A stretch of DNA of 64,000 nt from Sphingomonas jaspsi DSM 18422 (GTDB taxonomy: Bacteria; Pseudomonadota; Alphaproteobacteria; Sphingomonadales; Sphingomonadaceae), in assembly GCF_000585415.1 (NCBI RefSeq), contig NZ_KK073876.1:2415810-2479809 (forward strand), given 5' to 3'. Position numbers and translations under genes: made by a program. Each line of letters opens with the position of its first letter. Position 1 is the first letter of the stretch. The notes beneath the pieces are model-generated. The model was not told the DNA's origin, did no database searches, and worked only from the letters and a program-made list of their open reading frames with translations. Positions 1 to 64,000 of the stretch are shown here, piece by piece.

Positions 1-3
1 CGG

Positions 4-1035
4 TCAATCGTCGTCGTCGTCCTCGACCAGCAGGTTGGGGTCGTCGCGGACCGGCAGATAGCGCCACCAAAGAAGGACGTTGAGCGCCAGCGCGCTGAGC
101 TGCATCGCGCCGGCCCCGGCGACCATCGCCAGCGGCTTGCCGCTGCGCATGGCCAGCACCACCGCCACCGCCGCCGTCACCGCCGCGAACAGCGCGAAGC
201 CGCCCCGCTTGTGGGGCATATAGGGCTCCAGCCGGCTGTGATATTTCAGGCCTCGGCCGGTCCGCGCGGCGAAGTTTCCGAACGGACCGAACACGGCCAG
301 CAGGTTCTTGGTCAGCCGATAGGTGATCATCCGCCGCGTACCGACGACCGTATTCCGCGCCAGCTCGGCAAAGGTCACCGGGTCGTCGCTGCCGCGCTGC
401 GCCGCAGGCACCTCGCGGTGGAACAGGAAAATGATCAACGACCCCAGATATTCGCGCAGCCCGAACGCAATGGCGTAGCCGAGCGGTCCGCCGCCCTTCA
501 GCCAGACGACGCCCGCAACGGCCAGCATCGCCCCGGTGGTATAGAGGCGGAACAACCTGTGGTGTGCGCGCAAGTCCACCGTCCGGTACAGGCGCGCCGG
601 CAGTCCCGCCGACACCAGCGGCAGCATCATGGCCACCAGCCGCTGGTCGATCTGGACGAGCAACAGCGACAAAAGCGCCAGCTGAACCGCCATCGACAGG
701 AACACCGCGCCCTGTACCAGCGCGCCCTTGCGGATAGCCTGCCGCCGGACGGGCTTCGCCTGGTGCCAGCGACGGCGGATCGCGGTCACCGTGTTCATCT
801 GGTTGAACATGTAGACCGCGCGCATAAGCACGGTCGCTGCCAATAGGCGCGCGGCATCGGCATGGCCCACCGCCAGCGCCGCCAGCCCCCAGAAGGACAG
901 GGTGAACGCCATCGGCAGATATTCGCGGCCCGTGAGATAGAGCGCCTTCTTGCCGACCTTCTTCGCCTTCTTGCCCACGCGCTTGCGCCTGGGCTTCTGG
1001 GGATTCGGATCGGAAGGGGGCGGTTGGTCGGCCAT
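4..1035 (-). CDS. Polytopic membrane protein of unknown function
   Basis: A 343-residue protein that I do not recognise. The first 35 residues are very basic and proline/lysine-rich (GKKAKKVGKK), as expected for a cytoplasmic tail. About eight hydrophobic segments follow, and the protein ends in a run of five aspartates. There is no signal peptide and no catalytic motif that I can name. I start it at the ATG that reads MADQPP; an upstream in-frame ATG adds only nine uncharacteristic residues. It is divergent from truB, with about 70 bases between the two starts. The reading frame is uninterrupted, so it is probably a real inner-membrane protein, but its role is unknown. Confidence 0.7.
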   Translation of the reverse strand: MADQPPPSDPNPQKPRRKRVGKKAKKVGKKALYLTGREYLPMAFTLSFWGLAALAVGHADAARLLAATVLMRAVYMFNQMNTVTAIRRRWHQAKPVRRQAIRKGALVQGAVFLSMAVQLALLSLLLVQIDQRLVAMMLPLVSAGLPARLYRTVDLRAHHRLFRLYTTGAMLAVAGVVWLKGGGPLGYAIAFGLREYLGSLIIFLFHREVPAAQRGSDDPVTFAELARNTVVGTRRMITYRLTKNLLAVFGPFGNFAARTGRGLKYHSRLEPYMPHKRGGFALFAAVTAAVAVVLAMRSGKPLAMVAGAGAMQLSALALNVLLWWRYLPVRDDPNLLVEDDDDD

Positions 1036-1106
1036 CGGCGTGATGACGCGGCTTATGGCCAAGCACTCGTTGCTTGTCCATCTGGCCTTGTCTATCGGCC
1101 CACATC

Positions 1107-1994
1107 ATGCCCCTTTCCGGTTGGATCATCCTCGACAAGCCCTACGGCCTCGGCTCGACGCAGGCCGTGAGCGCAATAAAGCGCGCGCTGCGCGAGGCGG
1201 GTGAGCCCAAGACCAAGGTCGGCCATGGCGGGACGCTCGACCCGCTGGCGACCGGCGTGCTGCCGATCGCGCTGGGCGAAGCGACCAAGCTGGCGGGCCG
1301 GATGCTCGATGCGACCAAGGCCTATGACTTCACGATCCGCTTCGGCGAACAGACCGATACGCTGGACGTCGAAGGCAAGGTCGTCGCGACCAGCGACGTC
1401 CTTCCCCATCAGGCGGCGGTCGAGGCGATCCTTCCGCGCTTCACCGGCCCCATCGACCAGGTACCGCCCGCCTACTCCGCACTGAAGGTCGACGGACAGC
1501 GTGCCTACGACCTCGCCCGAGCTGGCGAGGAGGTGGAGCTCAAGACCCGGTCGGTCACGATCCATGCCCTGTCTCTGCTGTCGTTCGACGGTCGTGATGC
1601 CACCCTGTCCGCGACGGTCAGCAAAGGCACCTACATCCGATCGCTTGCACGGGACATCGCGCTGGCTCTTGGCAGTGTCGGCCATGTCACCATGTTGCGG
1701 CGGACCAAGGCGGGTCCCTTCGCCCTCAATCAGGCGATTTCACTGGACTTTCTGGGTGAAGCCGCTAAGGCGCGCGACTTGACGAGGACGGTGCTCCCGC
1801 TCGACGCGGGGCTGGACGACATCCCGGCCCTCCCCGTCACCCCCGACCAGGCCCGGCTGCTCCGACACGGGCAGGCGCTGTTCGGGATCCCCGCAACCCC
1901 GGGGCTTTTGTTGGCACGAGACGGCGAAACGCCGGTCGCGCTGGTCGAAAGCGACGGGGTCACGATCAAGGTCGTGCGCGGGTTCAACCTTTGA
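1107..1994 (+). CDS. truB: tRNA pseudouridine(55) synthase TruB
   Basis: A 295-residue enzyme that isomerises U55 in the T-loop of tRNAs. The start is at the ATG reading [12 protein letters not shown]; the N-terminal [11 protein letters not shown] block and the motif [12 protein letters not shown] carry the family signature, including the catalytic aspartate of GTLDP. Downstream [11 protein letters not shown] is the second conserved TruB block. The upstream in-frame ATG at 1074 would add eleven residues outside the family pattern. It is followed after 19 bases by rpsO and then pnp, the common translation/RNA-metabolism order. In many alphaproteobacteria rbfA precedes truB; here the upstream neighbour is instead a divergent membrane protein. 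Confidence 0.96.
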
Positions 1995-2013
1995 AACGAA
2001 TAGGAGTTGTCCG

Positions 2014-2283
2014 ATGTCGATTACTGCTGAGAAGAAGGCCGAACTGATCAAGGAACACGCCCGCCAGGACGGCGATACGGGTTCGCCCGAAGTCCAGGTC
2101 GCGATCCTGACCAGCCGCATCCAGACGCTGACCGAGCACTTCAAGACCCACGCGAAGGACAACCATTCGCGCCGCGGTCTGCTGATGCTGGTCAACAAGC
2201 GCCGCAGCCTGCTTGACTATTTGAAGCGTGAAGACGCTTCGCGCTACACCGACCTCATCACGAAGCTCGGCCTGCGCAAGTAA
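2014..2283 (+). CDS. rpsO: 30S ribosomal protein S15
   Basis: An 89-residue protein of the standard S15 length. It begins MSITAEKK, with the conserved block [13 protein letters not shown] and the 16S-binding helices [18 protein letters not shown] and KRRSLLDYL. It is an early-binding protein of the 30S platform and in other bacteria represses its own mRNA. The start is preceded by TAGGAGTTG, a good Shine-Dalgarno sequence. It lies 19 bases after truB and 173 bases before pnp, with a strong hairpin in the second gap. Confidence 0.98.
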
Positions 2284-2294
2284 GCAAAGTTTCA

Positions 2295-2322
2295 CGAAGG
2301 GCGCCCATCGCGGCGCCCTTCG
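2295..2322 (+). promoter_or_regulatory. rpsO-pnp intercistronic hairpin
   Basis: An 11-bp perfect stem (CGAAGGGCGCC and its complement) with a six-base loop starts 11 bases after the rpsO stop. No T-run follows, so it is not a clean intrinsic terminator. In enterobacteria the rpsO-pnp spacer carries an RNase III processing hairpin through which PNPase controls its own mRNA. A similar role is plausible here but is inference. Confidence 0.6.
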
Positions 2323-2456
2323 ACTATTTCGGACCCCTCGCAATTCGGCGGGGCGTTTGAAGGGGCAGGAACGAACGCCCCGAACCGCGATGGGCCGGAT
2401 AGCCCATCACCTAGATGACCCCGCCGGCATCCGGCCTGCGGGACGAAGGAAATCAA

Positions 2457-4793
2457 ATGTTCGATATCAAAACCGTAGAAATCGATCTTGGCGGCAAGAC
2501 CCTCAAGCTCGAAACGGGCCGCGTTGCCCGTCAGGCCAATGGCAGTGTCATGGCCACCATGGGCGAAACCGTCGTCCTTTGCGCGGTCACCGCCGCCAAG
2601 AATGTGAAGCCGGGGCAGGACTTCTTCCCGCTGACCGTCCACTACCAGGAAAAATTCTCGGCCGCCGGCCGTATCCCGGGTGGCTTCTTCAAGCGTGAGC
2701 GCGGCGCGACCGAAAAGGAAACGCTGACCAGCCGCCTGATCGACCGTCCGATCCGCCCGCTGTTCCCGGAAGGCTTCTACAACGAAGTCCTCGTGATCGC
2801 GCAGGTGCTGTCGTACGACGGCGAGAACGAGCCCGACATCGTCGCCATGTGCGCCGCGTCGGCTGCGCTGTGCCTTTCGGGCGTTCCCTTCATGGGCCCG
2901 ATCGGCGCCGCGCGCGTCGGTTACAAGGATGGCGAATACATCCTCAACCCGACCAACACCGAAGTCGCCGAAGGTGACCTCGACCTGGTTGTCGCCGGCA
3001 CCCTCGACGCCGTGATGATGGTCGAATCCGAAGCCAAGGAACTGTCGGAAGACACGATGCTTGGCGCGGTCATGTTCGCCCACGCCGCGTCGAAGAAGAT
3101 CTGCGAAGGCATCATCAAGCTGGCCGAACAGGCCGCCAAGGATCCGTGGGACCTCGCCACCAGCGACGCCAAGGACCAGGCCAAGAAAAAGCTGAAGGAC
3201 ATCATCGGCGCCGACGTCGAAGCCGCCTACAAGCTGACCGACAAGTCGGCCCGTTCGTCGGCCCTCAACGCCGCCCGCGACAAGGCCAAGGAAGCCTTTG
3301 CCGACGCCGATCCGCAGGAACAGCTGTCGGCCGCCAAGGCGGTCAAGAGCCTGGAAGCCGACATCGTGCGCACCGCCATCCTCAAGGAAGGTCGCCGCAT
3401 CGACGGTCGCGACACCAAGACCGTGCGTCCGATCGAAGCCATCGTCGGCTTCCTGCCGCGCGCCCATGGTTCGGCGCTGTTCACCCGCGGTGAAACGCAG
3501 GCGATCTGCACCACCACGCTGGGCACCAAGGACGCCGAGCAGATGATCGACGGCCTCGAAGGCCTGTCGTACTCGCGCTTCATGCTGCACTACAACTTCC
3601 CGCCCTATTCGGTCGGTGAAGTGGGCCGCTTCGGCGCGCCCGGCCGCCGCGAAGTCGGCCACGGCAAGCTGGCGTGGCGTGCGCTGCACCCGATGTTGCC
3701 GGATGCGGAAGAGTTTCCGTACACGATCCGCGTCCTGTCGGACATCACCGAGAGCAATGGCTCCTCGTCGATGGCCACCGTCTGCGGTGGTTCGCTGTCG
3801 ATGATGGACGCCGGCGTTCCGCTGAAGCGTCCGGTCGCCGGCATCGCCATGGGCCTGATCCTCGAAGGCAAGGATTTCGCGGTCATCAGCGACATCCTGG
3901 GCGACGAAGATCACCTGGGCGACATGGACTTCAAGGTTGCGGGCACGTCCGAAGGCATCACCACGATGCAGATGGACATCAAGGTCGCCGGCATCACCGA
4001 GGAGATCATGAAGGTTGCGCTGGCGCAGGCCAAGGACGGCCGCGCGCATATCCTCGGCGAAATGGCCAAGGCGCTCGACCACACCCGTGAAGAACTGTCG
4101 GCCCACGCGCCGCGGATCGAAACGATGCAGATCGCCAAGGACAAGATCCGCGAAGTGATCGGCACCGGCGGCAAGGTCATTCGCGAAATCGTCGCGACGA
4201 CCGGCGCCAAGGTCGACATCGACGACGAAGGCCTGATCAAGATCAGCTCGTCGGACCTGTCGCAGATCGAAGCCGCCCGCAACTGGATCACCGGCATCGT
4301 CGCTGAACCGGAAGTCGGCGCGATCTACACCGGCAAGGTCGCCAACATTGTCGATTTCGGCGCGTTCGTGACCTTCATGCCGGGCAAGGACGGCCTCGTC
4401 CACGTTTCGGAAATCAAGAACGAGCGCGTGGAAAAGGTCAGCGACGTCCTGACCGAAGGCCAGGAAGTGAAGGTCAAGCTGCTGGAAGTTGACCAGCGCG
4501 GCAAGGTTCGCCTGTCGATGCGCGTCGTCGACCAGGAAACCGGCGCCGAGCTGGAAGACACCCGCCCGCCGCGCGAACCGCGTGAAGGCGGCGATCGTGA
4601 TCGGGGCCCCCGCGGCGATCGTGGCGATCGCGGCCCGCGCCGTGACCGTGGCGACCGCGGCGACCGTGGTCGTGGCCCGCGCGGCGAAGGCCGTGGCGAC
4701 CGTGGCCCGCGCCGCGAGCGTCGCGAAGGCGGCGATGACGGCCCCGCGCCCGAATTCGCACCCGCCTTCCTGACCGGCGACAGTGACGACTAA
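2457..4793 (+). CDS. pnp: Polyribonucleotide nucleotidyltransferase (PNPase)
   Basis: A 778-residue phosphorolytic 3'-5' exoribonuclease, part of the RNA degradation machinery. Two RNase PH domains flank an alpha-helical linker; the second carries the catalytic region ([37 protein letters not shown]). A KH domain ([12 protein letters not shown]) and an S1 domain ([18 protein letters not shown]) follow. I start at the ATG reading [10 protein letters not shown], preceded by GACGAAGGA; the longer frame lacks family support. After the S1 domain there is an unusual tail of roughly 70 residues dominated by Arg-Gly-Asp repeats, ending in an acidic segment. A strong terminator follows. Confidence 0.98.
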
Positions 4794-4830
4794 AGTCGTC
4801 TGTCACCGTCTTTGGGACGCGTGAAGATTG

Positions 4831-4860
4831 AAGGGCCCCCGGCAACGGGGGCCCTTTTTT
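4831..4860 (+). terminator. Intrinsic terminator of pnp
   Basis: The stem AAGGGCCCCC pairs with its complement across a GGCAAC loop and runs into a T-tract. It sits 38 bases after the pnp stop and should end the truB-rpsO-pnp transcript. Confidence 0.9.
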
Positions 4861-4881
4861 CTCAGGGGCCTTGACGTTTCC

Positions 4882-4898
4882 ATGTTGCGACGCAACAT
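4882..4898. promoter_or_regulatory. 17-bp perfect palindrome (ATGTTGCG-A-CGCAACAT)
   Basis: Two 8-bp arms flank one central base. It lies just downstream of the TTGACG hexamer at 4871, a typical place for a repressor operator. The binding protein is unknown. Confidence 0.5.
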
Positions 4899-5038
4899 TC
4901 GTACGCGATGACGACCTTTCGCCCTTCCGCCCATGCTATCGCCTGTTGTTGGCGCTGTAGGCATAATGCGGCGGCGCGATGGCGCGGCTTGGACTAGGTT
5001 GCGCCTGGCGACCTGACATCCGGACCGAACCCCGAACG

Positions 5039-5064
5039 ACCCGCCGCCACCGGCGGGTTTTTTT
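5039..5064 (+). terminator. Intrinsic terminator without an obvious upstream gene
   Basis: Stem ACCCGCCG / CGGCGGGT with a CCAC tetraloop, followed directly by seven T. The T-run is only on the plus strand, so a plus-strand transcript starting after pnp must end here. Confidence 0.85.
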
Positions 5065-5165
5065 GTGCCCGCGTTACGGGTCGGGCGGTCAGTGAAAGTG
5101 CCGAGCGATCCGCCCCCTTCCACCGACGACCCCCCAAACCGACGTCACGAAAAAAGGAACCCAAT

Positions 5166-6431
5166 ATGCGAACCGCTCGATCCTCTATCCTGCAAGTCTC
5201 CGTGATCGCCGTCGCGACCGCCTTGCTTGCCACGCCCGCCGCCGCAACGGACGGATATTTTCTCCACGGCGTCGGCGCCAAGGCGAAGGGCACAGGCGGC
5301 GTTGCCATCGCCCTTCCGCAGGAGGCGACCAGCATTGCCACCAACCCTGCCCTCGCCACCCAGCTCGGCCATCGCGCCGACCTTGGCATCGACATTTTCG
5401 TGCCTGATCGCGGAGCAACCATCAGCGGCAACCAGTTCGGCCTGAACGGCAGCTACAGCGGCAATGGCGCCAATCCCTTCGTGCTTGGCGACGTGGCCTA
5501 TGTCCGCCCGATCTCTGACCGGGTGTCCGCGGGCATCGCCATTTATGCTAACGGCGGCATGAATACCGTCTACAAGCGCAATCCCTTCGCCTCGCTCGGC
5601 GCCACCGGAAAGGCTGGCGTCGACCTTAAGCAGGCGTTCATCACGCCGACCATCGCGGTCGAGGTCGCCGACGGTCAGAGCCTTGGCGTGTCGGCGGTCG
5701 CGGTCGTCCAGACGTTTCGCGCTTATGGCATTGCGCCCTTTTCGGGCGCGTCCCTGGATCCGGCCAATTTCACCAATCGCGGAAACGACTGGTCGACCGG
5801 CTTCGGCTTCAAGGTCGGCTATTACGGTCGCCTGAGCGACCAGTTGTCCGTCGGCGCCTTTTACCAGTCCAAAATCCGGGCATCCCGCTTCGACAAATAT
5901 GCCGGCCTGTTCGAAGATCGCGGTGATTTCGACGTGCCGGCTTCGTTCGGCGTCGGCGTGGCAGTCAAGCCCACGAAGCGGCTGACCGTCGGCGTGGACT
6001 ATCGCCGCATCCAATATTCCGGGGTGGGTTCGGTCGGAAACTCGATCGCGCTGCTGTTCGAGGGTCGGCCGCTGGGCCAGAAAGGCGGCCCGGGTTTCGG
6101 CTGGCGCGACATTAACGTCTATAAGGTTGGGGCGGTTTGGGACGTCAACGATCGGCTGACGCTTCGGGCCGGCTACGGCCGCTCCGGCAATCCCGTTCCG
6201 AAGGGTGAAACCCTGTTCAACATCCTTGCGCCCGGCATCGTCCAGGATCACCTCACGATCGGGGTCACGCACAAGGTCAGCGACCGGGTAGAGTTGAGCG
6301 CCCACGCCCTTCGCGCCTTTCGCAATAGCCAGGAAGGCCGCGGGTCGATCCCTGCCAGCTTTGGCGGCGGCGAAGCCGATATTTCGCTGGCCGAAACGTC
6401 GTTCGGACTCGGCCTGGGATTGAAATTCTAA
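5166..6431 (+). CDS. FadL/OmpP1-type outer-membrane transport protein
   Basis: A 421-residue outer-membrane beta-barrel of the FadL/TodX family, which takes up long-chain fatty acids or hydrophobic compounds. It has a signal peptide (cleavage near TPAAA-TDGYF), then the family N-terminus YFLHGVGAKAKGTGG and the early motif ATSIATNPALA. The chain ends in the beta-barrel signature GLGLGLKF with a terminal Phe. The ATG is preceded by AAAAAAGGAA. It stands alone, downstream of the terminator at 5039-5064 and convergent with the DUF2892 gene. The substrate cannot be read from the sequence. Confidence 0.88.
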   Translation: MRTARSSILQVSVIAVATALLATPAAATDGYFLHGVGAKAKGTGGVAIALPQEATSIATNPALATQLGHRADLGIDIFVPDRGATISGNQFGLNGSYSGNGANPFVLGDVAYVRPISDRVSAGIAIYANGGMNTVYKRNPFASLGATGKAGVDLKQAFITPTIAVEVADGQSLGVSAVAVVQTFRAYGIAPFSGASLDPANFTNRGNDWSTGFGFKVGYYGRLSDQLSVGAFYQSKIRASRFDKYAGLFEDRGDFDVPASFGVGVAVKPTKRLTVGVDYRRIQYSGVGSVGNSIALLFEGRPLGQKGGPGFGWRDINVYKVGAVWDVNDRLTLRAGYGRSGNPVPKGETLFNILAPGIVQDHLTIGVTHKVSDRVELSAHALRAFRNSQEGRGSIPASFGGGEADISLAETSFGLGLGLKF

Positions 6432-6437
6432 AGGCTG

Positions 6438-6662
6438 CTAGCCCCCATAATGCTCGGTGCCGTCGTGGCTGTGGCTGTCGATCCCGATCGCCTTGTAGAA
6501 GGGACAATGGCCCGCCACGGCCGTACCGAAAAATACGATTGCCAACGCCCCAAGCACCCACGCCATCGGGCCTTCGATGAATCCCATGGCAATGACGAAC
6601 ACGATGACCATCGCGATCAGCAGTCTCGCGATGCGGTCTCCAGCGGCAACATTCTTGATCAT
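6438..6662 (-). CDS. Small DUF2892 (YgaP-type transmembrane) protein
   Basis: A 74-residue inner-membrane protein: MIKNVAAGDRIARLL, two hydrophobic helices, then AGHCPFYKAIGID, the usual pattern of the DUF2892 family that is often fused or adjacent to rhodanese domains. The start at 6662 is fixed by GGGAGGCGTCT just upstream; the longer frame has no family similarity. It lies downstream of the persulfide operon on the same strand. A 144-base gap separates it from TauE and contains a separate, apparently regulated promoter. A role in sulfur handling is inferred from this neighbourhood. Confidence 0.85.
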   Translation of the reverse strand: MIKNVAAGDRIARLLIAMVIVFVIAMGFIEGPMAWVLGALAIVFFGTAVAGHCPFYKAIGIDSHSHDGTEHYGG

Positions 6663-6749
6663 AGACGCCTCCCGTATGCCGGGCCGGCGGGTACAGGGCG
6701 CCGACCACTCGGCGCTGGCGGGCATTCGGCAACCCGTCGCGTCGCCCGC

Positions 6750-6778
6750 AGAATAACCTAACACAGGTTATAGTTCAA
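6750..6778 (-). promoter_or_regulatory. Sigma70-type promoter with internal operator for the DUF2892 gene
   Basis: Read on the minus strand: TTGAAC (6778-6773), a 17-base spacer, then TATTCT (6755-6750). An inverted repeat ATAACCT-N5-AGGTTAT (6753-6771) fills the spacer, the classic position for repressor occlusion. Confidence 0.6.
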
Positions 6779-6806
6779 ATTGGACCGACCTACGGGCACC
6801 CCGCGG

Positions 6807-7592
6807 TCAGGCAGCGTTGGCGCTTTTCCAGAGCATGTAGGCGGCGACCACGAAAATCAGGCCGGCGAAGACCTGGGACAGGCGCCCCTTGCTCGATAGG
6901 CTCTTCGCCGCCCGCGTTCCCAGGAGCGATCCAACGAGCCCTCCGGCGACGAAAACCCCGGCCAGCAACCAGTCGACCAGCCCAGAGATTGCATAATTGA
7001 GCGCGGTCGTCAGTCCGAAGGCGGTGACCGCGACCAGGCTGGTCCCGACCGCGTTGATCATCGGCATGCGCGTCGATCCGATCAGGCCCGGGACGATGAG
7101 AAAGCCGCCGCCGATTCCAAAAAAGCCGCTGAACGCCCCGGTCGCAAGCCCGTAGCCTGCCACCTTGGGCGCATTTCCCCGGTTGAGATGCGCGTCGGCG
7201 TCACCCCCCTCTTCCTTCCGGCGAAGCATCAGCACGCCGACGACAATCATCACGATCGCGAACAGGAACAATAGGCGTTGCCCGTCGAATGCCTTGCCCG
7301 CCGTCGATCCGGCGAACGCACCGAGGACGCCTGCTGCGGCGTAGGCAAGACCGATCGACCATTTGACGGTGCCGGTCCGGGCATGATTGAACAGCCCGAG
7401 CAGCGCATTGGCGGCAACCGCCAGCGCGCTGGTTCCAATGGCGACGTGCGGGCTTTTGACCCCGACCAAATAGACCATCAGCGGCACCGCCAAGATCGAA
7501 CCGCCACCGCCCACCAGCCCGAGGCTGAAGCCGACGATCGCGCCCGATCCGGCGCCGAGGATATAATGGAAGAGATCGATCGCCGGCGTCAG
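6807..7592 (-). CDS. TauE/SafE-family sulfite/sulfonate exporter-like membrane protein, probably CTG start
   Basis: A predicted anion exporter of the TauE/SafE (DUF81) family, about 261 residues with eight hydrophobic segments and the N-terminal signature GLVGGGGSILAVP. The first standard start codon in frame is a GTG at 7514, which falls inside that signature and removes helix 1. The reading frame continues upstream with an intact helix (FHYILGAGSGAIVGFSLGL) to a CTG at 7592. That CTG overlaps the stop of the preceding gene as CTGA, exactly where two other genes of the operon start with GTGA. No ATG, GTG or TTG exists between the upstream in-frame stop and 7514. I therefore place the start at the CTG. 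Confidence 0.75.
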   Translation of the reverse strand: MTPAIDLFHYILGAGSGAIVGFSLGLVGGGGSILAVPLMVYLVGVKSPHVAIGTSALAVAANALLGLFNHARTGTVKWSIGLAYAAAGVLGAFAGSTAGKAFDGQRLLFLFAIVMIVVGVLMLRRKEEGGDADAHLNRGNAPKVAGYGLATGAFSGFFGIGGGFLIVPGLIGSTRMPMINAVGTSLVAVTAFGLTTALNYAISGLVDWLLAGVFVAGGLVGSLLGTRAAKSLSSKGRLSQVFAGLIFVVAAYMLWKSANAA

Positions 7593-8008
7593 AGCCCCCG
7601 CTCCAGCCGCTCGTGCATCGCACTGATGTCATAGCCTGCGGTGGCCGCCATGCGGATTACCTCGTCGGTCGACAGCCGGTCGCGCGCGGCAAGTGCCCAA
7701 AGCTGGGTCGAGCGCGTCCCGGTGCGACAGAAGGCGAGGACCGGCTTGTCGAAGCCCGTTACGGCGTCGCGGAAAGCAAGCGCCTGATCGTCGCTCATCT
7801 GGCCCGGCGCGATCGGAATATAGGCCGTCGCCAGTCCCGCCGCCTTCGCGGCCTGCTCGATTGCTGCCCAGTCAGGCTGATCCGCACCTTCGCCGTCGGG
7901 GCGGTTGCCGACGATCGCCTTGAACCCCATCGCCTGGATTGCGGCGACGTCGTCCGCGCTGATCTGGTCGGACACCGACACGTTGGGAGTAAGGGTTCTG
8001 ATGTCCAT
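7589..8008 (-). CDS. TIGR01244-family sulfurtransferase/phosphatase-like protein
   Basis: A 139-residue single-domain protein of the TIGR01244/DUF442 family, which in some bacteria is fused to the persulfide dioxygenase domain (Blh). The active loop FCRTGTRS has the nucleophilic Cys and the Arg of a rhodanese-like CX4R loop. The N-terminus (NVSVSDQISADDVAAIQAMGFKAI) is typical of the family. It probably transfers sulfane sulfur or acts on a persulfide intermediate made by the neighbouring dioxygenase. It starts three bases after the preceding gene's stop, and its own stop overlaps the proposed TauE start. Confidence 0.85.
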   Translation of the reverse strand: MDIRTLTPNVSVSDQISADDVAAIQAMGFKAIVGNRPDGEGADQPDWAAIEQAAKAAGLATAYIPIAPGQMSDDQALAFRDAVTGFDKPVLAFCRTGTRSTQLWALAARDRLSTDEVIRMAATAGYDISAMHERLERGL

Positions 8009-8011
8009 GGA

Positions 8012-8443
8012 TCAGCCTTTCGTTCGTTCGATCGTCAAATAATGGAGCGCCATCCCCGCGATCATTGCCGCGATGAAGGGCAGGACCTTGGCGGGCACGA
8101 GCGCAAGCGACGCGACCGCAGGCCCGGGACAAATGCCGGCGATCCCCCAGCCGATGCCGAAGAGGATGGCACCGGCGATCAGTTTCCCGTCCAGGTCGGT
8201 GCGATCGGGCAAACTCCATGTCTCTGCAAAAACAGGCCGTCCCATCCCGCGCTGAATCCGCCAGGCGAAGGCCATCACGATCAACGCACCGCCCATGACG
8301 AACGCCAGCGTCGGGTCCCAGTCGCCGAACAGGTCGAGAAAGTGGCGGACGCGCTGCGGGTTGACCATCCCGCCAACGGTGAGTCCTGCGCCGAACAGCG
8401 TGCCCGACACCAGCGGCGGCAGAAGTCGTCGAAGCGCGCTCAC
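8012..8443 (-). CDS. YeeE/YedE (DUF6691) family transporter subunit
   Basis: A 143-residue, four-helix membrane protein. The conserved motifs [10 protein letters not shown] and [14 protein letters not shown], with its Cys, match the second half of split YeeE/YedE sulfur-compound transporters. The GTG start at 8443 overlaps the TGA of the preceding half as GTGA, so translation is coupled. An alternative longer frame from 8569 has no membrane-protein character. With the upstream half it likely forms one importer of thiosulfate or another sulfur species; the substrate is inferred from the family. Confidence 0.88.
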
Positions 8444-8886
8444 AGGGCCACCCCCGCGGCGCGAAGGATCGCGACGGTCGCAATGCCGGATGCCATGAAG
8501 GTCGCCGTCGCGACCAGCGAGCGCTGCGACAGTCGGCTGACGCCGCACACGCCATGACCACTGGTGCACCCGCTGCCGAGCCTAGTGCCGAAGCCGACCA
8601 GCAGGCCGGCGACGATCACCGCCGGAAGCGGCACATAATCGAGGGGCCCGACCTTGCCACCAAGCAATGCAGCCACCAGCGCGCCGACGGGAAGTCCTAC
8701 CAGGAACATCCAGGCGCTGGAGCGCGACATGGTGCCGCCGCCGAGCCCAAGCCCGCGCGCGGCAATGCCGGAGACGCCCGCGATCCGGCCCGCACCGAGC
8801 AGCATGATCGCCCCGGCCAAACCGATCAGGACGCCGCCGACCAACCCGCCCAGCTGATCGGCCATCGGGAACCATGGAAGACTCAC
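8440..8886 (-). CDS. YeeE/YedE family transporter subunit
   Basis: A 148-residue membrane protein with the family motif [18 protein letters not shown]; its cysteines line the sulfur-relay path in characterised thiosulfate importers of this family. It is the first half of the split transporter whose second half follows directly. The GTG at 8886 overlaps the dioxygenase stop as GTGA; an internal ATG at 8865 (MADQLGG) is the alternative start. Confidence 0.88.
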
Positions 8887-9812
8887 AGCGCGTTCACCGG
8901 AATCTTGATGTAGCTCACCCCATTGTCCTCGGGGTCCGGAAGCCGCCCGCCGCGAATGTTGAGCTGCACCGACGGCATGATCAGCGCTGGCATCGACAAT
9001 GTCTTGTCGCGCGCCGTCCGCATCGCCACGAAGTCGTCTTCGCTGACGCCGTCATGGACATGGACGTTGCCGTCGCGCTGCAGGCCGACGGTGCTTTCCC
9101 AGGCATAATCGTCCCGGCCCGGCGCCTTGTAGTCGTGGCACATGAACAGCCGCGTTTCGCGCGGAAGATCGAGCAGTCGGCGGATCGATTGATAAAGCTC
9201 GCGCGCGCAGCCGCCCGGGAAATCGGTGCGGGCGGTGCCGTAATCGGGCATGAACATCGTATCGCCGACGAAGGCGGCGTCGCCGACGACATAGGCCATG
9301 TCGGCCGGCGTATGGCCCGGCACATGCAACGCCACCGCTTCAAGCGTGCCGATCCGGAAACGCTCCCCGTCGGCGAACAGATGGTCGAACTGCGATCCGT
9401 CGCGCTGGAAATCGGTCCCGGCGTTGAACACCTTCCCGAATACCTCCTGCACCCGGACGATATCCTTGCCGATGGCCAACTTCCCGCCCAGCTTCTCCTG
9501 CAGGTAAGGCGCTGCCGAAATATGGTCGGCATGGGCATGGGTCTCGATCACCCAAGCGACCTTCAGGCCCTTGGTCGTGACATAATCGACGATAAGGTCG
9601 GCGGAGCGGAAACCGGTGCGGCCCGACGCCTGGTCGTAATCGAGCACCGAATCAATAATGGCGGCTTCGCCCGTCGCCGCGTCATGGACGACGTAGCTCA
9701 CCGTATAAGTCGCCTCGTCGAAGAAACCGGCGATGGTCGGACGATTCGCCGGATCGGCAATCGCGGCTTCGACGACCGCTGTTGCGCCGTCGAGCGCAAG
9801 GTCGGCGGACAT
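8883..9812 (-). CDS. Persulfide dioxygenase-like metallo-beta-lactamase fold protein
   Basis: A 309-residue MBL-fold enzyme with the iron/zinc motif THAHADH, then [22 protein letters not shown] and a C-terminal MCHDYKAPG. These are the features of ETHE1/Blh-type persulfide dioxygenases, which oxidise glutathione persulfide to sulfite. The start at 9812 has a clear AAGGAG eight to nine bases upstream; the longer frame is not supported. It is the first gene of a five-gene coupled operon, with transporters for sulfur compounds and an exporter likely for the sulfite product. No BigR/SqrR-type regulator gene is present in the window. Confidence 0.9.
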
Positions 9813-9925
9813 GGCTACTCTCCTTAGGTCCCGGCTCACGGCCTTCGATTGATTGACATATAGGACGGGGCGTCCCCGCACGAAAGGCTGCCCCGCAAGC
9901 CGGCATCCATTAACGGCGGACCGGT

Positions 9926-9939
9926 ATTTTCGAGAAAAT
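9926..9939. promoter_or_regulatory. AT-rich dyad in the leuC / persulfide operon divergent region
   Basis: ATTTTC-GA-GAAAAT is a perfect 6-bp inverted repeat in a GC-rich background. It lies about 114 bases upstream of the dioxygenase start and 39 bases before leuC. It could be the operator of a sulfide-responsive repressor or of a leuC regulator. No binding factor can be assigned. Confidence 0.4.
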
Positions 9940-9977
9940 CCTTACCGCGACGCCGCGTTTGACGTAGGACATCGGCC

Positions 9978-11396
9978 ATGTCCCGGCCGACGACGCTGTA
10001 CGAAAAAATCTGGGCCAGCCATCAGGTTGCACCAGTCCATGGCAACGACTGGCTGCTGTACATCGACCGGCACCTGCTCCACGAATTGACCAGCCCGCAG
10101 GCGTTCGACGGCCTTCGCCACGCGGGGCGGACGGTGCGTCGCCCGGAACTGACGCTGGCAGTGCCTGACCACAACGTCCCCACCCTTCATCGATCGCTTG
10201 GCACAGCCGGAATTGCCGATCCGGAAAGCCGCCTGCAAGTCGAGGCGCTTGAGCGCAATTGCGCAGAGTTCGGCATTACGCACATTCCGCTGACCCACCC
10301 TTCTCAGGGGATCGTCCATATCGTCGGGCCCGAGCTGGGCCTCACCCTGCCGGGCATGACCGTGGTATGCGGCGACAGCCATACATCGACCCATGGCGCG
10401 TTCGGCGCGCTGGCTTTCGGCATCGGCACCAGTGAAGTCGAACATGTCCTTGCGACCCAGACGCTGGTCCAGTCCAAGGCCAGAACCATGCGCATCCGTG
10501 TCGACGGCCGGCTTGGTCGCGGCGTCACGCCCAAGGACATCATCCTGGCGATCATCGGCCAAATCGGCACGGCCGGCGCCACCGGTCATGTCATCGAATA
10601 TGCGGGAGAAGCGATCGAGGCGCTGGACATGGCCGGTCGCATGACGATCTGCAACATGTCGATCGAAGCTGGTGCCCGCGCCGGGCTGATTGCGCCCGAT
10701 GAGAAAACGTTCGCCTGGCTCGAAGGCCGTGCACTCGTTCCGCAGGGCGCTGCGTTCGACGCTGCGTGCGGGATGTGGCGGACGCTGCGATCCGACCCCC
10801 AGGCAAGATTCGATCGCGACATTTCGATCGACGCGTCATCCATTGCGCCGATGGTCAGCTGGGGCACCAATCCCGAAGCCGTCACCACCGTCGAAGGCCA
10901 TGTTCCCGATCCGGACCGTATCGAGGATGCCTCGCGCCGCGAGCAGGTGGAGCGGATGCTCGCCTACATGGACCTGTCGCCGCGTCAGCCGATCGCCGGG
11001 CTGCCGATCGACCAGGTATTCATCGGCAGCTGCACCAACGCGCGGCTGGAGGACCTGCGCGCTGCCGCGGCCGTCGTCGACGGTGGCCGGGTGGCAGGCC
11101 ACGTCAAGGCGCTGGTGGTGCCGGGTTCGGGCCGGGTCAAGCTGGCCGCCGAAGCCGAAGGCCTGGACCGCATCTTCACCGACGCCGGTTTCGAATGGCG
11201 CGATGCGGGCTGTTCGATGTGCCTTGGCCTCAACGAAGACCGGTTGGCGCCGGGCAAGCGCTGCGCTTCCACCTCCAACCGCAATTTTGAGGGGCGGCAG
11301 GGACCGGGAGGTCGCACGCACCTGATGTCGCCGGCCATGGCGGCAGCAGCGGCCATTGCCGGGCGGATCGTCGATGTCAGGAGCTTCCGGCCATGA
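9978..11396 (+). CDS. leuC: 3-isopropylmalate dehydratase large subunit
   Basis: A 472-residue [4Fe-4S] enzyme that isomerises 2- to 3-isopropylmalate in leucine synthesis. The N-terminus ([12 protein letters not shown]) is standard. Conserved blocks include [24 protein letters not shown], and the cluster cysteines lie in [10 protein letters not shown] and SMCLGLNED. It has the expected length for the family and partners leuD, whose ATG overlaps its stop. leuA and leuB are not in the window. Confidence 0.97.
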
Positions 11397-12031
11397 CGCC
11401 CTTCACGACACTGATCGGGATCGCCGCACCGCTGCCGATCGCCAATGTCGATACCGACCAGATCATTCCGAGCCGCTACCTGAAGGGGGTGACGCGCAAC
11501 GGGCTGGGCGAGGGCCTGCTGGCACCGCTCCGTTACGACGAGGATGGTGCCGAGCGACCCGAGTTCATCCTCAATCGTCCCCCATGGCGAAACGCGAAGA
11601 TTCTTGTCGCCCGCGACAATTTCGGCTGCGGGTCGAGCCGCGAACATGCGCCTTGGGCACTGGCAGGCTTCGGCATCGGCGCGATCCTGGCCCCCAGTTT
11701 CGCCGACATTTTCTACAACAATTCGATCAAGAACGGCCTGTTGCCTGCGATCCTTGAGGCAGAGGCGATCGAACGATTGTTGGCGCTGGTCGCCGACCCG
11801 CAATCCGCGACGCTGAGCGTCGATCTCACGCGGCGCGTCGTCACCGACGTCGCGGGCCGCGAATATCGCTTCGACATTTCCGACGACCGCCGCGATGCCC
11901 TGTTGAGCGGGCTCGACGATATCGGTCGTTCGCTGGCAGCGATCGAGGCCATCGACACGTTCGAACGGCGGCACCTGGCGCAGGTGCCGCCTATCCCGTC
12001 CTGGCCCGAACTAGAAAGCCGTCTGGGCTAG
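11393..12031 (+). CDS. leuD: 3-isopropylmalate dehydratase small subunit
   Basis: A 212-residue swivel-domain subunit that completes the isopropylmalate isomerase. Signature motifs are [14 protein letters not shown] and the active-site [16 protein letters not shown]. The start overlaps the leuC stop as ATGA, implying coupled translation. Its stop overlaps by three bases the stop of the convergent TonB-dependent receptor gene, so no room for a separate terminator exists. Confidence 0.97.
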
Positions 12032-14598
12032 AACTTCACCCCGACTTCTACCCCGACCTGCCGCCGCGTGCCCGGCGACAGGAAGGATCCGCCGAATTCG
12101 ATCGCCGGGATGACTTCGGCAAGCCACTTCTTGTCGAGCGCATTGTCGGCGAAGGCGGTCACGCTCCAGCGGTCGGTTTCCAGTCCCAGCCGCAAGTTGA
12201 GGACCCCGAACTTGTCGCGCCGGTTGACGTCATATTTGGCGTTACCGACGAACGCCGGAAGCCCCAGCGCGCTGATCGGCAACAGGGCCGAGAACAGCGT
12301 GGGCCGCTCGTCGCCCTGGACCGTGTGGAACCAGGTCGGGCCGGTGATACGATAATCGGCCCGGGCGACGAGGTTGGCGAAGCTGCCCAGCCGCTGCGTC
12401 AACTGCGTCCCGAGGTTGATCGTGTAATCGGCGGTGTAGGGCGACTTGTTGCCGACCGTGTAGGGACGCGAACGGTTCTTCTTGATCTCGCTGTCGGTGA
12501 CGTTGACCGATCCGAAGATGCTCCAGCCCGGCAGCGGCTTGGCGTTGAGGTTCAGTTCCACCCCCTTAACGTCGACCCGGTCGATGTTCGACACGACGCG
12601 CAGAAGGCCGAAGCTGCCGACGAAGAATTCGAAGAACTGCATGTCGGTGATGCGGGTGTAATAGCCGGCAAGGTCGTAGGTCAGCTTGCCGTTCAGGAAG
12701 CTGCCCTTGATGCCTGCTTCAAACGCGCTCGACCGTTCCTTGCGGAACTGGTCGTCGATCGACACGACATCCCCCGCCGTCGGGCCCAGCGCATTGTTGT
12801 TGAAGTTGGCGTCGATGATTGCCGAGGAGCCACTGTTGTTGAACCCGCCCGATTTGAAGCCGATGCCCCAGTTGGCATAGATGTTGGTCGTGCTGTTGGG
12901 GCGGAAACTGACGTTGATCTTGGGCTCCAGCTGACGGAACGTCTTTTTCTGGTCGGGGATCGCGCCGCTGACCTGCCCGGGATTGAGCGGGCCGCCAAGG
13001 ATCGGGTCGGTGACCAGCGGTACCCGGTTCGACACCTGGCGCGCTTCGATGTCGTAGCGCAGCGCAAGCCCGAGCTTGAATTGGTCGCTGGGCTTCCAGT
13101 CGACCGATCCGAAACCGGCGTAGACGTTGGTCGTGAAGCGATCGGCGAACAGCTGGCTGGTGGGATTGGAGGTCGAGGGATCATTGTACAGGTTCCTGAT
13201 CACCCCTGACCCCAGATCCGCGCCGAGCGACACGGCGACCAGCCGGTTGATGTGCAGATAGTATGCGCCCAGCTGCCATTGGACCGGCGACGCCGTATCC
13301 GACGCCAGTCGCACTTCCGCGCTCCAGTCGGTCTGGTTGCGGACCTGATACTGGGTGCCGTCGCACGTGGTCGGGGAATAGGGTCCGAAGGTCGATCCGT
13401 TGGCTGGCGCGAAGATGAAGGGCACCGGGATTTGCCCGATGAACCCGGGCTGGTTGACCGGGAATCCGGTCAGTGCCGCCGTCGATGCGAAGCAGGCGTT
13501 GGACACGGCGGTGTTAGTCGGGTTGGCGGGGACACCCAACGCAGGGGCGATATAGCGCGCGAAGTCGGCCGACGTACCGTCTGCGACCAAATTCTGTTTC
13601 ACATTCGAATAGAGCGCCCAGGCGGTCAGCTTGGTGGCGCCGAAATCATGTTCCAGCTTGGCCGACGCTTCGTACGTCTTCTGGTCGTTGGTCGGCCTGA
13701 TGTTGCTGTAGAAGTTGAACGGATGGTCGTTGACGTCTTCGTAGAAGGCCGGATTGACCGCCGCGAAGTTAGGCAGGTGGAAGGCGGCGTTGAAGGCAAT
13801 CGACGCACCGTCGAAGCGGGCGAAACGGGCCTTGAAGTCCAGTTCCGTATTGGGTCCGGCCTGCACCACCAGCCGCCCGTCGATGCCGTAGATCTTGCTG
13901 TCGTCGACGCAGTGACAATCGAGGAAGAAGTTGCGGTAGAAGCCATCGCTTTTCTTGTAATTGGCCGAAATGACGATGCCGGCATCGTTGCTGATCGGCC
14001 CTGCCGCATAGCCGCGCAGCGCCCATGTGCCCTGCTCGGCGAACGTGCCCGTGACTGCGCCGGTCATACGGTCGCCGGGCTTGATGGTGCTGAGCACGAT
14101 CGCGCCGGCAGCCGCGTTGCGACCGTAAAGCGCGCCCTGCGGCCCTTTCAGGATTTCGACCTGGCGAAGCGTTCCCTGCACTTCGTTGAGCTGGGCCGTG
14201 TTGGTCTTGAGGATGCCGTCGACGACAAGCGCGACCGAACTTTCCGCGTCGCGCGCGCCGTTGATGCCGCGAATGTTGATCTGGGTGTCGCCACTTTCCG
14301 CCGTCCCGGTGACGATGGTCACGCCCGGGGTCAGCGCGACGAAATTTTCGGCCTTCACCACGCCGGTCTTGGCCAGCGTGTCGGCCGACAGCACCGTCAC
14401 CGATGCCGGAACGTCAAGCAACCGTTCGTTCTGGCGACGCGCCGTCACGATGATGTCGGCAGGCGATTCGTCGGCCGGCGGCTGGGCTGCCGGTGCCGGT
14501 TCGGAAGGCGCGGCGTCCTGCGCGAAGGCCGGCGTTGCAACGATTGCGATCCCTGCGCAGCCCGCGATCAGGCCCGCCCGTCTTGCCACCCTGTTCAT
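12028..14598 (-). CDS. TonB-dependent outer-membrane receptor
   Basis: An 856-residue receptor: signal peptide ending TPAFAQ, a proline/alanine linker, the TonB-box region (DIIVTARRQNERLLDVP), a plug domain with LVVDGI and GPQGALYGRNAAAGAI, then a long beta-barrel ending VGVEVGVKF. The start at 14598 has a GGAGGA immediately upstream. This is the sphingomonad type of receptor that often takes up the substrate degraded by the adjacent genes. It is the last gene of the operon racemase-like, NTF2, NTF2, receptor, and presumably imports the compound handled by the GntR-controlled cluster. A Cys-His-Cys triplet (LDCHCVDD) in the barrel is a curiosity. Confidence 0.93.
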   Translation of the reverse strand: MNRVARRAGLIAGCAGIAIVATPAFAQDAAPSEPAPAAQPPADESPADIIVTARRQNERLLDVPASVTVLSADTLAKTGVVKAENFVALTPGVTIVTGTAESGDTQINIRGINGARDAESSVALVVDGILKTNTAQLNEVQGTLRQVEILKGPQGALYGRNAAAGAIVLSTIKPGDRMTGAVTGTFAEQGTWALRGYAAGPISNDAGIVISANYKKSDGFYRNFFLDCHCVDDSKIYGIDGRLVVQAGPNTELDFKARFARFDGASIAFNAAFHLPNFAAVNPAFYEDVNDHPFNFYSNIRPTNDQKTYEASAKLEHDFGATKLTAWALYSNVKQNLVADGTSADFARYIAPALGVPANPTNTAVSNACFASTAALTGFPVNQPGFIGQIPVPFIFAPANGSTFGPYSPTTCDGTQYQVRNQTDWSAEVRLASDTASPVQWQLGAYYLHINRLVAVSLGADLGSGVIRNLYNDPSTSNPTSQLFADRFTTNVYAGFGSVDWKPSDQFKLGLALRYDIEARQVSNRVPLVTDPILGGPLNPGQVSGAIPDQKKTFRQLEPKINVSFRPNSTTNIYANWGIGFKSGGFNNSGSSAIIDANFNNNALGPTAGDVVSIDDQFRKERSSAFEAGIKGSFLNGKLTYDLAGYYTRITDMQFFEFFVGSFGLLRVVSNIDRVDVKGVELNLNAKPLPGWSIFGSVNVTDSEIKKNRSRPYTVGNKSPYTADYTINLGTQLTQRLGSFANLVARADYRITGPTWFHTVQGDERPTLFSALLPISALGLPAFVGNAKYDVNRRDKFGVLNLRLGLETDRWSVTAFADNALDKKWLAEVIPAIEFGGSFLSPGTRRQVGVEVGVKF

Positions 14599-14633
14599 TC
14601 CTCCAGCCCTCCTGAAACGGCGGGTGCCCTGCC

Positions 14634-15032
14634 TCAGACCAGCACGTTGGCCCCGCTCATGTAGACGTAAACCTCTTGGAAGCGGCCCTCGCGGATCCGC
14701 CAGAAATTGGTGTTGAACAGGCGCGTGACGCTGCCGTCCGCTGCGGTCAGCACGGCTTCGAAGCAGGCCGATATCCGGCCATTCGCCTCGTCTACCGTGC
14801 AAGTGAAATCCTTGTGGACGATGGTGTCGTAGGCGCCGAAGAAATCGACGAACATGCGCCGGATGGCATCCTTGCCGGCATGCCGCGTGAAGCTGGACTG
14901 GACGCAGAACAAGGCTTCGTCGTTGAAGCAGGCCAGCGTCTCGTCGAGCCGCTTGGCATCGACATTGCCGAAATAGGTCTTGGTCGCCAGCTCGACCAGC
15001 TCGTCGCGGGACAAAGTGGGCTCATACTGCAT
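14634..15032 (-). CDS. NTF2-like (SnoaL/ketosteroid isomerase fold) protein A
   Basis: A 132-residue single-domain protein of the NTF2 superfamily. The helix ELATKTYFGNVDAKRLDETLACF is followed by the strands that form the cone-shaped pocket, ending FQEVYVYMSGANVLV. It is a clear paralogue of the next upstream gene, with which it shares the pattern YFG-VD, L-CF and VYVYMSG-N. Its ATG overlaps the stop of that gene as TGATG. In such clusters these proteins act as isomerases, dehydratases or cyclases on the pathway intermediate, possibly as a heteromer. The reaction cannot be read from the sequence. Confidence 0.82.
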   Translation of the reverse strand: MQYEPTLSRDELVELATKTYFGNVDAKRLDETLACFNDEALFCVQSSFTRHAGKDAIRRMFVDFFGAYDTIVHKDFTCTVDEANGRISACFEAVLTAADGSVTRLFNTNFWRIREGRFQEVYVYMSGANVLV

Positions 15033-15463
15033 CAGGCGTCTCCCGGCTGCAGCAGGTTGGTCCCGCTCATGTAGACGTAGACCCGGTGGAACAGCCGGTC
15101 CTTCAGGTAGAAACGATTGCAGTTTTCATAGCGCAGCTCGCTTCCGCCCTGCGGCGTGATCAGCACCGTGAATTGCGAATTGATACTGTTTGTCGCCGGG
15201 TCGCCGGTATGGACGAAATTGCCGTGCCAAATGTCGCTGAAGTCGGTGAAGAGCTTCCGGAACATGGCGGCAATGCCCTCGTCACGGCCCTGGTGGACGG
15301 TCATCGACGTCACTTCGGTCAACGTTGCGTCGGGAGTGAAGCAGTTGAGGACCTGGGTCAGGTTCTTGTTGTCGACGCCGTCGAAGTAGCGCTTGGTGAC
15401 GATGTCGACATAGAAGGGATAGGGCAGCGGCGTTTGACCCGGCCCGGCTTCGTTCCAGCTCAT
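15032..15463 (-). CDS. NTF2-like (SnoaL/ketosteroid isomerase fold) protein B
   Basis: A 143-residue paralogue of the adjacent NTF2-fold protein (YPFYVDIVTKRYFDGVDNKNLTQVL... VYVYMSGTNLL). The start at 15463 has CAGGAGAGG upstream and overlaps the racemase-family stop as ATGA. Tandem NTF2 proteins may form a mixed oligomer in which one chain is catalytic and the other structural. It belongs to the four-gene operon that ends in the TonB receptor. Confidence 0.82.
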   Translation of the reverse strand: MSWNEAGPGQTPLPYPFYVDIVTKRYFDGVDNKNLTQVLNCFTPDATLTEVTSMTVHQGRDEGIAAMFRKLFTDFSDIWHGNFVHTGDPATNSINSQFTVLITPQGGSELRYENCNRFYLKDRLFHRVYVYMSGTNLLQPGDA

Positions 15464-16203
15464 GCCCAACCTCTCCTGATATCCGCATCCTTGCCCACTT
15501 CGGGCGAAGGAAAGGCTTTCTTGCTGTGGGTGAGGCCAAGCCCGATCAGAAGCTCGAGCTGCTTGTAGGCAACCTGGCCCGGGTTGATCACCGGCACGCT
15601 GAGTTCGCGGGACAGATAGGCCGCGGACTGGTGCATGGTCGTGGACCCGAGCACGATGACGTCCGCGCCGTCTTCGGCAATCGCCGCTTCGGCCTCGGCC
15701 TTCAGCTTGGCGAAAATGACTTCTTCCTTGCCTGCCAGCAGCTCGGTGACGTCGGGCCGCGTCTTGATAGAGCGCAGCGAAGCGACACGGTCCCACCAGC
15801 CATAATCGGTCAGCGTCTTTTCGTAGAGCGGGAACCATTCGTCCCACATGGTCAGCACGGTGAAGTGCTTGCCCAGCATCATCGCCGTCGCGAACGCAGC
15901 CTCGCCCGGGCCGACCACCGGAATGGACAGGCGGGAACGCAGGGCGCGCAGCCCGCTGTCGCTGACCGTATCGATCAGCACGCCGGCATAGCCTTCCTCT
16001 TCCGCCGAGATGCCGGCCTGGAACACACTCCATTCCATCAGCAGCATGTCATGGTAGCTGTCGCCGAGCGCCGCCCCCCATTTGATCGCAGCGAATTCGG
16101 GCTGAAAACCGGGCGCGACGAAATCGGCCGGAAGCTGGGCAGCGCGATTGGCGACGCCCGCGTCGTCCATCGGGATGGGGACGATCACCTTGATGCGCTT
16201 CAT
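15460..16203 (-). CDS. Asp/Glu/hydantoin racemase superfamily protein lacking cysteines
   Basis: A 247-residue protein with the fold pattern of the Asp/Glu/hydantoin racemase family: N-terminal IKVIVPIPMDD, the GVLIDTVSDSGLRALR block and the VIVLGSTTMHQSAAYL block, then VPVINPG. In true two-cysteine racemases both blocks carry a catalytic Cys (as in D-C-F-G-D-P-G and G-C-A-G-M). Here they read IDTVSDSG and LGSTTMH, and the entire protein contains no cysteine. Classical racemisation or Cys-dependent maleate isomerisation is therefore unlikely. It starts at MKRIKVI; the upstream ATG at 16248 lies inside the operator region. First gene of the receptor operon. Confidence 0.8.
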   Translation of the reverse strand: MKRIKVIVPIPMDDAGVANRAAQLPADFVAPGFQPEFAAIKWGAALGDSYHDMLLMEWSVFQAGISAEEEGYAGVLIDTVSDSGLRALRSRLSIPVVGPGEAAFATAMMLGKHFTVLTMWDEWFPLYEKTLTDYGWWDRVASLRSIKTRPDVTELLAGKEEVIFAKLKAEAEAAIAEDGADVIVLGSTTMHQSAAYLSRELSVPVINPGQVAYKQLELLIGLGLTHSKKAFPSPEVGKDADIRRGWA

Positions 16204-16238
16204 GCCGGTCGCGAAGCCCCTTTCGATTCGACGGTGTA

Positions 16239-16248
16239 ATGTATACAA
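16239..16248. promoter_or_regulatory. Probable GntR operator 1 (TGTATACAAA)
   Basis: TGTATACAAA contains the GTATAC core and is identical over ten bases to the second site at 17632-17641. It lies in the 87-base region between the divergent racemase-family and gntR starts, so it could repress both directions. Confidence 0.65.
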
Positions 16249-16290
16249 AACGATAGCGTCAAGGCAGTTGCCGATGATGGGGAAGTCGCT

Positions 16291-16959
16291 ATGGACAGGG
16301 GCATGTCACGCGCATCCGACCGGGCCTATTCCGAAATCCGCAGCCTGATCCTGTCGGGTGACGTTCCGCCCGGTGCTCCGCTTCGCGAAGAACAGCTGGC
16401 GGAACTTTGCGGCGTGTCGCGAACACCTGTCCGCGACGCGCTCCGGCGCCTGGAGGCTGAACTTTATGTCGTGCGCAGCGAGAGCCAGCGCACATTCGTT
16501 GCCGAATGGAGCCGGGAAGACGTCAACGAGATGTTCGCGTTGCGGGCGATGCTGGAAGCCCATGCCGCCCGCCGCGCCGCGGAACGCATGGACCCGGACC
16601 ACCTCGCCGCGCTCGAGCGGTGTCACCGGGAAATGGAGAAGGCGGTCTTCCAACGCGTGCCGGACGTCGTAGCTTTCCTCGACCGAAACCGTGACTTCCA
16701 TGCCGCGATTATCGAAACCGCCAGTTCGCCGCGCCTAACGGCAACGCTGGCGACCCTTGTCGAACAGCCGATCGTTCGGCGCACCGCAATGCATTATGGC
16801 CGCGAGCAGCTGGAGCAATCGGTCAACGAACATCGCGAACTGCTTCGCGCCTTCACCGCCCGCGACGGCGAATGGGCGCATGCGGTGATGACCGGTCACA
16901 TCCGCCGCGCTTTCCACGCCTTTACCGCGAGTTGGGATCAGGTCAGCGAAGCGAAATAG
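16291..16959 (+). CDS. GntR-family (FadR/FCD) transcriptional regulator of the catabolic cluster
   Basis: A 222-residue regulator with an N-terminal winged helix (EIRSLILSGDVPPGAPLREEQLAE, then GVSRTPVRDALRRLE) and a C-terminal all-helical FCD ligand-binding domain with the metal/ligand residues DRNRDFHAAI and VNEHRELL. FCD regulators usually repress catabolic genes until they bind the substrate or an acyl/organic-acid intermediate. It sits in the middle of the cluster, divergent from the racemase-family gene. Identical GTATAC-core sites occur upstream of both operons. Its 3' end overlaps the convergent isochorismatase gene by 22 bases. ATG at 16303 is an alternative start. Confidence 0.92.
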   Translation: MDRGMSRASDRAYSEIRSLILSGDVPPGAPLREEQLAELCGVSRTPVRDALRRLEAELYVVRSESQRTFVAEWSREDVNEMFALRAMLEAHAARRAAERMDPDHLAALERCHREMEKAVFQRVPDVVAFLDRNRDFHAAIIETASSPRLTATLATLVEQPIVRRTAMHYGREQLEQSVNEHRELLRAFTARDGEWAHAVMTGHIRRAFHAFTASWDQVSEAK

Positions 16960-17582
16960 TCGCGCATTTGCGCCGCGGTCACGATGTCCGCATATTTGGC
17001 ACCGAGGTCGAACAGATTGGCCTCGTGAATGCGTTCGTCACGATCGCCGCATGCATCGCGCACGACCAACGGCGCAAAGCCGTGGCACAGCGCGTCGAGC
17101 GCGCTGGCCCGCACGCAACCCGACGTCGTAAGGCCTGTGACCACAACCGTGTCGACGCCCATGGCATGAAGTCGATCGGCCAGGTCGGTCCCGAAAAATG
17201 CGCTGGGGAATTGCTTGGTGACGACGATGTCGCCGTCCATCGGCGCCAGTTCCTCGGTGAAGTTGCCGAGCGGATTGCCGACCTCCCAGCAGGCCAGTCC
17301 GGCAATCTTCTGGCGAAACAGGCGTGCCGGCTCGGCCTGGCGATCGCGCGGATATTCAACCCGCGTGAAGACCAGCGGGATGCCGTGTGCGCGGGCGTCG
17401 TCGGCAAGCCGCGCCGCTTCGGCGCGAGCCGATTCCACCGGCGCGCGAAGCGGCGACCCGTCCTCGAAATAACCGCGAGCAAAATCGACCAAGAGAAGGG
17501 CCGGGCGGCGCCCCCAGGGCAGGCTGCCGCCGAAACCGCTGGCGGCGTAGTCGCTGTCGATGTCGTCGCCGTGCGCGCTCAT
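16938..17582 (-). CDS. Isochorismatase-superfamily amidohydrolase (N-carbamoylsarcosine amidase-like)
   Basis: A 214-residue cysteine hydrolase with the catalytic triad of the family: Asp in LLLVDFARGYFEDGSPL, Lys in VVTKQFPSAFFGT and Cys in LTTSGCVRASALDA. The N-terminal pattern is closest to N-carbamoylsarcosine amidohydrolase and maleamate amidohydrolase types rather than to true isochorismatases. In this context it could hydrolyse an N-carbamoyl or amide product generated by the HyuA/HyuB enzyme. It is divergent from the HMG-CoA lyase gene and shares its operator region. Confidence 0.82.
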   Translation of the reverse strand: MSAHGDDIDSDYAASGFGGSLPWGRRPALLLVDFARGYFEDGSPLRAPVESARAEAARLADDARAHGIPLVFTRVEYPRDRQAEPARLFRQKIAGLACWEVGNPLGNFTEELAPMDGDIVVTKQFPSAFFGTDLADRLHAMGVDTVVVTGLTTSGCVRASALDALCHGFAPLVVRDACGDRDERIHEANLFDLGAKYADIVTAAQMRDYFASLT

Positions 17583-17629
17583 CCGTCCTGCCTGATGATT
17601 TCCCGGGCGCTATACAAGCCCCATCCGCA

Positions 17630-17641
17630 TTTGTATACAAA
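17630..17641. promoter_or_regulatory. GntR operator 2, perfect palindrome TTTGTATACAAA
   Basis: A 12-bp perfect palindrome ends five bases before the ATG of the HMG-CoA lyase gene and lies 48 bases upstream of the divergent amidohydrolase start. A degenerate copy, TATACAAG, occurs at 17611-17618. Its TATACA could double as the -10 of the lyase operon. Confidence 0.75.
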
Positions 17642-17645
17642 CCGC

Positions 17646-18590
17646 ATGAATCGTTCGATCGAGATCGTCGAGGTATCGCCGCGCGACGGGCTGCAGAACG
17701 AAAAGGTCGCCCTTTCAACCACCGACAAGCTGGCGCTGATCGACCGGCTGATCGCCGTCGGTGCGAAGCGGATCGAAGTGGCCAGCTTCGTCAATCCCCG
17801 CCGTGTCCCACAGATGGCCGATGCGGAAGCGGTTATAGCGGGACTGCCGTCGGCGCCCGGCGTCACCTTCATCGGCCTGACCCTCAATGAACGGGGCGTC
17901 GACCGGGCCGCGGCGGCGAATGCCGCGTCCCCGCGCGGCCTTGACCAGGTAGGCTGCGTCCTGGTGGCAACCGACAGCTTCGGCATCGCCAACCAGGGCC
18001 AGACGGTTGCCGAAGGACTCGCCGCCAACCGCGCAATGATCGCCGCGGCGACCGCCGCCGGCATGTCGGCGCAAGTGACGATCTCGGGGAGCTTCGGTTG
18101 CCCGTTCGAAGGCGAAGTCGCGGAAGATCACGTCCTCGGCCTGGCGGAAGAGATGGCCGCGGCGGGCGCCGTCGAGATCGCCTTTGCCGACACCATCGGC
18201 GTTGCCGTGCCCGCGCAAGTGGGAAGCATGATCGCAGAAGCGCGCAAGCGGCTGGGCGACCGGTTTCCGATCCGCGTCCACCTCCACGACACGCGCGGGA
18301 TGGCACCGGCCAACGCCTGGGCTGCCTGGCAGGAAGGTTGCCCAACGTTCGACAGCGCGCTCGGCGGCCTCGGCGGCTGTCCCTTCGCGCCCAATTCGGC
18401 CGGCAACCTGGCGACGGAAGAGCTGATCTATCTGTTCAAGCGGACCGGGATCGACACCGGTCTCGACCTCGACAAGGCAGTATCCGCCAACCGCTGGCTG
18501 TCCGAACGGATGGGCAAACCCCTGCCCAGCCGGGTCGGCCGCGCTGGCGACTTCATCCCCCAACCGCAATCACGGCAGGAGTGCGCATGA
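17646..18590 (+). CDS. Hydroxymethylglutaryl-CoA lyase family protein
   Basis: A 314-residue TIM-barrel lyase of the HMGL-like family, which cleaves HMG-CoA to acetyl-CoA and acetoacetate or related 3-hydroxyacyl-CoAs. The N-terminal VEVSPRDGLQNE supplies the catalytic Arg-Asp pair, VHLHDTRGM the metal-binding histidines, and GGLGGCPFAPNSAGN the active-site Cys loop. The start MNRSIEI follows the operator so closely that no Shine-Dalgarno sequence is present, which suggests a leaderless or nearly leaderless mRNA. It is the first gene of the operon with hyuA, hyuB and the CoA-transferase. Confidence 0.92.
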   Translation: MNRSIEIVEVSPRDGLQNEKVALSTTDKLALIDRLIAVGAKRIEVASFVNPRRVPQMADAEAVIAGLPSAPGVTFIGLTLNERGVDRAAAANAASPRGLDQVGCVLVATDSFGIANQGQTVAEGLAANRAMIAAATAAGMSAQVTISGSFGCPFEGEVAEDHVLGLAEEMAAAGAVEIAFADTIGVAVPAQVGSMIAEARKRLGDRFPIRVHLHDTRGMAPANAWAAWQEGCPTFDSALGGLGGCPFAPNSAGNLATEELIYLFKRTGIDTGLDLDKAVSANRWLSERMGKPLPSRVGRAGDFIPQPQSRQECA

Positions 18591-20629
18591 GTTATCGTCT
18601 GGGCGTCGACGTCGGAGGCACCTTCACCGACCTGCTCGTGATCGACGAGGCGAGCGGGCGCACATGGCGCGACAAGGTGCCGTCGACCCCTCACGACCCC
18701 TCGGAGGCGGTCGTCGCCGGAACCAAGGCGGTCTGCGCCAAGGCCGGGGTGGACCCAAAATCGCTCGCGCTTTTCCTGCATGGCACCACGGTCGCGACCA
18801 ACGCGGTGCTGGAGCTGAAGATCGCCAAGGTTGGGCTGATTGTCACAGAGGGCTATCGCCACATCTTGCAGATCGCGCGAAGCCTCGTGCCCGGCGGGCT
18901 TGCCGCGTGGATCGTGTGGCCGAAGCCCGAGCCGATGGCCCCGCTGGAAGCGACGATCGAGGCTCATGAACGCATCGGGGCGGATGGTGCAATCGTTCGT
19001 GCGCTCGACGAGACGGCGCTGCGGCAGAGTCTGAAGCGTCTAGCAGATGAGAAGGTCGAGGCGGTGACCGTCTGCCTGATCAATAGCTATCTCAACGACG
19101 CGCACGAGCGGCGCGTCGCCGAAATCGTCGCCGAGGAGATGCCGGGTATTCCGGTCAGCGTTTCGGCCGACATCCTGCCGGAAATGCAGGAATATGAGCG
19201 GGCGCTGACTACCGTTGCCAACAGCGCGGTAAGGCCGACCGTCTCGCGCTATGTCGGCAACCTCGAAAACGAACTGCGCAATCTGGGCAGCGAGGCCAAG
19301 CTGAGCCTGCTCCGCTCCGACGGCGGCCTGATGAGCGCCGAAAAGAGCCGCACCGCGCCGGTCAATTTGTTGATGAGCGGGCCGGCGGGCGGTGTCGCGG
19401 GCGCCGTGTTCGTTGCCAAGAGTGCGGGCATCCCCAACGTCCTGACGCTCGACATGGGTGGCACCTCGACCGACGTCGCGCTGATCGAAAATTACCAGCC
19501 GCGCCTCCGCCGAGAGACCAGCGTTGCGCACCTTACGGTTCGCGCATCGTCGCTGGACGTGAAGACGGTCGGGGCCGGCGGCGGTTCGATCGCATCGGTC
19601 CCCGAACTGACGAAGGCGCTGCGAGTCGGTCCGCAATCGGCGGGCGCGGTGCCGGGCCCTGCGGCCTATGGCCGCGGCGGCGAAGAGCCGACGGTGACCG
19701 ACGCCAACGTTGTCCTCGGCTACCTCCCCGAAAACCTGCTCGGCGGCAGCTTCCGGCTTGACCGGGAAGCATCCAAGCGCGCGGTGCAGAAGGTCGCCGA
19801 CGCGCTGGGCCTGTCGCTGATGGACGCGGCTGCCGGGATCATTTCGATCGTCAACGAAACCATGTTCGGCGCCCTGCGGCTGGTGTCGGTCCAGCAGGGC
19901 TACGACCCGCGCGATTTCGCGCTGATGGCGTTCGGCGGGGCCGGGCCGCTTCATGGCAATGCCATGGGCATTCTGATGGGCAGCTGGCCGGTGATCATTC
20001 CGCCCTCTCCCGGCGTGCTCTGCGCCTATGGCGACGCGACCACGCGCCTGCGCGTCGATGCGCAGCGCAGCTTCAACAAGCTAGTCCCGCAAACCAGCGA
20101 CGCGGAAGTGCAGGCGGTGATCGACGAGATCATCGGCCAGGTGACGGCCGAACTGGAAGCGGAAGGCGTTCCGGGCGCGGAACAGGAACATCGTGTCGAA
20201 ATCGACGTGCGATATTCGGGCCAGGCGTTCGAGGTGCCGCTGACCCTTCCGACCGGCGGCACCGTCGCCGACCTTGTCGGCCGCTTCAACGCGGAGCACC
20301 TGCGGCTGTTCACCTTCAACCTGCCGGTACCGCAGGAACTGGTGAATATTCGAGTCGTCGCGCTCGGCAAGGCGGCCAACGTCAGCGCCGAAACCATCGA
20401 GAAGGGCAGCGGCGATCCGTCAGCCGCAAAGCTTTACGACCACAAGCTGTATATGGACGGGCGGGAGCAGGACGCCGTGATCTACGACCGCGCCAAGCTT
20501 CGCTCGGGCGACGTGGTGCGCGGACCTGCGATCATCACGGAGATGGATTCGACCACGCTGGTCCACAGCGGCCACGCGGCCAAGGTCGACGATTACGGCA
20601 ACATCCTCATCAACCCGGAGGCACGCTGA
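18587..20629 (+). CDS. Hydantoinase/oxoprolinase family protein, HyuA subunit
   Basis: A 680-residue ATP-dependent subunit with the two actin-like phosphate-binding motifs GVDVGGTFTDLLV near the start and LTLDMGGTSTDVAL in the centre, plus HGTTVATNAVLE and VGAGGGSIA. The family includes N-methylhydantoinase, 5-oxoprolinase and the acetone/acetophenone carboxylases; all use ATP to activate an amide or a ketone. ATGA overlap with the lyase gene and TGATG overlap with hyuB imply stoichiometric synthesis. The substrate class (cyclic imide versus ketone carboxylation) cannot be decided from the sequence. Confidence 0.9.
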   Translation: MSYRLGVDVGGTFTDLLVIDEASGRTWRDKVPSTPHDPSEAVVAGTKAVCAKAGVDPKSLALFLHGTTVATNAVLELKIAKVGLIVTEGYRHILQIARSLVPGGLAAWIVWPKPEPMAPLEATIEAHERIGADGAIVRALDETALRQSLKRLADEKVEAVTVCLINSYLNDAHERRVAEIVAEEMPGIPVSVSADILPEMQEYERALTTVANSAVRPTVSRYVGNLENELRNLGSEAKLSLLRSDGGLMSAEKSRTAPVNLLMSGPAGGVAGAVFVAKSAGIPNVLTLDMGGTSTDVALIENYQPRLRRETSVAHLTVRASSLDVKTVGAGGGSIASVPELTKALRVGPQSAGAVPGPAAYGRGGEEPTVTDANVVLGYLPENLLGGSFRLDREASKRAVQKVADALGLSLMDAAAGIISIVNETMFGALRLVSVQQGYDPRDFALMAFGGAGPLHGNAMGILMGSWPVIIPPSPGVLCAYGDATTRLRVDAQRSFNKLVPQTSDAEVQAVIDEIIGQVTAELEAEGVPGAEQEHRVEIDVRYSGQAFEVPLTLPTGGTVADLVGRFNAEHLRLFTFNLPVPQELVNIRVVALGKAANVSAETIEKGSGDPSAAKLYDHKLYMDGREQDAVIYDRAKLRSGDVVRGPAIITEMDSTTLVHSGHAAKVDDYGNILINPEAR

Positions 20630-22509
20630 TGCCCGCGCGGATCATCCAGACCAACGAAACGCCGTTCGCCAAGGTCAGCATCGACCCGGTGACGCTGGAC
20701 ATCATCGAAAATGCGCTGCGCAATGCGCGCATCGAAATGGACGCAACGCTGGTGCGCACTGCCATGTCGCCTGGCATCCGCGAACAGGGCGACGCCTTCC
20801 CGCTGATCGCCGACCCCGCAGGCAAGATGATCGTCGGCCAGTTCGGCAGCTTCATCGACGGCTTCTTGCGCGGCTTCGACGGGACGATCGAGGAAGGCGA
20901 CATGATCTTCCTCAGCGACCCCTATAGCTGCGAAGGGGCGATCAGCCATTCGAACGACTGGCTGGTGCTGTTGCCGGTGTTCCGCGGTGGGCGCCTCGTC
21001 GCCTGGACCGCGATGTTCGGGCACCAGAGCGACATCGGCGGCAAGGTCGCCGGGTCGATGCCGATCGACGCCCGCGCCATCTTCGAGGAAGGCGTGCGCA
21101 TTCCGCCGGTCAAGATCTACGCCAAGGGCGTCTATAACGAAGATCTGATCAAGCTGGTGATGCACCAGACGCGCAAGCCCGACTGGTGCGCGGCGGATTT
21201 GAACGCGCTGATCGCCTCCTGCCGCGTCGCTGCGCGCCGGGTTGACGAAATGTGCGCCCGCTTCGGCGAGGACATCTATATCGCCGCGACGCAGGCCCTG
21301 CTCGACCGCAATTACCGTGCGATGAAGGCGTTGATCGAAAGTTCGGTCAGCACTGACCCGGTCAGCTTCGAGGATTATGTCTGCGACGACGGGGTCGGAT
21401 ACGGCCCCTACAAGATCGCCTGCACGATGCACCGCGAGGGATCGAAAGTGGTGCTCGATTTCACCGGTACCGACCCGCAATCAGCCGCGTCGATCAACTT
21501 CTATCTCAACGAAAACATGTTCAAGATGTTCTTCGGCATCTACATGATCATGGTCTTCGATCCGCAGATCATGTTCAACGATGGCTTCTACGACCTCATC
21601 GAAGTCCGCATTCCCGAAGGCTCGCTGCTGAAACCGCGATATCCGGCCGCGCTGTCGGGCCGAACCCACGCCCTAGGCCGCATCTTCGACATTCTGGGCG
21701 GCCTGCTCGGCCAGCGCACCCCCGAGTTCCTCTGCGCGGCCGGCTTCAGTTCCTCGCCCCACCTCATGTATTCGGGCCGCGACAAGAAGGGCGACTGGTT
21801 CCAGCTGTTCCAGATCGGGTTCGGCGGCATTCCCGGGAAACCGTTTGGCGACGGCCCCGACGGCCATTCGCTGTGGCCGGGCTTTACAAACGTCCCCAAC
21901 GAATTCCTTGAGCGCTATTTCCCTCTGCGGATCGAGCGATACGAGGCGCTGGCCGACAGCGGCGGTGCGGGCAAGTTCCGCGGCGGCAACGGCATCCTGA
22001 TGAGCTACCGCTTCCTCGCCAGCGGCACCGTATCGATCCACGACGACCGCTGGTTCACCTACCCTTGGGGCGTCAACGGCGGCTTGCCCGGCCAGCGCGC
22101 GCGCAAGGTGCTGGAGAAGGTCGACGGCACGCAGACGGTCGTCCCGAACAAGCAGGACAGCCTCGACGTCGAGGAAGGCGATATCCTCCACTTCATCACG
22201 TGGGGCGGCGGCGGCTGGGGCGATCCGCTGGAGCGCGATCCGGCGCTGGTTGCCAAGGAAATCCGGCAGGGGCTGGTCAGCTCGGACGGGGCCCGCCTGT
22301 ACGGCGTGGTGGCCGATGCGGAAGGCAATCTCGACACGGCGGCAACCGACGCGCTGCGCGCCAAGATGCGCACCGAAGGTGGCCGCAACGAGCTGTTCGA
22401 TCGCGGCGGGACGATCGAGGAATTACGCGCCCGTTGCCTCGAAGAAACCGGCCTTCCCGCCCCCAAACCGCCAGTTTGGCACCATGTCGAAGACGTGGCG
22501 GCGGAATGA
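20629..22509 (+). CDS. Hydantoinase/oxoprolinase family protein, HyuB subunit
   Basis: A 626-residue partner of HyuA. It opens with DPVTLDIIENALRNARIEMDATLVRTAMSP, the usual HyuB start, followed by the conserved FPLIAD and DPYSCEGAISHSNDW blocks, and ends with the GGGGWGDPLERDP motif found near the C-terminus of the family. Together with HyuA it forms the ATP-dependent hydrolase or carboxylase of the cluster. It is somewhat long for a HyuB chain. Its stop overlaps the CoA-transferase start as ATGA. Confidence 0.9.
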   Translation: MPARIIQTNETPFAKVSIDPVTLDIIENALRNARIEMDATLVRTAMSPGIREQGDAFPLIADPAGKMIVGQFGSFIDGFLRGFDGTIEEGDMIFLSDPYSCEGAISHSNDWLVLLPVFRGGRLVAWTAMFGHQSDIGGKVAGSMPIDARAIFEEGVRIPPVKIYAKGVYNEDLIKLVMHQTRKPDWCAADLNALIASCRVAARRVDEMCARFGEDIYIAATQALLDRNYRAMKALIESSVSTDPVSFEDYVCDDGVGYGPYKIACTMHREGSKVVLDFTGTDPQSAASINFYLNENMFKMFFGIYMIMVFDPQIMFNDGFYDLIEVRIPEGSLLKPRYPAALSGRTHALGRIFDILGGLLGQRTPEFLCAAGFSSSPHLMYSGRDKKGDWFQLFQIGFGGIPGKPFGDGPDGHSLWPGFTNVPNEFLERYFPLRIERYEALADSGGAGKFRGGNGILMSYRFLASGTVSIHDDRWFTYPWGVNGGLPGQRARKVLEKVDGTQTVVPNKQDSLDVEEGDILHFITWGGGGWGDPLERDPALVAKEIRQGLVSSDGARLYGVVADAEGNLDTAATDALRAKMRTEGGRNELFDRGGTIEELRARCLEETGLPAPKPPVWHHVEDVAAE

Positions 22510-23720
22510 CCCTGGCATCCGAAAACCGCGGCCCGTTGGCCGACATTCGTGTGGTCGAAATGGGTCAGCTCATTGCCGGCCCCTTCTGCGGCCAATTGCT
22601 CGGCGACATGGGCGCGGAAGTCATCAAGATCGAACCGCCCGCCGGCCCCAATGGCAAGGGCGGCGACCCGATGCGCGATTGGGGCCGCGGCGACTATCCG
22701 CTGTGGTGGGAAGTGGTCGCGCGCAACAAGAAGAGCGTCAGCGCCAACCTGCGCGATCCCGAAGGCCAGGCGCTGGCGCGGAAGCTGATCGGGACAGCCG
22801 ACATATTGATCGAAAATTTCCGGCCCGGGACGCTGGAGAAATGGAATCTCGCGCCGGCCGACTTGATGGCCGAAAATCCCGGCCTGATCGTCGTTCGCGT
22901 GTCCGGCTACGGTCAGGATGGCCCCTATTCCGACCGCGCCGGGTTCGGCGGGATCGGTGAAGCCATGGGCGGCTGGCGCGCTATCGTCGGCGATCCCGAC
23001 CGCCCGCCAAGCCGCATGGGCGTTTCCATCGGCGACAGCCTTGCCGCCACCTACGGATGCATGGGTGCGCTCGCCGCCCTCCACCATCGCGACCGGACCG
23101 GCGAAGGCCAGATCGTCGACAGTGCGCTTTATGAAGCGGTGTTGCAGGTGATGGAAAGCCTCGTCCCCGAATATGTCGCGTCGGGCTACGTCCGCCAACG
23201 GTCGGGCAGCAAGCTGCCGGGCATCGCGCCGTCGAACGTCTACCGCTGCAAGGACGGCGAACTTCTGATCGGCGCCAACCAGGACAGCGTCTTTGCCCGG
23301 CTGTGCGAAGCGATGGGCGAGCCCGAGCTGGCGCAGGATCCGCGCTACGTCGACCACCTGTCGCGCGGCCGCAACCAGGACGAACTGGATGCCCGGATCG
23401 AGGATTGGACCAAGTCCCTGACGGTCGCCGAGGTGGAAGAATTGATGACCCGCCACGCCATTCCCGCCGGCCGGATATATACGCCGGCCGACATGCTGGC
23501 CGATCCGCATTTTGCCGCGCGGGACGCCATCATCGATGTGCCCCACCCCCGTTGGTCGGGCCTGAAGATGCAAAACGCCTTCCCGAAACTGTCCCGCACG
23601 CCGGGCGGCGTTCGCCGAATCGCACCGCAGGAAATCGGGCAGGACAATGCGGAAGTCTACGGGTCGATCGGGCTTGGCCCCGACGAGCTAGACAGCCTGC
23701 ACGCGCGCGCTGTCATCTGA
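22506..23720 (+). CDS. Family III (CaiB/BaiF) CoA-transferase
   Basis: A 404-residue class III CoA-transferase. The N-terminal VVEMGQLIAGPFCGQLLGDMGAEVIKIE and the catalytic-Asp region GEGQIVDSALYEAVL are diagnostic. Characterised relatives transfer CoA between dicarboxylic acids such as succinate, glutarate, mesaconate and 3-hydroxy-3-methylglutarate. Combined with the HMGL-type lyase at the head of the operon, it suggests activation of a hydroxylated di-acid followed by retro-aldol cleavage. It is the last gene of the operon; rlmJ converges 44 bases further on. Confidence 0.92.
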   Translation: MTLASENRGPLADIRVVEMGQLIAGPFCGQLLGDMGAEVIKIEPPAGPNGKGGDPMRDWGRGDYPLWWEVVARNKKSVSANLRDPEGQALARKLIGTADILIENFRPGTLEKWNLAPADLMAENPGLIVVRVSGYGQDGPYSDRAGFGGIGEAMGGWRAIVGDPDRPPSRMGVSIGDSLAATYGCMGALAALHHRDRTGEGQIVDSALYEAVLQVMESLVPEYVASGYVRQRSGSKLPGIAPSNVYRCKDGELLIGANQDSVFARLCEAMGEPELAQDPRYVDHLSRGRNQDELDARIEDWTKSLTVAEVEELMTRHAIPAGRIYTPADMLADPHFAARDAIIDVPHPRWSGLKMQNAFPKLSRTPGGVRRIAPQEIGQDNAEVYGSIGLGPDELDSLHARAVI

Positions 23721-23764
23721 CGGATCGGCGCCGCAGGTGCGCTAGACCGCGGGCGACGCGGGCC

Positions 23765-24595
23765 TCAATCGTTCAACCACTCCGCCGCGATCTGACCATG
23801 GTGCCCTTCCGGCGCGAGCGCCGCGCGGAGCGCTTCAAGCAAGGGCGGCAGCGCCTGGGTGAAGGCGTAGGGTGGGTTAACGATGAACAGGCCCGCGCCG
23901 TTGTAGATTCCGGGCTGCTCGGCATCGTACAGCCAATGCTCGATCGTCAGGAATTTCGGGATGCCGAGCCTGCGCATCTGTTGCTTCCAGCGCAGATGCG
24001 TCTCGCGGTCCTTCAACGGATACCAGATCACCGTTACGCCATGCGCCCATTTGCAATGGGCGGCAGCGAGCGTTGCCGTGATCCGTGCGCGCTCGTCGGT
24101 CTGCTCGAACGGCGGATCGACCACGACAACGCCGCGCGGGGTCCTCGTCGGTAACATCGCCAGCCAAAGCTCATAGGCATCGCGCTGATGCACGGCGGCC
24201 GACGTACCGCGCATCGCGGCGCGCAGTGCAACCACATCTTCGACATGTTTTTCGTTGAGGATCAGCACGTCCTGTGGCCGCAGGAGCTGCGCCAAAATGC
24301 GCGGCGAGCCCGGGTAGAGGCGCGGCCCCTCCCCGTCATTCACCGCTTTCACCGCCTCGCGATAGTCGTCGAGCAAGGGATTTGAATCGGCGAAGGCACG
24401 AAGAACGCCCTGTTCGGCCTCGCCCGTGCGCTGCGCCTTGTCGTCGTTGAGATCGTAGAGGCCGCATCCGGCATGGGTATCGATCAACGTCAGCGCACTT
24501 GGCTTCTGCTGCAAGGCGCGAACCAGGGCGATCAGAAGGCTGTGCTTGACGACATCGGCGCTGTTGCCGGCGTGAAAGGAGTGGCGATAGTTCAT
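23765..24595 (-). CDS. rlmJ: 23S rRNA (adenine(2030)-N6)-methyltransferase RlmJ
   Basis: A 276-residue SAM-dependent methyltransferase. MNYRHSFHAGNSADVVKH is the RlmJ signature start, THAGCGLYDL the SAM motif, and VVVDPPFEQ the DPPF/Y catalytic tetrad of N6-adenine methylation. Full length for the family. Monocistronic as far as visible; rluE lies 50 bases upstream on the same strand. Confidence 0.95.
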   Translation of the reverse strand: MNYRHSFHAGNSADVVKHSLLIALVRALQQKPSALTLIDTHAGCGLYDLNDDKAQRTGEAEQGVLRAFADSNPLLDDYREAVKAVNDGEGPRLYPGSPRILAQLLRPQDVLILNEKHVEDVVALRAAMRGTSAAVHQRDAYELWLAMLPTRTPRGVVVVDPPFEQTDERARITATLAAAHCKWAHGVTVIWYPLKDRETHLRWKQQMRRLGIPKFLTIEHWLYDAEQPGIYNGAGLFIVNPPYAFTQALPPLLEALRAALAPEGHHGQIAAEWLND

Positions 24596-24645
24596 CGGAC
24601 TTCAGCGTTGGTTTGACGTGCCTATAGCCGAGCTTGCGCCCGCGC

Positions 24646-25194
24646 CTAGACGGCGATTTCCGCAAACTGGCCCGGCGCGATCCCCGCCACGGTCCAGTCG
24701 CCGATCGACCAGCGCACCAGCCTCAGCGTCGGCAAGCCGACCGCCGCGGTCATCCGGCGCACCTGCCGGTTGCGTCCTTCGCGAATGGTCATCCTGAGCC
24801 AGCGGTCGGGGATCGACTTGCGCTGACGGATCGGCGGGTCGCGCGGCCACAGCGGCGGCTCCGCAATGCACTCGACGTCCGCCGGCAGGCTCATCCCGTC
24901 CTTCAAAAGGACGCCTTTGCGCAGGCGATCCAGCTGCGCTTCCTCTGGCTCACCCTCGACCTGTACGAGATAGGATTTGGGCAGTTTGAACCGCGGGTCG
25001 GCGATGTGTGCCTGCAGCCGTCCGTCGTTGCAGAGCAGCAGCAGCCCCTCGCTGTCCCGGTCAAGCCGCCCGGCGGGATAGACGCCTTTCACCGCAATAT
25101 AGTCGGAAAGCGTCGATCGGACCGTGGGCGAACCACGGTCGGTGAATTGCGACAGGACCCCATAAGGTTTGTTGAACAGGATCAGCCGGGCCAT
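24646..25194 (-). CDS. rluE: rRNA pseudouridine synthase of the RluE/RsuA family
   Basis: A 182-residue enzyme lacking an S4 domain, which fits RluE (23S rRNA U2457) better than RsuA or RluB. It begins [17 protein letters not shown]; the catalytic motif is [15 protein letters not shown], and [11 protein letters not shown] is the conserved C-terminal block. The ORF can be extended upstream to 25386, but that extension is not family-like. Confidence 0.9.
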
Positions 25195-25391
25195 CGAGCG
25201 GGCATATCGCCGGTTCGCGCAATTGTCTTGAGGCTCTGCCGAAACCCGTGAGATTGACCCGAGTCTTGCCGGCGCTGGCGGATACTCCACGCTGCCCAGC
25301 ACCTGCCGGAATCTGATGTTGGTCATTACGCTTGCATGTTTTGGCAAGCACGCCGAGGGCATAATAAGTTGGATCGGCGAGAGCATTCATT

Positions 25392-26234
25392 TTGACGCAA
25401 CCTGCCCCCACCACATTGGCCAGATCCGCTTCCAGTCTGCTGTTGGTGAGCGCGGCCATCATTGCCTTCGCCGGCAATTCGCTGATCGCGCGGGCAGCAT
25501 TGGGGTCGGACCGCATTGGGCCCGCGGATTTCACCCTGCTGCGGCTGGCCTCGGGCGCCTTGGTCCTTTTTCCCTTCATCCAGCGACGGCCCAACATCAA
25601 CGATCTTCCGAGCGCAATCGCCCTCCTTGCCTATATGCTCGGCTTCTCGCTTGCATACAGGGCGCTTCCGGCGGCGACGGGCGCGCTGATCCTGTTCGCC
25701 TTTGTCCAGGTTACGATCGTTTTCGGGGGAATTGCCAAGGGCGACAGCTTATCCGGTCGTGCCGTCTTCGGTTTGGCTGTCGCGCTATCAGGCATCGCCT
25801 GGCTGCTCGCCCCCGACGCGTCGCTACCTTCGCTCGTACCGACGGTCATGATGGCTGGCGCGGGGGTGGCCTGGGGATTTTACACGCTGGCCGGCCGGGC
25901 CGGAGGCAATCCGACAGCTCGTACGGCGCGCAACTTCGCGTTGGCGTCGGTGTTGGCCGCCCCGCTGCTGATTGTCGATGGCCCGGTCCCGACCAATTCC
26001 GGAATTGCACTCGCAGTTCTCGCCGGCGTCGTAACTTCGGCCTTGGGTTATGTGCTTTGGTACCGAGTGGCGCCCCGATTGCCGTTGGCAACGGTGGCTG
26101 CAGTGCAACTCGCAACACCGATCGCTGCTGCCTTGGGCGCAGCCGTCCTTCTCGCAGAGCCCCTGAGCCTAAGGTTTGCCGTTGCCGCCGCGGCGGTCCT
26201 TGGCGGGATCGCGCTGACGTTCAAACGCAGATAG
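25392..26234 (+). CDS. EamA-family (DMT superfamily) transporter
   Basis: A 280-residue inner-membrane protein with ten predicted helices in two EamA repeats. The pattern LLVSAAIIAFAGNSLIARAAL...DFTLLRLASGALVL is typical of metabolite exporters of this superfamily. The best start is a TTG at 25392; no ATG gives a better N-terminus and no strong Shine-Dalgarno sequence is seen. The substrate is unknown. It is convergent with the small membrane protein/diiron unit, separated by a hairpin. Confidence 0.8.
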   Translation: MTQPAPTTLARSASSLLLVSAAIIAFAGNSLIARAALGSDRIGPADFTLLRLASGALVLFPFIQRRPNINDLPSAIALLAYMLGFSLAYRALPAATGALILFAFVQVTIVFGGIAKGDSLSGRAVFGLAVALSGIAWLLAPDASLPSLVPTVMMAGAGVAWGFYTLAGRAGGNPTARTARNFALASVLAAPLLIVDGPVPTNSGIALAVLAGVVTSALGYVLWYRVAPRLPLATVAAVQLATPIAAALGAAVLLAEPLSLRFAVAAAAVLGGIALTFKRR

Positions 26235-26246
26235 GTCAAAGGTCTA

Positions 26247-26274
26247 GGGGAGCTCGCCTGTAGAGCGAGCCCCC
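26247..26274. terminator. Probable bidirectional terminator hairpin
   Basis: GCTCGC pairs with GCGAGC across a 7-base loop, extended by GGGG/CCCC with one bulged A. It lies between two convergent genes. Only a weak pyrimidine-rich tail follows on the plus strand. Confidence 0.5.
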
Positions 26275-26288
26275 CTTCCTTCCGGTTG

Positions 26289-26423
26289 TCAGCCGATGGC
26301 GCCTAGCGCCAGCAGGTCCCGAACTAGCGATCCAACCATGATGACTTGCGTCACCAGGACGAGGATCCCTGTCGCCACAGCGGCGCGTTGATCCTTGCCG
26401 AACCAGCGAAGCGTCGTTTTCAT
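26289..26423 (-). CDS. 44-residue single-helix membrane peptide
   Basis: A very small protein: a basic amphipathic start (MKTTLRWFGKDQR) and one transmembrane helix (VATGILVLVTQVIMVGSLV). The ATG at 26423 has GGAGGCGGCA directly upstream, which argues that it is translated. A second in-frame ATG at 26435 overlaps the stop of the diiron gene as TAATG. I do not recognise a family. Tight coupling to the diiron gene suggests it works with it, for example as a membrane anchor. Confidence 0.6.
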   Translation of the reverse strand: MKTTLRWFGKDQRAAVATGILVLVTQVIMVGSLVRDLLALGAIG

Positions 26424-26434
26424 TGCCGCCTCCA

Positions 26435-27340
26435 TTAGGCGAACAGCGGGGCTGCTTCCGCAACCCGCCGCGCCGCGTTGGGAGACAGGGCCTCCAGGGT
26501 GGCAATGAAACGCTCGTGCACCATGCCAGACCCGACATAGGTCCAGCGGGCGGCCTGGTGCTGCTGCGCGATGATGGCGTCGCGATCGGCGTAGGTCTTG
26601 CCGGTCAGCTTTTCGAGCGCTTCCATGTTGAAGATCGCCTGCTGCCCCAGACCATTGTCGAGGAAGCCGCCGATTTCGAAGAACTCGTCCATCGCCTTGT
26701 CGATCTCGGCTTCGCTGCGCCCTTCGGCCAGCGCTTCGACGATCAGCGTGTCGAGCTTGGCGTGCTGGGCTTCTTCCATCCAGTGGTTGCGCATCAGGCT
26801 CTTGAACAGCGGGTCGAGATCGCCGTCGTCGCGGATCGAACCGAGATAGTGCTGCTGCGTCATCCATTCGATCATCAGGATGACGAGGCCGACGCTGAGC
26901 GGATCATGCTTCAGCACTTCTGCACCGATCGCTTCCGACGGGCCGATCATTTCGCATTCGACCGGGAAGCCGCGCGTGAACGCTTCATGGAAGCGCTTGA
27001 ACAGATGGATGTGCTTGGCTTCTTCTGCGGCGAAGTTGAGGATCGCCCGGACGCGCCAATCGTCGCCGGCCAAGTGCGGCCTGGCATGATCGAGCACAAA
27101 CGGCAGGATGAATTCTTCGACCACGCCGAAGATGCACAGATACTGGTGTGCGCTGATCTGATTAAGCAGGCGCTGCTCGTCGGTGGTGAGCGAAGTCAGC
27201 TGCTTGGTGCGGGCCAGGCTTTCGGGCATGAAATTGCGCGAAAATTCGAGTTCCTGGTCGGCGCGAAGCACGTCGTCCAGCTTCCAGTTGGCGCGCAGCG
27301 AGCTGCCCAGAACCGCTTCATAGTTGAAATCGTGATACAT
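26435..27340 (-). CDS. Ferritin-like diiron-carboxylate protein (possibly AurF-type oxygenase)
   Basis: A 301-residue, almost entirely helical protein. Metal ligands expected for a four-helix diiron site are visible: a first Glu in GVVEEFILP, EEAKH in LNFAAEEAKHIHLF, a Glu in LVILMIEWMTQQH, and EEAQH in NHWMEEAQHAKL. This is the arrangement of diiron oxygenases such as the AurF (p-aminobenzoate N-oxygenase) group and related long-chain hydroxylases. The start at 27340 follows AAGGGGAACATC. It forms a unit with the downstream 44-residue peptide and diverges from a large LuxR-type activator, which probably controls it. Confidence 0.75.
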   Translation of the reverse strand: MYHDFNYEAVLGSSLRANWKLDDVLRADQELEFSRNFMPESLARTKQLTSLTTDEQRLLNQISAHQYLCIFGVVEEFILPFVLDHARPHLAGDDWRVRAILNFAAEEAKHIHLFKRFHEAFTRGFPVECEMIGPSEAIGAEVLKHDPLSVGLVILMIEWMTQQHYLGSIRDDGDLDPLFKSLMRNHWMEEAQHAKLDTLIVEALAEGRSEAEIDKAMDEFFEIGGFLDNGLGQQAIFNMEALEKLTGKTYADRDAIIAQQHQAARWTYVGSGMVHERFIATLEALSPNAARRVAEAAPLFA

Positions 27341-27409
27341 GATGTTCCCCTTCGTCTTGATTGACGGGGGTAAAGATGCCGTTGGGGAGCGCCCCGAACA
27401 TCGGCGCGA

Positions 27410-27463
27410 TTCCCTATTTTGCATTTCGACCTTCCCTATTTTTCACGGCTGTTTTTCCCTATT
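27410..27463. promoter_or_regulatory. Three phased direct repeats TTCCCTATT (AATAGGGAA on the minus strand)
   Basis: Identical 9-mers start at 27410, 27432 and 27455, spaced 22 and 23 bases, about two helical turns each. They lie 70-123 bases upstream of the diiron start and end nine bases before the LuxR-family start. This geometry fits an activator binding as a multimer on one face of the helix. Confidence 0.65.
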
Positions 27464-27471
27464 CAGGAGCG

Positions 27472-30045
27472 ATGTTGCTGCTTGAACGCCAGCATGAGCT
27501 CGACCTGTTGAACGACGCGATCGCCGCGGCGCTCGACGGACGCGGCACGATTGCGTTCGTGGTCGGGGAAGCAGGCATCGGAAAAACCAGCCTCGTTTCG
27601 GAATTCGCGTCCGAAACTGCCGTTGAAGGCAGAGTACGCGTCCTTCGAAGCGCCTTTGAGGACTTATCCGCACCCGAAGCGCTCGGTCTTTTGCGCGAGA
27701 TCGGCTTGGTAGACCCTGCCGCGCTCGACGGCGCCATCGATGGCGAATCGCGGCTGGCACTTTTCGCAGAGGTGCTTGCCCGCCTGACGACGCAGCCCAC
27801 CTTGTTGATCGTCGAAGACCTGCATTGGGCGGACGACGCCAGCATGGACCTGATCCGTTACCTCGGTCGGCGCGTGGGCGACTGGCCGTTGATGATGCTG
27901 GTGACCAGCCGCAACGAGGAAGCGGGCGCACGTGGGCGGCTGCAACGGGCCCTTGCAGACATCCCGGCCGAGCATCGCACCCGCATCGACCTCGCCAGAC
28001 TTTCCGCCGAAGCCGTTTTTGACTGGGCCAGCCGCCTCGGCAAGGATTCGACCGGGTTGCACAACGTCAGTGGCGGCAATCCCCTTCTGGTCAACGAGCT
28101 GCTCGCGGCGGACGGGGCTTCGGCGATGATCGACGATCTCGTCATCGCCCGTGCCGAAGCGCTGAGCCCGGAAGGGCGCGACGTGCTCGATCGCTGCTCG
28201 ACCGTTCCAAGGCAGGTATCGTTCGAACTGGCCGATCGCCTAGGCCTCGCCGATTCCGGCGTTGCGGAATGCCTGTCGGCAGGGCTTCTGGTCGAGCGGC
28301 CTGATGCGCTCGCCTTCCGGCACGAGTTGACCAGACGCGCTGTCGAACAGGCTTTATCGCCGATGCGCCGACGTCGCCTCCACCGTGAAATATTGGCCCT
28401 GCTCGAAGACATGGGAGCTAGCGCCGCTCGCTTGCTCCACCATGCGCATGCGGCAGGCGAATGGGACGCGGTCAAGGTGCTGGCACCGGCCGCCGCACGC
28501 CAGGCATCGGCACTCGGGTCACATCGCGAAGCGGAAGCCGCGTGGCGCATGCTGCTTCAGTCGGAACATCAGTTGGACGATGCCGAACTCGCCGCATGCC
28601 TGCAGGGATTGGCATACGAGTGCCACCTTAATGGGAAGGCTGGCGAGTCCGTGGAAATGGTCGACCGGGCCATTGAGCTCCACGCGCGACGAGGAGATTT
28701 GCGCAACCAAGGCGATTGCCTGCGCTGGAAATCCCGGTTCCTGTTCGTCGATGGTCGCTTCAACGACGCCAAAAAATTCGTCGAGCTGGCTTGCGAAGCG
28801 CTTGAGCCGCTCGGCCCCGGGGTAGAGCTGGCGATGGCCTATTCGTCGAGCAGCCAGCTGGCGATGCTGGAAGATCTTGCCGACCATGCCATCGAATGGG
28901 GCGAAAAGGCCCGGGATATGGCGCGCGCGCTCGGCCAGCATGACATCGAAGCCCACGCCCTCAACAATATCGGCGCAGCGTTGCATACGCGCGATCCCGG
29001 CCGCAGCGTAGAGATGTTGAAGCAGAGCCAGGCGCTTTGCCTGAAGCACGGACTCCAGGAAGAATATTGTCGCGCCCTGACCAATCATTATTCGACGCTT
29101 TGCCTGTCGCGTCAGCCGCATGAATCCATTTCGGTTGCTGCACGCTGTATCGACTATACCGTCCACAACGATATCGACCTGTTTCTTCGGTATTCGCTTG
29201 GCTATACGGCAATGGCCGAGGTCATGATCGGCGAATGGGATGCTGCGAAGGGCCATGCTGAACGAGCCATCGCCGACGGCGAAGGAACGCGGCTGAGCCG
29301 CAATCCCGCGGTACGTGCCGCATGCCAACTCGCCATCCGCTGTGGCGATGATGCCATGCCGTTCCTGGGCGAATTGTCAGAACATGTTGCGCTTGGCCGC
29401 GAGCGGCAGCGCTTCCAGGCGTTCGTCCTGCTTGCCGCGGAATATGGTTGGACAACAGGCGACCCGTCCTTTGCGCCGGACAGGCTTCTGGAAGAAGCTT
29501 GGGCCGGACAGGTCGCCGATACCGAGCCTTGGGAGCTGGCCGACCTCTGGTTTTGGCGGCGGAAAATGACCGGGTCGGACGATCTGCCGGCCTTCGGTCC
29601 ATTACCGGCCCCATATGCGATGCTGCGGGAAGGGAACATCGCAGGGGCGGCCGTCGAGACAGAGCGACGCGGCCTGGCATTTCTTACCGCGTTGTTTCTT
29701 GCCGAAGGCGACGAGGATCAGTCGCAGCGATCCTTGCGCATGCTCGACCGGCTGGGAGCAACGGCCACAATGGATAGAATTCGCGCCGACCTTAATGCTC
29801 GCGGCATTCGCGCCGGGACTCGCGGACCGCGCAAGTCGACCCGTGAAAATTCGCACGGTATCACCAAGCGCGAACTCGACGTCCTCACCCTGATCGACCA
29901 AGGGCTGACGAATAAGGACATCGGCGAAAAACTTTTCGTGTCAGCCAAGACGGTCGATCACCATGTATCGTCCCTGCTCGCAAAGCTTGGCGCGCGCAAT
30001 CGCTCCGAGGCAGCCGCCAAGGGGCGGGCTTCGGGTTTATTTTGA
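27472..30045 (+). CDS. Large ATP-binding LuxR-family (LAL/MalT-like) transcriptional regulator
   Basis: An 857-residue STAND-type regulator. An N-terminal NTPase has Walker A (GEAGIGKTS) at residues 31-39 and Walker B (LLIVEDLHWADD). A long alpha-helical TPR-like sensor region follows, and a C-terminal LuxR helix-turn-helix (ITKRELDVLTLIDQGLTNKDIGEKL, then SAKTVDHHVSSLLAKLGARN). The start at 27472 is preceded by CAGGAGC; the frame continues upstream but there only translates the direct repeats. These proteins are usually inducer- and ATP-dependent activators. The obvious target is the divergent diiron gene. Its 3' end overlaps the convergent esterase gene by nine bases. Confidence 0.88.
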   Translation: MLLLERQHELDLLNDAIAAALDGRGTIAFVVGEAGIGKTSLVSEFASETAVEGRVRVLRSAFEDLSAPEALGLLREIGLVDPAALDGAIDGESRLALFAEVLARLTTQPTLLIVEDLHWADDASMDLIRYLGRRVGDWPLMMLVTSRNEEAGARGRLQRALADIPAEHRTRIDLARLSAEAVFDWASRLGKDSTGLHNVSGGNPLLVNELLAADGASAMIDDLVIARAEALSPEGRDVLDRCSTVPRQVSFELADRLGLADSGVAECLSAGLLVERPDALAFRHELTRRAVEQALSPMRRRRLHREILALLEDMGASAARLLHHAHAAGEWDAVKVLAPAAARQASALGSHREAEAAWRMLLQSEHQLDDAELAACLQGLAYECHLNGKAGESVEMVDRAIELHARRGDLRNQGDCLRWKSRFLFVDGRFNDAKKFVELACEALEPLGPGVELAMAYSSSSQLAMLEDLADHAIEWGEKARDMARALGQHDIEAHALNNIGAALHTRDPGRSVEMLKQSQALCLKHGLQEEYCRALTNHYSTLCLSRQPHESISVAARCIDYTVHNDIDLFLRYSLGYTAMAEVMIGEWDAAKGHAERAIADGEGTRLSRNPAVRAACQLAIRCGDDAMPFLGELSEHVALGRERQRFQAFVLLAAEYGWTTGDPSFAPDRLLEEAWAGQVADTEPWELADLWFWRRKMTGSDDLPAFGPLPAPYAMLREGNIAGAAVETERRGLAFLTALFLAEGDEDQSQRSLRMLDRLGATATMDRIRADLNARGIRAGTRGPRKSTRENSHGITKRELDVLTLIDQGLTNKDIGEKLFVSAKTVDHHVSSLLAKLGARNRSEAAAKGRASGLF

Positions 30046-30873
30046 GTTTGGCGTAGGATCAGGGAAAAGGCTCCGAAGGGCTCGCATCGCCGCGGGCTGG
30101 TAGATTGTTCCATGACCTTCGTCTTTAAGCGGCACGTATCGGGCCCTCACACCCGAATCCGGCTTGGCACGAACTGCCGCGACAATCTTGTCGACCCCGG
30201 CCTTCATCGCCCCGCCTTCGTTCCCGACGGTAATCCACAAGAGTCGGCTTGGCTTTGCGTGGCTTTTCAGCAGGACCGGCGCATCGTTCGCCAACCTGCT
30301 TCGGTCCCACCACAAGCTGGGGCTGATCGCGACGTAAAGGTCGAACGACCTAGGTTCGCGCAACATGGTCTCGACGACGAACAGGCCGGCCAACGATTCA
30401 CCCATCAAGGCATCGGTCCCGTCGGTCCGGTAGGTGGCATCGACGTTGGGCTTGAGCTCGTCGACCAGGAAGCGGCGAAATCGCTCTGCGGACCCGCTCG
30501 TCGGGAAATCGCGCCGTTCCGCCGGATCGGAGGATGGGGAGGTGAATTCGGCCTTGCGGTCCTTGCTCTCGATGCCGATCACGATCATCGGCTTGTTGCC
30601 GCCACCCCACCGCGATCCGCGCTGGACCATGGCGGCGACATTGGCGAAATCCTGGAACCCGCCGCCGCCATCGAGGAGGTAGAGCACAGGGTAGCGGCGC
30701 GACGATTGTGCAGGATCGGCGTAGTCGTCCGGAAGCAGGACGTTGATCCGCCGCTTGTCCGCCATAACCGTCGACGTCAGCGCGTAGCCGTCGCCGATGG
30801 TCACTGGCCCGGTCGGTTCCAGCTTTGCAGGCGCAAGAGCGGCGAGCAGGGCAAGATACAGGATCGCCGTCAT
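30037..30873 (-). CDS. Secreted alpha/beta-hydrolase (esterase, IroE/D-family-like)
   Basis: A 278-residue hydrolase with an N-terminal hydrophobic signal segment (MTAILYLALLAALAPA). The pattern RRYPVLYLLDGGGGF, nucleophile elbow GESLAGLF, a late Asp region and a final histidine in DEGHGTIY fit the esterase family that includes ferric-enterobactin esterases and related periplasmic enzymes. The start at 30873 is four bases downstream of the PhzF gene stop, placing it last in the minus-strand operon. The substrate is unknown. Confidence 0.78.
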   Translation of the reverse strand: MTAILYLALLAALAPAKLEPTGPVTIGDGYALTSTVMADKRRINVLLPDDYADPAQSSRRYPVLYLLDGGGGFQDFANVAAMVQRGSRWGGGNKPMIVIGIESKDRKAEFTSPSSDPAERRDFPTSGSAERFRRFLVDELKPNVDATYRTDGTDALMGESLAGLFVVETMLREPRSFDLYVAISPSLWWDRSRLANDAPVLLKSHAKPSRLLWITVGNEGGAMKAGVDKIVAAVRAKPDSGVRARYVPLKDEGHGTIYQPAAMRALRSLFPDPTPNSK

Positions 30874-30877
30874 CTGC

Positions 30878-31795
30878 TCAGTCTCCCTTGGCCGTGAACC
30901 GGCCCTCGAATATCTTGACGCAGCGACCCGACAGCCTTGCACATATGTCGCTTCCGTCGCGCCAGGCATCGACCGAGATGTCGCAAGGCCGGCCCATTTG
31001 CTCACCCTGTCGGATCTCAAGGCTGAGGGTTGCGCCCATATCCAAATCGAGCAGCATGGCGGCAAGCGTTGCACTGGCACTGCCGGTACCAGGGTCCTCA
31101 TCGGTTCCTTCGAGCGGGGCGAACATGCGCGACCGGACTACCGTGCCGGTGCGAGAATAGCAGTAGATGGAAGCCCTGCCGGTCGGGCTTACGACCGTGC
31201 GGCGCAATGCCTCGATCGCCGTCCGGTCGGGCGTGGCTCGGGATAACGCATCGGCAGACAATTCGGCGAAGATGAATTCCACGCCGGTGGATGCCACCCG
31301 GGGCAAATGTGCGCTCGTCAGCACGTCCGGGGTGTCGAGCCCAAGGCACGCCGCCAACTGCGATGCGGAAAATATTTGGCCCAGCATCAGTGGTTGCGGC
31401 GCGACGATCGACGCGCTCCCCACCGTCCGGCCGTCACCGTTGCCGATGGCGGCGCGCACCACGCCGGAGGCAACTTCGATCGTCAAGGCCGACCGGTCCG
31501 CCCCAAACCTGTCGGCCAGCACGGTCGCGGCGCCGATGGTCGGATGACCGGCAAAAGGAAGCTCTGCGGTGCGATTGAAGATGCGCAATTGCGCGTCGTT
31601 GGCGGGATCGTCCGGCGGCAAGATGAAGCAGGTCTCGCTGTAGTTCATTTCGCGCGCGAGCAATTGCATCATGCTATCGTCCAGCCCGCTCGCATCCGGA
31701 AAAACGGCAAGCGGATTGCCGCGAAAAGGCGTGTCGGTGAACACGTCCAGCGTGACGTACGAATAACCTGCGGCGACCGCGTCGACGTCGATCAT
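30878..31795 (-). CDS. PhzF-family isomerase
   Basis: A 305-residue protein of the PhzF/YddE fold. VTLDVFTDTPFRGNPLAVF and the catalytic Glu in REMNYSETCF are diagnostic, as are ELPFAGHPTIGAA and the C-terminal half-repeat with EGTDEDPGTGSA. PhzF in phenazine synthesis isomerises dihydro-3-hydroxyanthranilate, but most relatives act on unknown compounds. There are no other phenazine genes here. Its ATG overlaps the stop of the upstream alpha/beta hydrolase as... the reverse order: its stop precedes the esterase start by four bases, and its start overlaps the upstream gene stop (ATGA). Confidence 0.9.
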   Translation of the reverse strand: MIDVDAVAAGYSYVTLDVFTDTPFRGNPLAVFPDASGLDDSMMQLLAREMNYSETCFILPPDDPANDAQLRIFNRTAELPFAGHPTIGAATVLADRFGADRSALTIEVASGVVRAAIGNGDGRTVGSASIVAPQPLMLGQIFSASQLAACLGLDTPDVLTSAHLPRVASTGVEFIFAELSADALSRATPDRTAIEALRRTVVSPTGRASIYCYSRTGTVVRSRMFAPLEGTDEDPGTGSASATLAAMLLDLDMGATLSLEIRQGEQMGRPCDISVDAWRDGSDICARLSGRCVKIFEGRFTAKGD

Positions 31796-32817
31796 CGGAC
31801 GGCTGTCACCAGCGACTTCACCGCGTCCACGATCGCCGCTGGCTGGTCGATTTCGATATTATGTCCGCTGTCGGGCACAGTGCGCTGAACGCCGGTGAGG
31901 GATAGGCGGGCGCTTTGCTGATGCAGCAAGCGCCAGGTTTCGAAGCCCGCGCGGTCGACTGGGTCGGCTGCGTCGTAATCGCCGTGCGTGAGAACGATCA
32001 TGGGCAGTTTCCCGAACGATCCCGGCTGGAATAACGAACGATAGGTCGCGTCGCTGCCGTCGTCCCCGTAGATGCTCCAGCGGATTTCCGACGCCTGCGC
32101 CTCTTGATAGGCGGAAAGCGGCTGGAGCCGAGCTCGCTCCTTGGCCACCGCGTCACCCAGTTTCGGGCGCACGGGATCGGTGCAGCGACGATATTTGACC
32201 GCGTCGTTCACCAGCAGGCCTGACTTCGCCCACTCCACGCAGGTGGCATAGCGCGACTGCAGAAACAGCAGCCCCTGTTGATCCGACAATTCGATGTCAG
32301 CCGTCATCACCCGCCCGTAATGCTTGAGCAGAAAGGCATGCGAGCGCTCCTCCGGCCGTTCCTCCGACGGGTCGACCAGCAACAGGCCCTGGACTTTCTT
32401 GGGGTGTAGGGCCGTGTAAAGCTTGGCGTTGAACCCGCCCAGCGAATGACCGACGAGGATCAGCTTGCCGCCAAGTTTCGCCGCGTCGATCAGCGCGTCC
32501 ATGTCATCGACGATGGCCTTGGGTGTTCGGGCGAGCGGTGCAGGATCGCTGTAGCCAAGCCCGGCGCGATCGTAGGAACAGACCCGCGCCGACGATTCCA
32601 GCGCGGGCTGAACCAAGCCCCAGATCGCTGACCAATCGCTGCCGCCCGCCTCCAGCAGGACGGTAACGCGTCCGCTTCCCGTGCAGAACAGGTTCAGCTT
32701 GCGGCCGCCGATGTCGACCATTTCATGCGGACGGGCGAATTCATCCAGCGGCGTTGCGGCAGCGGTCGCGGACGCGGCCAGCAGCCCGGCAAGGGCCATC
32801 CACCCCATACGGATCAC
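31792..32817 (-). CDS. Secreted alpha/beta-fold hydrolase
   Basis: A 341-residue hydrolase with a signal peptide (MALAGLLAASATAAA). The oxyanion strand VTVLLEAGGSDWSAIW, the nucleophile elbow LVGHSLGGFN, Asp in THGDYDAADP and the final His in VPDSGHNIEID make a complete Ser-Asp-His triad. The first possible start is a GTG at 32817 overlapping the cupin stop as GTGA; an ATG three codons later is equally possible. Substrate unknown; an ester or lactone is the default guess. Confidence 0.85.
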   Translation of the reverse strand: MIRMGWMALAGLLAASATAAATPLDEFARPHEMVDIGGRKLNLFCTGSGRVTVLLEAGGSDWSAIWGLVQPALESSARVCSYDRAGLGYSDPAPLARTPKAIVDDMDALIDAAKLGGKLILVGHSLGGFNAKLYTALHPKKVQGLLLVDPSEERPEERSHAFLLKHYGRVMTADIELSDQQGLLFLQSRYATCVEWAKSGLLVNDAVKYRRCTDPVRPKLGDAVAKERARLQPLSAYQEAQASEIRWSIYGDDGSDATYRSLFQPGSFGKLPMIVLTHGDYDAADPVDRAGFETWRLLHQQSARLSLTGVQRTVPDSGHNIEIDQPAAIVDAVKSLVTAVR

Positions 32818-33182
32818 AGCTCGACCGCCTGAACGGCCGTTGCGATATCGCCGGTATTGGGTGTTCCATTGGGGTCGAGGAGGATGAGCTTGACCTCGCC
32901 TCGCCGGGCGGCGGGACGATGTTCGACCCCCGCCGGCACGACCAGCAGGTCGCCGGCCTTTGCGGTCACGGTGCGATCGCGAAAATCCATGTCGAATTCG
33001 CCCTCGATGATCAGGAATAGTTCGTCGGTCTCATCATGCTTGTGCCAGACCCATTCGCCGAGCGTCTTGCACAGGCGCACTTCGTTATCGTTGTACCTGG
33101 CAACGATCTGGGGCGACCAGTGCGCGTCGAATGCGGCAAATTTGTCGGCAATGTTGATCGGCGTGGGTGATTGGGCGGTCAT
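32814..33182 (-). CDS. Cupin-domain protein
   Basis: A 122-residue single cupin. Metal-binding residues lie in VWHKHDETDELFLIIEG (HxH and Glu) and a later His in VPAGVEHRP. Such small cytoplasmic cupins are metal-dependent isomerases, dioxygenases or ligand sensors. It is coupled by GTGA to the downstream hydrolase and is separated from the upstream dehydrogenase fusion by 83 bases. Confidence 0.85.
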   Translation of the reverse strand: MTAQSPTPINIADKFAAFDAHWSPQIVARYNDNEVRLCKTLGEWVWHKHDETDELFLIIEGEFDMDFRDRTVTAKAGDLLVVPAGVEHRPAARRGEVKLILLDPNGTPNTGDIATAVQAVEL

Positions 33183-33265
33183 GATCGGTCCTCACCAATG
33201 GATGAGCCCCAATCATGCGTGACCGGCCCGACGCGGCCAGTCGGCGGCGCGCCAGATTTCGTGGA

Positions 33266-34519
33266 TCATTCGCCAATCGGTCGGCGGCCGCCTTCGCTGA
33301 ACCGCGCCGCGCTGATTTTCCCATCGATCACGTCGTAGACGCCGACCACTTCGACATCCTCAAGCCGGCCGTCGGCGCCGGTGCGGAACACCCGTTCCTG
33401 GTCGACCACCACCGACCCTGCGGAAGAGCGATGGATGAGGAGGGCAGACAGGCGCTGGTCAGCGAAGCGGCGACGATGACGTTCCGCGATCGCTTCTTTG
33501 CCACATGCCAGGATGGTCCCGTCGGCGGCGCGTATGACCGCATCGTCTGCCCAGCAAGCGAGAAATGCGTCGAGGTCGCGGCGGTTGTAGGCGTCCAGTT
33601 GCCGTTCGACGCAAGCGGCTGCGCCGTTCGCTTCCTGCTGCTCGAACGACCGGACAACCGACGCCATGTCGAGCGCGCCGTCGCCCCGCCGCTCGCGGTC
33701 CGCGAACAGGGTCAGGCTGTCGTCGAGCAGCGGCGTCATTGCGCCAGCGCCGCGTGCAGCCTCTGCCACCAATCGGCAGTTCATATGCACGTCCCGGATG
33801 GCCGCTTGCGGGGTAAAGTCGGCCGCGACGATCTTGTCGGACTTGCCAGTGGAGACCGCGCTGGCCATCGGTCCGGCGGCAATCACGTCGCGCAGCAGGC
33901 CGGGCTCGATGCCCAACCGTTCGCCGAGGTGGAACGCCTCGGCCAACCCGGCGACGGTCGTGATCAGGAACAAGTTGACGGCCAGCTTGAGCGTCAGCGC
34001 GCCCGGGATGGCGCCGGCGTCGAAGCTGGCGCTGCACATCGGTTCGACCAGCGAGCGGACGGACCGACGCTGCGCTTCGGATCCGCCCGCGACCATGGCC
34101 ACCAGCTGTCCCTGTTCGGCGGGCGCGCGGGACCCGGAAACCGGGGCTTCGACATAGGCCCCGCCAGCCGATGTTACCGCGGTTTCGCGATCGAGCGAGC
34201 GCTGCGGCGCCCCGGTACCCATGTTCACAACCAGCTTGCCCGACAGACCTAAGCGCGATCCGCCGCCTTCCATTTCCAGCACCGCGTCGGCGGCATCGTC
34301 ATTGGCCAGCATCAGCAAGACGATGTCGTTGGCGGCGAACAGTTCTGTGTTGGTAGCGGCAATCCTCGCGCCGCGCTCGCGGAACGGTGCGAGCTTGGCC
34401 GGGTCGCGGGTCCACAGCATCGGGTCGACCCCGGCGTCGATCAAACGGGACGCCATCGGACCGCCCATCTTTCCGAGCCCCGCCATCCCGACCCTCGGGG
34501 TTGACGATCCGCCGCTCAC
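33266..34519 (-). CDS. Beta-hydroxyacid dehydrogenase fused to a SnoaL-like domain
   Basis: A 417-residue fusion. Residues 1-290 form a 3-hydroxyisobutyrate-dehydrogenase-type enzyme: dinucleotide motif GLGKMGGPMA, substrate loop APVSGSRAPAEQG, catalytic Lys in LTLKLAVN. Residues 300-417 form an NTF2/SnoaL domain (ERQLDAYNRRDLDAFLACWADDAVI... YDVIDGKISAARF). Both parts are in one continuous frame with only a short linker. GTG start overlapping the preceding hydrolase stop (GTGA). The fusion suggests that the SnoaL domain acts on, or delivers, the substrate or product of the oxidoreductase. Confidence 0.85.
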   Translation of the reverse strand: MSGGSSTPRVGMAGLGKMGGPMASRLIDAGVDPMLWTRDPAKLAPFRERGARIAATNTELFAANDIVLLMLANDDAADAVLEMEGGGSRLGLSGKLVVNMGTGAPQRSLDRETAVTSAGGAYVEAPVSGSRAPAEQGQLVAMVAGGSEAQRRSVRSLVEPMCSASFDAGAIPGALTLKLAVNLFLITTVAGLAEAFHLGERLGIEPGLLRDVIAAGPMASAVSTGKSDKIVAADFTPQAAIRDVHMNCRLVAEAARGAGAMTPLLDDSLTLFADRERRGDGALDMASVVRSFEQQEANGAAACVERQLDAYNRRDLDAFLACWADDAVIRAADGTILACGKEAIAERHRRRFADQRLSALLIHRSSAGSVVVDQERVFRTGADGRLEDVEVVGVYDVIDGKISAARFSEGGRRPIGE

Positions 34520-35322
34520 CCCAGCAGCCTGTCACGGAAATAGGCGACTACTGCATCGCGCGCGGCGGCGGTGGGCTCGCCGGCCGCATCGATCAGGTGG
34601 GCGGTAAAGACGCTGTGGGGCGTGGGCACGAAATTGGCCGTGAACGGGGGCACATCCGAATTGGCGCTGTCATCGGCCAGGACGTGCGGCTTAAAATGCG
34701 GGCCGAGTGCCTCGGCATAGGCAGCGAAGCGCTCGGCTCGGCAGAAATGGTCGCCGGCGAAGCGATAGGCAGGGATTTCAATGTCGTCGCGCTCGATCCG
34801 CTGACGGACGGCCTCGAGCTCCTGCGCTGAGGCCTCGATCCCCGCCGGATTGTCGAGCGGCAATGCCGGTTGCGCCAGCACGGCCGCGATAACCGAGGGT
34901 TCGAGCAACAGCGTGACGGCGAAATTGCCGGTGAAACACATGCCGATCGCGCCGACCCCCCGGCCGCCGCATTCGTGGTGCGCCTCCCGGGCCAAGGCGC
35001 GCAGCCAATTGGCGACGGGGCTCGACTGTCCGCCGCCCAAGGCACGAAATTCGGCGCTGATGCAGGCGGCACGGAAGATGGTCGCGGCCTCCTCGGCGTC
35101 GGGAACGGCCCCGTCGCGACCGAATAGCGACGGAAGATAAACTGTCAGCCCGGCATCGCGGACCCAACGCGCGAAGCGGATGACCTGCGGACCGACACCC
35201 GGCATTTCGGCCATGACGAGGACCGCCGGGCCGCTGCCCGAGACATAGACCGTCTTTTCCTTGCCTTCGAATGTGCAACGTCGCGCGTCAAAATCTGCAA
35301 GGTCGTCATCACGCCAGACCAT
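34516..35322 (-). CDS. Dienelactone-hydrolase-family protein
   Basis: About 268 residues of the dienelactone hydrolase fold: VLVMAEMPGVGPQVIRFARWVRDAGLTVYLPSLFG, the nucleophile region GAIGMCFTGNFAV with the Cys of the DLH type, and a late histidine in PTPHSVFT. I start at MVWRDDD (35322). A TTG at 35424 overlaps the stop of the GlxA-type regulator gene and would add 34 residues, but these look non-coding. It lies between the regulator and the dehydrogenase fusion in the minus-strand operon. Confidence 0.78.
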   Translation of the reverse strand: MVWRDDDLADFDARRCTFEGKEKTVYVSGSGPAVLVMAEMPGVGPQVIRFARWVRDAGLTVYLPSLFGRDGAVPDAEEAATIFRAACISAEFRALGGGQSSPVANWLRALAREAHHECGGRGVGAIGMCFTGNFAVTLLLEPSVIAAVLAQPALPLDNPAGIEASAQELEAVRQRIERDDIEIPAYRFAGDHFCRAERFAAYAEALGPHFKPHVLADDSANSDVPPFTANFVPTPHSVFTAHLIDAAGEPTAAARDAVVAYFRDRLLG

Positions 35323-35420
35323 ATTGACATCCCACAATGTTGAGTGGCGCTTAGCTTCCTGCCAACAGCCCGCCCCGCCAGCGCGGATCACGCCAAATTT
35401 CGCGGCGAACCGGTCATGGC

Positions 35421-36389
35421 TCAAGCCGCCAGCGGCAACGCCCGTGCGCGGACATCGCGCGGCCGAACGCCGGTCAGGCGCCGAATGAGGGTGCGCAACG
35501 TCGATGCCTCGGCATAGCCGACCTGGATCGCAATTTCCTCGAACGGAAGGCGCGTGGTTTCGAGCAGTTCGATCGCCCGTTCGACCCTGATCTTCTGGAG
35601 CAGCCCGACCGGCGACAGGCCGGTCGACCGTTGCACATGGCGGGCAAAGGTGCGCGGCGACATGGCGGCGCGCGATGCGAGGTCGTTGACGCCGACCCCG
35701 TCTTCAAGCCGCGTCATCGCCCATGCCACCGCGTCGGCAATCCGGTCGTCGGTCGCGGCCATCATCGTCACAGCCATATAGGGTGTCTGCGACCGCCGCT
35801 CGTCGAGCAGCATGATCCTGACGCAGCCGTCGGCAACCTGCGCCCCGGCATAGCGGGCAACCAGCCCGACCATCACATCCATCTGCGCCATGGCCGCGCC
35901 GGCCGTAATGAAGGGTCCGTCGCTCGCGACCACATCGCGCGTGTCGAGCGAGACCTGCGGAAACAGCTTCTGGAACAGCGGAGCCAGCCACCAGGACGTC
36001 GTCGCCCTTCGTCCGTCCAGCAAACCCGACTTGGCAAGCAGCAGGGTGCCGGTACAGCTGCTCGCGATACGCGCGCCGGTCGCGCCGACCCGACGGATAT
36101 GCTCGGAAGCGGACTTCACATCTTCGTCATCCAGGCGGGCGGCAATGTCGTCGGCCTTGGTTAACCCCTGCGCCGGGACGATCAGCAGATCGGCCGGCAG
36201 GTTGGCCGGCGCTGGGTTGGTAACGAACGGGCTGAAACAGTCCTTCCCGTCACCCCATAACCTTACCGCAAAGGGCAAAGGCCGTCCCGCGCGCCGGGCC
36301 TGATTGTTGGCCACCGTCAGGACGTCGAGCGTGATCGCAGTGCTCGACGCCATCGCACCCTCCAATACCAGCACTTCCACAATGGTCAT
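35421..36389 (-). CDS. GlxA-type AraC-family regulator with DJ-1/PfpI domain
   Basis: A 322-residue regulator. The N-terminal DJ-1/PfpI-like sensor domain carries the elbow Cys in ASSCTGTLLLAKSG. The C-terminal AraC/XylS domain has two helix-turn-helix units (VNDLASRAAMSPRTFARHVQ and PFEEIAIQVGYAEASTLRTLIRR). It heads the minus-strand operon and diverges from the thioesterase-cupin-SnoaL-EamA operon, so it is the natural regulator of both. Confidence 0.92.
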   Translation of the reverse strand: MTIVEVLVLEGAMASSTAITLDVLTVANNQARRAGRPLPFAVRLWGDGKDCFSPFVTNPAPANLPADLLIVPAQGLTKADDIAARLDDEDVKSASEHIRRVGATGARIASSCTGTLLLAKSGLLDGRRATTSWWLAPLFQKLFPQVSLDTRDVVASDGPFITAGAAMAQMDVMVGLVARYAGAQVADGCVRIMLLDERRSQTPYMAVTMMAATDDRIADAVAWAMTRLEDGVGVNDLASRAAMSPRTFARHVQRSTGLSPVGLLQKIRVERAIELLETTRLPFEEIAIQVGYAEASTLRTLIRRLTGVRPRDVRARALPLAA

Positions 36390-36459
36390 GGCGAATCATC
36401 CACGTTTGATGTCTTTTTCGCCACTGGCTTCGCTGTCTTCGCGGCCCCAGTCAATCGTC

Positions 36460-37251
36460 ATGAGTGTGCATGCATCGCTGGCCCCAAACCTGGACGTGGG
36501 CTCGCCGTTCGTGGAATTGCGCGGCGCCTTCGTCGCGACGACGAGGGCGTCCGGACCATGGTCGCCGGGTCATTGCCACGGCGGCGCAGTCGCGGCGCTT
36601 GCAGTTCGCGCGGCCGCTGGTGTCGCAACTCGCGCGACGATGGCCTTGGCCCGGTTGACGATCGACCTGCTCGCGCCGGTCCCGGTAGGCAAGCCGATCC
36701 TGCCCCGCATCCGCGTCGACAAGGACGGCAGCAAGCTGCAGCGGCTGGTTGTTGCGCTGGATGTCGATGGCCGCACGATGGCCATCGCCAGCCTGCTTCG
36801 CGTTCGCACGACCGGCTGCCCCCCATACCGCGCGAAGGTCGACTGGGTTGACGAAACGGCTGCGGAAATCGGCACGCTCGGCGGATTCTCCGGCCAGTTC
36901 GAAACCGTGTCGGAACAGGGCGGGATCGGGATGGTCGGGCCGGGACGGGTCTGGTTCCGGATGCGCGCACCGCTGGTCGAGGGCGGCCCCTATATCGCGG
37001 AAGAGGCGGCAGCCGCGATCGCCGACTTCACCAGCGCGATCGGCATGAGCCGACCCTATCAGCTTTATGAATTCCCTTCGGTCGACCTCAGCGTCGGCCT
37101 GTCGCGCGCGCCGCTCGGCGAGTGGATCCGTATCGATGCATTCAACAGCGACGGCGATGAGGGCCGCGCCGCCTGCTATTCGACCTTGTCAGACTGCTAC
37201 GGTCCCTTTGCCCATGTGGTTCAGACCAGCTTTGTCGAGCGCCGGTCGTGA
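36460..37251 (+). CDS. Acyl-CoA thioesterase family (double hot-dog) protein
   Basis: A 263-residue protein with two hot-dog-like halves. GPWSPGHCHGGAVAALAVRAA is the helix-containing start of a TesB-like domain and WIRIDAFNSDGDEGRAACYSTLSDCYGP the C-terminal half. I favour the ATG at 36460, which leaves 70 bases for divergent promoters; ATG 36409 is possible but would leave only 19. It is coupled by GTGA to the following cupin gene. The substrate is unknown. Confidence 0.72.
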   Translation: MSVHASLAPNLDVGSPFVELRGAFVATTRASGPWSPGHCHGGAVAALAVRAAAGVATRATMALARLTIDLLAPVPVGKPILPRIRVDKDGSKLQRLVVALDVDGRTMAIASLLRVRTTGCPPYRAKVDWVDETAAEIGTLGGFSGQFETVSEQGGIGMVGPGRVWFRMRAPLVEGGPYIAEEAAAAIADFTSAIGMSRPYQLYEFPSVDLSVGLSRAPLGEWIRIDAFNSDGDEGRAACYSTLSDCYGPFAHVVQTSFVERRS

Positions 37252-37721
37252 GCGATAGAGTGAAGCTTCCGATCGTCGCTTCGAAGGTGCTGCCCCGCAC
37301 CGGCAGCAACTATCCCGCACCGTTCGCCGAGCGCGTGGCTGGCCGCGAAAAACGCGCGCTTGGCGGCCTGTTTGGGATCACGGCATTCGGGGTCAACCTG
37401 ACGACCCTGCCGCCCGGCGCGCAGTCGGCGCTGCGCCACCGCCACACGGTCCAGGAGGAATTCGTCTTCATCCTGTCCGGCGAAGTGACGCTCCTGCACG
37501 ATGATGGCGAAACATTGTGTACCGAAGGCATGTGCGTCGGTTTCGTGCCCGGCGGCACCGCCCATTGCCTCGTCAATCGGTCTGAGGCTGATGCGACTTA
37601 TCTGGAAGTTGGCGACCGCCGCCCGGGCGATCGCGGCGACTATCCCGACGACGACCTCGTTGCCATTCACGACGGTGTCGGCTGGACCTTCACCCATCGC
37701 GATGGGACACCCTATCAATGA
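37248..37721 (+). CDS. Cupin-domain protein
   Basis: A 157-residue cupin with LRHRHTVQEEFVFILSGE (two His and Glu) and VPGGTAHCLVN (His). GTG start overlapping the thioesterase stop (GTGA). The C-terminal extension rich in Asp/Gly (GDRRPGDRGDYPDDDL) resembles cupins annotated as mannose-6-phosphate isomerase-like or transcription-associated proteins. Function unknown. Confidence 0.85.
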   Translation: MSDRVKLPIVASKVLPRTGSNYPAPFAERVAGREKRALGGLFGITAFGVNLTTLPPGAQSALRHRHTVQEEFVFILSGEVTLLHDDGETLCTEGMCVGFVPGGTAHCLVNRSEADATYLEVGDRRPGDRGDYPDDDLVAIHDGVGWTFTHRDGTPYQ

Positions 37722-38077
37722 ATCTTGCACCGCCATTCGAAGCCTTTGCGCATGAATGGATCAACGCCTTCAATAGCCATGAACTTGACCGGATCATCGC
37801 CCTGTATGCCGATGATGTCCGCCTGACCTCGCCGCTTTACCTCCGTTATACCGCGGGTGCTTCGGCCACGGTGCAAGGCATTGAGCCGCTACGTAGCTAT
37901 TTCGGTTCCGCGCTGCAGCGTTATCCCGACCTTCGCTTTACCCTGCTTGACGTCGCGACGGGTGTCGACGGGCCATGTATCCGCTATCACAGCAACGTCG
38001 GCGACCATGTGGCAATGGAAGCGTTCTCGCTCGACCGCGAAAGACGGATAGTCCGGGTTTGGTGCCACTATGTCTGA
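37718..38077 (+). CDS. SnoaL-like (NTF2-fold) protein
   Basis: A 119-residue NTF2-fold protein (FAHEWINAFNSHELDRIIALYADDVRLTSPL... SLDRERRIVRVWCHYV). Coupled by ATGA to the cupin gene. It may isomerise or hydrolyse the same metabolite as the SnoaL domain fused to the dehydrogenase on the opposite operon, but the two are only distantly alike. Confidence 0.82.
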   Translation: MNLAPPFEAFAHEWINAFNSHELDRIIALYADDVRLTSPLYLRYTAGASATVQGIEPLRSYFGSALQRYPDLRFTLLDVATGVDGPCIRYHSNVGDHVAMEAFSLDRERRIVRVWCHYV

Positions 38078-38999
38078 GACGCCAACCGACGCCGGTCCGC
38101 TATCGGGTCGGGACCGCATTCTCGCCCTGTCCATTGTCCTCATCTGGGCGTCAAATTTTGTCGCCTTACGCTGGGGACTCGACCAGATGTCGCCGCTGGC
38201 GCTATGCTTCTGGCGGTTCCTCCTCTCGTTTTTCCCCGCCTGCCTGTTCGTTCGCATTCCAAGGGTGGACTGGAAACTCGCGATCGGGTTCGGCGTGCTC
38301 ACCGGCCTTGGACAATTCGGGGCGCTCGCAGCCGCGATCCAGGGCCATATCAGCGCGGGGCTGGCCTCGGCCCTCGTCCAGATCCAGGCGGTCATCAATG
38401 TCGCGCTCGCCGGCTTCATCCTGCACGAGCGGGTGACGCGGGCCCAGATCGCCGGCTGCCTGTTGTCGCTGGTTGGCTTAGGCATTTTCATGGTCCGGCC
38501 CGAGGCGAATGCGACACCGCTCGGGCTGCTGCTGGTTGTCATCGCCGCGGTTTCGTGGGCGACGTGCAACGCATTGATCAAGGCCGGCGGGTACCGCGGA
38601 GACCTGCTGCAATTCCTGGTCTGGACCAGCCCGATCGCCATGCTGTCGCTCGGCGCGCTCGAACTGCTGGTCGACGGCCCCCGGCAAATGCTGATTCCAC
38701 TCACGCATCCGACGATGAACCTCTGGGCGATCATTGCGTGGCAGGCCTTCGCCAACACACTCTACGGTTATGCCGTGTGGAATTTCCTGATCCGCCGATA
38801 CTCGCTCGGCCGCATCGGGCCCCTCACCTTGCTGGTGCCCATCGTGGCCATGGCGTTGACCGCGATGTTGTTGGGCGAACGCGTGTCGCAGGTGCAACTG
38901 CTGGCCGCGCTGACGATCCTTTCGGGGGTAGCAGTCCCTGTGGTCGCTCCACGTCTACTGAAAGCCGGGAGCGTCCAAGTTGCGCTGCCGCGTTCCTAG
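38070..38999 (+). CDS. EamA-family transporter
   Basis: A 309-residue DMT-superfamily protein with ten helices in two repeats (LSIVLIWASNFVALRWGLDQMSPLALCFWRF; second repeat from VVIAAVSWATCNALIKAGG). Similar to YddG/RhaT-type amino-acid or metabolite exporters. Its start lies inside the last codons of the SnoaL gene, so it belongs to that operon and probably exports the product or toxic substrate. It is not closely related in sequence to the EamA protein at 25392. Confidence 0.88.
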   Translation: MSETPTDAGPLSGRDRILALSIVLIWASNFVALRWGLDQMSPLALCFWRFLLSFFPACLFVRIPRVDWKLAIGFGVLTGLGQFGALAAAIQGHISAGLASALVQIQAVINVALAGFILHERVTRAQIAGCLLSLVGLGIFMVRPEANATPLGLLLVVIAAVSWATCNALIKAGGYRGDLLQFLVWTSPIAMLSLGALELLVDGPRQMLIPLTHPTMNLWAIIAWQAFANTLYGYAVWNFLIRRYSLGRIGPLTLLVPIVAMALTAMLLGERVSQVQLLAALTILSGVAVPVVAPRLLKAGSVQVALPRS

Positions 39000-39075
39000 G
39001 GCTTTACCCGGTGCACCCGTCACGCCCCCACATGCAAAACGATCGGCTAATTCGTTGATTTGTCGGACGGCGCGG

Positions 39076-39151
39076 TGGTGGAGCTGAGGGGAATCGAACC
39101 CCTGACCTCTGCAGTGCGATTGCAGCGCTCTCCCATCTGAGCTACAGCCCC
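39076..39151 (-). tRNA. tRNA-Ala (anticodon CGC)
   Basis: Read on the minus strand, the acceptor stem GGGGCTG/CAGCTCC, D-arm TAGCTCAGATGGGAGAGC, anticodon arm CTGCA-ATCGCAC-TGCAG and T-arm AGGGG-TTCGATT-CCCCT fold completely. The anticodon is CGC (Ala, GCG codons). The CCA end is encoded. One G-U pair occurs in the acceptor stem. Confidence 0.96.
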
Positions 39152-39337
39152 GCGCCCGTCGGACGAGCGCCCCAATAGCGACGCTTTTCGTCATGCGCAA
39201 CGCCCTTGGCGACACCTTTTTCACCTTGGCCCTGCCCGGCAACCGCTCGTCGAACCTTAAGGAACGCGCGCGTTGCGCGAGCGGTTGAGCCCACACCAAG
39301 AGGTTCCTAGCCCGTTGCCCTGCGCAGCGGCTTACCT
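39152..39337 (+). other. Gene-free stretch ending in a terminator; possible small RNA
   Basis: No convincing ORF is present. The part 39255-39337 shows a small hairpin (CGCGC-GTT-GCGCG) and a longer-range complementarity AGGAAC/GTTCCT before the terminator at 39338. A short structured RNA of roughly 100 nt is possible; no known family was recognised and no promoter is obvious. Confidence 0.3.
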
Positions 39338-39376
39338 GGCCCGGTCGCCATCCCCTTTTGGCGGCCGGGCCTTTTG
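39338..39376 (+). terminator. Strong plus-strand hairpin terminator upstream of the reductase gene
   Basis: A 12-bp stem (GGCCCGG-TCGCC with complement, one G-U pair) with a 10-base loop, followed by TTTTGTTTG. The preceding plus-strand gene ends 340 bases earlier, with an opposite-strand tRNA between. Confidence 0.75.
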
Positions 39377-39428
39377 TTTGCGCGTCCAAGCGCCTAATCG
39401 CGTAGCGAAACGAAACGGGAGAGATTCG

Positions 39429-40430
39429 ATGGCCAAAGCCTGGCACCTGATGCAGCGTCCCAACGGCATGCCGACCACGAGCGACGTCGCGCTCAAGGAC
39501 ACCGAGCTTGCGCCGCTAAGCGACGGGATGGTCCATGTCCGCAACCGCTGGCTGTCGGTCGATCCTTACATGCGCGGCCGCATGAACGACGTGAAAAGCT
39601 ATGTCCCCGCCTTCGGAATCGACGAGCCGATGACCGGCGGCGCGATCGGCGAAGTCGTCGAAAGCCGCGACCCGTCGCTGCACCCGGGCGACATGGTCCT
39701 GCACATGGCCGGATGGCGGGACGAGGTGGTCGAGCCGGCTAAGCATTTCAACAAGCTGCCGCCCATCCCCGGCGTCGAACCGCAGGCCTTCCTTGGCAAC
39801 CTCGGCCTGACTGGCGGCACGGCCTATTTCGGCCTGCTCGAAGCCGCCAGCGCCAAGGAAGGCGATGTCGTGTTCGTCTCCGCGGCGGCGGGCGCGGTCG
39901 GTTCTGCCGTGGTCCAGATCGCCAAGGCCAAGGGCATGAAGGTCATCGGTTCGGCCGGCGGCAAGGATAAATGCGACTTCGTCTATTCGCTCGGCGCCGA
40001 CGCCGTGGTCGATTACAAGGCCGGGCCGGTGCTTAAGCAGCTTGCCGCCGCGGCGCAGGCGATCGAGGCCAAGGGCATCGACGTCTATTTCGACAATGTC
40101 GGCGGCGAACATCTCGACGCCGCGCTGGCGCTGGGCAACCAGAATGCGCGTTTCGCGATCTGCGGCATGATCGAGGGCTACAACACGGGCGAGCCGACCA
40201 AGCTGCGCTACCTGATGCGCCTGATCGCCATGCGCATCCGCATGCAGGGCTTCATCTACACCGACTATATGGGCCAGATGGGCGATTTCTACCGCGACAT
40301 GGGCGCGATGATCGCCACCGGCCAAGTCAAGTCGCGCGACACGGTGGTCGACGGCCTCGACCAGACCTTCGACGCGTTCCTTGGCCTGTTCAGCGGCAAG
40401 AACACGGGCAAGATGCTGGTGCGCCTGTAA
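39429..40430 (+). CDS. NADP-dependent medium-chain reductase (CurA/leukotriene B4 dehydrogenase-like)
   Basis: A 333-residue MDR-superfamily oxidoreductase without zinc ligands. WLSVDPYMRGRM, the nucleotide motif VSAAAGAVGSAVVQIAK and YFDNVGGEHLDAAL are typical of the CurA (YncB) / prostaglandin reductase group that reduces alpha,beta-unsaturated carbonyls with NADPH. Start at the ATG after GGGAGAGATTCG. It stands alone downstream of a strong terminator. Confidence 0.93.
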   Translation: MAKAWHLMQRPNGMPTTSDVALKDTELAPLSDGMVHVRNRWLSVDPYMRGRMNDVKSYVPAFGIDEPMTGGAIGEVVESRDPSLHPGDMVLHMAGWRDEVVEPAKHFNKLPPIPGVEPQAFLGNLGLTGGTAYFGLLEAASAKEGDVVFVSAAAGAVGSAVVQIAKAKGMKVIGSAGGKDKCDFVYSLGADAVVDYKAGPVLKQLAAAAQAIEAKGIDVYFDNVGGEHLDAALALGNQNARFAICGMIEGYNTGEPTKLRYLMRLIAMRIRMQGFIYTDYMGQMGDFYRDMGAMIATGQVKSRDTVVDGLDQTFDAFLGLFSGKNTGKMLVRL

Positions 40431-40536
40431 TCCGGCGAGCAAAGCGGACAGGGCTGCTTCACGGAATTACTCCGAGGCGGGGGGCCTAACCGTGGATCCA
40501 TTGCGGACATTCGGGCGTGTAGATTACCAGAGTGCG

Positions 40537-40911
40537 ATGAACAGACGTTGGGCGTTTTATCTTTCCCTTGCCGCCTTCTTACTGGCCACGATTTATGTTC
40601 TGGCAGCCCCCGCGCCCTCGCTGCCAAGTGCTGTGGCGAATGGCGTCTATTCAAATGACTGCTGCGGATCTGTTCGACTTAGCGACGGCACCATGTCCTT
40701 CCGAAGCGGTAGCATCACGTATAAGGTCGAACGAGATAAGGTGGGTGCCTATATTTTGCCCGAGGCGCTAGTGGATGTTGAGCCGCATCATGGGCTGCAA
40801 GTCGGGAAGCAAAGCCACCCGTTGATGCTCCGGCTCGACGACGAGGCGCATCCGGGAAGCTTAACCATAATTGGTAGTGACAACGTCGAATATCGCTTCA
40901 CGCGCCAATGA
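40537..40911 (+). CDS. Hypothetical exported protein
   Basis: A 124-residue protein with an N-terminal hydrophobic segment (FYLSLAAFLLATIYVLAAP) that may be a signal peptide or anchor, then a small mostly beta-like domain containing an adjacent Cys pair (NDCCGSV). Not recognised. The gene is visibly less GC-rich and uses more A/T-ending codons than its neighbours, which hints at acquisition or a young gene. No Shine-Dalgarno sequence is evident. Moderate confidence that it is real. Confidence 0.5.
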   Translation: MNRRWAFYLSLAAFLLATIYVLAAPAPSLPSAVANGVYSNDCCGSVRLSDGTMSFRSGSITYKVERDKVGAYILPEALVDVEPHHGLQVGKQSHPLMLRLDDEAHPGSLTIIGSDNVEYRFTRQ

Positions 40912-40965
40912 CTGCCGCACCACACAGAAGGCCCCGTCACGGGAATAGTCGCTTCGCGCTGCTCC

Positions 40966-40991
40966 AGCGACGCTGACGCGTCAGCGTCGCT
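40966..40991. repeat. 26-bp perfect palindrome between convergent genes
   Basis: AGCGACGCTGACG is followed immediately by its exact reverse complement. It lies between the convergent hypothetical and ypfJ-like genes and can serve as a bidirectional terminator hairpin or belong to a dispersed palindromic repeat. No T-run follows on either strand. Confidence 0.7.
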
Positions 40992-41002
40992 ACGCTCGGC
41001 GG
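40987..41002. repeat. 16-bp dispersed repeat, copy 1 (TCGCTACGCTCGGCGG)
   Basis: Identical over 16 bases to 42798-42813. This copy abuts the 26-bp palindrome and a further GCTTCGCGCTGCTC block, resembling REP-type intergenic elements. Confidence 0.55.
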
Positions 41003-41003
41003 C

Positions 41004-41879
41004 TCAGCGCGTATAGTTGCACGCGCCCGGGTTTCCGCTCTTGAGCCCGCGCTGCAGCGCTTCCATCCGCTGCGCACTCGAGCCGTGCGTGAAGCTGTCG
41101 GGGACCACGCGGCCCTGCATCTGCTTTTGCAGCGTGTCGTCGCCGATGGCTTCGGCGGCGCGCATGCCTTCTTCGACGTCGCCCGGTTCCAGCAGCAGCT
41201 GGCCGTTGGCGTCCTTGGCATTGGCCGCCCACACACCGGCGTAGCAGTCGGCCTGCAGTTCGACGCCGACCTGAAGCTGGTTGCCGCTCACCTTGTCGGA
41301 GCGCGCTTGCGCGCTGCCCACCTGGTCGAGCGTGCCCTCCAAGTCCTGCACATGGTGGCCGACCTCATGCGCGATCACATAGGCCTGGGCGAAATCGCCG
41401 GGCGCCTGGAAACGCTGCGACAGTTCCTGGAAGAAGGCGGGGTCGATGTAGATCTGCTTGTCGGTCGGGCAGTAGAACGGACCCATCGCCGCCTGCGCCG
41501 CGCCGCATCCCGACTGGTTGTAATCGCTGTAGGCGACCAGCCGCGTGGGGGTATACTGGGCGCCCGCCTTCTTGAAGATGTCACCCCATACCTGCTCAGT
41601 CGAGCCCAAAACTTCGCGCATGAACTTGCCGGTGTTGGGGTCGAGCTGCGAGGGACCCTCCTTCATCGATCCGCCGCCGAGCCCGCCGCCGAGCGAGCTG
41701 AGCGCGCAATAGCCAAGGCCGAGGATGAGCAGGCCGACGAGGCCGAAGCGCGACAGAACGAACTGCGCCAACAGGCCGAACAACCCGCCGCCCGCTCCGC
41801 CGAGCGACAGCCCGCCGCCGCCCGACTGGCCGGTCCGGTCTTCGAAGTTGCCACTTTCGGGTGCATCGCCAAGCCGCAT
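41004..41879 (-). CDS. YpfJ-type neutral zinc metallopeptidase
   Basis: A 291-residue protein. A cytoplasmic Gly/Ser-rich start and one transmembrane helix (FGLVGLLILGLGYCAL) are followed by the peptidase domain with zinc motif AHEVGHHVQ, a Glu/Asp-containing VELQADCYAGVWA helix and a Cys pair (SGCGAA...FYCPTD). This is the usual architecture of the YpfJ/DUF2152-like family of putative membrane-anchored metallopeptidases. Start at MRLGDAPE, the family N-terminus. The substrate is unknown. Confidence 0.92.
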   Translation of the reverse strand: MRLGDAPESGNFEDRTGQSGGGGLSLGGAGGGLFGLLAQFVLSRFGLVGLLILGLGYCALSSLGGGLGGGSMKEGPSQLDPNTGKFMREVLGSTEQVWGDIFKKAGAQYTPTRLVAYSDYNQSGCGAAQAAMGPFYCPTDKQIYIDPAFFQELSQRFQAPGDFAQAYVIAHEVGHHVQDLEGTLDQVGSAQARSDKVSGNQLQVGVELQADCYAGVWAANAKDANGQLLLEPGDVEEGMRAAEAIGDDTLQKQMQGRVVPDSFTHGSSAQRMEALQRGLKSGNPGACNYTR

Positions 41880-41989
41880 CGAACGTTCCTCTTTCCCTGT
41901 TCGCCCTAACAATGCGCCGGGGCCGTAACGGTTGCAATCTTTCGGCACGTGGGCAAAGCCTTCGCGCCTGCAGCGAAAAGGGTGTTTCC

Positions 41990-42775
41990 ATGTTCCTCAA
42001 GGGTAAGTCCGCCATCGTGACCGGTTCCACCTCGGGCATCGGCCTCGCCTATGCCAAGGCGCTGGCCACCGAGGGCGCGAGCGTGATGATCAACGGTTTC
42101 GGCGACGAAGCGGCCATCGAGGCGGAGCGCAAGGAACTGGAAACGCTGTCGGGCGCGAAGGCGCTCTACGACGCAGCCGACATGTCGAAGCCTGAACAGA
42201 TCGCCGCAATGGTCGAGCGCTGCCATGCCGAACTGGGCGGGCCCGACATCGTCATCAACAATGCCGGCATCCAGCACGTCAGCGCGATCGAGGATTTCCC
42301 GCCCGAAAAATATGACGCGATCATCGCGATCAACATGTCGTCGGTCTGGCACCTGTGCCGCGCCGCGGTGCCACACATGAAGGCGGCCAAATGGGGCCGC
42401 ATCATTTCGACCGCTTCGGCGCACAGCCTGGTCGCTTCACCCAACAAAAGCGCTTACGTCATGGCCAAGCATGGCGTTGCCGGCCTGACCAAGACGCTGG
42501 CGCTGGAGGTCGCGCGCGACGGGATCACGGTCAACTGTATTTCGCCCGGCTATGTCTGGACGCCGTTGGTCGAAAACCAGATTCCCGACACGATGAAGAC
42601 CCGCGGCCTGACGAGGGATCAGGTGATCAACGACGTCCTGCTCGCCGCCCAGCCGACCAAGGAATTCGTCACGCCCGAGCAAGTCGCCGCGCTGGCGCTG
42701 TTCCTGTGCCGCGACGAGGCGAAATCCGTCACTGGCGCAAACCTGTCGATGGATGGCGGCTGGACGGCCGCCTGA
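41990..42775 (+). CDS. 3-hydroxybutyrate dehydrogenase
   Basis: A 261-residue short-chain dehydrogenase. The cofactor motif is TGSTSGIGLAYA, the NAG motif is INNAGIQHVSAIEDFP, and the catalytic Ser-Tyr-Lys appears in TASAHSLVASPNKSAYVMAKHG. The pattern GIQHV and GYVWTPLVENQI are diagnostic of D-3-hydroxybutyrate dehydrogenases (BdhA), which feed on polyhydroxybutyrate or ketone bodies. A second, longer paralogue is at 51377. Confidence 0.92.
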   Translation: MFLKGKSAIVTGSTSGIGLAYAKALATEGASVMINGFGDEAAIEAERKELETLSGAKALYDAADMSKPEQIAAMVERCHAELGGPDIVINNAGIQHVSAIEDFPPEKYDAIIAINMSSVWHLCRAAVPHMKAAKWGRIISTASAHSLVASPNKSAYVMAKHGVAGLTKTLALEVARDGITVNCISPGYVWTPLVENQIPDTMKTRGLTRDQVINDVLLAAQPTKEFVTPEQVAALALFLCRDEAKSVTGANLSMDGGWTAA

Positions 42776-42797
42776 GCCATTGCATGTGCGACGGGCA

Positions 42798-42813
42798 TCG
42801 CTACGCTCGGCGG
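42798..42813. repeat. 16-bp dispersed repeat, copy 2
   Basis: Identical to 40987-41002. It lies just before the lipoprotein gene start and leaves no room for a Shine-Dalgarno sequence other than the repeat itself. Confidence 0.5.
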
Positions 42814-42815
42814 AT

Positions 42816-43427
42816 ATGAGACCGATCCTCATCGCCGCGCTTGCGACACTAAGCGCCTGTTCGACCGTTCCCGGAACTGCACCGCGCCCGACGGGCGACT
42901 GGCGATCCACGGTGACCGATGCGGATCGAAGCCGGCTCGCGGGGTGGCGCACGGCCTTTACCCGCGCGCTGGACCAGGCGCGCAAGTCCGGACATGGCGC
43001 GGAAATCGATGCCGAAGGCGCGTTGCTGAAACCGGATGCCGCCCTTGGGCCGACCCCGATTCCGAACGGGACCTACCGTTGCCGCACGATCAAGGTCGGC
43101 GCGAAGAGCGAGGGCATGCTGGACTATATCGCTTATCCTGCCTTCAATTGCCGCATCCAGCAGGAACGTAATCTTCAAGGCTTCGCCAAGCTCAGCGGAT
43201 CGCAGCGCCAGGTCGGCCTCATCTTCCCCGACAGCGCGATCCGTCAGGCATTTCTCGGCACGCTCGAACTCGGCGACGAAGCGCGGCCCATGCAATATGG
43301 CGTCGACCCGGACCGCGACGTCGCCGGCTGGGTCGAACGCGTCGGCGATAACCGCTGGCGCCTGATCATGCCCTACCCCCGCTTCGAATCGACGCTCGAC
43401 GTCCTCGAGCTTGTCCCCGCAAATTAG
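42816..43427 (+). CDS. Lipoprotein of DUF4893 type
   Basis: A 203-residue protein with a lipoprotein signal (IAALATLSAC-S, lipobox LSAC). The mature part has WRSTVTDADRSRLAGWRTAFTRAL and a conserved Cys-containing core (NGTYRCRTIKVG, AYPAFNCRI) that resembles the DUF4893 proteins of sphingomonads. Probably attached to the outer membrane, facing the periplasm. Function unknown. It precedes the M20 peptidase gene by nine bases and is likely co-transcribed with it. Confidence 0.75.
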   Translation: MRPILIAALATLSACSTVPGTAPRPTGDWRSTVTDADRSRLAGWRTAFTRALDQARKSGHGAEIDAEGALLKPDAALGPTPIPNGTYRCRTIKVGAKSEGMLDYIAYPAFNCRIQQERNLQGFAKLSGSQRQVGLIFPDSAIRQAFLGTLELGDEARPMQYGVDPDRDVAGWVERVGDNRWRLIMPYPRFESTLDVLELVPAN

Positions 43428-43436
43428 GAGCCGTCC

Positions 43437-44753
43437 ATGACCCGCAGCCTCATCGCCCTCCTCGCCGCCACGACCATCGCCGCGCCCGTGTTTGCCGCGG
43501 GCGTCGATACGGCGGTCAAGGTAGACATGCCGCAGCTGATGACCCTCTATCGCGACCTCCACGCCAGTCCCGAACTGTCGATGGAGGAAGTGAAGACGTC
43601 GGCCAAGCTGGCGGTGGAAATGCGCAAGCTCGGCTTCACCGTGACCGAGAAGGTCGGCAAGACCGGGGTCGTTTCGGTGCTGAAGAACGGTGCAGGCCCG
43701 ACCCTGCTCATTCGCGCCGACATGGACGGGCTGCCGGTGGTCGAACAGACCAACCTGCCCTTCGCGTCCAAGGTACGGACCACCGCCCGCAGCGGGGTCG
43801 AGACTGGCGTCATGCACGCCTGCGGCCATGACACCCACATGACCAGCTTCATCGGGACCGCCCGCCAGCTTGCGGTGCGCAAAGGTGAATGGTCGGGCAC
43901 GCTTGTGATGGTGCTGCAGCCTGGCGAGGAAACCGGCGAAGGCGCACTGGCGATGCTCAACGACGGCCTTTATTCGCGCTTCCCCAAGCCCGACACGTCC
44001 ATCGCTTTCCACGATGCCGCCAACCTGCCCGCAGGGACGATCGGCGTGACGCCGGGCTATGCGCTGGCCAACGTCGACAGCGTCGACCTTACCGTCCACG
44101 GCATCGGCGGGCACGGCGCCTATCCCCAGACGACCAGGGATCCGATCGTGCTGGCCTCGAAAATCGTCATGGCGCTGCAAACGCTGGTCAGCCGCGAGGT
44201 CGATCCCCAATCGCCCGCCGTCGTCACCGTCGGCAGTTTCCAGGCCGGGGCCAAGCACAACATCATCTCCGACGAGGCGCGGCTGCTGATCACGGTCCGC
44301 AGCTACACGCCCGAGGTGCGCAAGCAGTTGATCGACGGCATCAAGCGCATCGCGCGCGGCGAGGCCATCGCGTCGGGCCTGCCCGACGACAAGTTGCCGA
44401 CCGTGGTGGTCCATGACGAAATGTTCACCCCGTCGACCTTCAACACCGAAGCGCTGGCGAACCATGCGCTCGACCTGTTCGCCGCCAAGTTCGGCAAGGA
44501 CCGGGTGGTGAAGGCCAAGCCGGTGATGGGCGGCGAGGATTTCAGCCGCTTCTGGATGGCCGACGAAAGCAAGCAGAGCCTGATTTTCTGGGTCGGCGGC
44601 GTGCCCCAGGCGAAGTGGGACGCGGTCAAAGGCGATCCTTCCAAGCTCCCCTCGCTGCACTCGCCGTTCTGGGCCCCCGACGCCGAAAAGGTCATCTCGA
44701 CCGCGACCGAAGCCATGACGACACTGGCGCTGGATGTGCTGAAGAAGGGTTGA
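43437..44753 (+). CDS. Exported M20-family metallo-amidohydrolase
   Basis: A 438-residue peptidase/amidohydrolase with a signal peptide (LLAATTIAAPVFAAG). Metal ligands appear in MHACGHDTH and in the QPGEETGEGA Glu-Glu pair, with the dimerisation domain motif GIGGHGAYPQTTRDPI. This is the pattern of N-acyl-amino-acid amidohydrolases, hippurate and IAA-amide hydrolases. Export to the periplasm suggests a nutritional role in releasing amino acids from N-acyl conjugates. AGGAG precedes the start. Confidence 0.92.
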   Translation: MTRSLIALLAATTIAAPVFAAGVDTAVKVDMPQLMTLYRDLHASPELSMEEVKTSAKLAVEMRKLGFTVTEKVGKTGVVSVLKNGAGPTLLIRADMDGLPVVEQTNLPFASKVRTTARSGVETGVMHACGHDTHMTSFIGTARQLAVRKGEWSGTLVMVLQPGEETGEGALAMLNDGLYSRFPKPDTSIAFHDAANLPAGTIGVTPGYALANVDSVDLTVHGIGGHGAYPQTTRDPIVLASKIVMALQTLVSREVDPQSPAVVTVGSFQAGAKHNIISDEARLLITVRSYTPEVRKQLIDGIKRIARGEAIASGLPDDKLPTVVVHDEMFTPSTFNTEALANHALDLFAAKFGKDRVVKAKPVMGGEDFSRFWMADESKQSLIFWVGGVPQAKWDAVKGDPSKLPSLHSPFWAPDAEKVISTATEAMTTLALDVLKKG

Positions 44754-44870
44754 GGCCCAGATAATCAAAACCCCTTCCAGATCGAGCACAGCCGCCCGGC
44801 CGATACGGCGTGGGCATTGAACCCATAACCCTATCCGATTGGTCGCCCCTCACCGCGACCGGCATATTCC

Positions 44871-44885
44871 CCTCACATTTTGAGG
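44871..44885 (+). promoter_or_regulatory. Hairpin masking the Shine-Dalgarno sequence of the DUF302 gene
   Basis: CCTCA pairs with TGAGG across a five-base loop. The right arm is part of TGAGGAGGAA, the ribosome binding site of the ATG at 44896, so folding would hide it. Confidence 0.4.
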
Positions 44886-44895
44886 AGGAATTTCC

Positions 44896-45405
44896 ATGGC
44901 GGATCCCGTTAGTTCCAACCTGCTTCGCCGCGCCTTTGCCATTTCGGTGCTGATGAGCGCGGCCGCTGCGACTGCCCAGGTCCCTGCACCTGCCGCGCCG
45001 ACCGCCGCTGCCACCGCGCAGGGTGTGCTGCGGTCGGGCAGCGCCCATTCGGTCGACGACACCGTCGCCCGCATCAAATCCGCGGTCGAAGCCAAGGGCA
45101 TTCGCTATTTTGCCGCAATCGACCAGAAGGCGCTGGGCGACGGCGCCAACCTGTCGATCCGCAAGTCGACGCTGGTCCTGTTCGGCAACCCGCCGCTTGG
45201 CGTCCAGTTCATCCAGTCCAATCCCTATGCCGGTCTCGACTGGCCGGTGCGGATGCTGGTGCGCGAGACCGAGGACGGATCGACCGAGATCGCCTGGACC
45301 GACTTCGCCTTCGTCGGTCGCCGTTACGGCATCACCGACAAGGATGTCCAACTGAAGATGGCGAGCGAAGTCGCCGCCACCATTGCCGCCGAGGCCGGTC
45401 AATAG
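44896..45405 (+). CDS. Exported DUF302-domain protein
   Basis: A 169-residue protein with an N-terminal signal segment (AFAISVLMSAAAATAQV), a Pro/Ala-rich linker and a DUF302 domain (SVDDTVARIKSAVEAKGIRYFAAIDQKA, LVLFGNPPLGVQFIQSNP, ITDKDVQLKM). DUF302 proteins often accompany sulfur-oxidation or copper genes. Here the next gene is a YeeE/YedE sulfur-compound transporter, two bases away. Confidence 0.9.
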   Translation: MADPVSSNLLRRAFAISVLMSAAAATAQVPAPAAPTAAATAQGVLRSGSAHSVDDTVARIKSAVEAKGIRYFAAIDQKALGDGANLSIRKSTLVLFGNPPLGVQFIQSNPYAGLDWPVRMLVRETEDGSTEIAWTDFAFVGRRYGITDKDVQLKMASEVAATIAAEAGQ

Positions 45406-45406
45406 C

Positions 45407-46384
45407 ATGATGCCCGCCATGCCCCCCATCCCGCTCCTGCTGCTCGGCATCGCCTGTGCGGGACTGATGGGCTATGCGATCCAGCGCGGCGCGACGTGCA
45501 TGGTCGCCGCGATGGACGAGCTGGTATCGAAGCGGAAAGCGACGCGGCTGATCGCACTGGTCGAGGCCGCGGCCATCGTGGCGGGCGGCCTCGCCCTCGC
45601 CCGCCTGGACGGCCATTTGGCGATGGAGCCGGTAACCTATGCCATCACCGCGTCGACCGTCGCCGGGGGCGTGCTGCTCGGTCTCGGCGCTTTTTGGGCC
45701 GGCGCTTGCGTGTTCGGCGCGATCGCGCGGCTGGGGTCGGGGCAGTGGGCCTATGCCTTGGTGCCGACCGGATTCTTCCTCGGCTGCCTGATCGCAGGAC
45801 CTGTCCTCCGCGCAGCCCCGGCGATGGCCAGCAATGGCATGTCGCCGGTATTTGTCGCCGCGTCATGGCTCACCGTTCCGCTCGGCCTGTTGTTGCTCTG
45901 GCGTGCGGCCAAGGCCTATGGCCATGCGCGCAGCGGCCAATTGGCCAGCTATGTCTGGTCGCCTCACGTCGCGACCGCGGTCATCGGCCTCACCTTCGTG
46001 ATCCTGCTGCTGGCAGTCGGGCCGTGGAGCTACACCGAATATCTCGCATCCGCCGCGCGCGGCATGTCGAGCGGTGCCAGCTGGAAAGGCCTCTTGTTTG
46101 TCGCCCTGCTCGGCGGCGCGATCGTCGGCGGATGGACGGCCGGGCGTTTGAAAGCGATCGTTCCGACCCCCGCCGACCTCGCCCGCTGCCTCGGCGGCGG
46201 AGCGCTGATGGGGGCCGGTAGTGTCCTCATTCCCGGCAGCAACGACGGGCTGATCCTGATCGGCACGCCACTTCTTCACCTTTACGCGTGGGTCGCTCTC
46301 GGGGTGATGGCACTGACCATCGTCGTCGCGATGCTGATTCAGCGCCGTGCGAAAAGCGTGGCGGGAGTGAAACAAAAGGCGTAA
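45407..46384 (+). CDS. YeeE/YedE (TsuA-like) sulfur-compound transporter
   Basis: A 325-residue membrane protein with about nine helices, a full-length single-chain YeeE. The conserved cysteines of thiosulfate importers are visible in IQRGATCMVAAMDEL and LGAFWAGACVFGA, with LIPGSNDGLIL near the end. It differs from the split YeeE pair at 8012-8886. Expected to import thiosulfate or a related sulfur species. Coupled to the DUF302 gene. Confidence 0.88.
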   Translation: MMPAMPPIPLLLLGIACAGLMGYAIQRGATCMVAAMDELVSKRKATRLIALVEAAAIVAGGLALARLDGHLAMEPVTYAITASTVAGGVLLGLGAFWAGACVFGAIARLGSGQWAYALVPTGFFLGCLIAGPVLRAAPAMASNGMSPVFVAASWLTVPLGLLLLWRAAKAYGHARSGQLASYVWSPHVATAVIGLTFVILLLAVGPWSYTEYLASAARGMSSGASWKGLLFVALLGGAIVGGWTAGRLKAIVPTPADLARCLGGGALMGAGSVLIPGSNDGLILIGTPLLHLYAWVALGVMALTIVVAMLIQRRAKSVAGVKQKA

Positions 46385-46417
46385 TCCGCGCGAACGCGCT
46401 GTGAGGGGGCGCATGAC

Positions 46418-47350
46418 ATGGAGATGCAGCAGGTCCGATATTTCCTCGCCGTCGCGCGGACGCTCAACTTCACGCGCGCTGCGGAAGAATGCCATGTCAC
46501 CCAGCCCGCCCTCACCCGCGCCATCAAGCAGCTGGAGGAGGAACTTGGCGGCGAGCTGATCCGCCGGGAAGGGCGCAACAGTCATCTGACGGACCTCGGC
46601 AACCGGATGCTGCCGCTGCTCAACCAGTGTTACGACAGCGCGCTCACTGCCAAGCGGCTCGCCGACAAGGTCAAGCGCGGCGACATCAGCTGCCTTGCCG
46701 TGGCGGTTTCGCAAACGCTCGACCTCGACCTGTTGATGGGGCCGCTGGGCGAGATGCAGCGCGGATTTCCTGGCCTTCAGCTCAAGCTGCGCCGCGGCAA
46801 TGGTGCGCAAATCCTGGAGATGCTCAAGAACGGCGACGTCGAGCTCGCCATCGGCGGTCCGCTCGGCGACACGTGGGAAAGAATCGACAGCTGGCCGATG
46901 TTCACCGAGGCCTTCGATCTGGTGGTCTGCGCGGACCATGAACTGGCACGGCAAAACTGCCCCGACCTCGACGTGGAGTTGGTCCGGGAATCGCGTTTCC
47001 TGCATTACGCAGGAAGCGACCCGGCGGAGCTCAGTCCCGATGTAATCTCGTCGCGCGGGTTGCCATATGACGGCTCCCACGAAGTGGATTCCGTGCGCGA
47101 CCTCGAAGCCTTGATCGTGGCCAGCTTCGGCCTAGCGATCATGCCGGCGAGCGCGATGAAGTCGCCGCGCGTGCGGCACATTCCCTGCTCTGCGCTCGAC
47201 CTCAAGCGCACCGTCGCCATCTACAGTGTAGCCGGCCGCGAACGGTCGAAGGAAGCGGGCGCGTTACTCAACCTGCTGAGATCGACCGACTGGTCCGACC
47301 GCCTAGTCGCTGCGAACCGTAGCCTCGCGGACCAGGTCCACGCCGCGTAG
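46418..47350 (+). CDS. LysR-family transcriptional regulator
   Basis: A 310-residue regulator. N-terminal winged helix: MQQVRYFLAVARTLNFTRAAEECHVTQPALTRAIKQLEEELGG; the rest is a periplasmic-binding-protein-like effector domain. It lies 33 bases after the YeeE gene on the same strand, so it may be co-transcribed rather than divergent as is usual for LysR genes. The 3' end overlaps the convergent peroxiredoxin-like gene by 48 bases. Confidence 0.92.
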   Translation: MEMQQVRYFLAVARTLNFTRAAEECHVTQPALTRAIKQLEEELGGELIRREGRNSHLTDLGNRMLPLLNQCYDSALTAKRLADKVKRGDISCLAVAVSQTLDLDLLMGPLGEMQRGFPGLQLKLRRGNGAQILEMLKNGDVELAIGGPLGDTWERIDSWPMFTEAFDLVVCADHELARQNCPDLDVELVRESRFLHYAGSDPAELSPDVISSRGLPYDGSHEVDSVRDLEALIVASFGLAIMPASAMKSPRVRHIPCSALDLKRTVAIYSVAGRERSKEAGALLNLLRSTDWSDRLVAANRSLADQVHAA

Positions 47351-48022
47351 CAGGTCGTCCAGCTCCATCCGCTTGCGATAATCGGGATCGACGTGGCGGG
47401 CGGCGATAATGCCGTCCTGTCGCACGACGAACACCGCCGGGATCGGCAGAATCCAGTCGGTCCCGCCCTGGTAGAGCGGAATGTCCCAGCCGGCGCCCTC
47501 GATCATGCTCGACATCTGCTGGTCGACCCACACCACGAGGTTCATCGACAGCGCATAGCCCGCACCGACGTCCGACAGGATCGGAAAATGGCCACCCGCC
47601 TCCTGCTGCAATTTTCGGGTATATTGCTGGGTCTCGGCCGAAATGCCGACGATCTGCGCAGGTGCCGCGCGATCCTCGATCTCGGCCAGCCCGGCCATGT
47701 TGAGCCGGCAATAGGGACACCAGTGGCCGCGGTGGAAGGCCAGCACGACCGGCCCTTTTTCCAGCAGGCTGTCGAGGCTGACGAAACGTCCATTCTGGTC
47801 GGGCATGGTGAAGCGCGGCATCGGCTCCCCCACCTGCGGCGCGTTCGACCCGGCCTTTGCGGCGTCCAGCCTTCCGACGAAATTGTCGACCTGAACCGCA
47901 AAGGGCGGGGCGCGATCGCGAACCAGGTCGGCGATCATCTGCAACCGGTCGGACAATGACGTGCCCTTGCCGCGGCACTGCTGCACCGCATCTTCAAGTG
48001 CCTGGACCATCGGGTGGGTCAT
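47303..48022 (-). CDS. Peroxiredoxin-like (AhpC/TSA) protein 1
   Basis: A 239-residue thioredoxin-fold protein. The active-site segment FHRGHWCPYCRLNM carries a thioredoxin-style CxxC in place of the lone peroxidatic Cys of typical peroxiredoxins. An N-terminal helical extension of about 70 residues precedes it. It shares the arrangement DGRFVSLD / RGHWCPYC / ETQQYTRKL / GGTDWILPIPAVFV with the next upstream gene. ATG at 48022 chosen; a GTG five codons earlier is possible. Probably a thiol peroxidase or disulfide reductase. Confidence 0.88.
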   Translation of the reverse strand: MTHPMVQALEDAVQQCRGKGTSLSDRLQMIADLVRDRAPPFAVQVDNFVGRLDAAKAGSNAPQVGEPMPRFTMPDQNGRFVSLDSLLEKGPVVLAFHRGHWCPYCRLNMAGLAEIEDRAAPAQIVGISAETQQYTRKLQQEAGGHFPILSDVGAGYALSMNLVVWVDQQMSSMIEGAGWDIPLYQGGTDWILPIPAVFVVRQDGIIAARHVDPDYRKRMELDDLLRGVDLVREATVRSD

Positions 48023-48052
48023 AGATGCTTCTACCACATTGAGGCGTTGGAA

Positions 48053-48748
48053 TTAAGCGAGAGCGCGGACCGCAGCGACAAGATCGTCCATATCCATGCG
48101 TCGACGATAGTCGCGGTCGATGTGTCGCGTGCGGACGATACCCTTTGCGTCGAGGACAAAGACCGCCGGGACCGGCATCACCCAGTCGGTTCCGCCCTGG
48201 TAGCTGGGCACATCCCAGCCGACCGACGCAATGATTTGCGCAAGCGCCGGATCGATCCACACTGCCAGCCCCAGCTGAAGGGCGTACCCTGCCGACACAT
48301 CGGTCAGGAAGGGGAAGTCGGCCTTGGCGAGATCGCGCAGGCCCCGCGTGTAGCGCTGCGTCTCGGTCGAGATGGTGACGATCCGCGCCGGGGCGATCCG
48401 GTCCGACACTTCGGCCAGGCCCATCATGTTGAGCCGGCAGTAGGGGCACCAGTGTCCGCGGTGGAAGGCGATGACGAGCGGGGTTTCGCCCGTCAGCTCC
48501 TCCAGCCGGACGAAATGCCCGTCATGATCGGGCAGAGTGAAGGACGGCATCGCCTGCCCTTCCACCGGCGCCGCGTCCCCCGTCCGGACGATGTCCAGCC
48601 GCCGCACGAAATCGTCGACCAGCGCTGTATATTCGGGACGGTGGATGCGCGCTGCTTCCGCCACCATTTCCAGTCGCCGCGTCATGGTCGCGCCGGTGGC
48701 GATGGCACGCAGATAGGCCTGCTCGACCGGCGACGGGTTGACGTTCAT
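48053..48748 (-). CDS. Peroxiredoxin-like (AhpC/TSA) protein 2
   Basis: A 231-residue tandem paralogue of the previous entry (FHRGHWCPYCRLNMMGL, GGTDWVMPVPAVFV). The 30-base spacing and shared strand suggest co-transcription. The two copies have diverged strongly outside the active site, so the duplication is old. The start at 48748 reads MNVNPSPVEQAYL. Confidence 0.87.
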   Translation of the reverse strand: MNVNPSPVEQAYLRAIATGATMTRRLEMVAEAARIHRPEYTALVDDFVRRLDIVRTGDAAPVEGQAMPSFTLPDHDGHFVRLEELTGETPLVIAFHRGHWCPYCRLNMMGLAEVSDRIAPARIVTISTETQRYTRGLRDLAKADFPFLTDVSAGYALQLGLAVWIDPALAQIIASVGWDVPSYQGGTDWVMPVPAVFVLDAKGIVRTRHIDRDYRRRMDMDDLVAAVRALA

Positions 48749-48779
48749 GCGATCATCATCCTGCCGCGATGCCTCTCCA

Positions 48780-49922
48780 TCAGGCCTTGGCCGCCGAGGT
48801 TTCGACCATTTCGCCGCCGCATGCTTCATGCAGCACCAGGCCTTCGAGCGGGTCGATCGGGTCGCGCCATGGGCCCTTGTCGAGCGTGTCCATGGTGTGA
48901 CGATAGCCTGCTTCGCGGCGTTGGCGAATGCCTTCCGGCGAAAAGTCGATGTCCTTGCTATGATCCTCATACTCCAGCGCGGGCGCCAGCAGGCGGACGA
49001 CATGCATGCGGGTCGTGCAGCCATATCCGCTCATTTCCTTCAGCCGGTTACCGGCGAGCTTGTGGTCCGGCACCAGAGCGGACAGCTCGGCAATGATGTG
49101 GCGGAGCTTGTGCAGTTGGCGCTGGCGCTTGATCTGCTGGTGCGAGCGGCTGGAATATTGAAGGTCCTTCTGGCGGTTCATCACCTCCCAGATCGATCGC
49201 GGTTCGGGGCCATGGGGGTTCCAGATATGGACCGCGAACACCATCGAGTTGAGCCGCGGATTGTCGTCGAACACCACCTCGACGGGCGTGTTCGACAGAA
49301 TGCCGCCATCCCAATAAAGCTCGCCGTCGATGCGCACGGCCGGAAAGGCAGGGGGCAGTGCACCCGACGCCATGACATGGCGCAGGTCTAACGTCATGTC
49401 GCGGCTGTCGAAGTAGACCATCTCGCTCGACCGCACGCTCGATGCGCCGACGGTAAGGCGAACGTCGCCGCTGTTGAGCTGGTCGAGGTCGATGAGGTCG
49501 GACAGCGTCTTTTCCAGCCGGTCGACTGAATAATAGCCCGCCGCGTCGGGTCCGAGTGGGAAGTGCGGGCTGAGAAAGGCCTTGGGGTTGGGTTCGAAGA
49601 AACCCGGCACGCCGGTCGATACCGCAACAGCATTACGCGCCGCGGAGGAAATCCAGTCTGGCATTAATGATGAGAAGAACTGCTTCTGTTCGACCCGCCG
49701 CCAAAATTCGCACAGCCGGTCCATGCGCTCGCCCTTAGGCGATCCGGCGATAATCGCGCTATTGATCGCGCCGATCGACGTGCCGACGACCCAGTCGGGC
49801 TCCACCCCTGCTTCGGCCAGCGCTTCATAGACGCCGACCTGATAGGCGCCGAGCGCGCCCCCGCCTTGCAGCACCAGAACGGTCTGGCCGCATTCTTTCA
49901 CTTCCTGGGCAATGTTGCGCAT
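48780..49922 (-). CDS. Patatin-like phospholipase
   Basis: A 380-residue patatin-family acyl hydrolase. LVLQGGGALGAYQVGVYEAL is the oxyanion motif, GTSIGAINSAII the nucleophile elbow with catalytic Ser, and YWDGGILSNTP the DGG motif with the catalytic Asp. The C-terminal third matches the DUF3734 extension common in alphaproteobacterial patatins near 3-hydroxybutyrate dehydrogenase genes. Linkage to bdh and NADH dehydrogenase in one run suggests lipid or polyhydroxyalkanoate turnover. Confidence 0.93.
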   Translation of the reverse strand: MRNIAQEVKECGQTVLVLQGGGALGAYQVGVYEALAEAGVEPDWVVGTSIGAINSAIIAGSPKGERMDRLCEFWRRVEQKQFFSSLMPDWISSAARNAVAVSTGVPGFFEPNPKAFLSPHFPLGPDAAGYYSVDRLEKTLSDLIDLDQLNSGDVRLTVGASSVRSSEMVYFDSRDMTLDLRHVMASGALPPAFPAVRIDGELYWDGGILSNTPVEVVFDDNPRLNSMVFAVHIWNPHGPEPRSIWEVMNRQKDLQYSSRSHQQIKRQRQLHKLRHIIAELSALVPDHKLAGNRLKEMSGYGCTTRMHVVRLLAPALEYEDHSKDIDFSPEGIRQRREAGYRHTMDTLDKGPWRDPIDPLEGLVLHEACGGEMVETSAAKA

Positions 49923-49932
49923 GGTGCGTCTC

Positions 49933-51213
49933 CTATTCGGCGGGCTGCTGCGCCGCCGACGATTGATATTCGCCGGTGATGAGCCGGGCGTGACGAGCGA
50001 AGGTGAGATAATTCCAGGCCAGTGAGGCGCCGACAGCGAGACGGTTGCGGAAGCCGACCAGAAAGTAGACGTGAGCTACTGACCACAGCAGCCAGGCGGG
50101 GAGACCGGTGATCCGCAGCCGACCAAAGTCGATGACCGCGCGCCGCCGCCCGATGGTCGCGAGATTGCCGAAGTGGCGGTAATGAAACGGGCCGGTGTAG
50201 CGCCCGCGAAGATCGTTGATGATGCGCGTCGCGACATACCGGCCCTGCTGTTTGGCCACCGGTGCGATGCCAGGAAGCGGCCTGCCATCAGGGCCTATGT
50301 AGTGAGCAGTATCGCCGACGACATAGATGCCGGGCGCGTCGAGCAGGTCGCATGCCTGCCCGACCTTGACCCGTCCGGCGGGATCGCGGTCGGCCTGCAG
50401 CCACTGCGCCGCAGACGAAGCCTGGACGCCGGCCGCCCAGACGACGGTTTTAGCGGCAATCTGGGTAGCGCCGACAGCAAGAGCGGCTTCGTCGATCGCG
50501 GTGACCGCTTGGCCGAGTATCACCTCTACCCCCAGTTCCTCCAGCGACACCTTTGCGGCAGCGGACAGATCGTCCGGAAATGCGGGCAGCAGTCTAGGAC
50601 CGGCCTCGACTAATATTACGCGCGAGCAATGCGGCGTGATGTGGCGGAATTCTTCCGACACCGAACGACGTGCCAGCTCGGCGATGGCCCCGGCCATTTC
50701 GATCCCGGTCGGGCCGCCGCCGATAACCACGAACGTCAGCAGCGCCTTGCGCGCCGCTTCGTCGGTTTCGGTCTCCGCATGTTCAAGCGCGAGCAGGATT
50801 TTGCGCCTGACCTCGGTGGCATCCTCTATCGATTTGAGGCCAGGCGCATGGTCCGACCAATGGTCGCGACCGAAATAGCTGTGCCGCGCGCCGGTCGCGA
50901 CGATCAGATAGTCGAAGCGCTCGGACCGACCCGAAGCGAAACGGGCAGTCCGCGCGTGTTTGTCCACGTCGACCACCTGATCCAGCAGGACGCGGACATT
51001 TTTAAACGGGGCCATGATGCTGCGGATCGGGCGCGCGATGTCGGCCGGCGACAGGGCGGCCGTGGCGACCTGGTAAAGCAGAGGCTGGAAAATGTGATGA
51101 TTGCGCCGGTCGACCAGGGTCACGTCGACCGGCGCACGGGCGAGCCTCCGCGCGGCGGTCAGCCCGCCGAAACCCGCGCCGATAATCAGGACGTGCGGAC
51201 GGCGACCGTTCAT
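49933..51213 (-). CDS. Type II NADH dehydrogenase-like FAD oxidoreductase
   Basis: A 426-residue NDH-2-type flavoprotein. FAD-binding motif IIGAGFGGLTAARRL at the start, NADH motif VVIGGGPTGIEMAGAIAEL in the middle, and IYVVGDTAH near residue 300. A C-terminal hydrophobic/amphipathic segment (LPAWLLWSVAHVYFLVGF) anchors it to the membrane. It transfers electrons from NADH to quinone without pumping protons. ATGA overlap with the 56-residue gene upstream. Confidence 0.92.
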   Translation of the reverse strand: MNGRRPHVLIIGAGFGGLTAARRLARAPVDVTLVDRRNHHIFQPLLYQVATAALSPADIARPIRSIMAPFKNVRVLLDQVVDVDKHARTARFASGRSERFDYLIVATGARHSYFGRDHWSDHAPGLKSIEDATEVRRKILLALEHAETETDEAARKALLTFVVIGGGPTGIEMAGAIAELARRSVSEEFRHITPHCSRVILVEAGPRLLPAFPDDLSAAAKVSLEELGVEVILGQAVTAIDEAALAVGATQIAAKTVVWAAGVQASSAAQWLQADRDPAGRVKVGQACDLLDAPGIYVVGDTAHYIGPDGRPLPGIAPVAKQQGRYVATRIINDLRGRYTGPFHYRHFGNLATIGRRRAVIDFGRLRITGLPAWLLWSVAHVYFLVGFRNRLAVGASLAWNYLTFARHARLITGEYQSSAAQQPAE

Positions 51214-51380
51214 TTGCGTTTCAGCGATTCCAGCTCCGCCAGCACGCCCGATCTTGGGGGAGTGCAACGGGCAATGGGATAGAGGCCGATGCATTCGGTG
51301 CGTCGGCCCACCATCGGCATGATCGCGGCGAGGTCGCGGCGGATGTCGCCGAAGGGCGAATGAGGGAGCGGCGCGATCAT
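51210..51380 (-). CDS. Conserved-looking 56-residue protein of unknown function
   Basis: A small soluble protein (MIAPLPHSPFGDIRRDLAAIM...SGVLAELESLKRK) with two cysteines (TECIGLY and ARCTPPR) 9 residues apart. Both ends are tied into the operon: its ATG overlaps the bdh stop as ATGA and its stop overlaps the NADH dehydrogenase start as ATGA. That double coupling is strong evidence for translation despite the short length. I do not recognise a family. Confidence 0.68.
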   Translation of the reverse strand: MIAPLPHSPFGDIRRDLAAIMPMVGRRTECIGLYPIARCTPPRSGVLAELESLKRK

Positions 51381-52201
51381 TGGGCGACCCACCCGCCGTC
51401 GACGCTCAGCGCGGTGCCGTTGATCGACGCGCCCATGTCGGATGCGAGGAACACAGCGAGCGCGCCGAGCTCCTCGACCGTCGCGAACTTCTTGCTCGGT
51501 TGGGCGGCGAGGAGGACGTTTTCGATCACCTCTTCGCGGCTGATGCCGCGCGCCTTGGCAGTGTCGTCGATCTGCTTTTCGACCAACGGCGTCCACACAT
51601 ATCCGGGGCAGATGGCATTGCAGGTAACGCCCTCCCTGGCCGCTTCGAGGCCTACCGTTTTCGTGAGACCCAGCACACCGTGCTTGGCGGCGACATAGGC
51701 GCTCTTGAAGGGTGAGGCGACCAGCGCATGGGCCGAGGCAACGTTGATGATCCGCCCTCTTCCGCGCGCTTTCATGCCGGGCAGCGCGGCGCGGATCGTG
51801 TGGAATGTCGCCGACAGGTTGAGCGCGATGATCGCATCCCATTTATCGACCGGGAACTCCTCGATTGGCGAGACATGCTGGATACCGGCATTGTTGACGA
51901 GGATATCGACGCGGCCAAAGCGGTCGAGGGTGTTCGACACCAGGCCGCTGGCCTGCACAGGGTCCATCAGGTTCGCGCCATCGTAGACCGCGCTATGCCC
52001 CAGCCCTTCGCATTCGCTGCACAGCCGGTCGATCTCGCGCTGGTCGGCGATACCGTTGATGACGACGCTGGCGCCGCCCGCAGCAAAGGCGCGGGCGATG
52101 CCCAGCCCGATGCCGCTGGTCGATCCGGTGACGATCGCCACCTGGCCATCGAGCGGCCGGTCCGCAGTCGCCCTGGTCTGTGTGGTGGGCATGTCCATCA
52201 T
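51377..52201 (-). CDS. 3-hydroxybutyrate dehydrogenase (second copy)
   Basis: A 274-residue short-chain dehydrogenase with TGSTSGIGLGIA, VNNAGIQHVSPIEEFP and the catalytic Ser-Tyr-Lys in ASAHALVASPFKSAYVAAKHG; GYVWTPLVEKQI again marks D-3-hydroxybutyrate dehydrogenase. The N-terminus is about 13 residues longer than the copy at 41990. First gene of a minus-strand run of six genes with the 56-residue protein, NADH dehydrogenase, patatin and two peroxiredoxin-like proteins. Confidence 0.92.
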   Translation of the reverse strand: MMDMPTTQTRATADRPLDGQVAIVTGSTSGIGLGIARAFAAGGASVVINGIADQREIDRLCSECEGLGHSAVYDGANLMDPVQASGLVSNTLDRFGRVDILVNNAGIQHVSPIEEFPVDKWDAIIALNLSATFHTIRAALPGMKARGRGRIINVASAHALVASPFKSAYVAAKHGVLGLTKTVGLEAAREGVTCNAICPGYVWTPLVEKQIDDTAKARGISREEVIENVLLAAQPSKKFATVEELGALAVFLASDMGASINGTALSVDGGWVAQ

Positions 52202-52400
52202 GAAAAGCCTCCTCTTGGATGGCTCCTATTCTGGCGATGCGGGCGGTCCGGCTGAAATGCCGTTCGGTGCTGGGTGCCATGCCCGAAAGTTATGCGTCCC
52301 CTCTCTCACCGAGAGCGGTCGACCATCACCGTTCGGCATGGACTCCATGACGACATGAGATTGGGCGGCGTGGTCCGCTTTTCCTATTCTTGCATGGCGT
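52202..52400. other. Intergenic region between the divergent bdh and cupin genes
   Basis: No ORF of merit. It should contain both promoters. I see a small hairpin CTCTC-acc-GAGAG near 52302 and an approximate inverted pair of ATGCCGTTCGG (52257) and CCGTTCGGCAT (52328), with two mismatches. No promoter could be fixed. Confidence 0.3.
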
Positions 52401-52472
52401 CGCAGGGCCGGGCCTGGCTCCTCGCGACAAGGGAAAAAGGATCCCGCGTCCATCCCCACGGCCCGGCCCGCG
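52401..52472 (+). promoter_or_regulatory. Structured leader upstream of the secreted cupin gene
   Basis: GGGCCGGGCC (52405-52414) is exactly complementary to 52460-52469, extended by CGC/GCG with one bulged A. The 45-base apical region holds an A-rich stretch. This would fold into a long hairpin about 40-50 bases before the start codon. Confidence 0.4.
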
Positions 52473-52524
52473 ACATTCGGATTTCGAACGCCCAAGACTG
52501 ACAAACCAAGGAATGGAACGCTTT

Positions 52525-52965
52525 ATGACCAACTTGCTCAAGATCGCCCCGCTCGCCCTGGCCGCCACCACGGCCCTTGCCGCCCCCGCCTTTGCCGGCC
52601 AGTGCGCCGCCGAAGGCACCAATGCGCTGGCGAATGCGCCGACCATGCCCAAGGGCGTCACCGACACGGTGATCGGCTCGATCGACCTCAAGAATGAAAT
52701 CGGCGTCGACGGCCGCCTGCTCCGCACCCGTCGTCTGGTTGTACAGCCGGGCGGCATCGTTCCGCTGCACAGCCACGTCGACCGGCCGGCGCTGATTGTA
52801 ACCGTCAGCGGCGCGATCACCGAATACCGCTCCAACTGCACCAAGCCGATCGAACATAAGGCCGGTGACATCAGCCGCGAGGCGGACGGGATCTCCCACT
52901 ATTGGGTGAACCACGGAAATGTCCCCGCCGTGCTGCTGTCCTCGGACGTGTTCCACGGGATGTGA
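52525..52965 (+). CDS. Secreted cupin-domain protein
   Basis: A 146-residue exported protein: signal peptide ([22 protein letters not shown]), then a cupin with metal ligands in [18 protein letters not shown] (HxH) and a later His in DGISHYW. Two Cys are in the mature chain. ATG at 52525 or at 52513; AAGGAA lies upstream. It precedes the bufferin operon by 125 bases on the same strand, separated by a strong hairpin, and could be co-regulated with it as a periplasmic metal-binding protein. Confidence 0.8.
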
Positions 52966-53016
52966 ACCGTTCGGGCCGGTACGCCCTCGATCGTCGCTCC
53001 CTGCCGGCCCGACCTT

Positions 53017-53048
53017 GGCGCCCCGCCTCCGCCCCCCGGCGGGGCGCC
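53017..53048 (+). terminator. Strong hairpin between the cupin and bufA genes
   Basis: An 11-bp perfect stem GGCGCCCCGCC with a 10-base loop. No T-run follows, so it may be a partial terminator, a processing site or an attenuator that separates expression of the cupin and bufferin genes. Confidence 0.5.
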
Positions 53049-53090
53049 ATCCTGACACGAACCGGGGGAATTGAAGAGAGGTCAGCTCCT

Positions 53091-53372
53091 ATGAATACGC
53101 TTAGCAAAGTCGCCTCGATGGCCGTTCTAGCTTCCTTGAGCGCCGCCGTCGCCCACGCCGGTCCCGCGGCCCCGCAGCCGGGCAAGGACAAGTGCTTCGG
53201 CGTTTCGCTCGCCGGCAAGAACGACTGCGCCGCGGGTGCGGGCACGACCTGCGCCGGCACGTCGCATAAGGACTATCAGGGCAACGCTTGGAAATATGTT
53301 GCCAAGGGCACCTGCACGGCGATCAAGACGCCCAAGGGCAACGGGTCGCTGACCCCGATCGCGAGCCGATAA
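53091..53372 (+). CDS. bufA: Bufferin precursor peptide (DUF2282, BufA1-type copper-binding RiPP)
   Basis: A 93-residue precursor: signal peptide to about residue 23 (AVAHA-GPA), then a core with four cysteines at 35, 46, 54 and 75 in the family pattern [30 protein letters not shown] and GTC. In bufferins these cysteines are modified by the adjacent DUF692 (MNIO) enzyme and the exported peptide binds copper in the periplasm. AGAGAGGTCAGCTCCT precedes the ATG. Followed three bases later by the modification enzyme. Unusually long signal for a RiPP leader is the norm in this family. Confidence 0.92.
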
Positions 53373-53375
53373 GCC

Positions 53376-54200
53376 ATGACTCCCTCTGCCGGCATCGGTT
53401 TCAAGGCCGACCATCTGGCGGACGCGCTAACCGTGTCGGCGGAGGGAATGTGGTTCGAAGTCCATGCCGAAAATTACATGGTCGATGGCGGGCCAAGGCT
53501 GGCGGTACTCGATACCCTCGCCGCTCGCTTCCCGCTTTCGATCCACGGGGTCGGGATGTCGCTGGCCAGTCCGGAGGCGCCCGATCCCGACCATCTCGAC
53601 GCGCTGAAGCGCCTTGTCGACCGCACTAGGCCCGCGCTGGTTTCCGAACATCTCGCCTGGTCGCGATTCAACGGACGCTATTACCCCGACCTGCTGCCGA
53701 TGCCGCGCACCACTTGTCTTCTGACCCAGCTGACGAGCAACATCGCGGCCGTTCAGGACAGGCTCGACCGCGCGATCCTGATCGAAAATCCGTCCCATTA
53801 TCTCGATATCGCCGACCATGACTGGGGCGAGACCGATTTCCTGGTCGAGCTGTGCCGCCGTTCTGGCTGCGGCCTGCTGGTCGACGTCAACAATGTCGTC
53901 GTCGGATCGCACAACCTCGGCTTCTCCGCCGAAGACTGGCTCGCCGCGCTGCCGGGCGCGTTGATCGGCGAAATCCACCTTGCCGGCCACAGCGCCGACG
54001 AAAAACTGCCCCTGCTGATCGACAGCCATGACGCGCCGGTCGACGAAAAGGTCTGGGCACTGTTCGAACGGCTGATCGCCCGCATCGGGCCCAAGCCGAC
54101 GCTGATCGAGCGCGACGCCAACATCCCGCCCTTCGCCGAGTTGATGGCCGAACGCGACCGCGCGCAGGCCGTCCTGGAGCGGGAGCCGGCTTATGCGTGA
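53376..54200 (+). CDS. bufB: DUF692 (MNIO) oxidative enzyme, BufB-type
   Basis: A 274-residue TIM-barrel multinuclear non-heme iron oxygenase. It starts AGIGFKADHLADAL, with the iron-site segments FEVHAENYM, SIHGVGMSLAS, VSEHLAWS, LIENPSHYL, LVDVNNVVVGSHN, EIHLAGHS and LIERDANIP. All expected His/Asp/Glu/Asn positions appear to be present. It modifies cysteines of the bufferin precursor. Its end overlaps bufC by eight bases. Confidence 0.95.
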   Translation: MTPSAGIGFKADHLADALTVSAEGMWFEVHAENYMVDGGPRLAVLDTLAARFPLSIHGVGMSLASPEAPDPDHLDALKRLVDRTRPALVSEHLAWSRFNGRYYPDLLPMPRTTCLLTQLTSNIAAVQDRLDRAILIENPSHYLDIADHDWGETDFLVELCRRSGCGLLVDVNNVVVGSHNLGFSAEDWLAALPGALIGEIHLAGHSADEKLPLLIDSHDAPVDEKVWALFERLIARIGPKPTLIERDANIPPFAELMAERDRAQAVLEREPAYA

Positions 54201-54915
54201 CCTCATTGCCTTCCAACAGGAACTTGCGTCCGCCATCGAAGGCTCGACCAACAGCCCGGCCGATATTTACCGCAACACGGTAATGCTGGGCGCAGTCCAG
54301 GCGCTGGCCGATAATTATCCCGTCGTGCGCAGGCTGGTCGGCAGCGAGATGTTTGGCGCGATGGCGGTCGACCACTCGACCTGCTGCCCACCGCGTTCGC
54401 CGATCATGGCGCACTATGGCGCCCGGTTCAGCGACTGGATCGGCGACCAGCCGTTCGCCGTAGACATCCCCTACCTTGCCGATGTCGCCAGGATCGAGCG
54501 TCTCTATGGCAAGGCGCTGTTCGCGGCGGACGAACCCGTAGCGACGGCAAAGGATTTCCAGGACGTCGGCGACTGGACTCAGATGCGAATCCGGCTTCAT
54601 CCGGCGACCCAATTCGATTGGCTGACGTCCCCGGCGATGACCATCTGGCTGGCGCACCAGCGCCACGCGGAGCCCGAGATTACAGCCACTTGGACTGCCG
54701 AAGGCGCGCTTTTCACCCGGCCCGCATCCAGCGTCGAGGCGATGTCCATCGATCGCGCCGGCCACCGTTTCCTGTTCGGCCTTCGCCTCGGCGAAACTGC
54801 CGGCACGGCGGCCCTGGCCGCGGCCGCCCTTTATCCGGATGCCGACATCGGCGCCCTGTTCGCAATGCTCGTTCACGCTGGCGCGTTCGCCGCGCCCCCG
54901 TCACGGAGGAATTAA
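54193..54915 (+). CDS. bufC: DUF2063 partner protein, BufC-type
   Basis: A 240-residue protein of the HvfC/BufC family. The N-terminal DUF2063 domain ([39 protein letters not shown]) provides the RiPP-recognition and partner function that delivers the precursor to BufB. The conserved FSDWIGDQ and [17 protein letters not shown] follow. Overlaps bufB, and its TAA overlaps the doxX start as TAATG. Confidence 0.93.
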
Positions 54916-55385
54916 TGTCGACCAATGCCACCATGCTTCCAATCCAGCCGAACGGCAGCCTGTATCACCGCTTTGCCAGCATCGCGGCGACGCTGTTGCC
55001 CCGCGACCTCATCCTACTGGTTCAGCGAGTGGGCATCGCCTCGATCTTTTTCCTGTCGGGGCGGACCAAGGTCGATGGGCTGCTGACCGTCAACGATACA
55101 GCGTTCGAGCTGTTCAGGACCGATTACGCGCTGCCGCTGGTGAAGCCGGAAATAGCCGCCTACGCCGCGACTTATTCCGAACATTTGTTCCCGGTCCTGC
55201 TGGTGCTGGGCTTATTCAGCCGCTTCGCCGCGCTGGCGCTGCTCGGCATGACGACGGTCATCGAAGTGTTCGTTTATCCGGACGCCTGGCCGACGCACCT
55301 CAGCTGGGCCGGCCTGCTGCTGCCGATCATTGCGATGGGACCGGGGAAATTCTCGCTCGACCGACTGATCGGGCTGGAGCGCTAG
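54915..55385 (+). CDS. DoxX-family membrane protein
   Basis: A 156-residue membrane protein with four helices, beginning after a helical N-terminus ([20 protein letters not shown]) and including [39 protein letters not shown]. DoxX proteins are regular last members of bufferin operons and may act in redox or heme-linked electron transfer. Excellent Shine-Dalgarno GGAGGAATTA. Confidence 0.9.
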
Positions 55386-55389
55386 GCGC

Positions 55390-55656
55390 CTATTCGGCCG
55401 CCCACAGCTCCGACTTTTCGACAATGTCGAGCTCGCGGATCAACGCGTCCACGCTGTGGGTCAATTCGGGCAGCAAATCATATTGATGGCGGGCGCCGCG
55501 ATAGGCCTCAACCATCAATATGGCGTCGAGCAGGATCGGGACGACGAGGCTTTCCGGATCGTCGAGATCAACGATCGACTGCAGTTTTTCCAGCGCCTTC
55601 CGACGCGCCTTTTCGGGGTCGGACAATACCGTCGTGCGGCCGATCAACCAGCCCAT
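55390..55656 (-). CDS. Small helical protein of unknown function
   Basis: An 88-residue protein, apparently all alpha (GWLIGRTTVLSDPEKARRKALEKLQSIV ... DALIRELDIVEKSELW). AAAAGGAGCGATTC precedes the ATG at 55656. No family recognised. It is convergent with doxX, four bases apart, so it belongs to a different unit. Confidence 0.6.
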   Translation of the reverse strand: MGWLIGRTTVLSDPEKARRKALEKLQSIVDLDDPESLVVPILLDAILMVEAYRGARHQYDLLPELTHSVDALIRELDIVEKSELWAAE

Positions 55657-55759
55657 GAATCGCTCCTTTTCGAATAGGAACGGATGGTAGCGCGAACCCG
55701 TCGGCACGGGCAGTTCGCCCGGCCCCGCCAGCCCCTCGCTTCGGCGATACCGCTGCGCG

Positions 55760-56767
55760 TTAACTGCTGGCGGCGTTCAGCCGTTCGATCTGCCCAGCGT
55801 CCAGTTCAAGCGTCAGTGCGGCGATCAATTGCTCCGCCTGTACGAGGCTGGTGGCACTGGCGATCGGTGCGCCGATGCCATCCTGCGCCTTGGTCCATGC
55901 AAGCGCGACCGTGGCCATCGCCGCCCCGGTTTCCGCCGCCACCTCTTCGAGCGCGGCAAGCACGGCATTGCCCTTGGGGCTGCCGATATATTCGATATTG
56001 CGCCCGCCGCGGACCGACTTGCCGATATCGTCCTGCGAGCGATATTTACCGGTCAGGAAGCCGTTGGCGAGGCTGTAGAACGGGAAGAAGGACAGCCCTC
56101 GGGCGACCACCACGTCCTGTAGCGCACCTTCATATTTTCCGCGCTCGACCAGATTGTACCAGCCCTGCACCGCGGTCGCCGCCGGATAGCCGCCTGCCGC
56201 CGCGGCCGCGAGCGCCTCTTCGATCCGCGCGGGTTCGAAATTGCTGAGGCCGGTGTCGCGGATCTTGCCCGCCAGGCGCAATTCTTCGAAGGCGCCAAGG
56301 CTGTCGGCCAGCGGCACCTCGGGATTGTCGCGGTGCTGGTAATAAAGGTCGATCGTCTCGATCCCGAGCCGCTGGAGTGAGGCGTCGGCGGAGCGCGCGA
56401 TCACTGCCGGGTGGAGCGAGGCGACATATTCTTGGCCGGTAACGTTGCTGTTGTAGTCCTTCTTGTCTTCCAGCCGACCGTCGAGGAATCCGACCTTGGT
56501 GGCGATGATGACCTTGTCGCGCTTCGCCGGATCGCGCTTCAGCCAGTTGCCGATGACTGTCTCGCTTTCGCCGCCGACATGACCCGGCGCCCAGGCCGAA
56601 TAGACGTCGGCGGTGTCGATCATGGTGCCCCCGGCGTCGACGAACGCGTCGAGGATGCGGAAGCTGGTCGCTTCGTCCGCTGTCCAGCCGAACACATTTC
56701 CGCCCAGCGCCACCGGCGCGACGGCCTTGCCCGCAATTGTCAAATGCCTGCTCCCTTTTCGAACCAT
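55760..56767 (-). CDS. Aldo/keto reductase
   Basis: A 335-residue NADPH-dependent AKR of the YajO/Tas-like group. Catalytic Asp and Tyr are in MIDTADVYSAW, the Lys in VIIATKVG and the His in IDLYYQHRDNPEVP; GLSNFEPARI follows. The ATG at 56767 lies inside the last codons of the guanylyltransferase gene (28-base overlap); a TTG at 56743 is an alternative. Substrate unknown; co-transcribed with the sugar nucleotide gene. Confidence 0.9.
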   Translation of the reverse strand: MVRKGSRHLTIAGKAVAPVALGGNVFGWTADEATSFRILDAFVDAGGTMIDTADVYSAWAPGHVGGESETVIGNWLKRDPAKRDKVIIATKVGFLDGRLEDKKDYNSNVTGQEYVASLHPAVIARSADASLQRLGIETIDLYYQHRDNPEVPLADSLGAFEELRLAGKIRDTGLSNFEPARIEEALAAAAAGGYPAATAVQGWYNLVERGKYEGALQDVVVARGLSFFPFYSLANGFLTGKYRSQDDIGKSVRGGRNIEYIGSPKGNAVLAALEEVAAETGAAMATVALAWTKAQDGIGAPIASATSLVQAEQLIAALTLELDAGQIERLNAASS

Positions 56768-57786
56768 TCCGCCGCTTCGCGAACGCGCTGGGCATGTTCG
56801 GGGCGGGTCACAAGGACCGCGTCCTGCGTGGCGACGATGACCAGGCCGTCGACGCCGATCGCTGCGATTTTCGGGCCGCTGCTGCGCACCAGAAGGTTTC
56901 GCGAGTCCAATACGAGCACCCCATCTGGAACGCTGTTGCCGTCGACATCCCGCGCCGCCGCGTCGAGCAGTGCCTGCCAGCTGCCGATGTCAGACCAGCC
57001 CATATCGACCGGGACGACCGATACAGCATCGCTATGTTCCATCACCGCATAGTCGATCGATCGCGCCGGCGACTGGGCGAAGCTTTCCTCGTCCAGCAAA
57101 ATTTCCTGACCGCTCCGCCGGCTATTCGATACGGATGCCAGCGCAGCGGCCAGGATGTCCGGCGCATGCCGCGCCAGTTCATGTTTCCAAGTAGACGCGA
57201 GCGCGAGGAAGATGCCGGCATTCCAATAATGACCGCCATCCGCGATCATCGCTTGGGCCGTTTCGACGTCCGGCTTTTCGACAAAGCGGATCACCGGCCT
57301 AGGCCCCTCACCCGCTCCTGCCTCGATATAGCCATAGCCGGTGGCGGGGTGATCCGGCGTCACGCCGAAGGTGACGATCCGCCCCTCCAGCGCAACGGCG
57401 ATCGCCGCGTCGATCGCCCGATGGAAGGCACCCGCATCCGAAATATGATGGTCGCTGGGGCAGATCAGCAGCAAATCACCGTCGTCCGCGACGCCGGCCG
57501 CTACCGCGATCGCCGCCGCGCTGTCGCGCCGTACGGGTTCCATCACCAATGTGGCACGGTCCGGCAGCACCGCTGACAGGGCATCGCGCTGGTCGCGATT
57601 GGCGAGCACCATGGGCGCTGCGAACCCCTGATCGAACCGGCGCAGCGTCTGTTCGAACAATGTTTCGTTGCCCAGCAGGGGCAGCAGGTGCTTGGGCGTC
57701 CGCGATCGCGACAGTGGCCAGAGCCGGGTGCCGGACCCGCCGGCAAGAATGACCGGCCGAACCGGCCGCGCGTCCACAAGGTTCAT
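56740..57786 (-). CDS. manC: Mannose-1-phosphate guanylyltransferase
   Basis: A 348-residue nucleotidyltransferase that makes GDP-mannose for exopolysaccharide or glycan synthesis. The N-terminal VILAGGSGTRLWPLSRSRTPKHLLPL is the pyrophosphorylase signature; PSDHHISD, FVEKPD and WNAGIF are further family motifs. The length corresponds to the transferase domain alone, without the C-terminal phosphomannose isomerase domain of bifunctional ManC. Start at MNLVDARP; an ATG four codons upstream is possible. Divergent from prsK. Confidence 0.93.
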   Translation of the reverse strand: MNLVDARPVRPVILAGGSGTRLWPLSRSRTPKHLLPLLGNETLFEQTLRRFDQGFAAPMVLANRDQRDALSAVLPDRATLVMEPVRRDSAAAIAVAAGVADDGDLLLICPSDHHISDAGAFHRAIDAAIAVALEGRIVTFGVTPDHPATGYGYIEAGAGEGPRPVIRFVEKPDVETAQAMIADGGHYWNAGIFLALASTWKHELARHAPDILAAALASVSNSRRSGQEILLDEESFAQSPARSIDYAVMEHSDAVSVVPVDMGWSDIGSWQALLDAAARDVDGNSVPDGVLVLDSRNLLVRSSGPKIAAIGVDGLVIVATQDAVLVTRPEHAQRVREAAEWFEKGAGI

Positions 57787-57844
57787 GACCGGCACCATGA
57801 AGGAAGGCCCGGCAGGACGCCAGCCGTTCGATTCACCATTCGTT

Positions 57845-57887
57845 TGTAAAGTTTTGCGACACCTTGGGCATGTCGGTCCATTTTACA
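57845..57887. promoter_or_regulatory. 43-bp dyad of two TGTAAA-N6-CGACA half-sites between manC and prsK
   Basis: TGTAAAGTTTTGCGACA (57845-57861) faces an inverted partner, TGTAAA-N6-CGACA read on the minus strand (57887-57871). Both matching blocks share one centre at 57866. It is a likely enhancer for the PrsR response regulator, controlling prsK, manC or both. Confidence 0.55.
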
Positions 57888-57898
57888 GTCGAGGGTGC

Positions 57899-59986
57899 GT
57901 GCAGAGCTTGATCGCCTTCTGGACCTATTGCCTCGCCGCGGCCATGTTTGCCGCGCTGACGCTATGGGAATTGCGCCGCGGGCTTGGCGAAGACCAGCAG
58001 CGCTTGCTGCTGGCCGCCTTTGCGCTCACCGCCTGCTGGGCGTGGCTGACAGCGGTCGCGCCGACATCGATTCTTGCCGGCTATTCGGAGTCTGCCCGCA
58101 ACCTCGTCTGGATCGGCGTCCTTTATCGGCTGGCCGAGGTGGACAGCGACGAACGGCAACGCGGTGTCAAACCGGTCTATGTGGCGGTGGCGGGTGTGCT
58201 GGGTCTTCAACTCATCGTCGACGCCCTGCCCATCTTCCTCGATGCGGCAACATTCCAGGCCAGCCACGCGCTGGCGATAACGGCGATCATCCTGCGCCTG
58301 ACGGCAGCGGCCGGCGCGTTGGTCCTGGTGCACAATGTGTACGGCCAGGCTGCACCATCGGACCGCGCCGGAATCCGCTTCGCAATGCTCGCGCTGGCGG
58401 GGATCTGGGCCTACGATCTTAACCTCTACACCGTCGCCTATTTCGACCTTGGTGCCGCGCGCAGCCTGTTCGACTGGCGCGGCTTGGTGATGGCGCTCGC
58501 CGCGCCAATGTTCGTCATCGGATCGGGCCGCCGCGATGCGTGGCGCATCCGCCTGTCGCGCGCCGCGACCTTCCAGAGCCTCTCCCTCCTCGGGCTGGCG
58601 GGCTATTTCGTGGTAATGGCGGTGCTGGCGTCGGCGCTGCGCGAAAGCGGCTTCGACTGGACCCGCGGCCTGCTGATCACCCTGCTCGTGTGCATGACCC
58701 TTGCCGCGCTGATCCTGCTGCCGTCGCGGCGGGCGCGCGCCTGGCTCAAAGTCAAGGTCAGCAAGCATCTGTTCGAACATCGTTACGACTATCGAACCGA
58801 ATGGCTGCGCTTCGCCGAAACACTGGGCGCCAGCGGCCCGACCGCGCGGCCGATCGGCGAGCGCATCATCAAGGCCTTCGCCGACATCCTCGACGCGCCG
58901 GGCGGAATCCTGCTGATCGCCGACGATCATGGCGCGATCGAACCGGCGGCAAACTGGAACTGGTCGGGCAGCGCCAATCCGGGCGCGGCGATCCCCAGCG
59001 AACAGTCGATCGCTTTTTGGTTGGCGATGGGGGCCGAAGGCCGCATCATCGACTTCGACGCCCATCAGGGCGGCTGGGCAGATCCGCGCGAGAAGCTCAT
59101 CGGCCTGCCGCGGCAGCTCGTCGAGGAGGAGCAGGCGTGGACCGGCGTTCCGCTGATCCATGACGATCGGCTGATCGGCCTCGTCCTCCTGTCCTCCCCC
59201 GATTATCGTCGTCCCCTCGATTGGGAGGATTTCGACCTGCTGCGCACCGCAGGTCGGCAAGCCGCGAGCAGCCTTGCCGAGCAACTGAGCCAGCAGGCGC
59301 TGGCCAATGCGCAGCGGTTCGAAGACTTCAATCGCCGCTTCGCCTTCATCCTGCACGACGTGAAGAACCTCGTCAGCCAGCTCTCCCTGCTTGCACGGAA
59401 CGCCGAACGTCATGCCGACAACCCCGAATTCCGCGTCGACATGGTCGCGACCTTGAAAGGGTCGGTCGACAAGATGAACGACCTTCTCGCCCGACTGGCT
59501 CCGACCGCCGACCAGCGCCCCGCCAAGCCGGAGCCGACCGCCCTGCGGCCGGTGGTCGCCTCGGCCGTGGCCGGCAAGCGCGGCGACCATGATGTCCGGT
59601 TGATCGGCGACGGCAACCAGTGGGTCCGCGCCGATCCGTTGCTGCTGGAACAGGCAATCGGCCATTTGGTCCAGAATGCCATCGACGCATCGACCCCGCT
59701 GCAGCCGGTCACGGTCCGGATGGAGGGCAGCGCGGACGAAGCGACGATCACCATCACCGACCAGGGGACGGGCATGGATGCCGATTTCATCCGCAACCGC
59801 CTGTTCCAGCCCTTCGCATCGACCAAAGAGGGCGGCTTCGGCGTTGGCGCGTTCGAAGCACGTAGCCTCGTCTCCGCCATGGGCGGGCGTTTGTCGGTGG
59901 AATCCCGGCCCGGGAAGGGCAGCCAGTTCATCATCACCTTGCCGGTCGCCGCCGCGACCGACCAACTGCATCGGAAAAGCGCATGA
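57899..59986 (+). CDS. prsK: PEP-CTERM system sensor histidine kinase PrsK
   Basis: A 695-residue membrane kinase. About eight N-terminal helices (SLIAFWTYCLAAAMFAALTLWEL onwards), a GAF-like domain around residues 300-450, then the dimerisation segment with the phospho-acceptor His in AFILHDVKNLVSQLSLLARN and the ATPase motifs LLEQAIGHLVQNAIDAS (N box), DQGTGMDADF (G1) and GGFGVGAFEA. The GTG at 57899 follows GTCGAGGGTGC. PrsK/PrsR pairs go with the exosortase XrtA and PEP-CTERM exopolysaccharide systems. ATGA overlap with prsR. Confidence 0.92.
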   Translation: MQSLIAFWTYCLAAAMFAALTLWELRRGLGEDQQRLLLAAFALTACWAWLTAVAPTSILAGYSESARNLVWIGVLYRLAEVDSDERQRGVKPVYVAVAGVLGLQLIVDALPIFLDAATFQASHALAITAIILRLTAAAGALVLVHNVYGQAAPSDRAGIRFAMLALAGIWAYDLNLYTVAYFDLGAARSLFDWRGLVMALAAPMFVIGSGRRDAWRIRLSRAATFQSLSLLGLAGYFVVMAVLASALRESGFDWTRGLLITLLVCMTLAALILLPSRRARAWLKVKVSKHLFEHRYDYRTEWLRFAETLGASGPTARPIGERIIKAFADILDAPGGILLIADDHGAIEPAANWNWSGSANPGAAIPSEQSIAFWLAMGAEGRIIDFDAHQGGWADPREKLIGLPRQLVEEEQAWTGVPLIHDDRLIGLVLLSSPDYRRPLDWEDFDLLRTAGRQAASSLAEQLSQQALANAQRFEDFNRRFAFILHDVKNLVSQLSLLARNAERHADNPEFRVDMVATLKGSVDKMNDLLARLAPTADQRPAKPEPTALRPVVASAVAGKRGDHDVRLIGDGNQWVRADPLLLEQAIGHLVQNAIDASTPLQPVTVRMEGSADEATITITDQGTGMDADFIRNRLFQPFASTKEGGFGVGAFEARSLVSAMGGRLSVESRPGKGSQFIITLPVAAATDQLHRKSA

Positions 59987-61359
59987 CCGAGAAAAGCGAG
60001 CTTCCCGTCCTGCTGATCGTCGAGGACGACGTCGGCCTGCAACGGCAGCTGAAATGGGCCTATGAAGGCTATCAGGTCGTGATCGCGGGCAACCGCGCGG
60101 AAGCCGTCGACCTGCTGCGCCTGCACGAGCCGCGCGTGGTGACGTTGGACCTCGGCCTGCCGCCCGACCCCGACGGCACCAGCGAAGGCTTCGCGACCCT
60201 GTCCGAAATCCTGGCGCTCAAGCCCGACACCAAGGTCATCGTCGCATCGGGCCATGGCGCCCGCGAAAGCGCGCTGAAGGCGATCGCACTCGGCGCCTAC
60301 GACTTCTACAAGAAACCGGTCGACATCGACGAGCTCGGCCTGATCGTCGCCCGCGCCTTCCGCCTGTGGCAGATCGAGGACGAGAACCGCACCCTCGAAG
60401 CGCGCGGCGGCGGCGGCGCGACGGTGCTCGGCTCGATCATCTCCACCAGCCCAGAAATGGCGCGCGTTGCGCGTACGATCGAACGGGTCGCGTCGGCCGA
60501 CGTTTCGGTCATGCTGCTGGGCGCCAGCGGCACCGGCAAGGAATTGCTGGCACGGTCGGTCCACGACCTCAGCCCGCGAAAAGGCGGCGAGTTCGTCGCG
60601 ATCAACTGTGCCGCCATCCCTGAAAACCTGCTCGAAGCCGAATTGTTCGGTTATGAGCGTGGCGCCTTCACCGGCGCAGTGAAGACCACGCCCGGTAAGA
60701 TCGAGCAGGCACAGGGCGGAACGCTGTTCCTCGACGAAGTCGGCGACATTCCCCTGCCGCTGCAGGTCAAGTTGCTGCGCTTCCTGCAGGAACGGGTGAT
60801 CGAGCGGATCGGCGGCCGCGCACCGATCAACGTCGACACGCGCATCGTCTGCGCCACCCACCAGAATCTCGACGAGATGATCTCGGCGGGTAGTTTCCGC
60901 GACGATCTATACTACCGCCTGGCGGAAATCGTGGTGCACATTCCGTCGCTGGCCGACCGGTCCGGCGACGCGGTCCTGCTCGCCCGTCATTTCGTCAATC
61001 GCTATGCGCGGGAGATGAACCCCAAGGTCCAGGGCCTGGCGCCAGACGCAGCGGAAGCGATCGACGCCTATGCCTGGCCCGGCAATGTCCGCGAACTGGA
61101 AAACCGGGTTAAACGGGCCGTCATCATGGCCGACGGGAAGCTGATCGGCGCAGTCGATCTCGACCTGCCGACGGTCCGGCAAAGCGCCGGCGATGCCGTA
61201 CCGATCAACCTGCGCGCCGCGCGCGAAGTTGCCGACCGGCGCGCCATCCATCAGGCGCTGACGCGCACCGAATATAATATCTCGAGCGCGGCCAAGCTGC
61301 TGGGGATCAGCCGCCCGACCCTTTACGACCTGATGAAGCAATATCAGCTAGGGAGCTGA
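59983..61359 (+). CDS. prsR: PEP-CTERM system sigma54-dependent response regulator PrsR
   Basis: A 458-residue NtrC-type activator. The receiver has VEDDVGLQ, the phospho-acceptor Asp in VVTLDLGLPPD and Lys in YKKPVDIDEL. The AAA+ domain has Walker A GASGTGKE and the sigma54-contact loop YERGAFTGA. A C-terminal Fis-type helix-turn-helix (NISSAAKLLGISRPTLYDLM) binds DNA. It activates RpoN promoters of PEP-CTERM and polysaccharide genes in relatives. Coupled to prsK. Confidence 0.94.
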   Translation: MTEKSELPVLLIVEDDVGLQRQLKWAYEGYQVVIAGNRAEAVDLLRLHEPRVVTLDLGLPPDPDGTSEGFATLSEILALKPDTKVIVASGHGARESALKAIALGAYDFYKKPVDIDELGLIVARAFRLWQIEDENRTLEARGGGGATVLGSIISTSPEMARVARTIERVASADVSVMLLGASGTGKELLARSVHDLSPRKGGEFVAINCAAIPENLLEAELFGYERGAFTGAVKTTPGKIEQAQGGTLFLDEVGDIPLPLQVKLLRFLQERVIERIGGRAPINVDTRIVCATHQNLDEMISAGSFRDDLYYRLAEIVVHIPSLADRSGDAVLLARHFVNRYAREMNPKVQGLAPDAAEAIDAYAWPGNVRELENRVKRAVIMADGKLIGAVDLDLPTVRQSAGDAVPINLRAAREVADRRAIHQALTRTEYNISSAAKLLGISRPTLYDLMKQYQLGS

Positions 61360-61505
61360 ACGCTCGTTAACTTTTCGTTTGCCACGGCTCGGTCGGATGT
61401 GTTCGCATCCGCCCGGCTGGACCGACGCGCGGGGATGACAGACCGTCGGGCGGCCGTTTTGGCGTCATGCCGGGGGCGCTTTACTCGACAGGGGAGTGTG
61501 AAGCC

Positions 61506-62342
61506 ATGAACCGGATGATGACCGCGGCGGTTGCCGTCGCAATAATGACGCTTGGCGGATGCAAGCAGCACGACGGATCGAACGAGACCGCAGCGGGCGC
61601 GGCGGCCGCAGCCGCGACCAGTATCGACGGAACCTGGAAAGCCGATCTCGCCTCGGTGAAATTCGAAAACAAGCCCGAAGAATGGTCGATCAAGGACGGG
61701 CTTTACAACTGCCCAACCTGCCTGCCGACCCCGTACAAGGATTTCAAGGCCGACGGCGCGTTCCACCCGGTCGCCGACCGGCCGACGTTCGACAATCTTT
61801 CGATCACCGTCGCCGACGACAAGACCGTGAAAATGGTGCGCCAGAAAGCGGGCAAGGAAGTCGGTCACAACGAAATGTCGGTATCGGCAGACGGCAAGAC
61901 CCTGACCAACAACTGGACGGCACTGAACAACGCGAACGGTAAGGAAACCAGCGGTTCGGCCATGTTCAGTCGTGTCGGCGATGCCCCGGCCGGCGCTCAC
62001 GCGGTGTCGGGCCAATGGGCGGTCAACCAGGCCGCCAATATCTCGCCGGAGGCGCTTACCGCGACCTACAAATTGGAAGGCGACGTGCTGAACGCCACGT
62101 TCGGAACCGGCGAATCCTACAGCGCGAAGCTGGATGGCAGCGACACGCCGGTTAAGGGCGACGCGGCCGGTGGGACGGTTGCGGTTGTTCGGGAAGGTGC
62201 CGGTTACAAGCTGACGGGTAAGGTCGGCGGCAAGACGACCGACCTGGTCACTTTCACGCCAGCGAGTGACGGAACGATGGACGTAACGTCGATCGACCCG
62301 CGCGACAACAGCAAGGTCAGCTACAAGCTGGTACGACAGTAA
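61506..62342 (+). CDS. Putative lipoprotein of unknown function
   Basis: A 278-residue protein with a lipoprotein signal (VAIMTLGGC-K) and an Ala-rich linker. The mature region repeats a lipocalin/copper-resistance-like theme (SIDGTWKADLASVKF, YNCPTCLPT with CxxC, later a second beta-rich half ALTATYKLEGDVLNATFGTGES). Not recognised. The CxxC in the exported part may bind metal or form a disulfide. It lies 146 bases after prsR and is probably separately transcribed. Confidence 0.72.
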   Translation: MNRMMTAAVAVAIMTLGGCKQHDGSNETAAGAAAAAATSIDGTWKADLASVKFENKPEEWSIKDGLYNCPTCLPTPYKDFKADGAFHPVADRPTFDNLSITVADDKTVKMVRQKAGKEVGHNEMSVSADGKTLTNNWTALNNANGKETSGSAMFSRVGDAPAGAHAVSGQWAVNQAANISPEALTATYKLEGDVLNATFGTGESYSAKLDGSDTPVKGDAAGGTVAVVREGAGYKLTGKVGGKTTDLVTFTPASDGTMDVTSIDPRDNSKVSYKLVRQ

Positions 62343-62359
62343 GCCAGTACGCGAACGTG

Positions 62360-62381
62360 GGCCCGGCGAACGTCGGGCCCG
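62360..62381. terminator. Hairpin between convergent lipoprotein and gnd genes
   Basis: GGGCCCGGC pairs with the inverted copy across a GAAC tetraloop (one G-U pair). No T-run on either side. Likely a shared transcription end structure. Confidence 0.55.
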
Positions 62382-62388
62382 CCCGTGA

Positions 62389-63363
62389 TCATTGCGGCAT
62401 TTCTACGTGGCCGCCGAAGCCGAAGCGCATCGCGCTCAGCAGCTGGTCGGCATAGCTTTCCTCGACCCGGCTGCGGTAGCGGGCGAATAGGGACGCGGCG
62501 AGCACGTCGACTGGAACCGCTTCCTCCATCGCCGCGTCGATCGTCCAGCGGCCCTCGCCGCTGTCCGCCACGCGGCCGGAAAATTTGGACAACTGCTGAT
62601 CTTCGGCGAGCGCGATCGAAATAAGGTCGAGCAGCCACGACGAGATTACGCTGCCGCGCCGCCACACCTCTGCGATATCGCTGAGATTGAGGTCATATTG
62701 CGTGGCCAGCCCTTCCTTCGCGCGCTGTTTCAGCACGTCGAAGCCTTCGGCATAGGCCTGCATCATCCCATATTCGATGCCGTTGTGGACCATCTTGGTG
62801 AAGTGGCCCGATCCGGCCGGACCGCAGTGGACATAGCCCTGCTCGGCCTTCCACTCGCCGTCCGACTGCGGGCGCTTGGTCCGCGCAACGGTCCCCATTC
62901 CGGGTGCCAGCGCCTTGAAGACGGGGTCAAGATGATCGACCTGTTCCTTGGGTCCGCCGATCATCATGCAATAACCGCGTTCCAAGCCCCATACGCCGCC
63001 CGATACGCCGACATCGACGAAATGGAGCTGCTTTTCGGCGAGCCACTTGGCGCGTTCGAGGTCGTGCTTCCAGAAGCTGTTGCCTCCATCGATGACGATA
63101 TCGCCGGGTTTGGCGACGTCGGCGATCTGGCGCATCGCCTTGTCGGTGATTTCGCCCGCGGGCAGCATGATCCAATAGATGGCCGGGGAATTGAGCTTGG
63201 CGGCGACATCGCCCAACGATGCCGCGCCCGTCGCGCCCTCGCCGACCAGATTTGCTACCGCCTCGGCATTGAGGTCGTAGGCGACGATCTCGTGGCCCGC
63301 CTTCATCAGCCTGCGCGCCATATTGCCGCCCATGCGGCCGAGTCCGATCATCGCCAGTTTCAT
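62389..63363 (-). CDS. gnd: 6-phosphogluconate dehydrogenase, decarboxylating (short type)
   Basis: A 324-residue enzyme of the short NAD-preferring GndA-like type. The nucleotide motif is IGLGRMGGNMARRL; substrate and catalytic residues appear in IDGGNSFWKHD, DVGVSGGVWGLERGYCMMIGG and HFTKMVHNGIEYGMMQAYAEG (Lys and the HNGIEY signature). Produces ribulose 5-phosphate in the oxidative pentose phosphate route. The usual length of this subgroup is about 300-330 residues, so it is complete. Confidence 0.93.
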   Translation of the reverse strand: MKLAMIGLGRMGGNMARRLMKAGHEIVAYDLNAEAVANLVGEGATGAASLGDVAAKLNSPAIYWIMLPAGEITDKAMRQIADVAKPGDIVIDGGNSFWKHDLERAKWLAEKQLHFVDVGVSGGVWGLERGYCMMIGGPKEQVDHLDPVFKALAPGMGTVARTKRPQSDGEWKAEQGYVHCGPAGSGHFTKMVHNGIEYGMMQAYAEGFDVLKQRAKEGLATQYDLNLSDIAEVWRRGSVISSWLLDLISIALAEDQQLSKFSGRVADSGEGRWTIDAAMEEAVPVDVLAASLFARYRSRVEESYADQLLSAMRFGFGGHVEMPQ

Positions 63364-63414
63364 GCGCTACTCCTCTATCGGACCGACAACGTGCCGACCC
63401 CGAAACGGTTCAGC

Positions 63415-64000
63415 CTAGTAAGCGCGCGCCACCGCAAATTCGACCGCTTCGATCATCGCCGACTTGGCGCGACTGGCCGGAAAGGCGGCCAGCGCGTCGA
63501 TCGCCCGCCGACCGTAAAGGCGCGCACGCTCCATCGTGTCAGCCAGCGCGCCGGTCGAGCGAATGAGCCGCGTGGCATGGGCAAGGTCGTCGTCGCTGGT
63601 CCGATCGCCCTGCATGGCGGCCTTCCAGAAGGCGCGGTCCTCTTCGCTGCCGCGGGCATGGGCGAGGATCACGGGCAACGTGACCTTGCCGTCGCGAAAA
63701 TCGTCGCCGCGGCCCTTGCCCATGGTCGCTTCGTCGCTGGCATAATCGATCGCGTCGTCGACTAGCTGGAAGGCGATGCCCAGATTGCGGCCATAGGCGT
63801 CCAGCGACTCTTCGGCTTCATCACCGGCTTCGGCGACCACCGGCGAAATGCGGCAGGCGGCAGCGAACAGGGCGGCGGTCTTGGCGTCGATGATCTTGAG
63901 GTAATGGTCTTCGGTCGTTTCCACCCGGCGCTGCGCGGTCAGCTGGTCGACCTCGCCCTCCGCGATCACGGCGGAGGCGTGGCTCAGGATCTTGAGCACC
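63415..64000 (-). CDS. Polyprenyl diphosphate synthase, C-terminal part (cut by the window edge)
   Basis: The last 194 residues of an IspB/octaprenyl-type prenyltransferase that makes the ubiquinone side chain. The second Asp-rich motif is FQLVDDAIDYASDE, followed by GDDFRDGKVTLPVI, both diagnostic. The first DDxxD motif and the start lie outside the window; the frame is open to the last base. Confidence 0.9.
   Translation of the reverse strand, partial: VLKILSHASAVIAEGEVDQLTAQRRVETTEDHYLKIIDAKTAALFAAACRISPVVAEAGDEAEESLDAYGRNLGIAFQLVDDAIDYASDEATMGKGRGDDFRDGKVTLPVILAHARGSEEDRAFWKAAMQGDRTSDDDLAHATRLIRSTGALADTMERARLYGRRAIDALAAFPASRAKSAMIEAVEFAVARAY

Follow-up and report, generated by a model that had tools for sequence, protein, structure and literature searches.

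A conserved, GntR-controlled gene cluster in Sphingomonas jaspsi DSM 18422 may encode the breakdown of a substituted five-membered cyclic imide of the maleimide or succinimide type, or of a closely related cyclic amide; we put the probability of this reading at roughly 45%. The genes lie in the window, the 64,000-nucleotide stretch of DNA that was analysed (Table 1). A conserved gene set and a shared operator give good support to joint regulation of these genes for the catabolism of one compound, and the regulon, as judged from sequence, is real and conserved. Support for the class of chemistry is moderate. The initial annotation had listed imides as one of several substrate classes, and the choice is narrowed here to a cyclic imide or amide. 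In the openly licensed literature searched, we found no description of the route or of this combination of genes, only of its parts.

Table 1. Features of the cluster, with positions in the window.
Feature	Position	Strand	Basis
LeuC-type aconitase-family large subunit, proposed substituted-maleate hydro-lyase	9978..11396	+	TIGR00170, 737.5 bits (cutoff 560)
LeuD-type small subunit	11393..12031	+	TIGR00171, 216.4 bits (cutoff 116)
TonB-dependent receptor, proposed importer	12028..14598	-	Pfam Plug and TonB_dep_Rec_b-barrel
NTF2b, SnoaL/NTF2-fold protein	14634..15032	-	Pfam SnoaL_2
NTF2a, SnoaL/NTF2-fold paralogue of NTF2b	15032..15463	-	Pfam SnoaL_2; aligned with NTF2b
Cysteine-free Asp/Glu/hydantoin-racemase-fold protein	15460..16203	-	Pfam PF01177
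Operator 1, AATGTATACAAA	16238-16249	.	Between divergent racemase-fold gene and gntR
FCD-type GntR regulator	16291..16959	+	Pfam GntR and FCD
Isochorismatase-family hydrolase, proposed half-amide amidohydrolase	16938..17582	-	PF00857
Operator 2, perfect palindrome TTTGTATACAAA	17630-17641	.	Between divergent isochorismatase and HMGL genes
HMG-CoA-lyase-family lyase (HMGL)	17646..18590	+	NF004283, 289 bits (cutoff 246)
HyuA, ATP-dependent hydrolase subunit	18587..20629	+	Pfam; CapA model 524 bits, ApcC 305
HyuB, metal-site subunit	20629..22509	+	Pfam PF02538; CapB model 209 bits, ApcD 125
CaiB-family (class III) CoA-transferase	22506..23720	+	PF02515

Gene set and operators

Relatives of the racemase-fold protein are encoded at 53 loci in a collection of species genomes, mostly from Sphingomonadales; cluster-bearing strains among them include Erythrobacter dokdonensis DSW-74, Erythrobacter sanguineus DSM 11032 and Blastomonas aquatica CGMCC 1.12851. 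Gene content was scored at the well-covered loci. There are 46 loci of the sphingomonad type (identity 75% or more), and 33 of them count as well covered, with at least 8.7 kb upstream and at least 3.7 kb downstream. A gene was taken as present when tblastn matched it, at any point of the stretch, with an identity of 40% or more. All 33 loci have the racemase-fold protein, NTF2b, the receptor, GntR, HyuA, HyuB and CaiB; NTF2a and HMGL were found at 32, and the isochorismatase homologue at 31. Gene order varies: the CaiB gene is sometimes divergent, the isochorismatase gene changes place, and at two loci (L050 and L051) the NTF2 genes lie 8–10 kb away. Clustering of neighbours across the 53 loci brought out no other gene that many loci have in common (the largest group spanned 9 loci; some looked antisense).

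The 10-mer TGTATACAAA is present on the forward strand at 16240-16249, one base further on than the 16239-16248 of the initial annotation, and, as that annotation had it, at 17632-17641, within the palindrome TTTGTATACAAA, whose reverse arm adds a third occurrence at 17630-17639. Operator 2 stands 4 bp ahead of the HMGL ATG. The 10-mer did not occur in 100 shuffles, and in the genome of 2,548,011 bases the 9-mer TTGTATACA has exact matches at the two operators and at no other place (control, 0). When up to two mismatches were allowed, the 12-mer was enriched neither in the window (2 sites, a number reached by 2 of 100 shuffles) nor genome-wide (7 places vs. 6 for the reversed control). Because the signal vanishes at two mismatches, the case for the operator rests on exact matches and conservation. 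Among the 46 sphingomonad-type loci, 45 hold the 130 bp upstream of the racemase-fold gene and 39 hold 3.5 kb. An operator with at most two mismatches was present within the 130 bp at 32 of the 45; the remaining 13 retained a GTATAC core in 9 cases and nothing in 4. A further operator was located between 130 bp and 3.5 kb upstream at 36 of 39 loci, and elsewhere in the same loci there were 2 matches in 641,861 bp.

With its GntR and FCD domains the regulator has the composition of FCD-GntR proteins, and it probably acts as a repressor via the palindromic sites. The shared operators agree with the earlier proposal that two operons are tied to GntR, but the isochorismatase gene, divergent from that of HMGL, forms a third transcription unit. 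No such operator lies upstream of leuC, so that regulon and pathway are not identical. The operator is also absent from the clusters of two genomes from other classes of the same phylum, G671 and G483 (L079, L083, L081), each of which has a gene read as PrpR-like (the one in G671 scores 449 bits against the PrpR model, whose cutoff is 499).

Several neighbours in the window were noted. An AurF-type (p-aminobenzoate N-oxygenase-like) protein is encoded at 26435-27424 on the minus strand (Pfam 38 bits, cutoff 30). Upstream of leuC are genes for a FadL/Toluene_X-type outer-membrane protein (5166-6431, +), a TauE/SafE exporter (6807-7514, -) and a metallo-beta-lactamase-fold protein (8883-9881, -), which possibly belong to sulfur metabolism.

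Enzyme families and the proposed route

The gene families named in the initial annotation were confirmed by Pfam, and from these families and their context we infer the chemistry, the order of the steps and repression. The TonB receptor would import the substrate (step 1), and the racemase-fold protein, together with the NTF2 pair, would rearrange it on the ring (step 2), which is the least certain step. HyuAB would then open the ring in an ATP-dependent reaction to give a half-amide (step 3), from which the isochorismatase-family hydrolase would free ammonia to leave a substituted maleate (step 4). Hydration by LeuCD would give an alkylmalate (step 5), CaiB would transfer CoA (step 6), and retro-aldol cleavage by the HMGL-family lyase would release an acyl-CoA and a 2-oxo acid (step 7). 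No oxidoreductase was identified in the cluster of the window; the substrate would therefore be expected to have the correct oxidation state from the start, in keeping with an imide of the maleimide type.

The racemase-fold protein has the Asp/Glu racemase fold and is nearest to allantoin and hydantoin racemases. It contains 0 cysteines, in agreement with its first description as cysteine-free, and thus lacks the two catalytic cysteines that characterise the two-cysteine racemases of the superfamily. Thr79 and Ser187 align with both cysteine positions of allantoin racemase (3qvj) and are invariant (26 of 26). For NTF2b, an AlphaFold model with a pLDDT of 96.7 has a fold like those of limonene-epoxide hydrolase and ketosteroid isomerase.

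HyuA carries the ATP motifs DVGGTFTD, DMGGT and GAVPGP, and its best solved match is N-methylhydantoinase (461 bits); HyuB carries HSND and GHQSD. Both fall short of the NCBIfam equivalog cutoffs for caprolactamase (CapAB; 1000 bits). For caprolactamase, part of PMC8453981 describes an HxxD plus His motif, and HyuAB has a similar motif in addition to its ATP motifs. Homology and motifs are also common to carboxylases, and HyuAB might in principle carboxylate a ketone as acetone or acetophenone carboxylase does, the keto acid being activated with CoA by CaiB and cleaved. We regard this as very unlikely: the carboxylase models score well under the caprolactamase models (305 and 125 bits vs. an equivalog cutoff of 1500), the cluster has one HyuA and one HyuB and lacks the extra subunits, and the amide hydrolase would have no role. 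Together with the model scores, the PuuE/imidase-type hydrolases that fill the HyuAB slot in related loci led us to reject a ketone carboxylase.

The isochorismatase homologue has its best solved match in N-carbamoylsarcosine amidohydrolase (131 bits) and contains the Asp, Lys and Cys motifs that we take to be the triad. This match, the N-methylhydantoinase match of HyuA, the kinship of the racemase-fold protein and the allantoinase-like PuuE relative in rhizobia would all suit a ureide route of the kind known from creatinine and N-methylhydantoin breakdown. In that case HyuAB would convert a hydantoin into an N-carbamoyl acid by ring opening, and the isochorismatase homologue would take off the carbamoyl group as CO2 and ammonia, leaving the residue to the other genes. 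Such a route is nevertheless unlikely, in that the identified genes of the cluster (the cluster, as distinct from the whole genome, was the scope here) include no enzyme for the leftover amine, and LeuCD and CaiB with HMGL, or the isocitrate-lyase-family lyase of relatives, would be left unexplained.

In HMGL, which exceeds the HMG-CoA lyase subfamily cutoff, the motifs PRDGLQNE, HLHDTRG and GGLGGCP are present and are presumably catalytic. CaiB is nearest to dicarboxylate CoA-transferase models, the best NCBIfam models being succinate-glutarate and succinyl-CoA:mesaconate CoA-transferase, both below their cutoffs. Its best solved match is an unassigned CaiB/BaiF protein (233 bits), and the fourth is succinate-hydroxymethylglutarate CoA-transferase (178 bits). 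A six-membered ring, that of a glutarimide, could thus be degraded to authentic 3-hydroxy-3-methylglutarate, with CaiB acting like the latter enzyme and HMGL as a true HMG-CoA lyase. We consider this rather unlikely, as LeuCD and the isocitrate-lyase-family lyases work, in the families known to us, on malate-type (2-hydroxysuccinate) acids. The score of HMGL and the fourth match of CaiB speak for the six-membered ring, as does the opening of a glutarimide by the fungal enzyme HxnM (in a passage of PMC9304392).

The leuCD genes and possible replacements in relatives

Conservation of the gene set and operators upholds the earlier view of a catabolic cluster for one compound, but its boundary had been drawn too narrowly, leaving out leuCD (9978-12031). 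These genes probably belong to the pathway, which is wider than first drawn if they take part. LeuC contains GSCTN and CSMC motifs, to which we ascribe an Fe-S role. The window genome has two leuC copies above the family cutoff, one adjoining the cluster and one in a leu operon, where leuB is present and leuA scores 571 bits, just under the cutoff of 599. A congener, G208, has the same gene order as the window, and its cluster copy is the only LeuC at E <= 1e-60. It has no leuB (best score 23.6 bits, cutoff 353) and no leuA, the sole match being a 46-bit hit at the HMGL gene of the cluster; the LeuCD of G208 thus lacks the LeuA and LeuB with which it would work in leucine biosynthesis. All 14 tested genomes with a racemase-fold gene have leuC (the cluster itself was viewed in seven), and 12 of 12 further congeners without a racemase-fold match have no leuC at E <= 1e-60.

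As a separate observation, leuA is missing (the match in G208 being its HMGL) and no leuB exceeds the cutoff in 13 of the 14 tested genomes of the window's genus, which suggests leucine auxotrophy; the window strain has its leu operon. Weaker leuB-like genes, with scores of 202 and 155 bits, are present in two of these 13 genomes.

The cluster copies of G208 and the window genome pair together (support 100/99) in a tree built from 32 LeuC sequences, the biosynthetic copy of the window genome groups with other sphingomonads, and the rhizobial and G671/G483 copies are placed elsewhere, although the deep forks are weakly supported. Outside Sphingomonadales, in G671 and G483 (L081 and L083), leuD-leuC lies in one same-strand run with the isochorismatase, HyuB and HyuA genes. 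The G671 locus resembles a Rhodanobacteraceae locus (L057; RND 84%), where the run goes on with a DUF1302 protein and an RND-type transporter before reaching HMGL, CaiB, NTF2 and the racemase-fold gene.

It is unlikely, in our estimate, that the regulon is real while leuCD stands next to it by chance and the remaining families come from a pathway of different chemistry. The lack of an operator at leuC is consistent with this, as is the presence of LeuC in view at just 7 of the 53 loci, all seven grouping with presumed biosynthetic copies. Retention of leuCD without leuA or leuB in G208 argues against it, as do the separate LeuC lineages in rhizobial, two other-class and window-type clusters, with the deep forks weak. 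Within Sphingomonadales a pathway-type leuCD was seen beside the cluster only in the window genome and G208, and other hosts would have to borrow the biosynthetic copy. At seven Erythrobacter-type loci (L034, L042, L044-L047, L052) presumed biosynthetic leuCD genes lie about 7–9 kb from the racemase-fold gene; they were rejected as pathway copies, since in the tree they fall among sole LeuC copies of presumed biosynthetic function.

A racemase-fold match was present in 194 plasmid records, and the best 6 supplied the following distant homologues (45–53%). The Neorhizobium petrolearium locus encodes an MmgE/PrpD protein, an isocitrate-lyase-family lyase, HyuB and HyuA (only 31% and 37% identical to those of the window), an isochorismatase homologue with Gly at the catalytic Cys, a protein weakly resembling tautomerase and DUF4440 (both under their cutoffs), an FAD_binding_2 enzyme and two racemase-fold proteins. 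In Rhizobium rhizoryzae and Neorhizobium sp. SOG26 (our own gene calls; Pfam was run for the Rhizobium proteins), an isochorismatase homologue, two polysaccharide-deacetylase-family proteins, LeuC, LeuD, an ABC transporter, the lyase, FAD_binding_2 and two racemase-fold proteins are followed by an MmgE/PrpD match; the closest match of the first deacetylase-family protein of Rhizobium is PuuE allantoinase. Tistrella mobilis has MmgE/PrpD, the isocitrate-lyase-family lyase, a tautomerase, FAD, two racemase-fold proteins and a second MmgE/PrpD, and Variovorax has a cysteine hydrolase, two polysaccharide-deacetylase-family proteins, ABC genes and a racemase-fold protein with a weaker second. A PEP-mutase-like gene of Variovorax (L126) was not counted as the lyase because it lacks KRCGH, which we assume to be the motif expected of that enzyme. 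Novosphingobium sp. EMRT-2 has none of these partner genes and has oxygenases instead.

Co-conservation, the operators and the enzyme families are observed, as are families in relatives that stand in at steps 3 and 6-7, and perhaps 5. HyuAB vs. PuuE-like proteins, and CaiB plus HMGL vs. the isocitrate-lyase-family lyase (nearest to methylisocitrate lyase, 192 bits, and also matching 2,3-dimethylmalate lyase, 174 bits), look like replacements. For LeuCD vs. MmgE/PrpD the exchange is not clean, because two rhizobial loci (L125 and L127) have both, with MmgE/PrpD at 31–34%; the proposal was further weakened by the Neorhizobium MmgE/PrpD protein, whose nearest PDB entry is iminodisuccinate epimerase, followed by cis-aconitate-decarboxylase-like proteins, and which is thus not closest to a dehydratase. 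According to a passage of PMC12290011, the activity of one MmgE/PrpD protein turned out to be that of a methylsuccinate isomerase. The FAD_binding_2 enzyme and second racemase-fold protein of the rhizobial relatives are superfluous in the proposed scheme.

Beside the racemase-fold gene, the Tistrella protein (L129:10111-10602) passes the tautomerase cutoff, and a related Neorhizobium protein (L128:10126-10617) has weak, sub-cutoff matches to tautomerase and to DUF4440, which we take to be NTF2-like; these proteins might stand in for separate NTF2 proteins.

The racemase-fold family is broader than this pathway: 17 of 45 stretches (4–31 kb; two are parts of one cluster) show no enzyme partner, and 16 of the 45 contain a HyuAB or PuuE-like match. 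At L134, L135, L137-L139, L143, L146-L148, L150, L074-L076 and L124, the homologues have oxygenases, SDR enzymes and genes of other catabolic functions as neighbours (from annotation for L124, from gene calls for the rest), so that the family has a part in other pathways as well. In G058, two adjoining 19.5-kb stretches (L073 and L085) contain the racemase-fold gene, both NTF2 genes and a receptor, with no match to HyuAB, LeuCD, HMGL or CaiB. No further pathway gene was seen at L084, L086-L089 and L085. At L140 and L141 gene calling gave no genes, and matches were found by tblastn.

Candidate substrates and comparison with known systems

As a candidate substrate for the five-membered imide pathway, we considered monopyrrolic maleimides and succinimides from the oxidative breakdown of chlorophyll, bacteriochlorophyll or haem, such as methyl ethyl maleimide and hematinic acid, with the racemase-fold protein as a new type of cyclic-imide isomerase; taken as a whole, this specific version is unlikely. 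Hematinic acid would yield pyruvate and glutaryl-CoA, and methyl ethyl maleimide pyruvate and butyryl-CoA, in either case without a redox step in the cluster. Passages of PMC7318184 report hematinic acid from chlorophyll a oxidised in vitro and cite maleimides from senescent leaves and lake sediments, although that study itself detected none in leaves. The openly licensed literature searched contained no bacterial genes for maleimide breakdown, which would be a terminal step in the turnover of these pigments.

A link to phototrophy was measured in 296 Sphingomonadales genomes (two draws taken as the same set; racemase-fold gene at E <= 1e-100). The racemase-fold gene is present in 26, reaction-centre genes in 51 and both in 16, so that 16 of 26 genomes with the gene have reaction-centre genes vs. 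35 of 270 without (Fisher p = 9.8e-8). At genus level the figures are 6 of 13 vs. 14 of 66 (p = 0.08), a seventh genus having both in different genomes. In the window's genus, both cluster genomes (window and G208) are phototrophs, and 20 listed others have neither cluster nor reaction-centre genes; the window genome carries two photosynthetic reaction-centre genes at G000:C1:2235514-2237183, and G208 has them too. Shared ancestry is an alternative explanation for the link, which covers the Sphingomonadales carriers.

If the cyclic imide reading is correct, aquatic sphingomonads have a route, not described before, by which a cyclic imide enters central metabolism, and variants of it exist in rhizobia and further proteobacteria. 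Several genes annotated as “hydantoinase”, “racemase”, “NTF2” or “second leuCD” would gain a function at once, and a superfamily noted for catalytic cysteines would gain a cysteine-free branch. Were the substrate a chlorophyll-derived maleimide, the bacterial fate of pigment nitrogen would become directly testable.

The proposed steps have counterparts in known systems. Allantoin and hydantoin racemases have two cysteines where the window protein has Thr79 and Ser187. HxnM of the fungal nicotinate route, a cyclic imidase related to PuuE/imidase-type proteins, acts before an amidase (HxnN) according to part of PMC9304392; imide opening followed by half-amide hydrolysis is shared, whereas the ring and the downstream steps differ. 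CapAB, N-methylhydantoinase and 5-oxoprolinase share the two-subunit HyuA/HyuB form with conserved ATP and H/D motifs, but the window proteins score far below the CapAB equivalog cutoffs (524 vs. 1000 and 209 vs. 1000 bits) and have other partners. N-carbamoylsarcosine amidohydrolase and other isochorismatase-family amidohydrolases share family and Asp, Lys and Cys motifs, and their pathway partners differ. Both LeuCD subunits score above the leuC and leuD cutoffs, like isopropylmalate isomerase, but the window copy belongs to a lineage apart from sphingomonad biosynthetic LeuC and occurs without leuA or leuB in G208. Dimethylmaleate hydratase is another comparable LeuCD-type system, and the (R)-citramalyl-CoA lyase of Chloroflexus is HMGL-like. 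The succession from a LeuCD-made alkylmalate through a CoA-transferase to an HMGL-family lyase would parallel in function the pair formed by succinyl-CoA:(R)-citramalate CoA-transferase and (R)-citramalyl-CoA lyase, given as EC 2.8.3.20 and 4.1.3.46 in a section of PMC8307300.
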